The notes under the pieces are model-generated. The model saw nothing but the letters and a program-made list of their open reading frames with translations. It ran no database searches and was not told the DNA's origin. Below, one piece after another: positions 1-64,000 of a DNA stretch of 64,000 bases (position 1 is its first letter; each line of letters starts with the position of its first letter). The DNA lies in contig JAXDDX010000046.1 of assembly GCA_034670405.1 (NCBI GenBank), positions 496,001 to 560,000 of the forward strand. Direction: 5' to 3'. The stretch is from Hoplostethus atlanticus. Taxonomy: Eukaryota > Chordata > Actinopteri > Trachichthyiformes > Trachichthyidae. The position numbers were made by a program, and so were the translations under genes.

Positions 1-638
1 GATGTCTTGGACTGCTTATGCTGGACTCCTGTCTAAGCCAAGGAGGCCTTTGACAATAATGAGGCATCAGGGACAGCGATGCGTTGCAATGCTTTTAGCT
101 GCCCAGGAGTGACGTCACTCTCCCCCCGCGGATGACGCAAGCCCCCTGAGGAGAGGCTCTCAGCGTCAGCCCGCCTGTGATGTGGTAGCGCTCGACGACT
201 GCGATGGATCTATTATATGCCTCTAAAATGTGCCACATCACACAGAGTGCCTCATGCGCTCACCAATGACTCAATGTGACCTTCTGCGGTCACTTAAATA
301 TGTTCGATCGATAATTTCAGCTGGGAAGCTTGTGTCAGGACTGAACATGCAAGAGATGAGAAATGGAAATGTACTGTATGTGAGAGTATGATGACACATG
401 ATGTGTTAAAAAGGTTGGCTAATCTGAGGTGGGTCACAGCAAACACATTCATTATCTCCCTCACATGTGACACTTGGAGATGATTACTAGTCATGTAGAA
501 ACCAAAACAGGCTACTCAGGACTAGCGGTGTAAGTGAGATAGCCACATATCATGTACAATTATCAAAAGAAGAGAGAGATGGTTCATACAGGGAGATAGA
601 TAACTTTTGAGGGACTTTCAGGACTTAAACCTCAGTGG

Positions 639-664
639 TGCGTGTGCGTGTGCGTGTGCGTGTG
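639..664. repeat. GTGCGT microsatellite
   Basis: About four tandem copies of the hexamer GTGCGT. This is simple sequence; open reading frames across it that read as alternating Arg-Val or Arg-Thr are artefacts. Confidence 0.85.
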
Positions 665-2078
665 CTCTCCAGTTGTATGGCTGGAGTCATGCAGCCAGCC
701 AGGCCCAGAGCATGGCACAGGGATGACAAAGGGGGAGCTGTGTGCTGGAGCTGCCTATTGTTTAGTATGTGGCAGCCAGTTATAGTAGCTAGTGCTGCTT
801 GGCACCGCCACAGGCAGGCCTCTGTGGGGCCAAGCCTGGCCATGGGAGGCTCTCCTCTGCTGCTCTGCCCCACTGACACCAACCAACCCACCTACCACCC
901 ACTCAACCTGTTCAGCCCAGTTCAGCCCTATGCTGGAGCTCCCAGTGGCCAGCAGTAGAGGACTGCTGTTGTACTGGGCAGCCTTGCGGGTGTGAATGTG
1001 TGTAAGTGTATGATTGTGGCGTCCTGGTGAGAGCGTGCAAGCTTTCTGTTTCATTTTTATATGAGTCGAGAGAGAGAGACCTTAACTTCTCCCTAGGAAG
1101 GTCAGAGTGCCAGTCATCTTTCACTATGGTCTCAGGTTGCCATAATGGACCCCGGTCATAACACATTTGTTACAGGAGACACTGTCCCTCGGGTGTAGAC
1201 CCTGTCCTGAGTGCTAGTTCATGTTCAGCAATAGGAAGCCACACAGCCATTGGGCAGTAAGGGCTCCATGGGAACTGGTCATTGACAGGAGTTAAGAGTT
1301 TTCTTGCCAATGGTTCCAGCCTGTCAAAACTGATGAAGAGCCACGTCAGACCCAAAACGCTGCCAATAAAACGATACATGAATGGAGTTACGCAGCCCAG
1401 CACCTCACTTTAATAACAATCTGTTAAATTTGTCGGCGAGACTTGTGGCGTCTCTTCTTCTTGGGTCACATACAGTAGAAACTCATCCACCTGGACGTCA
1501 GACTAAAAATACTGGTTAACTGAACAGCAGGGGGTGCAAGGCAGCCCAGCTTCGCCTGGGGCCACAGGGGGGCCTCCAATATGAAATGGCTAAGAAGTTA
1601 AGGAAATAACAGTATCAAGAGCCGGATATGTGGGAGGGGGTGGGGGTGGGGGGTGGGGTCACCTGCTCACTTGATCTTTAGATGATCAAGCTTGAGGTTT
1701 GTCAAACGTTTTGAGAAAAAGGACCCAAAATGTATCGTTATATATCGCCATATTTTATGATCCATTATGAACATCAAAAGTGAAAGTAGGAGGCAGGGCG
1801 GCTCCGCCAGGTGTAAACATGTTCAGGTAACCCTTCTGACTATTCCAAACATCCAGGGAATGGAGGAAATATCTGAGTCAGTCGACACACCACATTTCTT
1901 CCTTCTGGTAAGCTGGCAGAGACATCAGGGGGAAAATATCCAGAATATCCTTTGTGGTTTAAAAAAAAAACCATTTGAAACCTGGTATAAGGACTAGATC
2001 ACGTATAGAAGTGACAGCTTAAGTCACTGAAATTGTAACAGCAGCTTAATAGACATTACCTATATATTTGCTCTAGCC

Positions 2079-2180
2079 CAGTGGTTCCCAAAGTGGGGCC
2101 CAAAGACCTGCAGGGGTCCTTAAAGGGGTCGGCAAGCAAAACGAGGAATAGTTTCATTTTCACTCACTAGACTTAGACAC
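2079..2180. mobile_element. hAT-like DNA transposon fragment (left end)
   Basis: It begins CAGTGGTTCCCAAAGTGGGG, very like the terminal inverted repeat of hAT/Charlie-type elements. I could not find the matching right end or a clear 8-bp target duplication, so it is called a fragment. Confidence 0.45.
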
Positions 2181-3157
2181 AATGAATGAATGTGTAAGGA
2201 TGACTATTTTGAACACAGGTTTCAATCTCCCCAACCCACCTACACTAGACAGATATACAAGCTTCTCAGATAAGGTTCCTTTGCAAACCGAGGACCATGG
2301 TTTGATGTGTATCTACTCAGGAGTCAGCATTAGGGTTACATTAGTGCAAAGCCAATATACACAGCTATAGTGTAAAAAAGGTGTGTACAAATGACAGCTT
2401 TTATTCTAGTATTACCACTCAGGTCTACTGAGGGTTGGCTTGTCAGCAGAGTCCTGAAACAACTATCAAAAATAACATTTTCACACGCTGGGGGTTACAA
2501 TTATTACACACTGTATGTGTTACAGAGCACCAACAACAGCCTCCTGCTCTGACTGAAAGGTGTTGTCAACTAACAGAGCAGACAGGAAACCATCATATAC
2601 CTCAGGTGGTCAAATAGCAACCCGGTGTATGATATGAGCATAACCTAATCTTCGTGCAGTTTTTCAGTCGGCAGAAATTACTAACACAAGCAACAAATTG
2701 CACGAGCCGCGCGCCCCGTTACATGGGCAAGCTACCGGTTGCCGCTCGGATGAAGGCGGAATGTCATGTATTATTGATAGGAGAGAAAAAATAAATAAAA
2801 TACCCAGGGCATCTTGCCCCACATATGAAATGACTGCTCTGTGAACGCAGCACAAACGAATACGTTGTCATTGTAAGGTTTGGTGTCTATATTTCCGCCT
2901 GAGAGTCATTTGACAGCCCTGCAAGGCCGCGTTTTGATAACAGTCAATTTTTCAGCAGCGGAAAGCTTAGCTCTGAAAAACAGCACTGACAGAAGAGTAG
3001 CCTGGAAACCGTTATGAAGAGCAATGCCGCTCACCACACTAGCAAGCATTTCACTTTCCGGACATTTTGCATCTCCTCAACATAAAACAAAAAGCCGACA
3101 CGAGCAAAGCAGGAAATAAACGCAAGAAAATATCAAGATAAGACTGCACGTCCTTAC

Positions 3158-3260
3158 CTGAAACAGGCTTTTCGGCTCCGTCCGTCCTTCCAATCCGTGT
3201 CACACTGATCCGCTTTCAAATCACCATCGCGATCACAGCTATGAGAGAAATTGCAAAGAT
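3158..3260 (-). other. Putative non-coding first exon and promoter area of a minus-strand gene (gnb4?)
   Basis: Read on the minus strand, the sequence ends in ...CCTGTTTCAG followed by GTAAGG, a consensus donor at 3157-3152. The exon has no evident coding frame and sits in a locally CpG-containing stretch (about 3140-3560), as expected of a 5' UTR exon at a promoter. Its upstream limit is a guess. The assignment to gnb4 rests on the human order GNB4-ACTL6A-MRPL47-NDUFB5-USP13. No Gβ protein sequence is present, because the ATG exon would lie outside the window. Confidence 0.4.
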
Positions 3261-5704
3261 AGCTGTGTTAATTTTAAGACAATTAAACGGATTTAAAGGG
3301 CCAGGCGCTGGCGCAACTCGGGGAGGATTTGACTAAATTTTCACCAAGCAATCTAATCACCACACCCATGAAACTGGGAACATGGCAACAGCCTACGCTG
3401 AGGGGTGCGCTCGGAGAAATCGCTCGCCTTTTCTTATTTACCAACCTATTATAACACGGTAGGAAATAGCATTACCTCATCAAACCTTCCTATGTTTACG
3501 ACTGCGTTCCCATCCACTCGATAATAACATTTTCTTCTGCTTGCGTGCGCGAATCAGCCGTGTTGAAACGGGTTGTGTAACCTACGGGAAAATGGTACTG
3601 TCTGTCAGCCCCCTCAACAAAAAGGAACCGAATGGGATACAGGAAACAAATTGTAAACCTATGAAGCCTACCAGTAGTAATTCAGATGGACTTCACCCCA
3701 GGTTTGCCAAGCCAATCTTTTAGTATAACATGTTTATTAAAACACCAATATACTAATAAAGCCACGAGAGTCATGAAACTAGTGTATCAATATCAAAACC
3801 GGAGCTGAGGGGTGCGGTAGAAGGAAAGGCTTCTTTTATAGTCTACTCTGCGAGTGTAATCTATTACTTTGAGACCTGTCAATATTATTGCTAGAGAATT
3901 TCTTTTCAGACTAGAACAAAAACAACACGTAGCTGTATGCCTCTGATAAATAATACATATGCTTATAGTAGCTGCATAAAGTGAGTTGGATGAAAAAGAT
4001 GAGCATTACTGAATAAATACTTTTCTATAGAACAGTGGAGATTAATCGTTTACAGTCTAAAAATCATCGTCAGAAAACCTAAAACTACAGCCTGTTTCAA
4101 AAGTAGATGTATGTTAAATGTTTAATATCAAACTAATGTTCAATTATTTTGTTAAAACGACTATATAAGTAAAAAAATAAAAAAAATAAAAAATAATAAT
4201 AATGTTTTTCGTGATCATTATTCTTATTATTACAAATTGTATACCTACTTTTGAAACACTCCTAATGCCAAGTCTCACCCCAGTACACCATGGTAGGCTC
4301 ATTGAAAAGGATCTCTCTCCATTAGGACAGGATGAATTTTTAATGGGGCCAATGAAAGGGAGCAGTGGGATAGGCTTTTCCACATCTCTGCACGAGCCAT
4401 AATCAATGAAGGAGAGATGAAAGTTGCCCAGCCCTTGGTTTCCTTTTGGAATGGCATGGGGTCAGATTAAGTCTAATTGAATTCACACACAGCAGTAGAT
4501 TAAACAAACCAGCCCCATTTCCCCCTAAACGCATTATGAGGATTAGGATTAGGATGATAGCATATTTTGTGGTGTGGTACAGCCTGGATTTCGTCGTTGG
4601 TTTACAATATCACTATTATGACTGTCCTAAGGGAAACACTACTAAATAAGAATTCATAATTCTTGATGATAATTCATAATTCAAAATGAGAAATAGTTTA
4701 ATTTCATTAGAATTCAATTCACTAGAAATTATTCCAATTAGAGAATGCACTGTATAAGAATGACTATTGTAATCATAGTTTCACCCTCTGCTATTATCTC
4801 CCCACATACACTTTAGACAGTTTTACAATTCAGCACTAAATCATAACAACAAAAATCCTCCTATATGGGGGTTCTTGGGTTTAAGTACCAGAGTTTGACA
4901 TGAAATCCTTTGAGTGCCACTGGTCTAGAACAGAACAATAAATATTTGCAAACATAAAACCTCTCAGAAATCCAGAAACCAGAGAGCTCGAGGCTTGAAC
5001 CTGTGAGGTTATAAAGATTGAACATCTGAGAGAATGAAAATAAGTTACGAGTTACAACGAGTGAACTGATAAAGATGATAAAGCTGATTTGACACCTAGG
5101 CCTATGGGAGTGTCTGGTATGACACTACTATTGCTCATCTGAGTAGCCAAACATCCTGAAGGAATCAAGTTTTGGAACATTTGGAAGGTTCATTATCACA
5201 AATATTGATTGGACTGTTAGAAATTCATATAAATTCTTCAATCTTTACCATGAGCCTGAAGTTAGAATGGTAGAAATTCACTGTTTTTGTTAAACGTATA
5301 CTGAGGTAGTACACAGGGTGATAAAATAAAACAAGATATGGCAATAACCTGAGGATGATATCATTTTGCATCAGCCTAAGATTTCTGTCAGTTCATGTCT
5401 GAAATTGCTCAACAAACTGACAGTGACACGATCATAATTTATAGCCTGCCAAATGGATAATTTTGTCTTGCAATCGTAGTCATATACCAACTCATGCTAG
5501 GTTTTAGCATTAGCAGATTTATTTATTTGTTGCTCCAGAGAGGTTGAATGTACAGAGAAATGAACGGCTGTTTAAGACATTCATATCTAACAAGCAGTCA
5601 ACTCTTCTTTCTGCTGTGCACCAGAGACTGAATTCATTAGCCAGCTGAGAATCAGAGTCAAGGTGTCCAAGAGCACATCCTTGGCCAATCAGGTCCTTTG
5701 GTCC

Positions 5705-5717
5705 ATTGCTTGGCAAC
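5705..5717. promoter_or_regulatory. RFX X-box-like site (imperfect)
   Basis: ATTGCTTGGCAAC has the two half-sites of an RFX X-box (consensus near GTTGCC ATGGCAAC) with one mismatch in the left half. It is intergenic, about 1 kb from a better site at 6674. Confidence 0.35.
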
Positions 5718-6673
5718 CAAAAGGAGAGGGAGGGAGCAAATTGACACTGTAAAAATAGCACATCAATAGCCTGGTGTCTGAAAAAAAAACACACATGCTG
5801 GCGAGGCTATAAATAGCCTCCTGGAGCTTGGAGCAGGTATCCTTCGGGTACAGTATCTCAACTGTCTATTGTCCACAACACATTTTTGCATAGATGCAAA
5901 CCCAGCGTGGCTAGTGCAGCAGCAGCAGATCCACACGTACAGTAACAGTCATCTCTGTGGAATGATTTGAATGTTTGGGGGACGTTAGGGTTTTATGGCC
6001 TGGAGAAATAACAAGCATTAGCCAACCATGTAAAAACCTCTTGTAAAATTGGAACATGTTGGCCTTTGTGTTCACAGTACCCCCGTTGTCTTCGGTCCAT
6101 GCCAAATGACGTTTTTGCGTAGATCATGCAAACATACCGTGGCCTCTGTGGTGGTAACAGATGTAACCGTACAGAAACAATCAATAAGGTGCATAGACCA
6201 GTTTGCATGCTGGAGGGAATTTGGGGTTTTATGACTTGCATGAATATATAGCTGCGTGGTATCTGCTCTTAAATATTATCTGGTTGCTACAGTATCACAT
6301 TGTTGAGATGCATCACACTGAATTGCATCCGTACAGTGTGTCTTTCATGTAATGGCAGAGAAATGCAGAACACAGTAACAAAATACATCTGTGATGTCCG
6401 ATTCAGTTTCACAGGACTGCTCAAAAATGAGCCCAATGCGTGGGTGATCAAATCAAGAGGACATAATGGGATATCAATATAAAGCAGCTTCTCAACACCT
6501 ATTTTTATCCACACGTTCCCATTTGTTGCCCTCATGTGGAGATGCGCCCGACGACCTCCATGTAATACTTCCACTGTATCAAAGGCAATTAAAAGATGCA
6601 GCAACAGTAGAACCTTAAAAGGCTTTATCAGGGCCGTCTTATCCACCAGACATATCTCCAGGGGAGGCTGGCC

Positions 6674-6687
6674 GTTGCTAGGGCAAC
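6674..6687. promoter_or_regulatory. RFX X-box-like site (perfect inverted halves)
   Basis: GTTGCTAGGGCAAC consists of GTTGC and its exact reverse complement GCAAC, separated by four bases. This is the arrangement bound by RFX factors. It lies 4.6 kb upstream of actl6a and 3.4 kb from the minus-strand leader exon. Confidence 0.45.
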
Positions 6688-6831
6688 CCTCACAAATGGC
6701 AACTGACGTCAAGAAGGTAGGAGAAATACCAGGGAGAGCCAGAGCTGCTATGCATAATGGATCATTGAAAAAAGGGCCTCTTGAAGAGCTAAAGTGACTT
6801 AGAATATGTGAGCCCTGCTGGGCTCACCACC

Positions 6832-6912
6832 ACCTCTCTCTCTCTTTCTGTCTGTCTCTTTCTTTGTCTCTCTCTTTCTGTCTCTCTGTCTCTCTCTCTC
6901 TCTGTGTGTGTG
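6832..6912. repeat. CT-rich microsatellite
   Basis: Imperfect (CT)n/(TCTG)n tract followed by a short TG run. It accounts for Ser/Leu-rich or Arg/Glu-rich frames in this stretch. Confidence 0.8.
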
Positions 6913-7739
6913 ATGAGGAAAATAGATGTTGACAGTTTTAGGATTTTGCTTGCTGACTGGCACAGCGTAGACTGGACTGGCCTGTTTTGAGTCACCAGCT
7001 GCTCATCAACTATCTCTTCATAGGACACATGATGCTCTCGATCCCGGTGGAGAAATTCTGTATCATTTATAGTATTTGGCAACTGTAATCGCAAGAGGAC
7101 TGGATCCAATTTGCCTGCGCTCTGTTGCAACCATAAGTATTCTCTTTCTCTTCTGTACTCAATTCAGAATACATGGCACCGGCACTGCAACACACTCAAA
7201 CCAAAGCAAACACAGAGAGCCAGCACATCTGCTGTCACCAGCCTCAGTGGATCCCTTGTTAGCCTTGTGACAAGGATCCACAATGACATTCACGCTTCTC
7301 TGAAATTGATCGGTTCGGATCACGTTAAAATCCGGAGCATAACTGCAGGCGGTTTACTCCGTCCCTGTGTAAGGTTCTTGTCTAATCTCAGTGCTATTGT
7401 TGGCCCATGAGAGACTGTCACGGTGGCAGCTTGCTGAAGTGCCCTCATCATTTCTGCGATAATGCCTCTCATGTAGTGTTGGAGTCACACTCTCGAGAAG
7501 CGTGACACTGATTGTGGAGCCCAGTTTGCTGACGGCAAAGGCCAAGTACTGTTGCTACCCAAATGAATACAGCTGGGCTAAAACACACACTCACACACAC
7601 AGTGGAAAGTTGAAATAGTGTCCATTTTAAAAAGGTCCAAATCGTTTGCAGGAGCATTGGACCTGATTAAATAAATATTAAAAATGATTTTCATAAATAA
7701 TAGGCAGGGACAGGAAGCAGTGTGGCTAGAGAGCATCCT

Positions 7740-7850
7740 GTAACTGAAATTTCACAGGTTCTCACAACACAACATCCAATGTGTGTCCTGTTGAAGTGCC
7801 CATGAGCAGGACAAGAGTGACAGCTAAATGCCCAAAATGTAAACGTCAAT
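7740..7850 (+). repeat. SINE tail fragment
   Basis: The stretch contains ...AATGTGTGTCCTGTTGAAGTG, then a gap, then GACAGCTAAATGCCCAAAATG. The same blocks occur at 26040-26166 and 36070-36178. The GCTAAATGCC-type 3' end is typical of teleost SINEs that share a LINE-2-like tail. Confidence 0.5.
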
Positions 7851-8900
7851 GTGGGACTAAATGAGGTGCAGTAGGTCTCGCACTTAGGTTTTGTTTAAGG
7901 GAAGATGCTGCAGAGGAAATGTACAAAGAGAAGAAGTGAGAGCATGTCAGTCCAGGGGAATCCCAGCGACTTCCTTAAATCGGGGGTGCAACCAACACAG
8001 AGCATGAATTAACACGCTGTGAGTTTCCTCAGAAGTGACTCACTCAAGTCAGGTATGGGAAAATTCCCATTCTTAAGAAATATCAATCTGTGCATTACGA
8101 TACCGTGGCTGTTCTTGTTTGATCAAAATAATTGAAGTAGAGCCCCGTTGTGCTAATCCCACCCTTTTTCAAATGCCCCCCCTCACAGCTGAAACACTAT
8201 GATACCAGACTATCATTTATTCATTACCATGAGCCCACAATTAATTTGGCTTGACATTTTGGTGCGCCACAGGTTCAAAACACAAGATAAGACCAGGGCA
8301 TTACCTCCTAGTTGCCTGAAAACCAAACACACCCCGTACTGCTTGACGCCAGACACACACTGCTCAGTTGGACAAGCCCACTGCCACAACGCCATAGACA
8401 CCAGTGTTTCCTCTGTTTCTGCAGCAGTGGCACTAATTTTAGTTTTGGCTCCACACCCATTCTTGTTTTGATCATAGTGAAGGTTTCAGAGCTAAAACTG
8501 ACGTTCTCTGGATGCTTTCCATAACAAAACCATTACCTCTAAACACCAGGAATACACTTCTTTGTGTTTTAAAAGGGAAATTTGTCTAGATTATACTATT
8601 ATTTTAATTTCACATATTCTCTAGCAGTGGTTGTAGTGTTCTTGCTGTGGCTGTGCATCACAGATGAATGAATACAGAGGAAACACTGGATGCTATGCGC
8701 ACCAATACACGCCAGAAACTATATATTTATAAAAATATTCTCAGTTTTTTACCGTGTTCCAGTGCAGACGAGTGGGAGAGGAAGTGGGCGTTTTCCGCAT
8801 ACGTCCTAAATTGCATGGATTGTGAGTAGTACAGAGAGCCTTGTGGTTTCAGTTCTTCCTCTCAGCTCAGTGTAGATGCTGCTAGGAGGAGCAGTAAATG

Positions 8901-8902
<2 letters not shown>

Positions 8903-8939
<37 letters not shown>
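8903..8939. repeat. GA microsatellite
   Basis: Uninterrupted (GA)n of about 18 units. Confidence 0.9.
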
Positions 8940-8941
<2 letters not shown>

Positions 8942-9115
8942 GGAGTATGAGGTAGAGGGCTGGGTGAGTGGGAGGGTGATCATGGGGGGGGGGCACGCAG
9001 GATGGAAGATGGAGTAGTATTTCTATTAAAGGGACAGGGTTTATTTCTTATGAGACTATGCTTCTAGATAAGTTACAAAAACTCTCTGCTATTGTCTTCT
9101 GCGACAAACTTGAGC

Positions 9116-9198
9116 TGCAGGATGGCCAAGTGGCTGATCTGTTGCCTTCTACATGCAAAAGCATTATGATCTTGTCAGTTCAAATCCCACTTCTGATA
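9116..9198 (+). pseudogene. Diverged tRNA-Leu copy, CTA at the anticodon position
   Basis: It aligns without gaps, over the same 83 bases, to the intact tRNA-Leu(UAA) at 9921. The A-box-like stretch GATGGCCAAGTGG and B-box-like GTTCAAATCCC are kept. The anticodon arm reads TTGCC-TTCTACA-TGCAA, which keeps four of five pairs, one by a compensating change, and places CTA in the anticodon. The acceptor and T stems have several mismatches, so a decayed copy is the likely reading. A functional UAG-reading tRNA is much less likely. Confidence 0.6.
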
Positions 9199-9602
9199 GA
9201 CATGACTTGTTACAGGACCACAGACAATAACCTCTTACCTTTACCTTCAACTTACGATGGGTATAGCCCTTCTGGTAGGAACTCATTCTCAGTATATGTT
9301 CCATCACAGGGCTAACACAGATAGACAATAACTTACACCTATGTACATATGGAGTCTCCAGGTCACGTGACTTGCATGTCTTTTGACTATGGGAGGAAAC
9401 CAACTCAAACTCCATCAACTCTTTGCATCCATGTGGTTTTACATCTCCCTCTTATTGCCAGCTAACTGTTGTCCCAGGTAGAGCAGAGACTAATGCTCTG
9501 CCAAGGCTTTACATGAAGCTTTAGGAAGTAGATCAGTAAGTATTTTATACTCATATTAGACAGAGGCCTTACAACTACAGACAACTATTGGCTCCTTTTG
9601 TC

Positions 9603-9683
9603 ACCAGGATGGCCGAGGGGTTAAGGCGTTGGACTGGATCCAATGGACAGGGGTGCACGTGGGTTTAAACCCCACTCCTGGTA
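9603..9683 (+). pseudogene. tRNA-Leu pseudogene, anticodon loop shortened
   Basis: It is almost the same as the intact tRNA-Leu at 9921, with the acceptor stem, D arm and variable arm recognisable. Between the anticodon-stem halves TTGGA and TCCAA there are only five bases (CTGGA) in place of seven, so no normal anticodon can be presented. The T loop also reads TTTAAAC in place of TTCAAGC. Length is 81 bp against 83. Confidence 0.8.
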
Positions 9684-9920
9684 CAGTCACCTCTGGACCT
9701 CTGTGTGTCTATATGTTGTCCAATAAACATGTTCATGTAAACACACATGCTTTTGAGGAGTCTTCCTGCCCCAGGAAGAACAGCAAGGTGAGCAAAGGTC
9801 TTCCATTAAGCACTTTGGTCTGTTTTAAATATGAAGGGTTTGTTTGTTAGCACTTTGAAATTCTGTTGTGAAAAGTGTTATACCAGTGTATGATAGTGAC
9901 ATGTCAATTTGCTATCTTAC

Positions 9921-10003
9921 ACCAGGATGGCCGAGTGGTTAAGGCGTTGGACTTAAGATCCAATGGACATGTGTCCACGTGGGTTCAAGCCCCACTCCTG
10001 GTA
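9921..10003 (+). tRNA. tRNA-Leu(UAA)
   Basis: Complete 83-bp cytosolic tRNA-Leu gene without an intron. The acceptor stem ACCAGGA pairs with TCCTGGT and the discriminator is A. The D arm carries the A box GGCCGAGTGGTTAAGG. The anticodon stem TTGGA/TCCAA encloses CTTAAGA, giving anticodon TAA at 9954-9956. A long class II variable arm follows, then the T arm GTGGG-TTCAAGC-CCCAC with the B box. It is nearly identical to the human tRNA-Leu-UAA that I recall. The usual Pol III run of four or more T's is missing nearby: the first TTTT on this strand is at about 10320. Confidence 0.9.
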
Positions 10004-10047
10004 TGGCACATATGTGTTTGTGGTAACACTTTACCTTCATGCTGAAA

Positions 10048-10126
10048 AACAGGACAGACTTGCAGTAAAACCATTGCTTTCAAGATACAATGGATAGCTT
10101 TGTGTGTTTAAGGCCCATTCCTGGTA
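10048..10126 (+). pseudogene. Decayed tRNA-Leu copy
   Basis: It aligns to the tRNA at 9921 with a short deletion of about four bases in the variable-arm region. The 3' end CCCATTCCTGGTA and the block AAGATACAATGGA are clearly shared. The aligned anticodon position reads CAA. The D arm is badly eroded. Confidence 0.6.
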
Positions 10127-10214
10127 GCAACCCCTATTTGGAAGAATTTCTGCTGTCTTTGTTGAAATGAAGAACAATGCTGTGAAAGTGAAGTGTCAGA
10201 AATGTCCGACAGCT

Positions 10215-10292
10215 AACCACTATATAACACTCCACACATTGTTCTGAACTCAAAATCCAATAGACAAGTAGGTTTAAAGACCATATCTTGCT
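10215..10292 (+). pseudogene. Strongly decayed tRNA-Leu copy
   Basis: Only the middle is recognisable: ACTCAAAATCCAATAGACA followed by AGGTTTAAAGACCATA corresponds to the anticodon arm through the T arm of the tRNA at 9921. The 5' half is hardly alignable and the limits are approximate. Confidence 0.4.
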
Positions 10293-10420
10293 GCTTCAAT
10301 CATCTATCTTTACTGCATCTTTTATGTGTTTGTTTGATTTATTCAATGACTTTGGATATCCCACTGGCACATGGGAAAACCAAGGATCATAATACTTTGA
10401 TCAAGCATGAGAGCTAAACA

Positions 10421-10503
10421 GCTGGGACTGCTGAGTGGTGAAACTGTTGCACTCACAATACAGTGGGCATGTTTCCCATTGGGTTCAAGTTCCACTCCTG
10501 GTA
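10421..10503 (+). pseudogene. Diverged tRNA-Leu copy, full length
   Basis: It aligns without gaps over all 83 bases to the intact tRNA, and starts exactly 500 bp after it. The T arm block GGGTTCAAGTTCCACTCCTG is close to identical. All seven acceptor positions can still pair if G-T wobbles are allowed. The anticodon position reads CAC and the D arm is altered, so a pseudogene is the likely status. Confidence 0.6.
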
Positions 10504-11100
10504 GGAAGGTTTTTGGAGTTACTGTTATCCTGTTAGAACAAAAAATCATGTTCTTCTGAGGCTCTGTATCAAGGTACGGGAAGCCAACGTGACCAAGAAA
10601 GTCTACCATAAGGCAATTGATCTTTATTTATTGCTGTTTTATTGTCTGTAAAGCACTGTGTACAATGATTATTTTTAATCAAGAGAGGCATGCTGCCAGT
10701 GTAACCAAGTAGAAGGTAAAAGGTTTGGAATAACAAGTACTACTGTACTCTATCGCTACACCCTTTTAGTTTTTTTGATAATCTTGGATAACTTTAAGAC
10801 AAGATTGTTTTAAATCATTCTATCATGTAATACCATAATAATCCAATTAAATTATAATATTCTAGTGCTGCTCTGTGTATGTTACCTCCATTTGTAAAAT
10901 TGATAATATCGGTAGCTAACAATGCACATTTCTTGACCATTTTTACTGACAATTTCCATTCTCATTGGAGCTCATATGCCTTACACAGAATGCTCTGGCG
11001 CTTGTTAACTAACCTTTGGTGCTTTGGCACTGATTTGTTTGTTCTCCTCTACTTTCACCTGTCCACTCCAAAGACGTTTTTATATCTGTGCAACTGATTC
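10504..11100. other. Intergenic, nothing recognised
   Basis: About 600 bp of AT-rich sequence between the tRNA cluster and the actl6a promoter. I see no exon, RNA gene or repeat with clear ends. Confidence 0.5.
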
Positions 11101-11299
11101 TCACAGACACTTGATACTTACGTCACGAGCAAAGACGGAAGCAGTGATGACGTGAATTCTGATTGGACCGCTTGTGTGGCGCCCGGTTGGGTTGATCCAT
11201 GCTAATATATTTCTTTTGTTGTGATTAACCGTTTAGCGGTTGTGGTTCTGCTGTAATAATTCTCATACACGGAGAAGTCTTGTTTTAACTATTTAAAGA
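11101..11299 (+). promoter_or_regulatory. actl6a: actl6a promoter and 5' UTR
   Basis: Within 200 bp of the actl6a ATG lie two CRE-like sequences, ACGTCACG (about 11120-11127) and TGACGTGA (11148-11155), and an inverted CCAAT box (ATTGG, 11162-11166). There is no convincing TATA box. This fits a housekeeping promoter. The transcription start was not located. Confidence 0.5.
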
Positions 11300-20476
<9,177 letters not shown>

Positions 20477-21230
20477 TTCAAATCACAAATCCCGTCATGC
20501 TCCTCCACTGTCTTTGCCACAACTCCATTATCACTTTTACTTCACCTCTGACCCTGGACTCAGGAACACCCATGGAACATTGCTATTGTTTTGTATGATT
20601 TTGATTTTTTTTTTAAGTTTGTCTACATGTCTGTCTTTGGTTTTATGCAGAAATCATAGACCAGAAACGCCTCTAACACAAACTGTGTTGCTATGGACAA
20701 ATAAGGTGAGGTTCCTTTGTCATGACAGTCAATCCATTGCCTTTTTATCTTTTATATTGTCGGCGTCCTGTGAAAACCTTGTATCTTGAAAAAGTAAACT
20801 GTCCAGGCTGATGTTAATGTAAGTTTGACGCCTTAAAAAGGTTTGGTGCGGTCCAAAGGGTCGTGAAACATCTACATGTCTATCATAGTCAGTTTTTATT
20901 GGGGGCGGGGGGTTAAAAAACAAAAGACATGCAAACTTGGGTATACCAAATTTCTGCAGTGATATCTACACTGATATGAAATTTAAGCGATACATAGTTG
21001 GCCAGTGTTAGTGGGTGTACATTTTGATGTACGTCCTTAGTTTGAGGTGAATGATGTCGTCCCCAGCCGTTCTCTTTTCAAGTAGCGAATAAGCTCATCA
21101 TAGGCAAACACTTCACCTGTGCTTATTGGGGTGAGATTGCCGCTTCAAATAAAATCTGTATTTAATTTTCACTTTTGTTTATCATTGGCACCATGTCTTT
21201 TGAAAATAAAGCTTTTTTTGTTAAATGATT
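20477..21230 (+). terminator. actl6a: actl6a 3' UTR and poly(A) signal
   Basis: About 730 bases after the TGA stop there is an AATAAA at 21205-21210 followed by a T-rich stretch, so cleavage near 21225 is expected. Confidence 0.75.
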
Positions 21231-21234
21231 TCTT

Positions 21235-21735
21235 CTATTGTTTCGTGATACTAAAGCTATTGGCATCACCATTAGCTTTAGTATCGGAGTATTGGATCTG
21301 AATCTGTAAAACTGTACAAATTTATGTACAAAAATGTTTTCATGCTGATTTTTAAATTATCGAAGTCCGATAAACCCCCTCAAATTACCTGCAGACTTGG
21401 ATTGAACTCACACACTGTCCCTATGAACTAATGTTGATAGAGTTGGGTATTGTAAACCTGACATGATTCCAAGTCTGAACAAACTCAGCATGCAGCCTCA
21501 GTATGAAAAAACATGTCGCGGTATTAGGATGACAGCATCATAAGATGTACAGGATATACTTCCATTATTCACCTCATTGATGAGCACTAACAATTCAGAC
21601 GAGTCTATAACAAAACACTCACTGCATCAAGTGTGTTTTAATAAGTAATAATACAGAGAACATAAAACATTTCAGTGAAATATATGAAATTTATGTTGCA
21701 GCAACAACTGACAATAGCTGACCAAATACATGGGA
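21235..21735. other. Gap between convergent actl6a and mrpl47 3' ends
   Basis: About 500 bp of AT-rich sequence between the two convergent transcripts. It has no gene and no clear repeat. Confidence 0.6.
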
Positions 21736-21742
21736 GAACTAT

Positions 21743-21748
21743 TTTATT
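21743..21748 (-). terminator. mrpl47: mrpl47 poly(A) signal
   Basis: TTTATT on the plus strand is AATAAA on the minus strand, about 150 bases after the mrpl47 stop codon at 21902-21900. Confidence 0.6.
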
Positions 21749-21899
21749 TTAATATGAATTGAGTGGATTGAGATTGCTCAATGGGGCAGGAAGACCAGAG
21801 TATCCATATCAACTCAGCTGATGAAATTGCATCTGTACAGATGCAGGGCCCACTGGGTAGCAAACTGTCAACAATTTGCGAAAGAGAAGCCATTTCTTC

Positions 21900-24800
21900 T
21901 CATGAGGCGACCTTCATTTGAGGAAACTTCTCCTGGAGTTTGGCCTGCTTTCTCTTCTCTAAGTTGGCCTTCCGGGCCTTGGCCCGAAGGTACTTCTCCA
22001 CACGGAGCCTGCAAGACAGAAGAGGAGTGACTCAATGAAGGTCAGAGCTTTGTTTCTTTGTGCAAAGACAAGAATTGTGATTAACATCACAACCATTTAC
22101 ACCAAATAAAAAGTGCATGATACTGTACAAGTGCTGCTTCTTACCTTATGTGTGGCTGAACAAACTTTGGCGTGTAGAAATTCTTTCGCCTGTATTTTGT
22201 GTTCATGTACCAAGGAATAGCGTATTCTCTGAATCGACGCCTGGAGGGAAAGAAAAGAAGTCATGTGAGTGATGCCATCATTAGATTTCCTCCATTATTA
22301 CCGGCTCTTTGAACTCATCACACATCACTTCTCAAAGAGATTTTATTCTGCAGAGAAGGATTATTCACTCAGGGCTGGACAATACTTAGTTTGAATAAGA
22401 AAGGTAATTCGGCCTGTGACCTCACATTAGCACTGACTCCAGGTCTGATAGAGCTTGACACTGGCCCTACAATTTAATCAACACAAAACCCCTTCTGCCT
22501 GAACCTAAACCAGGTTTGAACGGTAGTAGCTTTTTTTGTGAGTATAAACTTGACTAGACCCAAAGTTTTGCTAATAATGGTATTTGACCCACACCAGCGT
22601 ATTTAAGTAAACTCAAACCCGCTGGCCATGTACATCTAGATCTACTCAGGCTCAGAGTTAAAAGGCGAGTTAAGAGGACTACATTTCTCACTGTGTGCAG
22701 GATGTGTTTTGTACAATAGGAATCTGCCAGTCTCACCAGTAGACTTGTCCAAATAGATTCTTCCTCCAGGCTCCTGGCCTGGCTCGGTCCTGTCCAGTCT
22801 GTAGCAGACGCAGGGCAGTCTCTCTCTCCTTCACCACCGTCTCCAGACGAATCATAGACCGTTCAATCTAGGGAGGAGCAGAGAGGAGAAGGGATTCACC
22901 TCTGCCAAGGTTCCTACTGTACATGATGACCAACAATAGCTCCATGCAAAATCCCACGACTTTTCCCATAACTTTCAAGGACTGACTTGCAGGCCAAAGA
23001 GAGACGTGCAAAGGGATTTTTATGATTATTATTTAGGCATTGTTGTTTTATGTATGCCAACTGAACCTTACAGTAGGACTGGACAAGTCAATATTATCGT
23101 TTGTCTTTAACAATAATTATATTGTGAAGTTTCAATTCTTCACAATACACCAGACGCTAGCTGGTGTAAGTCACTAAGTCTACCGTAATGTTGGTGACGT
23201 TAATTCAGCAGCTTACCAACCTTCCTTAATCTTTCTGGACTGGGCATCTGAACTCTTTGCCTTCTTGCCTCTTGCTCAGTTGTAAGCAGCATGTTCTTTT
23301 CTTTCAGGAGCACATACCTGAGATGAGACGAGAGCGTTACTCATTCAGCGACTATAAATATTTATGTAGTGGGAGACAGTATTAACAGTGTCATTCGATA
23401 CACACAACGCCACGGTGCTTACCACAGCTTGTGTAAATCTTCGTTGCTTTTTGTTCTCAGCAGTTTGGCAGTCCATGGTGCACCTACGAAAAATAGCAGA
23501 GGATACGTACGCCATGTAAACAACAAAGTAAAAGGTTCTGTGTTTTATCATCCTATGTAAACAATTAGTATTGTTGCTTTCTCTGTTGTCGCTCTTTTAA
23601 TGTTTTATTATTACACATTTGTGTACTGGAAGTTGTCTTCTTTGTGTTGAAGAGACAACAACTGCAAACAGTGTGTAGCCTAGAGATTATTTGTATTGCT
23701 ACAGAAGATGTAACAATGTAATATACAACAACTTTGGGCTAATAAATCCATCAATAACATGCCTTGTGCGCATTTTACCCTCACCATCCTGCCACTGCAG
23801 TACATAGTAACAAAAATTAACAGCCACCAATAATCTACATGGTTCATTTTTCATTATTTCCAACCAAAAACATCAAGGTGAAGGAGACCAGTTGGCTCAA
23901 CAAGCTGTGCTGGGCAAAGCCTGGACAGTCTGGGGGTGGTGGCAGAGGGGAGGTTGGGGCGATGCTGAATTCCATCCTGGATATTCCTTCTCACCCTCTG
24001 AACAGGGAGCTGATACAGCTCTACCAAGCATTGCAGGCGCTCCCTCGTGCCAACTGCCACCCGCCTCTACCATACTTCCAGTCCAAACGGCTCCAGTCTC
24101 AGTCAGCTGAGACATGCTGAGCTGGGCTGCAATGCACTGTCTACTGCTGGGACCTAGACTGCTATACTGTGGACCTCTGCTATACTTCAACATAGCCGTG
24201 CTTATTTGGACTTTTCATGGACATCATGCACCTTATCTGCTTTTGTTGCAGATCCCTTGTCTTCGGTATATACCTACGTGTAATATTGTATAGTAGTATA
24301 ACTCTGTTAATAATCCTGCTACCCACAGAGTACACTGTCAGTACACTTGCACCATTTGTGTAATTCTTATCTTAAGACTCGGATGTAAGAGTTTACGAGG
24401 AGCAGGAAAAGTATCACTGACTTAAAAGTCTTGAGCTCACCATATTACACATGAAATGATCATGGAGGTGGGGTTCAGTTTTTACCTGACTTCACTGTAT
24501 CCTCTCCCCTGTTCTCAGGGAGGTCAAAGAATTCATCCAGTCCCCTTCTGCTGATGGTTGTGTGCAGGGCTCGACATTGACCAAGAGTGCCGATGTGACT
24601 GTGCCAAGTTGGGGCAAAGAGTGAAGACTGTTGCCTGGTGGGTGCGAGATAAAGTCATACAGAAAGAGTATAACAAGACAGCACGATCTGTTAAAATGAA
24701 TAAGCAGGGGTGTCAGGCAGACTCACAGTCCCGTATGAGCGTGTTGTCTCAACAACATATTTCCGGTTTTATAAAATGCAACTTATTTACCTGTAAAGAT

Positions 24801-24921
24801 AAGACTGGCATTTGGTCAAACGGACAGCGGAGTGCTGAGGATTTAATGCTGAAGATATCCTCAAAACGTTTTGAAACTGCTTGCAAAGACTCAAAACGCG
24901 TCCTGCTGAGGTCGCCGCCAT
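21900..24921 (-). CDS. mrpl47: Mitochondrial ribosomal protein L47 (uL29m), 7 coding exons
   Basis: Protein of the 39S large subunit of the mitochondrial ribosome, the uL29 homologue. Exons in transcript order: 24921-24791, 24598-24486, 23483-23423, 23317-23221, 22867-22737, 22240-22145, 22008-21900. They total 246 codons with stop (245 aa; human 250). The N terminus [16 protein letters not shown] is Arg/Ser-rich without acids, as in a mitochondrial targeting peptide. Conserved blocks are [44 protein letters not shown] and a basic C-terminal helix. An in-frame ATG 11 codons upstream (24954-24952) is possible, but the ATGGCGGCG start matches the family better and overlaps a YY1-like site. The exon 4 donor is the weak AAG|GTTGGT, chosen because it alone keeps frame and family length. 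The gene shares its promoter region with ndufb5. Confidence 0.95.
22369..22400 (+). repeat. MITE end fragment (GGGCTGGACAATA type)
   Basis: CAGGGCTGGACAATA resembles the end of a common fish hAT-type MITE (AGGGCTGGGCGATAT). Related sequences are at about 23069 and 31968. Only an end-like stretch is visible, in mrpl47 intron 5. Confidence 0.3.
23860..24130 (+). mobile_element. Possible LINE ORF remnant (reverse-transcriptase C terminus)
   Basis: A short plus-strand frame (23839-24117), antisense to mrpl47 in its intron 2, reads [12 protein letters not shown] then [14 protein letters not shown]. That resembles the C-terminal region of L2/CR1/Rex-type LINE ORF2 proteins (RLNKL... KLLSILDNPSHPL). 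It has no polymerase domain and stops soon after, so at best it is a 5'-truncated LINE end. The match rests on memory of the family and is tentative. Confidence 0.4.
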
Positions 24922-25194
24922 CTTTGCCGTAATCCTTCCCACATTTCCCAGCATGCATTTCCCCAAATAAATAATGAAATAAAGTAAGAAAGTATTTAAT
25001 TGCTCGACATTTCGAATAATTTAAAATATACACATTTATTATTTATTATTATTATACGAAGTATAACTACAGAAAAGCTACACAAAACTACAATTAAAAA
25101 TCATCTATTCCCTTTGTAAATATGGCGTCTTCAGCTTCACAACCACATCAACCAATAGCAGATCGTGTTGCTGGATTGTCTGCCCACAGTAGTA
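24922..25194. promoter_or_regulatory. Bidirectional mrpl47/ndufb5 promoter
   Basis: Only 273 bp separate the divergent start codons. The stretch carries TTCCCAGCATGC (24945-24956), close to the core of the ZNF143/THAP11 element; AAATATGGCG at 25119-25128 (YY1-like); a CCAAT box at 25152-25156; and, overlapping the mrpl47 ATG, AAGATGGCGGC on the minus strand (YY1-like). There is no TATA box. One promoter serving two nuclear genes for mitochondrial proteins is the natural reading. Confidence 0.7.
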
Positions 25195-25256
25195 ATGGTG
25201 AGCATGAGTGTTCTCCGGTCTGCTGCTGCCTTTGCAGCCAGACTAAGTCCTCTTAA
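25122..25256 (+). other. Potential upstream ORF overlapping the ndufb5 start
   Basis: ATGGCGTCTTCAGC... opens a frame different from ndufb5 and runs past the ndufb5 ATG to a TAA in exon 1. If transcription starts upstream of 25122 it would be a uORF that could lower ndufb5 translation. If the ATG is only part of the YY1-like site it is not transcribed. I favour the second. Confidence 0.3.
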
Positions 25257-28200
25257 ATCTGGAAATACTGCGGCGAATCTACTCGTTAGAACAATCCCAC
25301 GGACAGATAAAGGTAAATTACATGCTAGCCGTTTCTGCGTGACAGGTTTGACCCTAATCGTAGCTGTCTCTTGTTATGACCTTGTACTGGGCTTGTTAGC
25401 TTGCTAACGTTAGCTAGTAACGCTGGCTGGCCAACTTGGTTGCTGAAAATAGCAGGGTAGTTATACCTCTTTACCTGCTAATGTCACTGTTAAGTGTCTG
25501 TCTTTTAATTGGAGTAACAGGTGTTCTTATCATTATTAAAGAGAAACACTGGTGTAAAAGCAGTTACACTAAACCAAGTAGGTCAAACTCAAGACAGTAG
25601 TCAGATCAGACCAGGTTTAGGTTAAGATGAAGGCATGGCAAAAGTTAACTTTAAGATATTAACACCGATCAGAAAATACTGATACATTTGTTCAACAGAT
25701 AATAAGTTTACTTTTGAACTTCAGCAACCCAATCCCCATGGTCAACAAATCCTGTGATAGTAACTGTAGCATCACATTGACATATTATGATAGTACCTCC
25801 CGCCTTTGTTTTGCAGTGGCAGTCCGTTGGGGCCATGGAAAGAACATGTTTGTCATCAAACCCAGTGACTACTATGACAGGAGGTTTCTGCGCTTATTGG
25901 TGAGTAGTTACATGTCTTCTTATGACAAGGTTGTCCATGCTTGAAATCGGAGGCTAGTGATACCATATTTAGGTTGGCCAAGAGGTTGAAGAGACTGTAC
26001 CGTAACCACAATATCACGGGTTCAATTCCCACAGCAGCCAATGTGTCTTTACCAACAGCCAAGTGCCCTGTTAAAGTGTACATGGGCTAGACACTGAAGT
26101 CCTGAAGTTCACTCATTGCAAGTCGCTCTCGATAAGCATATCAGCTAAATGCCTCTAATGAAATGTTATTCAAACTTCTGAAGCAAGAACAATTTTCGCT
26201 GATGTGAAAATGTTATTTATTGTTCATAATTGTTGGAATTTACTTATTGAGACTTCCAACTAAAAACATGTACATTAGACTGTGCAGAGTGTTTCACAAT
26301 GTGTGTGCGCACGTCACATTTACACGTCGCAGTGATTGAGAAGGACTTACAATGAGCACAGCAATAGAATAAGCTTACAGTCCTTGATCGCTCAAATGTG
26401 TTGTCACATCCGATTCTTCTACTGGTGCTGGACAAGGACAATTTCAGTAATTTTAAAGTAGGTCTGCACAAAGAATTCTGCGCTACCAAGTGTATTATAG
26501 AAACAACGTTTCAACATGAATTGGTCTTCATCATACGGCATGTTCAGCTTCACATCCTCGTCAACCAATCACAGACGGTCAACGTCACAGTGGTCAGGCT
26601 CTAGATGTAACAAATCCACCTGTATCCCTAGTGAGGTCATGTGTGATTGAGAAGTGCAAGGTAATGAAATAAAAGCCGGTCAGAAAATGTGAACTTTTTG
26701 CTCATATTATGAATTAACAATTATTCCAGAAATATGTAGGCTTGGGTTAACCTTGAACTCCACTTCTAATCTCAAGCACCCCTCTGTTAGAACACCAGCA
26801 TTTCAACATTTCATTTTGTCTTTTCTCCTTTTCCCCCAGCAATATTATGTTCTGCTGACTGGCGTTCCAGTGGCTGTCTTTGTCACATGTGTGAATGTGT
26901 TCATTGGTAAGTAAACATGTTTTATTAATGTTTTTGTGTGTTTGTATGTGGCTCCTTAGATGGTTCTTGGTTTGTTTGGATGTGAATCCTGTAAACATTT
27001 AAGTTAAATGATACTCTAAATTGAATTGGTGTGTAATTGTGCTGTCAAGGTGAGGCAGAGCTGGTTGAAGCTCCTGAAGGCTATGAACCTGAGCACTGGG
27101 AGTACTACAAGGTATGTAGCTACCTGTTTCTCACTAGAATTCATTCATACATTCTCATCTATCACCTCTCTGAAGACAGGTCAATGAAAATATGGGCCTT
27201 AGGGTGCATTAGGTTTGGAATTGGGCACCATATAGGCACACAATGATCATTCATGCCAGCACATAGTCTTTACTGCAAAGTTTTTAAAGTTGCCAGTTGT
27301 AAAGTAAAGTTGCAATGGTCCTTTTCCCTGTTGTTGCAGCACCCGATAACCAGGTGGATCGCTTGCAACATCTACGATTCCCCAGTCAAAGACTATGAGA
27401 AGATGATGGCTGCAGTCCAGATCGAGAAAGAGAAGGGAGATATGAGGTGAGTGACATTACTGGTGTGTTTTGTTGTGTGTCATTTCCACAAAGCCCTGTT
27501 AGGGCAGTGATAAAATAGCAACAAAATGTGTCTAACTGTCCGTACACACCGCCAGAAACTTCAGAAAACCGTTTCAGAAAAGTGTTCACATCAACACATC
27601 AACAGCCAATCGTGCACTACTGTTGCAATGTCCCCTCTATTGGCAACACTATTGGCACTACAGATATCAGCTGCTTCGAATTGGACAGTTGCACAGCGGT
27701 GTCATTGCTTTCAGTCTGAATGTGCAGTAAGAGATTAAACCAATAATGCTGAGATAATTATTGGGCACCTATTACCCATCATGTGTATGGCTGGTTTTAG
27801 ACCTGTGTGTTTTTAGTGGATGGTTGTGTTGAACCATCCTCAGAATCACTTTATTTGTCGAGAACAAATTAACAGGATTATGTCTTGGTGGCATTGGAGC
27901 AACTTGCACAGTAACATAGCAAATACACACCGGTACAGGGACAACAGGATCATTGCACAGTGCAAGTAGACTGTATGACATATGACAACATAACGTATAA
28001 CTGGAATCAGCCAGTGGTTCAGATTCCTCTTCATTCAGCCAGTCCTGGATGGCGGTGCGTTTACATGACTGCGGCACTGTCTGCGTTGTTTCAAAAATGT
28101 GGCCAACATGCCCAGCCGTTTCAGCGACAATTGCATCATTTTCGACCACATGCACTCCGTCACATCCGTTTCCACGTGAAGCATGAACCAAGCATTTAAG

Positions 28201-28844
28201 TTAAATTCTTCAAACTCTGCCCATGGCACCCGAGCTAGAAGAGAAGATGATTGTAACTATGGGCAAAGTGTCAGTCTAGTGTACAGTAGGTGGGTGTAGG
28301 TCTGATCAGTGCCGAGAGCGGACACAGAGTGGGTGGTTCTGGGGTGTCAGAATTTACCGTTGAACCATCTGGAGGTGTCATGGGCATAATTTAAATGAAA
28401 TGTCTGTGATGGAAGGTGTCCACTTGATAAACCCGTGACATACCTTGTCTCACTCACCCCCACTTCCTCTGGGATCCAAGCCAGATTTCTATGTAGGCGC
28501 TCACCCTAGTTTAATTGCAAAAGGGACCGTTACCTCAGATTCTGCTTATTGATAAGCTTTGATTTTGAGTTTTGAATTACCATGATTTTTCTCCTCCTGC
28601 AGCTTGAGAAACAAGTTGGCTCGTCGATGTGTCTTAATACCCTATTGTAAGATTCCTAACTTGCACGTGACTCCTTTACTGAAGCATGGTTGTATTCATT
28701 CATTTTGTGCGTGTCATCAACAGACTGACACAACTGGAGGTGCGTCGACAGATGAGACATAAGGGAGACGGCCCTTGGTTCCATGTGGAGACTCTTGACA
28801 AGAATCTAATTGACAACAGCCACAAGTCAACACCTGACAATTAA
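25195..28844 (+). CDS. ndufb5: NADH:ubiquinone oxidoreductase subunit B5 (complex I SGDH), 6 coding exons
   Basis: Accessory membrane-arm subunit of mitochondrial complex I. Exons: 25195-25312, 25817-25899, 26840-26906, 27050-27111, 27340-27446, 28724-28844. All junctions are GT-AG and in phase, giving 185 aa (human 189). The N terminus [18 protein letters not shown] is a typical presequence, with no acidic residue and several Arg. Conserved blocks are [17 protein letters not shown], one membrane segment [39 protein letters not shown], and the C-terminal [19 protein letters not shown] ending in STPDN. MVSMS was chosen as the start because it matches the human MAAMS-type N terminus. A strong-looking acceptor at about 28602 in the last intron is not needed for the reading frame. 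Confidence 0.95.
25971..26166 (+). mobile_element. tRNA-derived SINE in ndufb5 intron 2
   Basis: The head GGTTGGCCAAGAGGTTGAAG (A-box-like) and the B box GGGTTCAATTCCC (26018-26030) form a tRNA-like promoter. The body AGTGCCCTGTTAAAGTG follows, and the LINE-2-type tail is GTCGCTCTCGATAAGCATAT then CAGCTAAATGCC. This is the most complete SINE in the window, and it is diverged. Confidence 0.7.
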
Positions 28845-28917
28845 ACCAACCTGGCCTGCCGTCAATGCGTCATGCTGATGAATCTCACTGTTTGTAAATT
28901 TTCCCCCCTCTTCCGTA

Positions 28918-28923
28918 AATAAA
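28918..28923 (+). terminator. ndufb5: ndufb5 poly(A) signal
   Basis: AATAAA 74 bases after the TAA stop, followed by a T/G-rich stretch near 28945-28960. Confidence 0.75.
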
Positions 28924-28959
28924 GTAAATATAAATATGTACTCTGATATTGTGTCTTGC

Positions 28960-29864
28960 TGTGTCTTCACTGGGTTCCAGGGTGTTCCCCTTGATTTTAC
29001 GCCGGGGAAGAAAATAATGACACAATTAAAATGTGTGTGGATTGTTTTCCTACCTCTGTCTCTTCAAACCATAAAAACAACGTTTTCAAAACATTTCTCG
29101 TGATTACAAAGAATACGTTGCTATGGATGGGAACGTCCACTTGGTGGCAGACCTGAGCAGACAATGATTGCGTGTGATGGGCGAAATATCCCCTTGGTAA
29201 AATAGAAGGTTCTTAGATCAGATACTGAGGATATACAGTGATTTAGATGTGCAATGTGCCAGTCTTCTCCCACTTACTGCAAATGCTCATAAGAGGAAAT
29301 GACCACTCAAAAATATAAAATGAAATGTACAACGATGATGTTAATCAATTCTGGTGTCATTCATTTACTGTAATAAGATAAAGGGATTTTAAGACTTAAA
29401 CCATTTCAGTAACAAGCAGAATTGCAGACGCAGTCCTTTTAAACGGGTTTAGTTATTAGATATCAATTACAACAGTCCGCTTTATCATGTTGCTTTCACT
29501 GAAACCCTGGTGGGAAAAACAGGCTGTTGTATTAGCGTGGGTGGCTTATAAATCCTCCACAGTGGTGGGAGGGACCCTTCTAGTAAAATTCACGATACGT
29601 CATGATACAGTAGGCAATGCAAGTGGTGGGCAAGTCAAAGGCTTTTCAAAAAAAACAAACAGAAAATATTCCTTCATCTCCTGAGGTTTGTTGAGGCTGT
29701 AGCAGCACCCCCACCTCCGTTGTTATTTTTTTCAGCGTCACATCCCCCTGCCTGTGGCCGGAGGAATGTGGAGACCGACGGCTTTAAAAATAGCATCCTC
29801 TCCTCTGACCGCGCTGCTCTGGTGACTCCCGCAGCATTGTGGTGCGAGAAGCAGGAATGCGAAG
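28960..29864 (+). promoter_or_regulatory. usp13: usp13 upstream region and 5' UTR
   Basis: About 900 bp between ndufb5 and the usp13 ATG. A TATA-like GGCTTATAAATCC sits near 29546. The 120 bp before the ATG are GC-richer, and AAGATGGCTGC at the start codon is YY1-like. An in-frame TGA lies about 13 codons upstream of the ATG with no other ATG between. No other gene is seen. Confidence 0.45.
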
Positions 29865-32800
29865 ATGGCTGCAGACCTAGGAGAGCTGCTGGTCCCATAC
29901 ATGCCCACCATCAGGGTCCCCAGAACAGGAGACAGGGTTTTCAAGAGCGAATGTGCTTTTTCCTACGATTCTCCCGTAAGTGTCCTCTCAGCCCGCCACG
30001 GTACTAATTGTTTAGGAGGGGTGGGGTGGGGATGTGTGTGTCAAGCTGTGTGCTCGTAACACACGTGAGTCGCTGCTCAAGTGCTGTGTGTCTGACGGCT
30101 CCGCGGCCACCTTTCTTCCCTCTTTTAACTTGGAGGAAATAAATAATTAAATGTTGTTTACGTCGCGAGGGGGGACCGGGGGTTTCCTTTGTGGAAGGGC
30201 AGCCGTTCAGTCAGGCCCGCGGTAAAGCGCGTCACCGTGTCTTGCAACTCAATTAAGCCAATAACACCTGCCCGGGCTCTCCTGTTGTTCCACACCATGC
30301 CAGTCCTGTTGTGTTGTGGCTGCAGTGTTTACCCCCTAGCGAGGCATCACTGTAATATTCCTATAATGACTTAAATTGAGTCTGTGGTGCTCAATAGTGA
30401 GTTTATAGTGACTGTATCGTACTTTATGGTGTTTTATTCTCCTATGGTAGCTCTTCAATATCCATATAATAGTCTTATAGTACCTTATAGTACTTTGTTT
30501 TTAAATCTCTTATGGTATTACTATATGATTTGTGTTTGTGTGATTCAGGAGTGGCATAGGATTTTTTTTAGTATATACCTATAGTAGCTACATGATATTT
30601 TAAAGTTTTGATGTGGTGTGTGTGTGTAGTATGCTTTCTAACTAGATTATAGGATTGCTATAGTCCTTGTTGTGACCCACTGTGATCCCATCGTAAACTT
30701 GTCATTTTCTGTCTGTTTCATTTATGAATACGCCCTCAAAGTCCATGTGACATATTTGAATTTTGCTCTTGAATGTCAAATCCCGTACCCTTGATGAGAA
30801 GGAAGGCGTTTTGTGTTGACTGGTGACTGGTGGTCGACTGTTTTCCAGCTTTACATGAGGAATTGTGAATTTCGGCCCTAAATGCTCTCATGCAATAAAA
30901 CCAGAATTTCTCAACTGAAACCAATTTGAAAGGTGACTCAGCTGTCTGGAGTTCATCATGTCGCTCTGAGGACTGGTTTATTTTTATCCCTGCACTGTTG
31001 AAGCTCATATATCACTCTGAGCCACTTAAAGGTTTGTCACAGAGTTTTATAAGGCCTATCCCGATTTTAGTTTGAAGGGCTATTCTCAGGATATTCTGGC
31101 CCTGACAGTCCACATGTAAAGCATTAGGGGATCTTTCTCTCAGAAAAAAAAGGCATGACGAAGTCCCAAGTTATTCTGCAGTTTAAGCACCTAAAGTGTG
31201 AATTTGTAGCCATTTGTCACAGGCTGCTTTCTTTTGAATCCCATACAATGGAACACAATTGTCTAGTTTATGTATCCTTTAATAAGCTTTTTAAGAAAAT
31301 TCAACCTAATGCTCGATGAGGTGACCTGAGGACCACAGGCACCTGCCAGCATTGATTTTATTAGGAACAAGGTTACTGTGTTTTAAACTGGAGCCAAACC
31401 CCTTGTCCTCAGTGACCCAGTGGTAAAGGGGTTCTGCTTTGTCAATGAACTACTTTTTCTATTTAATTGACTGTAACAGGATGGAGAGAACTGTTCCGTT
31501 AAAATCAAATCAAATCAATCAAATTTGATTTGATTTTTATTTGATTTTAACTGTTCCGTTACTTGAAACAAATAGCAAAAGTGACACATGACATTGTCAG
31601 CATGATGTCAGAAGAGAAAAAACACAGACATTTTGTTTTGGAGATATTTCTCTGTGGTGTAAATAATAAGTGAACCTTGGCTATCTGAGTTAGTAGTAGG
31701 CCTTTTCTCAATAAAGGAAAAGTGGGGAAAAGTATTTTGATGTGCAATGGTGCTGCTATGCATTCTGCGCCCTCTGATAAGATACAATACTGTATAATAC
31801 CTACGTTTTTGTACTATAAGCAAAAAAGCCCTATCAATCCAAATTGATTGACAGATTTTGTTATTAACAAATACATATAACTATTGTTTTAAGAGTGCAC
31901 CTGTTGCATCATTGCCACCTCCGTTTCCACTGTGCATGTGGTGTTTCATTTTACCTCGGGCTGGGCAATATGACCAAAATATCAGATCACAATGTCTTTC
32001 TTACTTAACATTGATTGATGATTTTCTTCTCACTAATTATTGCCTTCATTAAAATTATTTACTCTCCATTTCAATTGTAAACTACTTATACACAGCTACA
32101 ATGTAGGAATGTCTATGTATAATAAATTATATATAATCTATTGTGTGTGTGTGTGTGTGTGTGTATGTATATATATATATATATAGAACTGAGATGCCAA
32201 TACCATTGATAAACATATATATAATAATAATTATTTATATATATTTATTTTTGTGTGGATGCATATGATACACTGTAAACAATATAAGTTTGCAACCCAG
32301 CTACTGTAGATGTGTGTTCCTTTTGGGAATTAAGGCTTAATAATGGTAATGATAGAACGTGTTATAACACAGAACTTGTTACTGATGATAAACCATCTGC
32401 ATGATGCGCTTCAATGTGCTGCTGTGTTGAGGCCTTTTAAACTCATCCTGCCTATTCACTGCTGTTTGTTTTTTGCCTGCAGGAGTCTGAGGGAGGTCTG
32501 TATGTGTGTATGAACACATTCTTGGGCTTTGGAAGAGAACATGTGGAGAGACATTACCGCAAAACAGGACAGAGTGTCTACATGCACCTCAAACGACACG
32601 TCAAAGAGGTAAGGCTTTATATGTGGACTGTATTTGATCGGGGTGTTAGCATCTTTTTAACTGGACTACAGTAGTAATAGTAGTAATAGTAGTGGTAGTA
32701 GGAACAGTAGTAGTGGTAGTAATATTTGTGGTAGTATCAGTAGTAATAGTAATGGTGGTAGCAGCAGTAGTGGTAATAGAAGTGGTAATAGTGGTAGTGC

Positions 32801-35800
32801 TAGCAGTAGTAGTAGTAGTAATAGTGGTGATAGTAGTAGTGTTTTTACTAAGTGATGGCGAATGGCAGATGCACCTCTTATGTGTAAATGAAATATATAT
32901 ATATATATATATACGATGTGAAAAGTAATGAAAAACTACGGAGGTGACAAATGTGATACTGATGTTATCATTGATTGACATCACAAATCCGTATTGGTTT
33001 CTTGCCACAACACATTGTCCTACTTATCCATTTCATTCCACATATCAAAGCAAGTCCACCAAACTAAAACATGATGCAGTCATGATACTGTAAGGCAGTA
33101 AAATGTCCACCAAGTGGCCTTGCTGATATCATGATGGTATCATTTTGAACCTGGTTACTGTATCAAATCATATTACGGGACTAAACACATCTCATCGTCA
33201 TCACTGACCGTTACACACAGACTGGCTTTCAGTGAATTTGATGTGATGAAGAGGTGGTCAAACCTGACCTCACTCGACTATCTGACAGATGGAGCTTCTT
33301 TTCAGTGTTTTGGGGCAACGCATGTTTTCTAGTGTGTAATCAAGTAGCATCTAGCTGCGCTGAGTTTACACACTGTTGTTTTTGTAGCTGTATAAAAGGT
33401 ACTACTCAACATCAAACTATAAGTTCTGTCAAATCCTGAAAACAAAACTTAAATGAGTACAGTGGCCGCAGTAAGATGTTAAATAACTATTATCTATATA
33501 ACAACAAGTATAACAATGTTTCTCACACACAACAGAACAATCATGCTTTCTCTATGTGTGCATATCAGTTTCACCGGCGCCCAACAAGCACAAACACTAC
33601 AGGTTGACGGTGAACAACAAAGGCCTTAGCCTAGGCCCTAGCCGTGTTTCCTCGCTGGCTCTAATTGCCCCCAGATAAACTCCCCTCTGTAAAGAGCTGC
33701 TATTTCCATGCCTGGATCTGTCCAGAAACAGCTGCTCGCATTCTGCCAGCTCCTGTGTCTGCTGTTTTTTCCCATGAGTCCACTTGGACGAGAGTGCGTC
33801 AGCATTCTCTCCCTGTCTTCCTGTCTGTCTGCCCACCCCCTCCTCCTCCCAGCCTATTGAACAACTGATGGGCAGTCACCTGAACCTGATAGGATTGGAA
33901 GGAAACCAGTCAGTGGCAGTGGGTTGTTTTGCTGTCGGCCAGTGATTTGGCAAATCCACATTCTGTGGTGGATTGACAAAGTGCTTCATATGTGTTGATT
34001 CATTCAGGACACTACTGATGATCAATCACCTTTTGATAGCAGATTCACGACTGTTTATCTACCAGTCTGTTAAAGATGGATTATTTCCTTTTGCGTTCAT
34101 GAGCCTTTGGACAGTATGCAGTGGAGAGAAATAGCAAAGACAGGAAGCACAGAGGGGATGACACACGATACAGACGAGCCAGTCTGTATTACAGTTACAG
34201 TATGACTGTAATATTCAATTCATATTCAGGATAAAAAGCCTGAATATGCTGGGATATGGTGATATTAAACGATGTATTCTGGCAGGTAAACACCATATTC
34301 TGTGTATTGTTTGGTTTGGTGAACAGCACAAGCGCTGTTTCCATGGAGTCACGAGCATCAAAATAAGACACCACTAACACAGCCTCAACAAAGCTGAGTT
34401 AGAATATCTACATTAGTTAGAATATATACATTTTTTCATCTAATATGAAAAACTGATGACTGATCGTTCCATGTGAACGCCATATCTCAACTGGACCTTA
34501 GCCAGGACGAGGCCAATTCAGAGTGTTATTAGTGTTTGATGCGCTGTCCATCCATCTGCCCCAGTCCACAGATCCACTGTGCACCACAAGCAATTAGTTT
34601 TAGCATCGCCTCTTTACCTTTGACCATGCATTGGTAGGGGGATTTCCCCTTGCTATGTAACCTGACCTGGCAACCAGACCATCTAGCATCTGTTTCTAAC
34701 AAAATGACAACCATCAGCACCTTCTGTCAAAGTAATCATAGAATATTTCAGCATTTTTCAGAGAAAGTTTTGTAAAATTGAAAAGAATAACTGTGAGTGT
34801 TCTTTCATTCATTTTAAACTCTGTTCCTTCCTGTTTCCTACAGAAAGCTACAGGTGCAGCAGGAGGCACCATCCCCAGAAGAAGAAACGGAAAAGTGTTT
34901 CTGGGTAAGTGTGTTTTCCTCCAGCCTGTCAGTTAGAGACAGGACTGGATGCCTCATCGCTAAATCGATCCTCTCTACCATTATTATTCCCAGCAATAAA
35001 TAAATGAAGCCCATTGGTGATGCAGTAATCCATTTCTGTCATATAGTAGGTGAGATGAAATGATTGTTGTGGCGTTAGGCTCAACGTGCATTCACAGTGT
35101 GGTCAGAAACACAAATGTCTCATAGCTGAGAGAATCTCATTCATTTCAGGATAGTGTTATTGTTTTTATTACGCTGCCGTGAGCCGCCAGCTGCCCCTCC
35201 AGCCTGTCTTTACCCAAAGCAACAGAAACTTCCCATGCTGAGGCCCCTCCCCCCTGAGGTCTAAATATAGCCCATTTATTTGTATATGTGGTTGGTAACC
35301 GTTCTAAATCCAAAGTGCCACATGCGCAGCCTGGTGTTCGTTCCCCCCCCCCCCGCCGGCCTCTCAGCTGCCACCGCCCGTCAACCCACCTCCCATCCTG
35401 ACACACTTCCACCATTGGCAGCCATGACACAAGTCTGACCGGGGGGGGGGGGGGGGGGCAGGTGTCTCTCTCCCTCCGTCTCCCCTCCGTCTCACCCTCA
35501 CTTACTGCTGGGCTGGCGGTGGAGGGATTCCTTCCACCCAACCCCTACGTCATTGACGCTCCCATTAGCCCTCTGTACGTTGGGTCAACCCGTTAGTCAC
35601 TCTCTGACTCAGTGGCTCTGATTCGGGTGTGACACAACAGGGCAATCTCTGAACCTTAGGGATCGTCCATATTGGATCTTCCCTCCCCTTCTCTTCATCA
35701 TCTCCTATTTGATGCGTTGATGCGTCTGTATCCATCTCCATACCAGTCCGATGATCTAATCGGCTAGCTAGATGAAGCCAGTGGGCACATTAACAATGCC

Positions 35801-38800
35801 AACAGGGCCAGTGATAACCTATGATCCCGTTTCTCATGAGTCATTACACAACTTTAGGCTAGAGGGATGGGCAACTGTATATGGAGGGTAAATCAAGAGA
35901 AGGCTGTTGGACTGTTCCTCCAATGATCTCAGTTTAATATCATTTTCATGATTGTGTTACATTTTGCGATCCATAATAACCATCACCGGTCATCTCATGT
36001 GACACTGTTATCCAAAGCTTATACAGTAACCGTCCCATACCTGAAAGGACACAGGCTCCCTCCCTGCAACAGCCAGTGTGTCTTGTTGAAGTGTCCTTGA
36101 GCAACACACTAAATCCTCACCTGCTTACTCATTGTAAGTTGCTCTTGATAAGAATGAAAGCTAAATTGGAAATGTAGTTCATGTCTCCCAGTGAGGGCAT
36201 CACCAACGTCTCAAGATGCCACCCTCTCAAAATGCTATAGAGGATGATCTCACTGTTGTTCATCTGTTGATACTCACTGAATCATTAACACTGACACAGC
36301 ATGATGAAGTAAAGTAACAGAAAGTAGCATAAAATAACATGATATTGTTTGTGCCAGGTGATAAGAACTGTTTGGCCCTTCTAGCACAAGAGGAATTGTC
36401 GCTGCAATTTCAGAGACAAGCCTCAACAACACAAGTTTATTTCAGACAAAACATCATAATACATGCTCAAAACAAACCCAAAATACCACGACCAAATGGT
36501 GGCAGCAGCCGATGTGTTCATTTCTTGCCTTAATATTTCATACTACACACTGTACACCTATTGTTCAACAATATTCAGTGCAAGGAATAGTCTAATCCAT
36601 TAGTGCCCATCAATGGTGTTTGTAGCATCAGTCACTGTCTAATGGCAAATGAACGAATGTGTGCTTCCTCCCTTGAAGATTTAGAGCTAAACCGCGATTT
36701 TAACGGAGAGGACTATGAATATGAGGACGAGGCCAAGCTCGTCATATTCCCAGACCACTACGAGATCCCCTTACCAAATATCGAGGAGTTGCCCTGCGCT
36801 GGTCAGTGAGTTGGTGCTGCACGAGGCTCTGTGTGTTTCCATGCATATTCGAGGGAAGGGAAGGTGCACAGGGCTCCGGGGTCGGCCATCTTGAAGAGCT
36901 GCCACCCAGCCTGAAAGTCTGTTTAGGTCCGATTGATTGAGAGTGTCATCATGGCATGCTGTAAACCTTGTTACAGAAAACATTTGCACCCACGAAAAAA
37001 ACACTGGTGCACGTACAGGGGCCCTTATCACCTTTCAGTGCTATATTGCAGTACTTGCATGGAGTTCAGTGTCGCCTCTGTGCCGTGCACGTGGAGGTGG
37101 AGGTGCTTGAGAGAAGACTCTTTTAACTCCTGGCTTTTTTAGTGCAGTGTGTGCTCATGCAGTAGGGATGCTCTTTTCAGCATGCTGTGTCACTCTGGAA
37201 TGGTGTGGCTTTTGTTTGTTGATGGTTTTTTTTGTACTCGTGCATTATTTAATGTTGTGAATGTACAAATTGTGTTGTTGTGCTGCATAATTGATGGTGC
37301 ATAAGCTGGGGAACACCTGGTGTCTGGCTTCCTGGCTGAGACGAGCACTGGAGGGGAGACGCTGGGTTCACTGATTTATTTGTCTAAGTGTTGTGCATGG
37401 TTATTGTGCTTGCTTCTGGCGTTCTGTTGCAAGGTAGATATACTGCTGTTTCATGATATGCCGCCCTCTCCTCTGATTCTGGTTCAGTTTTTGCTTGTGT
37501 TGTGCAGCTTCATATTATCAGTGTCCTGCAAAAACCTCATATACCAGTTTTGCCCTTTTCATTTACTGTTATTGACAGCTGACATTTCCCTTTAGAAATG
37601 TCATTCTCCCACAGCCACGCCATGCTGGTTAATATATTAAGTTGGGGTTTCTTTGAGACACTGATGGTATATTTTCAGCATGACTTCGTCCATACTTCAT
37701 GCATTTGATTCTGTCCCTGCCGTCTCCTCTGATGTCCAGGTGACTATAGCCTGTGATGCAGTGCTCAATGCAGCGTCGGCCTACAAGAAGCAGGAGCCTG
37801 AATCCTGGGAGGAGGAGATCCAGGTGTCCAGACATGCCAGGAGCCTCAGACAGCAGGACAACGGGGTCAGGATCCCACCCAGGTAGGCAACACACACACA
37901 CACACATCACACTGATACAGCACCATAGCGTTTATACAGGCTAGTGTTGGAGGAGTCACAACACGAGGGAAGGTTGTAACATTACACTTGTAGGGAAAAA
38001 TAGTTCCTTAACCGAAGTTAATTAACCAAAAATGGATTAACAGCTTTATGTCTAATATAATTCAGGCTACTATAGGCATGCTAAGGACATTTAGCTACAC
38101 ACACACGTTAGAACATTTCATTTCAAAATCATAAAAGTGTTGCGAAACAGAATAAATTGATTAACTTTCAAATCAATTTGGAGATAAATGTACCATTGAC
38201 TTTTACTTGTAACATTATTAGATGGACCCACACCCACACTGTGAGTAGATATCTCTTTTTCTATCCTGGTTGTTATATATTTAGACATTCTTTTTTGCAC
38301 AGCTAATTCTCCATTGGACCGCCATGACTGCACCCGCCGTGGTTGCTAGGAGATTTATGGTGCAACTGCAAAGCCTCTATTATCTAAATATGTCTCTTTT
38401 CATTTTCTAAGCAGAATCCAATTTCTTTGCGTCGACTTAATGAATTGGATGATAAAAAACCCCACTGAAATAATAACTGTAAGAGCCTCTGTCTCTCTGC
38501 TGTCAGTGGCTGGAAGTGTCAGAAGTGCGAGATGAGAGAGAACCTGTGGCTGAACCTGACAGACGGAGCGGTGCTCTGTGGGAAATGGTTCTTTGATGGC
38601 AGCGGCGGCAACGGCCATGCCCTGGAGCACTACAGAGAGACCAACTTCCCCCTGGCTGCCAAACTGAACACCATCACCCCAGATGGAGCAGGTCTGGGGC
38701 AGATGTCATGTTTCTTACTGGTTCACAAGTGCCGAATCAGAGCTACAGTATTGTGTACCATATGTCAAGATGTTAAGAGTGATATTCTGGACGAGTCTCC

Positions 38801-41800
38801 TTCAGGATGTTGTGAAAATCCACTTTTAGAAAAGGAAGAACACTTTCATTTGTCTGATTTAGATAATCAATCAATCTTTTGCGTCGTTTCAGGTGACATT
38901 TAGAGGAGACATTATACTACACTACAAGTTTTTATGATTTGAAGAAAGTATAAATAGTGATTCCTATGGGTTTTTTATACAATAAAGGTTATGTAGCAGT
39001 AAATTTGACTTTACAGTCAATTAAATGTATGGATGTGCTTATCATGTGGTAGTAGCTAACTGCTCTCTTGGTTTGATGTTCCCTCAGATGTCTATTCATT
39101 TGAGGAGGAAGAGGCTGTGCTGGACCCCCACATATCAGAACACCTATCACACTTTGGAATAGACATGCTACAGATGCAGCAGAGAGTAAGTTGACTTATC
39201 TATGTGGCGTTGATCTGGTTTTGCTATTCCCTTTAACTGAAAATGTGAGCAGCCCTTTGACATGATGTATCTATTTGCAAATGCCAAACTGAAGCCACAA
39301 TTACTGGCATCTTGGTGAGGGGGGTGGTGATGGCTCTTTGTTTTAAAAATTTCACACAGTTATTTGTATCTAGCAAAGTTAAGGCTTCTATGCAGTGTCC
39401 GCAATAAACACCCACCAAGTGCCAAATGCTGGTAAAATTAGTCTTTTGCTGATAAATCAAAAAGCGTCACCCGCCACACTGACTGCTGACGTCTTGAGAC
39501 AGTTACATTTGAATGGCTTGGTTTCATACAGTCTTTGGCTTCGCCTGTTCTCAAACATTGCCACTGCTGACAACCGTGCCTTCACTCTGGCCTGTGAACA
39601 AATCAAATCAATGCAAATCAATGGCTCTGTATCAAACAGGCTGCAGATTGGCTGCCTGTTACACAAAGTGGACCACCTGTAAACTTCTCCTGTTTCTCCG
39701 CTGCCTGGATGGTTAGCTAGCCTAACAATAATTGAAACTTGATGTTATTCCCATGTTGTGAGTCAAACTTTATCCCTTGTTTCAGCAGGACTAAATTAAA
39801 ACTATAAATCTGCAGGATCTGAAATAGCTTTGAAAACGGGAAGGGTGACATATTTCCATGAAAACCGTATATTAACTATTTTGGCCGGTAGGTTAATGGT
39901 GAACACTGCCTCTACGGTAAAGGCTTCACACCCAGCTCTCCTCTCTTCCCCCTTCAGATGGAAAATGGCCACCACACAGACAACAACGCCCGGCCGCGGG
40001 TCAGCGAGTGGGAAGTGATCCAGGAGTCGGGCATGAAGCTGAAGGCGGTGTACGGCTCCGGTTACACGGGCATCAAAAACCTGGGCAACAGCTGCTACCT
40101 GGGCACGGTGATGCAGGTCCTCTTCAGCATCCCAGAGTTCCAGAGGATGTGAGTATGCCGCCATGAGGCTTCACTAGAAGGGAAGCAGGGTATTGAAAAA
40201 AATAGATATTTCTTTACATCTTTGTCTACATATTTCATTTGCAGCACTTGAATGAAATTATTTGGATCAAATTTAAGATCATATCTAACATGCAATTTGA
40301 CTTTTGGGCGAGGGATTCTGCACAGCACCAGAGTGCATTGTGTAGATTGTCACATGCAATGGTTCATGTTCCAATTTCATTTTGTTTTCCATTACTTGTG
40401 CAACCCTGTTCACTTCACATATAAACAGGATCAAGTTATGAAATGTGAAGGTACCCAGGCATGTTCTCAGTGGGTAGAAACCTTTAAAACAAACACTTGA
40501 AAACTGTCAGAGTACTGTGCCTTTGGTAACTACCGGCTGCTCGTAAGGACGGTGATGTAGGAATTCAGGCTTCTTCTTCTATTTCACTTCCACATGTAAC
40601 ATGGTCACCGCTACAGCTGAACATGGTAGCATCTTCTCAGTGCCACCACATGTTTTTCTGTGTGTCTCGTGTTTCGGTGTGGCCTCCCACGTGTCTCTGT
40701 CTGAGGTGAGCGTTTGACATGTGTTTGGATCTCTAGGTATGTGGGCAATCTTCAGAAGATATATGACTATTCACCCCTCGACCCCACCCAGGACTTTGCC
40801 ACACAAATGTGAGTGACTCCAACGTTACATAATGTGACGTCATACTACACAAACATGACAAGGTCTTTTCCGACTGTCACAAAAAAATGACATTGATATA
40901 TTTTGTTAATGACAAATATGGCAGATGTGCATCTTTTTTATTAAGACACTTTTGAAAAGGTCAATACAGCTATACTAATATGATCTTGTCATATAAAAAC
41001 AGGACAAAGTTAGGTCTCTTGAATGACTCTCAGTGAAGAATAAACCAGCTTTTATTGGGTTAAAACTTTTTTCCTCACTCATTTTCTAGTAAATTCCTGG
41101 TATATTTTGTCATGTCAGCCAAAGTGTCGCTAGAAACCAGAAAGCCAGTTCAGGTAACATCTGTCTGCTGCTGTGGCCAAGATGAGAGGTGAGTAGGGTT
41201 TTAGCTGGGCAGGTCATGATGAACATGTTTAGAACCGTCACCATTCTTATTTGAAAGAGCCTGTCAGCACAAATCATGCAGTTGTTTATAAATAATGTTG
41301 ATCTTTGACAAGCATTTCCAATGGGAACATGACTTAATGATATTTGACAAGGTTTTCACCGCAGCTATTTTCACTGGAACGTTTGTTCTAAAGGTCCTTT
41401 CTTTGGGGTTAGGGTGCCTGTTTGGGGTGGGTGGGGTGAGGGATGCAACTGTTGATGTCCAAGAAAAGGGGAAAAGGACCGACACCCCCTTGACCAAAAC
41501 AAAACTTAGATTGACTTTGTGTTCTAATGTTTACTTGTCCCTTGTCCAACAGGGCTAAACTGGGTTATGGACTGCTCTCAGGCCACTACTCCAAACCACC
41601 CATGAAATCTGAGCTCATTGAACAGGTGATGAAAGAAGAATACAAGGTATTAGACTGGGTATGTCCAGCTCCCAATCTGGGTCCATAACCGACGGAAGCA
41701 TGTAAACACTGAGTGGTAGCAGAACCAGTCTTTTTGACTTGATGAACAAACTGTTTGGGGTTGTTAAGAGTTTTAGCCTGCTGGTTTGCAGTTTTCCCCA

Positions 41801-44800
41801 TTTCTAATGCTATTGTTAGTCTTCTCAGGATGACATTCATCTGTGTAATTGTTTCATTTTAGCTTGCACACATCTTCATAGTTGAGAGAAACAACAGAAG
41901 AGGTGATTTTGAGACACAATGTCAAATTTGATTGTGCTCTGACCTTTTTCACTCAGTCTTTAAATAGCTGTTGGCTGCGGTCCCAAGCTTTCTCCTCAGA
42001 TTGCCTTTGAACACAACACTAGCACAGCGCTGATGGTGTGTTGTCCTCTCATGTTCCACATCACTGCTTTATTTTGACACATGAGAAAACCTTTGTTCAA
42101 AATGTACTTGTACTTGATAACTGTATGCCCTGTATTGCTTCCTGTCCTCTCCTCATTTCTGTCATGAACAATTTAATTGATGGATTTGTTTATCACTTGC
42201 TGCACCAATCTGAATGCACATCACGTGAATCATTGCCTTCTCAACCACATAGTGCACAACTGTCAGGAAATGAGAAGAACAAATCCATTAAGGCCTAATG
42301 GGACCCAGCCCTAGGTCTGTAAGCCCCAGGCTTCCTTTAGGCCTTCCCAGCCGTGGTAATTGATAGGGCAGATCTGTGATCCTGCACTTCCTCCATATGT
42401 GAGGGCGGAGTCAGGTTTGGACACATATTGACAGCTGGGTGGAACATTGCATGGCCGGATATAGTGGAGGGGGACTAGAGTCGGCATACTGTGTTCAGTT
42501 TGTACCAAGGCAGCATCATATTTTTCATTTATATCTGTTTTAAGGATCCATAATCTGCCCCCCCCCCCCCCCCCCATCAAGAAATGTTATTTGGTGTCTT
42601 GCTGCTGGTTGGCCTGTGTATTAATATTTCACTGATGTGGAACAAGATGATTTAGTGATGATGTAGCGACTTTAGGATTCATGAGCTTGATGTTTTTTCC
42701 TTAATGAAGATTATAAACATTTTGACATTAACTGTCAAAACTGTTAACTGACATTAACAAGATATCTAGTCGCTGCATGTCTGTTTGTTTATTTTTGCAC
42801 AATGAATTGATCAAGTCAGACGCATTAGTTTAAATTACAATCACATTTTTAGAACACAGAAACTCCTTTTGTAGTCACATGCTGACCATGTAAAGACCCT
42901 CAGGGTAGCTGGAAGATTGCTTGTGTTTTGAGAGGAATCTGTGGAGCATGATGGTGTGTTGTTGTGTTTGCTAATGTTTGACTTCCAGAAACTTTAAGAG
43001 GTGGGTGATGCCTGAAGTGCATCGTGTGATGGGCACTCATAAAAGAGGAATGCTACTTAGGATATTTTTCTATTCCCTTACTTCAACCTCGTATTGCAGT
43101 GTTGTTCACCAAAGCCATAGACCGCTACAGCTGTGGCGACGAGGGTCCCTGCCTCTATGCCTTGTTAGAACCAAGAAGGCTTTGCATCTTTTTAGTGAAA
43201 ACTCCAGTAGCAGGACAGAATATTGCAGCCATATTCACTAGGGATGCACTGATACTTGGTCTGAGTACTAAACTGTAGGTGTCACCTAATGCCAAATTTT
43301 GATCCATTACTTTTACTTGACAGGCTTGGGCCATTATTTTGGGATCACTGGACAAAATGATTGAGATATAATCTCTTTTATCCATTCCAGAGATGTCACA
43401 CTTCTGAAGGGTGTTAGATTTGTTTCAAGTCACTTTTTACACAATTTCTACACTTTGTGTCAGAGAATTCCTCCAGTACTTTATGTCCAATATGAAGAGC
43501 AGAGACCCTGTTTTAGCCTGATATTGACACTTGATACCACTGTCAGTGTATCCCTGATATTCACTGCTCTGCTGCCTTGTCTTATACTTCCCTCCTTAGA
43601 CAGATGAGTGATCGTGCACATTGAGTGTGTGACGCCCAATCTTCTCATTCCAGCACCAGCTGAAGGGCGTCTCTCCCAGGATGTTCAAGGCCCTGGTCTC
43701 CAATGGCCAGCCAGAGTTCTCCTCTAACAGACAGCAAGACGCCCACGAGTTCATCCTGCACATCATCAACCTGGTAGAGGTGAGTGGATCTGGTAAAAAA
43801 TATTCCTCTACGCCATCAAACAGACCTCTTTGTAAGCGAATATGAGGCGATTGAACAAAAATGTAAATCTAAAAATGTTGTACATTTGTACAAGATCACC
43901 ACACATCGCCTGATCCATGTAAGATCAGTCCTACATAACAGCAAAATCAAATTGTAGTCATGAGAAAAAATATTTGGTTTGGTTCAAGTCAAACTTCCTC
44001 TGTTAACTTCCTCTGTTAACTTCCTCTGTTAACGTCCTTTGTTAATGTGCTTTGCATCACTAGTGCACATGATACTCATTCTGTATACATTTGAAGCATT
44101 TTATTTGAGGTAAGCGGCATTTTGAAAAAAAAATGACATTTTCTCTGACTCTTGTTTTTGAAATATTAACTAAATTTTAAGTAGCAGATTTTTTCCAAAA
44201 TAGAAATATAGAGTTTTGGAATGAAACACGTTATGTGTAAATGTGAACATCTGGTTACACCTGAATGAACTTTAACAGGTCAGCTAAAGTGTCGTTCTCT
44301 GGGAGGCATTCAACGTAAACGAATGGTACAGAACAGAAAGAGATGCTGCCTTTCACCGAACTGACTGACCAATAAAATAGTTTAAATAGTTTATCATTTT
44401 AGCCACAAAACAAAATCAAAACTTTGTGTCACATAATGGCGGGGTTATGTCTGACCGCTGACACACACCGGCACCGGGGGGGCCTCAGGCAGCGGGGAGT
44501 GGGGGGGGGGGTGAGTGTTTTCAACGAAAGACAGCACACTGTCCCTCGGCTGGTAGACACACACGGGTGCTCTGAAGTGACTTTCTCAACCGGGTTATAT
44601 ATAGCTCACCCCTATCTGTTACACAGGGAGGCCAGATAATGCTTCCAATTCCGCCTCGGCTACAGGGGGACATGCTCAGACTCGGACCTGGCACTTCCTC
44701 ACTTCACAACCCGCCCAGATTCTCTCCACAGCTGCTCTCTGTTACTTAGAATGAACGTGTGTTTTGAAAGCTCCTCAGCGATCCCACATTGTTTTATTGT

Positions 44801-47800
44801 GTGGGATAATGACACATAATTTAATTAATATTGACTGCTAGACTGAACAGATTAAGGTAAAATCCTGTAGTCCCTGTGCAAAAAAGGCCCTGATTTTTTT
44901 TCTCCCCCTCAGTGTACATGCAGGCGTCTACAGCTGTCTGTGCTCTAGATGCTGAGTTTGTCAGCCAGAGATAGACAGAACCTGACTGAAGCCGCCACCT
45001 TCAGCAACCTTTGCCTTGCGCTAGGCAAGTCGGCTCAAATACTTGCCCAGAGTAAAATTATAACTTGTGTATTTCTATAGCCTCTTAGAATAGATGCGCT
45101 GGGTTGTCTAGATGCCGCCATGCAAGTCGGCGTGTTAAATCAAAGTGCCATCCCTCATCATGGTCTCCAAATAAACACACTCTGGACCTCACTGACCCCT
45201 GCTGTTCACAAGCGGAGAGGGGACATGGAGGCTTTTAAAGTGATAATTGTATATAAATAAATGTCTCTTTTGCTATTGATATTCAGTTTTATTCTTGTCA
45301 TGGTGGAAAACCCGTCTGAAACAACATTTAGAGAACGGGACACTGAAACTCTCCATTAAACCAATGGGACACTTTTAGTTTTAGCAGCTCTTAAAGGCAC
45401 CCTACCTATTCAGTGGTTGGGGAAAGTCTGGGATACTTTCCTCCCTTTAAGTGAAGAATGAATTTACAATGAATACGATTGCTGAAGAAAATAAAACTGA
45501 ATTGCAGATATAGACTGTTTATAGAAGTTGTAGCTGTAGTCTGGGAGGAACCTCCATCATACCAGTGGTGGACCACATGATAGAAGAAGCCAATATCAGT
45601 CTAACCTTATTATTGATATGTACCCACCACATTCCCTTCCCCCCCTGCGTTCCCTGTTTCTTTCCAGAGGAACAGTGCCGGCTCAGAGAACCCCAGCGAC
45701 GTCTTCCGCTTCCTGGTGGAGGAGCGTGTGCAGTGCTGCCAGTCGCGCCAGGTGCGATACGCTCAGCGGGTGGACTACCTCATCCAGCTGCCAGCCCCCA
45801 TTGAGGCCGCCACCAATCGAGGTAAAGGAGCCCCCTCCTACCTGCCACGGTAGGAAGCCACAGCTGCCGTTGGGCCCGGTAACAGATGGCATCAGCTTGG
45901 CTCAGGTGGCATCAAATCCACGAGAATCAGCAGGTCCTCGTCTGAAAGGGCATGGAGGATCCTGCGGTGTTGAATTGATAGATGTGTTTTCGGGGGATTT
46001 GACCGCATATGACTTTTTAATGATGGGCAAATTTTTAGTCGACTCAATGAGATCTACGTTTAGTATTAGTTGAAAAATGGCAGTATTTAAAGGTGCTACA
46101 TGTTTTTAAACATCAATATACCATTGTCAAATATGGTATGATGATGATTACCATGAACAAATAGATATGGATGACTCCCACTCATCCGCCCTCTCCCTCT
46201 GTGGCATTGCTCCATGTATGTTTGTTTTCACTTTACTGAAGAGGAAAAACATGTGGTAAGGGATTTTTCCATAAGCGTTTCACTCGTTCCACCATCTGCC
46301 AGAGACTCTGAAAGCTGTAGCTCTGTTTGTGCTGGAAGAACAGCGCCCTCGTCCTGTTTTGTGCTGTAAAGCAACAATGTAAGATACGGTATAGAGGCCG
46401 GCGGAGGCTGACGATCTTCTCGGTGATGGTCTCGTTTGTTTACAGTAATTATACAAAAACTTAATGTGGTAATGATTTGTTAAATTGGAAATGCTACATG
46501 TAGCGCCTTTTAATTCTGACGTTGCTGGATGTTACAGAGGGTTGAGGATGTTAAAGTGCAGAGCATAAAGTTTGTGTGTGTGTGGGTTTCTGTCTGCATT
46601 CTCACAGAGGAGCTGCTGGCTTATGAAGCCAAGCGAAGGGATGCAGAGGAGAACATGCGGGCCCCTCCGGAGCCGGTGAGGGCCCGGATCCCTTTCACCG
46701 CCTGCCTGCAGGCCTTCACCGAGCCGGAGAACGTCCCTGATTTCTGGAGCTCAGCACTGCAGGCCAAGTCAGCCGGAGTCAAGTAAGCAAGGGCCGGCAA
46801 GGACTGTTCTACTCCTGCATGTCTTCACATCATCTCACAACTTTAAATTCTAAGCAAAGACCTTTTCAAAAGTTTTCAGTGATGTATTCAGCTTTACTCA
46901 CGTGTAATGTTCTCTGTACATACTGTAGACAAGACTCTTGTTTTTCTTTTCTCTCCAGGACGTCCCGTTTTGCCTCCTTCCCAGAGTATCTGATTATGCA
47001 GATCAAGAAATTCACATTTGGGGTTGACTGGGTGCCAAAGAAACTAGGTAACTGACTGGAAAGCTAAAATCCACAAAACACCAATTCATCTGAATCATTG
47101 TGTCATTGTGTCTGTCACTGGACTGTAGTCATTGTAGGGAATGAAGTAAAAGCATGTGGTCACTCAGTATTGTCAGTGCTGTAAATGTCCAGCAGAGGGC
47201 ACCATCACACTGCAGTTCACAAGGCCCACTGTAGCTGAACACACTGCCCCATGTTGATTTTTATCCACCCCAACTATTGTTTCACCTGCGCTTTTTTGAC
47301 ACACCATGCCTCTCACCCCACCTAAAGTGGAGCAGGAGTTTAACTGATAACAAAGGACACAAAAGGTTGAACAGTTACTAGCGACAAATTGCCAATTTTC
47401 TCACCATATGTCATGGATAATTTTTAAAATGTCACTTACGCAGACCAACTCTGCAACCTGAAGGCACACACAACTCCTAATAAGCAGAGCGACGCCATAG
47501 TACTGACCACATTTAACTCTTCTTTACAAGTAGGTGCCTGAATGGGATGATCACTTTGGTAGCAACTCCGTGGGTCTCTCTTCAGTTAAAAAACTAGTCA
47601 AATTCAGAAGGTGGGTGCTTGGCGTCTGGCCTGACAAATTGGGCAAACCCCCAAACCAAGCCCATTTGTGAGCCTAAAGCTGACTTGAAATATGTCCATG
47701 TGTTCCTCCATAGACTTGGCCATAGATGTTCCAGACTTCCTGGATTTGAACAGGCTGCGGGCTACAGGGCTCCAGGTGGGTGAGGAGGAGCTGCCAGACC

Positions 47801-50800
47801 TCTTGCCTCCCATCGTATTACCTGAAGACACCAGAGGTACAGCACAGGTCCACCTACTGCCAAGTATAAAATGGTTCAATCCTAGGACAAACTAGTGGTA
47901 ATAGTACCCGAAGGCGTCTATGTATATGGATATACTCTTAAAACATGATGCGTCATGCTTTATTTTTTGTTGACATGGCGTTTTGTGCAGGGTTGGCATT
48001 TTCCTCCGCTGCTGGCTGCGTGGTGCCAACATTTTCTCCTGCTTCAGGCTGGGTGCTCGGTTGTTTTCTGATCAAAACCGCTCCATCTGTCTCACCCAGA
48101 ACACACTAGAAAGAATCCCCGGTCAGAGGCGCCCATGAATCACCTACAGCGGCCCACAGGGGACAGTGTTTTCATTCCTGCGTGAATCTTTGACAACTCA
48201 ACAGAAACCAAAAGTGTGAAATGCAAAAACGTACTCCTCACAGGTTTCATGAACTTTCAAGGACATTTTTGCCCCAAGCCCCTTTTTGTCCCCGATAACA
48301 ACACATGTTTCTATTAATACGTGGTGCTTTGAAAAGTAACCCAAACGTGTGCTGTTCCAAACTAGCTAACTAACAATCGTTTCAAGAGTGTAGGACGTGT
48401 TTGTGACAAACGATCCATGAAATTCCATCTAATATGAGTTTTCTCTTAAGGGCTTATTGAATGAATCCCCCCAGGAGAGACGAGCTCAATCAATTACTGG
48501 AAACTTGTTGTGCTGCTGTCTGGCTGAGATTAATAACTTTGAGTCATTAAATGAGATCCCCATGTAATAACACACAGCCCTAGGCGTTGGGAATAACCCA
48601 TTGATTGTACCACCATCCACTACCAAGTGGAATACAAACAGTATTGATGTTACCCTCCGAGGTGTGGCTGCGTATTTTTGTTTGTCTCTTTCCTGCCACC
48701 AAGAGTAGGACTAGTCTCAGCCCTGCCTCTTTGTCTTTCTTGTTTCTCTCTCCTGTCTGTGATCGTAACTCCTACTCCTCCGACTCTCCTCTGTTGCCTC
48801 AGTTCAGCTACATCACATTATCAGTCGTCTCCTTAATATTTTAGCAGGTGCAAAGCACAAAGTGTTCTGTACCGTCTGAAAACCCCGAACATAAAAAAAT
48901 AAATAAAAAAGGGCACCGAGGAGGAGTGCAAAGACACCGCGGCATCTGCAAGCAGTAGAGACACAATGGGTCCTTTCCCAGTATAGCTCAGCCGCCTCTC
49001 AGGACAGGAAACTACTTGAAGTCAGAGTGAAAAAAATGGAAGTTTGAAGATGTTTTTCTGTGTACTCCTAAATATTGTAGCGCCGTACACTGTGTGCTAT
49101 ATCTGCTGTCTCAGACCCCCAAACACACTAAATTAGCTCCGGGGAAAAGTGCAATGTCACTGCTTAAGTGTACTTAGGACTCAGTGCTGCGCCTCACACA
49201 TTAAGAGAGCCCTTTGAGCTGCGACAACCAACAAGACAGCAGAGCGCATCTTCCTCTGTCAGCACAAAACTATTTCAGAGAACTATGTGAATGGATGTGT
49301 GAAAAGATGTGAAGATTTGTGTAGATTTTGTTTTGTGGTGTGTAAATCACGGAGGAGGTGGGACACTCTTCTCTATTGCAGCTCCACTAGCTTTGAACAT
49401 TGAAATGAAAGCGGGTGAGAAAACAGAGAGTATTGTTGTTTTCAATACATTTGCTGATTTATTTATTTCATTTGTATGATGAACTTTGTCAAATTAACGC
49501 CTGTCCCCTGGCCGGTCTCAGCAGTGATTCATCACGCCTTGGTCACGACAAGGCTTCAGTGCTTCCCATTATTTACAGAGCACCGCACAAATGTGTTTTC
49601 CTTTTACGCACGAGTTTGCTGCTCAGAGCGATGGCTTTCATTACTTGGGAGGGAACAAACGTAGTGTGATTGAAACTTGGTGTTGCTGACCTACATTTTG
49701 GAGGATTCTGTCTAGGTTAATATGCTTTTTGTACACATTTCGTTTCACCTTTTCAAAAATGAAAGTATTGCAAAGCACATAAACAACTTATGGTTGTCAA
49801 CTGATCTCATAATAATCACTTACTTTACTTTATGCTCCTCTTCCAGATAACTCCATGAGCTCCATAGACTGTGAGTATAAGTTTTCTCACTTTTCCTATA
49901 CTGTACATAACCCATTTATATAAATTAAAACCATGGAAAAATCTTTTTTTGGGCACCAAGCAGTAGAGACAAACTCTGTGGAGCTAAAGGTCTGACCATG
50001 TTACGTCAGCAGGTGCTGCAGCTGCTCTCACAGCGACTTCCCAAACAAACTTTATTTTCCAGTGTTCTGCTTGTTTTAGCCAGGCTCATTTCTCTCCTTG
50101 ATAAATCATCCCTCAATAAAGAAACCTCCCCAAGGCAGAGTCTTCTCTGGTCCCTTTATTTAACGAGGCCCAAAGAGAGAGCCGCTGCACATCTGATTGG
50201 CTGTTTAAACTGGTGGGTTACCGGCAACGTTGAATCAGCAACTGTATGTTTTAGTTATTGATGTTGGTTTGTCGTGTCCCCAGCTCCAGAAATAGATGAG
50301 GTGGCAGTAATGCAGCTAGCAGAGATGGGCTTCCCGCTGGAGGCCTGTCGGAAGGCGGTCTACTACACAGGCAACATGGGCCCTGAGATGGCCTTCAACT
50401 GGATCATAGCCCACATGGAGGAGCCCGGTAAGGCAGCCTCACTGCATGCATGAGAGCACATGGACAGATAAATGGACTGATAGACACACACATGAACATA
50501 TTTTACATTTTAGGCATTTACTTGACGTTCTCATCTACTTACTATAACTGAGCAAGTAGGGGTGCAGATATCCGTATGTTTACAACAAAGTTGAACATGC
50601 CCAAAATAGAGACACAGTCAATGCAACACGCCGCTGCATACGCATTTGTGTGTACTCACTGCAGCTCTGTATTTTTTCTTTATTTACAAGATACCAGAAA
50701 TAGAGGTAGACAAAAACTACAACAACAACATCAATGGCTGCAGTGAAAAAGTGACAGACGGCCCTCAGATTGCTTTTCCACAAGGACAACCGATTTTGTC

Positions 50801-53331
50801 CACAGAAATCTGACGAAATTCAATTTGTTTTCGCAGCATACTATACTGCCCCCTTTACTCAAGGACACTTTAACAGGACACATGACTGTCTCTAACCACC
50901 ACACACACACACACACACCATATATCTGATTATATAAGCATATAAGTTGTTTGATTACGTGCGTTTACCACACGACAGCATGGGACTGTGTACCGGCTGT
51001 TTTAGTTCGTGTGTTTGAGATTGCATGTATGCAAGTCCATATTTACATGTCTTTGTGTAAGCTTTCAATATTTGTCTGTTTATGTTATGTTATGTTATGT
51101 TATGTTATGTTATGTTATGTTATGTTATGTCTGTGTGTATGACTGGAACAACTTGTGTGTCAGAGCTGACTTCATTTCTCATAGTAGAGCCTCGGCAGCA
51201 GAGATGTTCCCCTGAGGCGGAGTGTGAGTCAGTTAGTCTCCTGGTTAGCTTCTAAAGGTTCCCGTAGCAGAGGGAAATCAGAGCAGCCTCCCTTCCTGCA
51301 AAATGGGCTGTGTTCAGGCTCGATGACATCAGAAAAACAAGCTGAACTTTTATTGTGAAAAGGTCACGCCCCCTTCCACCACCTCCACGCTTCCATTTGG
51401 TCCCATCACTTTCACATGACTAGTATCAGTTCCTGAATATGGCCCATTGTAATACATTTTTAGACCTAAATGTTTCAACAAAATCATTTTTAGAGCTTTT
51501 AAGAGATGCTGCATTTGCAAAGCTGAACTTAGTTCCTGAACTGTAATAACTGCATTTCCGAAGCAGCGCTGTGGAGCCCATTGCTGCTGGATTATACCTT
51601 TTACCGAGCTGTCATTGGGGCATGTTACGCCTGCTACACAAACATCTCTCCGTGTGGCGTAAAAAACAACAGTATTATGTGCAATCAAAAGGACAAAGGA
51701 CTAGGAGTCTGAGATGGAGACGATACTGAGAGATAAGTGGTACCCATTTTCATTTATGCCAGAGGATCGTAATGAAGGTTGTGTTCATGGCCAACAGCAG
51801 AGTGATTACCGTAGCGGTGCCCTTGTACCTGAGTTGGGCTCAATTCACTTAAAAATAATACAACATTTACTTGGAAATTAGAGATCTTCATTCTCAGTAT
51901 TTTTTTATGCACTGTCTATAAGAACCTTTTCATAGCAAATGTTTTCAAATGTTCAAATGTTGAATATAATTTACTTCCTGAATTGATTGAATGGAAGGTC
52001 AATCAAACCCCTCCTGGCTCTGGTCCTTCTGTATGTGTTGTTGCGGAGTACTTGAAAACAACCGGCTTCTCAACTCCAACGATTCAGATTTCCCCCATAA
52101 TATTCAATAACCAACTGTTTCCAAAGTGAGCCCTCCACCATCTCTCCTCCATCCTTACTCCTACCCTTACCAATATTGAAATGCAGGCTTTTGGAATAAA
52201 ACTCTCAGTTTGTTTCAAAATACATTCAGCACCTTTCCTCTGTACAATCTACCTTAAAAGCCTGAAATATTTGGTACTTTCTTTTTTTTTTAATTACTTT
52301 GCCTGAACCTTTATTTAGCTAGGGACCTGGTGTGCTGAACCCGCTCCTTGTCAGCACTGTCCCGCTTCACCTTCCTACATTTCCTACATTCATTCTCAGA
52401 AGCGATCCATTTAAGGACTGTCTGGAGAAATAAGGGATTTGCTCACAGGTTCCCCGGCTGTAGATCTAGTTGTTGAGTGTTGGCTTTCCTTGCACAGGTT
52501 TTATATCTGGTTTGTCTTTTGAATTTCTGCAAATTGCTGTGATACTTTCCTCAGAACTATTATTAGTATAACTTTGATTTCTGGACCACGTAGTTTTTAA
52601 AGTCGTTCAGGGGAGTCGGACCCTTAATGATAAAAAACAACTCTGCCCTCATCATGAAGGCAATAATCATCACTGTCTGAAATGGTTTTCCTCCCACTGT
52701 TGGGAGGTCAGGACTCGGCAGGGTGGAACACTGAATGCCTCCCACCCTCTGGAGCTTTGCACCGACTCTTAAAGGACTGGATTATTGCCCAAATATCTAC
52801 ATCATTCTCACTTGTCCGTTAAGAAAAATGCTTTTAAAAAGGGCTTCAGGTAATTTATGACTTCATCAACCTCTATAAATTCTAACAGCATCGACAGGTC
52901 TCTGGCACAACCCCCACCCCCCTCACACCTCATGTCCCCTTGAATTACAGTGGCCTTAACTTGACACAAACAATAAAGTCACATTTTCACAATAGAGACA
53001 GGTAAGCCAGCCAGTTAGAGCAGAGATCCAAAATAAATGTATTAGATGGAAATCCCAGCACCTGCTCAAGTAATTGTTCAATCCCCTATCAACCCCCCAG
53101 ATTATTGCCATTTTGTGCTGTCGGGGAGTAACAATTTGACTTATTGCCCCTATAACATGTAACACCTGACATAGCAGTGTGAGTCACATGCCAGTGATTG
53201 CTCCTCAGCTGTAAGAGGCCATTTTCTTATCAGTACATTCAAGCATTGATATGTAAAGGCTTATCTAGGAGAAGTAATACAATAGCTTTGTTGTTTTGTA
53301 TTATACTGTAATGTAGGCAGGTATGAGTCAA

Positions 53332-53380
<49 letters not shown>

Positions 53381-56300
53381 CTAAATGGATGTATCTCTGC
53401 AGATGCCCACACTACTAATTACTGGTCTCCTGTTGTGAATAGTCAGTGGATAAAGAGACAGCAACATGCCTGAGGGCGCCTTTACATGAGATGCTGTTTT
53501 CCTCTAAACAGTGCTAGAAAAGCATCCAGGGTGTTTCCCTGCTTGCACATGTATGTGATGGTATGTTTGTCACTTGTATGTAATTTATTAACACGTTTCA
53601 ATTGTAGTTGCTAAATAACATTCCAGTATCCCAAGTCAAAAACTCTCTATTCTCAAGTTTTTTGTAGTCCAAGCTCTTAAAATGACTGATAACTTAATAG
53701 TAACCTATGATGTGTTTTACTTTCATGCCACCTTTCAGTTTGAGTAGCTGCCAGTTTTTTCACATAGTGGATTTCTTGTTTCGGTATGAAACTCTTCAAA
53801 TGTAATCTGCTAGTTGTCAGATTAATAATTACAGATTAGTTTGCTTCTGTGTCAAAATGTTTTGATGCATGGAGGCATTTGACAGCTGAATTGTCACAAA
53901 TCACACCATAGACGTACAGCAGTCAGAGGATGTGGGGCTGTATATTATGGCTATCATGCTGACTCACTTCCAAAACAAAATGATAGAGAGCTATATTATT
54001 ATTTCCTCTCTCTTCCCTCCCTCTCTCCTTCCTCATCTCTCTTTCTCTCCTCTCAGACTTTGCAGAACCTCTTACCCTGCCCTCCATTATTGATCCTGGT
54101 CCGTCCTCCAGTGACAGCCCCACGGGCACCGCCCCGCTGGCCAACTCACCCCCCGAGGAGAGCATCGCCATCCTCACTTCCATGGGTTTCCCCCGCAGTC
54201 ACACCATCCAGGCCCTCAAAGCCACGGTCAGCATTTTGCCTCCTCCCTGTTATGTTTCGTCTCTACCTGCTGATAAATGTGTTTTATTCCATTAGCTGGC
54301 ACTAAGGTGAAAACTCCCAGAAAAGTGACTTTCATTCTGTCTACTGATAATTCGTTTCTATTTGTTGATAAATAGTTAAAGTTAAAACAATCTGCTGTTC
54401 TGAACACCCGGGTTTTGGGTATGTCTTTTCTGGGAAAAATACTCTGCCGCACAGGATGTGATGCATTTTATGTGGGTAGTTAGCATGAGCAGCGATAGCC
54501 ACCATGGCTGAACAGACAAAGAAAAGAGCGCCACCTACAGAAACTCAAACTTCATCAACAGGAAATCCAAAGAAAAAGACGTCACAGTGCTGGACACACT
54601 GTTTAATTGACAGGTGATCTCTGGGAAGTGCAGTGCAGAAACACCACAGCGATGAGCGCTGAGCACCAAAGATGTGGGCCAAATAGAAAAAGAGAATCTC
54701 ACAGATTACCACTTTATTCAATTGCACAGATAATTTGCTAAATCACAGAAGGAAGATAAATTGTTTAAGGTGAGACAAGAGCCATATAAAAACATTGCAC
54801 CTCAAAAGGAAGAAAAAGAACACAACTGTAAAACATGAAACCTATCCTTACAGTCTTCTACTAAATCTATCATTCTCATGAGACCTACTATTTATATTGT
54901 TGACAGTTCATGACGAGGCATGATGCAGGTATGACATGAGATGGCGCTCTAAGGGCAGAGCGAGGGTGACATGATGAACACCAAGCTCTGCCAGTCATAA
55001 ATGGGCTTGGCTGGCCCACTTGTTGGCTGTCTATACTTTAACTTTAATCGGTCCTCCATGTCCTCAGCGATCAGCCATGTCTGCTCTACATGCTGTTTAC
55101 AAATAGTCCCGGCATACAGAGGCCATTGCTGATGCTGCTTTTCAGGTCTAGCAATACGATCTGGGTGGGTTACATGTCAGGCTATTTCATCACATCCTCA
55201 ATCAACACATTTGGAAACGGATATAAAATGTACCATAGTATGAATTATTTATCCACGGTGTATCAAACTGAATGCAGTTGCAGCAAATCCACAGGCTACG
55301 CGTTTTGAAATGGCCCCTTGTTTCAACCTGCCCCATCGGCACAAATAGGCCAGCAGTCCGTCAGTTCTTTACTGAAATAGACATCAGGCTTCCTTGTTTA
55401 TCCTCCAAACTCCCCGCCATACACGATGTTCATAGAGGGGGAAAAAAAGAAACACATATTCCTCATGAGGGGACGGGAGGTGTGAAGCAGCGAGGGTCTA
55501 TTAATAGCCCCGAGTCAGGAGGAGGAAGTGTTCAACCTCAGCGGCCTGATGGGCAGAGACAGGAGAAGCTGGCAGCGTCACTAGCCACCCCAACTCCCTT
55601 CACCTCCCCCTGTGCTCCTCGACAGACATTCTCCATGAATCACACCTCTATTTTGAATTAAATCAAAGAGCTGGGTGGGGAATTTTACCCCCCCCCCCCC
55701 TTTCCATTTTCTTTTTTATCTAAAGATACAACAGAGAGAGGCGAAACAAACTAGAAAAATGAAATGAAAACCTCGTCCCGACTTTTACCCACACATTACC
55801 AAAGTAAAATCAATTGAAGCTTTTTATTTTTCAATGACTAAACCTTTCTGATCATTGACATATACCTAAAATCTGCAAATTAAATTTAAAATTGTCATCC
55901 ATTCTGTAATTTGTCATTTGTTGAATGGGTTGTGTTTTTGAAGTTAACTTTGAAATGATGTTGCCAACGTTTGCGGTGCCTTCCGCTCCTCTTTCAGAAC
56001 AACAACCTTGAACGAGCGCTGGACTGGATCTTCACCCACCCGGAGGAAGAGGAGAGCGACGCCCTCTCAGACATGGCCGACACAGAGCCCAACAACAACA
56101 CTTTCTCCAACGCCAACTCACACAGCGACTCTACGCTGTCCCCAGACCGGGACACGCTGGGCCCGCGGATCAAAGACGGACCGGGACGTGAGTGGCTCTG
56201 CATGGCTCTGATTGTACTGATTGCAGCTGCTCTGTCTGTCTGTACTTTATTTATTTATTATTAACCTTTACCTCACCTTTAAAGGTGCTTTAAGTAGTCC

Positions 56301-58043
56301 ATGACTTCTACTGACCTCTATCAGCGATCATTCAAAATTGTAACATCTGTTGTCACATTTTCACGAGTAAGCTAGCTAATTAGAGCAGAGCTGCAACAGA
56401 AACATCTACTGAGAGGTAATAAATCACCGTGCAAAATACTGATATTAATAACAGCTTTGGCTTGAGAACGAAATGTCTTGCAACGCCAAACAGTAACGAT
56501 CTTACTTATTGCTCCTTTAAGCGGGCAAGTTGGCTGAGAATATGTTGTTGTTTACAGCAGCAGCCTGGGGGAGTAGCAGCAGGTTGAGGGAAGGCTACAC
56601 ACACACACACACACCGGGGAAAGAAGTACACTTCCTTCACAGGGCATGTTTTCGTGGTATTTTGGTCCTTTTATAAGGGCAATTTTACTGAACTATGATA
56701 TTATATATTTTTTGTATTTGTACCACTAAAATGTTTTTTTTTAACCATAATATTCCACACATCCCACACGTCTTTCCCACTGCTGGAAACTGGCAGGTCT
56801 TACAGAAGAGGACGATGCTGGTTTCCCCTCTGTGTTCCCGACCAGACCATATTGATCGTTTTACTTTTTGTCGACGCAGCGGTTTGTGTGGGGTCGGCAT
56901 TTTCTCCTACTGCTGGCTGCGTGGTGACAACAATTTCTACTGCATCAGCCTGTGTACTCAGTTGTTTTCCGGTCAAAAACTGCTCCATTTTTCTTGCCCC
57001 GAATACACTGGAAAGAATCACCCGGTCATAGGCTGCCATGAATCATCTACGATGGCCCACAGGGGACAGTAGTCACATTCACAAGTCAATCTTTGTTCAC
57101 ATTTTTTTTCATTGAGTTGTCAGAGACATTTTTGCCCATGAAAAACATATTATTAAAAACATATTATTAAAAACATATTATTCAGGGGCTAAATAACTCT
57201 AACACTCCTCAGTGTTTCACAAGAAAATATAATGCACAATGTTATGTTGCATTTCCATGTTCTTGCTCGGATAAACTACTGTACTCCAAAATTGTAAGGT
57301 ATATGCATCTATATAGCACAGTAAAATGAATGTGTTGGTTCACACCATGGCGTTGTAAGTGGCTAAACAGTGACTGAGATATTTGTGAATCTCAGAGAGA
57401 GTGGTGGAGGTAGCTGTGAATCACGGTGTCGGCTTATCTCATGTTCTACATGAGTGACTGGTTTGATTTCTTTTTCCCAGGTTATGAGCTCTTTGCCATC
57501 ATCAGCCACATGGGAGCATCCACAATGTCTGGACATTACGTATGTCACATCAAGAAGGAGGGAAGGTGAGTTACGCACTCGATAAACCGTTCTTCTCTTC
57601 AGTTTTATTTGTTGTGCTTCAGGGATGACACCGTATTGTTTGTCAAAATAAAAGGCTCTATAAGGTGTTAAGGGCCTCCTCGCTCCTCACAAGATTCCTG
57701 CTCTCTAATTGATGGGTTCATTACACTTTCAAATAAGCAATTTCAGGAAGTGGATTTTCCCAAAAATTCAATTATTGAAAAGCTTTTGCTATCAGAAGTC
57801 TGAGAAATTATTCTGAATTGTGTCAGTCCATTTTATTTTTAATGGATTGAATTGAAAATAAAAGGATCCTAATTCTGCTGTCCCCATAGTGGTTACTCTT
57901 GACAGATGGGATGTGAAACTCCTCACATATTCTTCCTTCCCTCCAGGTGGGTGATCTACAATGACCACAAAGTATGTTTGTCAGAAAGGCCTCCAAAAGA
58001 CTTGGGCTACATCTACTTTTACCATCGACTCTCTAGCAGTTAG
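29865..58043 (+). CDS. usp13: Ubiquitin carboxyl-terminal hydrolase 13 (isopeptidase T-3), 21 coding exons
   Basis: Deubiquitinase related to USP5. Exons: 29865-29975, 32483-32608, 34844-34904, 36679-36801, 37740-37882, 38507-38691, 39088-39185, 39958-40148, 40737-40808, 41553-41646, 43654-43779, 45668-45821, 46608-46782, 46959-47047, 47714-47836, 49847-49870, 50284-50427, 54057-54226, 55998-56187, 57481-57565, 57947-58043. Length is about 859 aa (human 863). Landmarks: zinc-finger UBP with GWKCQKC and the following C/H residues (about 189-235), Cys box NLGNSCYL (catalytic Cys codon 40093-40095, about residue 328), [12 protein letters not shown]1 QLAEMGF (about 642), UBA2 ILTSMGF, and His box GHYVCHI (His 57534-57536). 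With the family-typical junction, exon 4 carries one base too many (TTGCCCTGCGCTG where LPAL needs TTGCCTGCGCTG). The in-frame alternative is 36679-36805 plus 37679-37882. Confidence 0.95.
30345..30670. repeat. Degenerate CCTATAGTA / CTTATAGTACTTT repeat in usp13 intron 1
   Basis: Motifs of the type TTATAGTACTTT, CTTATGGTATTAC and CCTATAGTAGCT recur every 20-60 bases for about 300 bp. It looks like an old, eroded minisatellite. Confidence 0.5.
31489..31561. repeat. Palindromic insert flanked by a 13-bp direct repeat
   Basis: AACTGTTCCGTTA occurs at 31489-31501 and again at 31549-31561. The 47 bases between contain the hairpin AAATCAAATCAA (31507-31518) / TTGATTTGATTT (31525-31536) with a 6-base loop. 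It lies in usp13 intron 1. Confidence 0.75.
31967..32100 (+). mobile_element. hAT-type MITE end fragment
   Basis: GGGCTGGGCAATATGACCAAAA is close to the terminal sequence of a very common fish MITE (GGGCTGGGCGATATGG...). The far end was not found before the TG/TA microsatellite at 32142. Confidence 0.4.
32142..32185. repeat. TG/TA microsatellite
   Basis: (TG)n of about 11 units runs into (TA)n of about 8 units. Confidence 0.9.
32668..32842. repeat. TAG/TGG trinucleotide repeat
   Basis: About 170 bp of imperfect (AGT)n with GGT and AAT variants, 60 bp after usp13 exon 2. Frames across it that read as poly-Val or poly-Thr/Ile are artefacts. An (AT)n run follows at 32892-32913. Confidence 0.9.
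35261..35270. promoter_or_regulatory. MEF2-like site in usp13 intron 3
   Basis: CTAAATATAG fits the MEF2 consensus YTAWWWWTAR exactly. A second match, CTATTAATAG, is at 55498-55507 in intron 18. Confidence 0.3.
35343..35458. repeat. Poly-C and poly-G runs facing each other
   Basis: C-run at 35343-35354 and G-run of about 18 at 35441-35458. Other homopolymer runs are C at 42558-42575 and C at 55688-55700. Confidence 0.85.
36060..36178 (+). repeat. SINE fragment in usp13 intron 3
   Basis: The blocks CAGTGTGTCTTGTTGAAGTG and CATTGTAAGTTGCTCTTGAT, then GAAAGCTAAATTGGAAATGTA, match the body and tail of the SINE at 25971-26166. The tRNA head is missing or eroded. Confidence 0.55.
42558..42575. 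repeat. Poly-C run
   Basis: Run of 18 C's in usp13 intron 10; length is likely variable or uncertain in assemblies. Confidence 0.85.
43239..43556. mobile_element. hAT-type MITE with 8-bp target duplication
   Basis: The 318-bp element is flanked by ATATTCAC on both sides (43231-43238 and 43557-43564), an 8-bp duplication as made by hAT transposases. The left end TAGGGATGCACTGATAC pairs with the right end, whose reverse complement is CAGGGATACACTGAC. There is no coding capacity. It is in usp13 intron 10, about 90 bp before exon 11. Confidence 0.8.
43992..44043. repeat. 13-bp tandem repeat, four copies
   Basis: AACTTCCTCTGTT three times exactly, then AACGTCCTTTGTT. In usp13 intron 11. Confidence 0.9.
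46086..46513. mobile_element. TTAAAGG-ended MITE, 428 bp
   Basis: The left end TTTAAAGGTGCTACATGT and the reverse complement of the right end TTAAAAGGCGCTACATGT match at 16 of 18 positions. The inside is non-coding. Its stretch GACGATCTTCTCGGTGATGG is one I recall from repeats common in fish genomes. It is in usp13 intron 12 and ends 95 bp before exon 13. No clear target duplication is visible. Confidence 0.65.
47959..48285 (+). repeat. Unclassified interspersed repeat, copy 1
   Basis: About 320 bp closely related to 56856-57135 and in the same orientation. Shared blocks include GCTGGCTGCGTGGTG, GAAAGAATC and GGCCCACAGGGGACAGT, and GACATTTTTGCCC near the end. It has no coding frame and no recognised family. 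In usp13 intron 15. Confidence 0.7.
49847..49870 (+). other. usp13: 24-nt microexon of usp13
   Basis: ATAACTCCATGAGCTCCATA... flanked by CTCTTCCAG and GTGAGT. It adds eight codons (DNSMSSID region) in the linker before UBA1. Both flanking phases are 1, so skipping it keeps the frame. The human protein has a longer stretch at this place (SKDRLMNQLID), which supports the exon as real. Confidence 0.75.
50498..50575 (-). repeat. LINE-2/SINE tail, inverted
   Basis: ACATTTTAGGCATTTACTTG and the following GACGTTCTCATC are the reverse of the common GATAAGAGCGTC-AGCTAAATG tail. In usp13 intron 17. Confidence 0.5.
50900..50918. repeat. CA microsatellite
   Basis: Short (CA)n of about nine units. Confidence 0.85.
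51081..51130. repeat. TATGT pentanucleotide microsatellite
   Basis: Ten perfect copies of TATGT in usp13 intron 17. Confidence 0.95.
53335..53379. repeat. GT microsatellite
   Basis: About 22 uninterrupted GT units in usp13 intron 17. Confidence 0.95.
56278..56520. mobile_element. TTAAAGG-ended MITE, 243 bp
   Basis: The left end TTTAAAGGTGCTTTAAGTAG and the right end TTACTTATTGCTCCTTTAA (reverse complement TTAAAGGAGCAATAAGTAA) are imperfect inverted partners. It is AT-rich and non-coding, starts 90 bp after usp13 exon 19, and shares its end type with the elements at 46086 and 19923. Confidence 0.6.
56856..57135 (+). repeat. Unclassified interspersed repeat, copy 2
   Basis: Second copy of the repeat at 47959-48285, in the same orientation, in usp13 intron 19. 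The two copies differ at many places, so the pair is not recent. A 14-bp tandem repeat follows directly. Confidence 0.7.
57141..57182. repeat. 14-bp tandem repeat, three copies
   Basis: AAAAACATATTATT three times in a row, directly after the interspersed repeat copy 2. Confidence 0.9.
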
Positions 58044-61000
58044 ACTGAGCCAGAGATACCCGCCCCGAAACCCCAACACCCCTCCACCATGCAACCTTAG
58101 AGAAGCGCAGCCTTGCTACCAGAAGACTGGAGGATAACTGGAAGAGCAACAACAACAGAGTGGAAACGATGGAAGTAACCACACTCAGACCAGCCGGAAG
58201 GAGAACTGCTCGCCTTATCACGATGTCATTGATGAACAACCGGGAGATCACGGCTGTGGTCGGGAAAGCAATGTGCTCTTGTGCATCTGTGTTATTATGT
58301 CGTGCTTTAAATGTGTATTTAAGTGTTTTCTTTTGTCTCTACAGTGTAGGTACAGACGGGTGTGTGCAATCAACACAAAATAATGTCACATATCAGATCT
58401 TGTTCATTCTCTATGCCTTCAGATATTGTGCCAGTACTTTTCAAAGTGGTACATTTTATAAATGTATATTCAGATGGCAACGCTTCACTGCCGGCCCTGA
58501 GATGCTCTGAATCGAAACTGCAACAACAAACAAGAAATTACTATGCTGCTGGTGGCTTTTCATTTCATTATGTGGCATGGAAATAGGAGGTAATGTTCTG
58601 CACCCACTGGGAAACTGAAAGGACGTCAGGAATTATGAACATGTTAAATATCATGTTTTGGAAAATTACCGTCATATGCAACTTTCAGAATGAGCGAAAA
58701 CACAGAAAACAACAAACATGCCTGGCAGTTTTTGGCTTGTAAGTGTCAGCTGGACACTTAGAAGCCCATGAATGCATATTACCTAGACCGGAGACGAGTC
58801 AGATATCTCTTTGTGGTTGAAGGATGACGACGTCAAACCTGCCCCACTTTGACTTGCAGATGACATGCAAGCTTGTTGCTCAATGTCAAACCTTCTCTGC
58901 GTTGTGGCAGTTGATCATTGGCTGAGGTCATTTCAGTTTTCAAAACAAAAGGGTATTTTTTCCTTTCCTGAAAGCACTTTTAGATAAAGAGATTATTTAA
59001 TGCAATAGAAGTAGACTTTAGAAGTAGAGTTTTTATTCACCAACTCCATGCATACCACTGTGGTAACCCAGGTTTCAACCTGGGTTCTGCTGAAGTGTCC
59101 CTAAGTCTCAGTCTGGTCCTAACATTACAATGTCCAGTGTTCTCCATCTTTAAGTAGAAAAATATTGACATAGTATGCAGTATTTCACCACTTGGACAAC
59201 TTAGACCACGAACCAACAGTTAGAAAATGAATGTTTTCCCATAACGGACTGAATCATACCGAAGTTGAATTTGACCTGTTGCCACCTTCAGTCACAAAAT
59301 GTGTTTATGCATCTGAACACTCATGTTCACACGGTTTCTCCTCTACAGCAATATGCACTACAACCAAATCTCGTCATGTACTAAGAGCTGTATTTTACCT
59401 GTATCTCCTCTTCAGACGTGTGTTCCTGTGCTAATAAGACATGGTGCAGTGCCGAATGTATAATTCATGGTGCTCACTGCAGCCAAAACCTGCTCACGGG
59501 CTTTAATACTCAGAAACCACATCAAAGACGGAATTGGCCCTACCTCCTTATATTGGCTTCTCCACTGACTCCTCCTACTGATGTACTCTGTTACTATGCT
59601 TATCATGTGCAGGACCGGCTCAGCGTAGATTTGCTTGTATATGTGTGAACCTACAGTCACTGACATCTCAACGGTCGGGTACATACCCCAGCTCTAGTTA
59701 TGGCTTAAGAGTTCATTGTATAGCACATGGAACTTGACTTGAATCTCGGCAAGGCAGTGTAAAACCACGTAGTAACTATTTACTGTTATGTTAGGAATAC
59801 AGGGGCTCATATCCAGTTCAGGATTCTGGCATTTGGTGAAACGTTCTTGCACCCAGTAGTGCACTTTGGGAATCATTTTAAAGGGGAGTTCCACCGAAAA
59901 TGGACTCTCATGTTGTTATTCTGCAAAAGAAGACACTGAAAATTGGCTAAGATTTTTTTTTTCAGTTGTTTTTTGCATTATTAACTCAAGTTCAAGGAGA
60001 AGGCAATCCTTTGAAATCAAATTGACATGTCTTATATGGTTGAAGAATGTTATTTGGAGAGTTACTTTACTGTGTATACTAAACATCTGGAATTGTGAAA
60101 GAAAAAAAAATAGATGTTTGACAAAAATGTCTGCATCAGATAACGTTTCCCTTTATTTTGAGGGCTAATCATCTTTCTGGAAACGTTCAGGAAGATTTCT
60201 ATTTTATTGAGGCTTTTCTGAGGAAAGCTTTTTTAAAGTAGAGCCCCTCGGTTGTTTGGGACAAAGACTGCACCCCTCGACTTCTCATTCCCATCAGATA
60301 CTACTTGATGGACTGTGGTGTTCATTGCCTATGCAGTGGGGAATTCTCAGATGTCTCTCTATGCAAGTCTTGTGTTTCTGCTACACACATATTTTCTCAC
60401 AGAAACCGAATAAGCAGAATGTATCCTCTCCTCTGGACCCGGGTCCACGCCAGGGTTCCTACTGCTCGTTGTCGACGGTGGGGAAATCTACATCACTTTA
60501 CAGTTTAGTGACAGATGACTTAAGATGTTCTGTGCGTTGCGGTTTCATTCTCAGCAACTTTGATTTCCCCCACCTCTTACGCTTGATTACTGTGGGCTGA
60601 CCCAGATGATTTCTGTTAAGTGTTTGTCCTGTTTTGTTTCAGCTTTCCCTCCATCTCAGTCTCTTCCACTCTCTGTCTCTCTAAGTTGTGAAAGGTAACG
60701 GTTTAATTTGTGTCACAAAACGCCTTTTTACTGTCAGCATGTGCACTAATATTTGCCATTTAGTCATTTGGATTGTACAATTGTACTTTTGTGAGTTTAT
60801 TCTCTTTTTCATTTAACTAAATGTCGCAATGGTACTTCACCTATTTTTACTCAATTTTCTTTCCTTTTTGCCTTTTTGCAAACAAGTTTGTGCCAATTCT
60901 GTAGTTTTCATTACATACAGCTTTCCTGAAGGGATTATTTTAAGTTGACTTTTGTAATGTTTGTATTTATCCAAATATTGCGTAGGATACAGTATTGTAA

Positions 61001-61105
61001 TGTATTGTAATGTGTATTGTAATATGTGAATACACTTGTGACGACAATATACCCAGTGGTACCTGCAATGTTTGGATAATTCAATAAACTGCTTTGTTGA
61101 GACTT
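58044..61105 (+). terminator. usp13: usp13 3' UTR with poly(A) signal
   Basis: About 3 kb without coding capacity follow the TAG stop. The first well-placed AATAAA is at 61083-61088, followed by GTTGAGACTTGGCACTG. Inside are a perfect hairpin (59065-59086), a TTAAAGG element end at about 59880 and several T-rich stretches. The full-length reading assumes no earlier poly(A) site. Confidence 0.6.
59065..59086 (+). other. Perfect hairpin in the usp13 3' UTR
   Basis: AACCCAGGT, loop TTCA, ACCTGGGTT: nine pairs with no mismatch. The following CTGCTGAAGTGTCC resembles the SINE body found elsewhere, so the hairpin may be SINE-derived. Confidence 0.6.
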
Positions 61106-64000
61106 GGCACTGACACTTCATTCAGAATGAAGGAGAAACCGGTGAAATCGTTCTTCAAGAATAAGACACCAGAGCGTAGAATATATAACAACAGTTTATT
61201 TTAAAAGGTTACTTTCATATGTTTTAAAGGTGCTAATGCTTTCTTGTGATTAATCATACAGGGAGAGTAATATGCATTATAGTTTCAGTAAACTAATAAT
61301 TACAGTATATAAAGTATATCATTTCTAAGTTCATTCTTTGCATCAAAATATCATTTTATTCATACATGTATGTTGGATAGATAAATAAACCAGAATAAAC
61401 TGTCTTTGTACACGTGGTGGATTAGAGGAATGGGTACTGAGAAAGAAATGTACACAATATATACTGATGGCACTTAACACAAACCCCAGCCTAGGAAGCA
61501 TTCATCAACTACACAAACAGTTTTTGTAAATACTTTATAGAGTAATAATTGATTAATGCTTATAAGTTCAGCTATGGATTGTTATGTATACATTCATAAA
61601 GTGCTTACAAATACTTTATAAAGTGTTATATAAATGGGGGGTGTATAAATAGTATTGCAAACATTAATATACATGGACTAAGATGAAGTAATGCTTTTGA
61701 ACTCAAGGTAATTTCTAATACAGTTGTTCATAGTATACTCAAAATATCTTTATCAGTGTAACCATTTATAATTGTGCTTTATAAAGAATTTGTACAAATG
61801 TTAACTATTAATAGTTTACAGTTGCTTTATGAATGTGTGCATAACAACTTTTAGATATTCGGTCAAGCATATAACCACTCTAATGCTCTTTAAAGCATTT
61901 GTTAAGTATAGTTTATAGATGCTTGATAGGTTGGTGTTATTGTAAAGTGTTATCAATATGTTTATAGTTTGTACAAGTCATAGTTATAAAACTACTACAG
62001 AAGATAGCCATGATCGCCCAGCTGTAGCACTGTATTCAAGCTTGTTCAAGGTATTGTTCAACACTCACTTCTCTGCTTGAGCCTTGCACACTTGCTCGGT
62101 CTATGCGAGGAAAAGCATCTTGTGTACAATATATACTAAATATATATATACACCACTTTTTTGTCAAGGTTGCAGATTTTAAAAGTGCATTGTAGAAATA
62201 TTGCAAGGAAAGTTCTATTTCATTTTATAAGCTAGTGGGAGAGAAAGAAAGCACTTTCATGAATTTCATGCTTAAAAATGAAAATGGCATTCAGAAAGCA
62301 TGCGATCAACCTCCATGAGTTCTTCAGGAGCATGCGTTGAGCTAGGTCATCACACCTGAGAAGGTACACGAGTAGGTTCTACAAAAGGGAATTTGTCATC
62401 AGGCATCCTATCTCAATGCACAGCAATGTAGTGTACACAGTAGTATTATAGAGTTAGCCAGCAATTTAAAAACAACCTTTTAAAAAAATAAGATTTTCAT
62501 TTTCGACATAACTACAGTATCTTCATTTAAAATGCAAAAAGCAAAGGCCTACAACTCCATAAGAAAATTATTAGAGTTATTTTGGAAATCACGTATTACC
62601 AGACATCATGTTTTGAGCTTTGTTCTACAGTTTGCTGTTGACACTTAAGACGACAGGGAGGATGGAGGACAGAACACACGTAGCGTTCAAATTTGCAGAT
62701 GGAAGAATACTGGCCCAAACAATATCTCCCATGTCTATGCTCTCAAGCGTCTTTCAGGGAATTATTAGAAGTAGATTTGGTCAACGGCTTATGAAGAGGA
62801 AAAAGCTGACTAAGCTTGTCTTGGACTTGCTGAGAATCTAAAATCTTACACAAATGAAATACCCAAGGGACGGGTGCCCAGTGCTGGCCCAGTGTGCCTC
62901 TAGCACGCACACCATAGCTGAATGTAATGGACGCAATGGAAACAACTACTTGACTAAAACAGAGACGTGGCTGCACACCTATAGCATAGATGCAAAAAAC
63001 ATATTTTATTTAGGCAGTTGATGGTAATAAAATCAGCAGAACACTGCAAAACGTTTTATTATCTAATTATCAAATCTCTCAATAAGTGAGTAAATGTACA
63101 CAACCACCTCTCTGCTTTGGCCCAGTTGCCTCTGACACGGTGCAGTCGGTGACAGCCTTCACAGGGTGCCCTGATGCAGATTGGTAGTGGCACGCACATA
63201 TGTGCTCTGTCTCAGTGGGCGCCGCCGGCTCCTTGATCTATTAAACATCATGGTTGGCCACAGAGACTCCATGCCAAAGACTTTAAGTATCTGACTGTGT
63301 TAGCTACTGAGCTTTTTCAATCTGAAACATCTTATAGGTTGTTTTAACATGATTGTTTAAGTTGAAGGAACTTGTCCCATAATATTTGCAGTTTTCTAGT
63401 TGCCCGCACTAGTGGGGCGAGTTGTCTTCTCAAAGGGAGCCTAAGATGAGTTTCAAAGAGAATAGCCTTTATGCAGTCGACTGGAGAAATAAAACATATA
63501 TCTGACAGCAAGCCTTTATGTAATTGAGGTCAAAGACATAATGCCACGCCACAAGGTTATAAAACATGAAACCTACACTTTAGGCGGATGGCAGTTTTTT
63601 TGTGTGTCCCTGCTTTTGCAGAATCACTGAGCATTAACTTTTCTTCTCCTGACAAATAACATTTGTCGCTCTCCAATAGCTTTCTAAAAACACTTTTCTT
63701 ATACAATCCATGACATCAAAGCTATACAATTTGGAAGATGGATGGCCCTAGTGCTGGTCTCTGGTAGACTAGATAACGTTCTTTCAAAGCACAGAAACAG
63801 CACTTCCTGAATTGACAATTCAGAATGGCAACATAAAACATGACCTTTTGCATAGGATCCTAGACTACAACCTACTTCCTACACCCAGAATGCAGCCCCA
63901 AGAGTTGAGCACCATGGTGCTGAGCTACAGTACAGTGAATTATCTATCATTTACTCTCTGCTGCATGGCTAAGAACGGTGACATCCATTTCCCAGAGTGA
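61106..64000 (-). other. Probable 3' UTR or downstream DNA of a convergent gene (pex5l by synteny)
   Basis: No exon was recognised. An AATAAA on the minus strand (TTTATT, 61195-61200) sits just after the end of usp13, as expected for a convergent 3' end. In human, PEX5L lies next to and convergent with USP13. I looked for the PEX5L C-terminal coding sequence on the minus strand and did not see it, so only 3' UTR could be present. The evidence is gene order plus one hexamer. Confidence 0.35.
61535..61965. mobile_element. AT-rich MITE-like repeat with TTTATAAAGTG motifs
   Basis: About 430 bp rich in variants of CTTTATAAAG and TTATAAGT. On the minus strand its end reads TAACACTTTACAATAACACC, like the ACACTTTACAATAA ends of common fish DNA elements. 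The opposite end is not clear. Confidence 0.4.

Follow-up and report, generated by a model that had tools for sequence, protein, structure and literature searches.

The window, a stretch of 64 kb, carries the usp13 coding region on the forward strand (29865..58043), in which we located 20 coding exons between the start codon at 29865 and the end of the stop codon at 58043 by tblastn, junction search, spliced translation and the stop codon itself. The query, both for tblastn and for ranking junctions by likeness, was the human USP13 protein, and the best tblastn segments of the exons show 50 to 86% identity to it, in a comparison made with USP13 alone. Three genes lie upstream: actl6a (BAF53A; about 12150-20473, forward strand), with 13 exons located and 12 of 12 junctions between them in frame; mrpl47 (about 24612-21915, reverse strand), with six exons located and all five junctions between them in frame, although the last scores low; and ndufb5 (about 25834-28841, forward strand), with five exons located and four in-frame junctions. 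These are also what we take to be the neighbours of human USP13. Ten long open frames elsewhere gave a single weak Pfam match, to actin (E 0.021, below the cut-off), which pointed to actl6a. In addition, ARAGORN places a tRNA-Pro(TGG) at 9603-9684 and a tRNA-Leu(TAA) at 9921-10003, of which only the latter reaches the Rfam tRNA cut-off.

Pfam domains were searched in one version of the spliced usp13 protein only, that in which exon 4 ends at 36805 and exon 5 starts at 37679. Here PF17807, PF02148 and PF00443 score above the cut-off, as do PF00627 and PF22562 with two stretches each. The UCH, UBA, zf-UBP_var and zf-UBP domains are all recovered above cut-off in the arrangement of USP5/USP13 deubiquitinases: a variant UBP zinc finger, a UBP zinc finger, and two UBA domains inside the UCH catalytic domain. 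As far as tested by junctions, domains and reading frame, the window holds an ordinary, otherwise intact fish usp13. A search with exon 8 found no relatives among viral contigs, and a scan of genome contigs gave matches of 27 to 29 residues in two bacterial bins (L001 and L002) and no fish relative. The publications retrieved on usp13 in teleosts, judged by title or the start of the abstract, include none on this exon.

Of the 19 usp13 junctions, 18 are in-frame GT-AG joins that follow the human protein, the exception being exon 4/5. Seventeen came straight from the junction script. At exon 18/19 the script anchors did not extend far enough; this junction was placed manually, and the frame continues through it to the C-terminus. 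The neighbouring genes contribute another 21 in-frame joins (12 in actl6a, four in ndufb5, five in mrpl47), and their spliced pieces are open. The window thus shows one frame fault among 40 located junctions and some 4.9 kb of coding sequence, counts that leave out the actl6a start and the first coding exon of both ndufb5 and mrpl47. Since the scripts keep only in-frame, stop-free joins, ranked by likeness to the human protein, a broken junction is not something they could report alone. What sets junction 4/5 apart is that none of its GT-AG joins preserves EELP-xx-VTIACD.

Exon 4 (36679..36801, forward strand) was delimited by junction search, splice scores and spliced translation. It measures 123 bases where 122 are expected for the family frame, and ends in TTGCCCTGCGCTG (also given as GAGGAGTTGCCCTGCGCTG), followed by a GTCAGT donor. 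Exon 5 (37740..37882, forward strand; junction search and splice scores) opens with GTGACTATAGCC at 37740, behind a family AG that ends at 37739, with an acceptor score of 4.92 and a branch-point-like A at 37708. Joined at these usual sites, the two exons hold one base too many for EELPAL/VTIACD, which, going by human USP13, is the family reading at the junction. The 36801/37740 join instead translates as ...EELPCAGDYSL and runs into a stop, the sixth codon if the split codon is taken as the first. These letters and the broken join, as described in the original prediction, are confirmed by the sequence and the spliced translation; the stop that it placed "at once" does follow, only slightly later, and its exon 4 end at 36800 and CCC at 36791-36793 both lie one base further on, at 36801 and 36792-36794.

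Single-base removal narrows the surplus base to the CCCT at 36792..36795 on the forward strand. Whether a C of the 36792-36794 run or T 36795 is dropped, the protein becomes EELPALVTIACD, with nothing else altered. Every other position among the 24 bases at the exon 4 end (36778-36801) fits EELPAL worse and was rejected as the site. The surplus base may be a C or a T, as both fit; its earlier naming as a C is too narrow.

Splice sites were scored with matrices typed from general knowledge (nine bases for the donor), which are rough. The usual donor, CTG/GTCAGT (36802..36807, forward strand), has a matrix score of 2.60 and a U1 duplex energy of -4.5. Four bases on, an alternative donor, TCA/GTGAGT (36806..36811, forward strand), has a lower matrix score of 1.34, because TCA before GT is poor, and a U1 duplex energy of -5.2 that slightly favors it. 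It had been called the better donor, a description that is not supported: the matrix reverses it, and U1 pairing bears it out only slightly. Both donors lie in GTCAGTGAGT and form an overlapping GYNNGY tandem. On the acceptor side, the AG at 37677-37678 (exon start 37679) scores 0.53 against 4.92 for the usual site. The search for branch-point-like motifs covered the 60 bases ahead of each AG. Those without an intervening AG lie 31, 40 and 7 bases upstream of the usual acceptor, whereas the 37679 acceptor has a sole such motif, 14 bases before its AG. The usual donor and acceptor are the best-scoring pair (2.60 and 4.92, versus 1.34 and 0.53). Elsewhere in the gene, the exon 15 donor, CAA/GTATAA at 47864-47869, is very weak (matrix -3.11, U1 duplex -1.6), weaker than both GT donors of exon 4.

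Two GT-AG pairs keep the frame open. Donor 36805 joined to exon start 37679 is open and in frame and adds the 61 bases of 37679..37739 (forward strand) from the acceptor side, for a net gain of 22 residues, 24 replacing 2. About 22 residues had been predicted, together with the claim that this pair alone stays open; that claim is true of the four donor and acceptor combinations then considered, and a fifth pair is also in frame. In the latter, the usual donor (36801) is joined to exon start 37750, behind the AG of TATAG (37748..37749, forward strand; junction search and splice scores), giving EELPCA/ACDAVL with a net loss of three residues. This acceptor is poor (-3.49) and lies 10 bases behind a strong one. 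With thresholds of zero for both sites, 36805/37679 was the only pair found for exon 4/5. Pairing a GC donor at 36797 with exon start 37740 also leaves the frame open and gave the best protein match in the junction search; it was rejected on its donor score of -12.75. No frame-restoring cassette exon was found in intron 4 among candidates of 18 to 249 bases and length 3n+2 that keep the usual donor and acceptor and have sites at least as good as those of 36805/37679.

Control introns were searched for rescue pairs at the 36805/37679 thresholds. A first control, confined to usp13 and allowing acceptors anywhere in the intron, gave a +1 rescue pair in 4 of 18 other introns. A wider control, which differs in range and in the introns listed and covers the introns of all four genes with acceptors within 70 bases, gave a nearby +1 rescue in 5 of 39 other introns and a +2 rescue in 3 of 39. 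In all five introns with a +1 rescue, the best pair beats 36805/37679 in both donor and acceptor. Among 63-base stretches of usp13 introns, the open fraction is 0.33. An open rescue pair at exon 4/5 does not exceed chance and could easily arise that way.

The content of the added stretch was compared with coding and intron sequence by codon score. Under a table built from actl6a, ndufb5 and mrpl47 (767 codons), its 21 codons have a mean score of -0.156; only 0.5% of 817 usp13 coding windows (mean 0.42) are at or below this value, while 40.5% of 7477 open intron windows are at or above it, and with only 21 codons both comparisons are weak tests. With a same-gene table, 0 of 439 coding windows fall as low as the added stretch, and 33% of open intron windows match or exceed it. 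Within the limits of this weak test, the added stretch looks like intron and not like coding sequence.

We consider it probable that the surplus base in CCCT (36792-36795) is an erroneous one-base insertion in the consensus; the likelihoods attached to this and the other explanations are judgements. The consensus error fits best because the usual sites are intact and outscore the others as a pair, the rest of the gene is intact as far as tested, and removal of a single base, among the 24 positions tried, returns this junction to the family protein. The surplus base would then be absent from the animal's DNA, exon 4 would measure 122 bases and keep its usual splice to exon 5 (36801/37740), and the protein would read EELPAL/VTIACD. 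Two observations argue against an error: CCC is a short run and no classic homopolymer error site, and the fault is alone in about 4.9 kb, with nothing else in the window to suggest poor assembly.

A real base in a broken copy of usp13 is an unlikely alternative, whether as a loss-of-function allele of the sequenced animal or as a duplicated copy starting to decay. Most transcripts would then stop early and be degraded, in keeping with the best-scoring site pair, which would yield ...LPCAGDYSL and a stop. However, the remaining gene is intact as far as junctions, domains and reading frame were tested, and loss-of-function variants are rare per gene. In the portions of the literature retrieved on USP13 knockout viability, an intestine-specific knockout was the only one described.

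Compensation by splicing, in which the base is real and the transcript is joined from 36805 to 37679 (net gain of 22 residues) or from 36801 to 37750 (net loss of three), is very unlikely. It draws on the fact that both joins are open and in frame, on the slightly better U1 pairing of the alternative donor, and on the position of the junction in the linker between zf-UBP_var and zf-UBP (variant zinc finger at residues 16-79 and UBP zinc finger at 214-286 of the protein with the 36805/37679 junction). Between the aligned LP and VT (159 and 166 in PDB 3ihp), this linker has six residues in USP5 of that entry versus two in human USP13, an alignment whose upstream match is weak (E 0.92). Linker length may accordingly vary in the family, and a change in length might be borne; a tolerated change would make a splice rescue possible and is no evidence that one occurs. 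Against compensation stand the weak sites (donor 1.34 and acceptor 0.53; -3.49 for TATAG), the likeness of the added stretch to intron in codon score, the intact family acceptor, and the 5 of 39 control introns that offer a nearby +1 rescue anyway. Of the two readings given in the original prediction, the evidence favors a sequencing or assembly error, and shifted splice sites with a lineage-specific insert have little in their favor on these same four counts.

Highly improbable, too, is a real insertion that has become fixed in this fish's usp13 and is mended by the 36805/37679 splice, by the TATAG acceptor or by a +1 slip of the ribosome, with the linker changed or unchanged. This reading is narrower than compensation by splicing and slippage taken together, because it requires fixation in the species. 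Slippage itself, with ribosomes moving +1 at CCC-U and reading CCCU as one proline codon, would skip one base, give the family protein at the junction and leave EELPALVTIACD unchanged; its probability is close to negligible, as any C inserted into a CCT codon creates CCC-U, which is no independent sign of slippage, and the codon that follows, TGC, is not a stop and is not known to be rare. In its favor, CCC-U is known to be prone to +1 slips, most of all with tRNA-Pro lacking m1G37, as described in PMC7577736, although the structures in the passages concerned are of 70S (bacterial) ribosomes.

The consensus error in CCCT remains our preferred reading, and the case is mostly a warning. When an intact gene has a single broken junction and an open cryptic splice close by, this is easily mistaken for splice evolution, yet 5 of the 39 introns tested (about one in eight) offer such a rescue. 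If base and rescue were both true, usp13 would be a clean vertebrate example of a frameshift mended by splicing.

Short indels with frameshifts are the commonest error in CLR assemblies of vertebrates, according to PMC8081667. The usp13 break appears comparable to the one-base errors that this paper describes in the consensus of vertebrate genomes assembled from long reads, in that a lone one-base indel breaks a conserved, otherwise intact gene, and differs in that the indel lies at a run of only three Cs. In favor of compensation by splicing, PMC8893660 reports frame-restoring isoforms at 39 of 73 indel-bearing loci in rice. As at those loci with non-3n indels, a putative in-frame alternative pair adjoins the indel in usp13, but this pair falls within the range of the control introns. 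Against compensation, PMC4267661 terms alternative splicing at GYNNGY donors primarily noise. The exon 4 donors of usp13, four bases apart, resemble these tandems, with the difference that in usp13 the 4-base shift alone leaves the frame broken and a second acceptor is needed.
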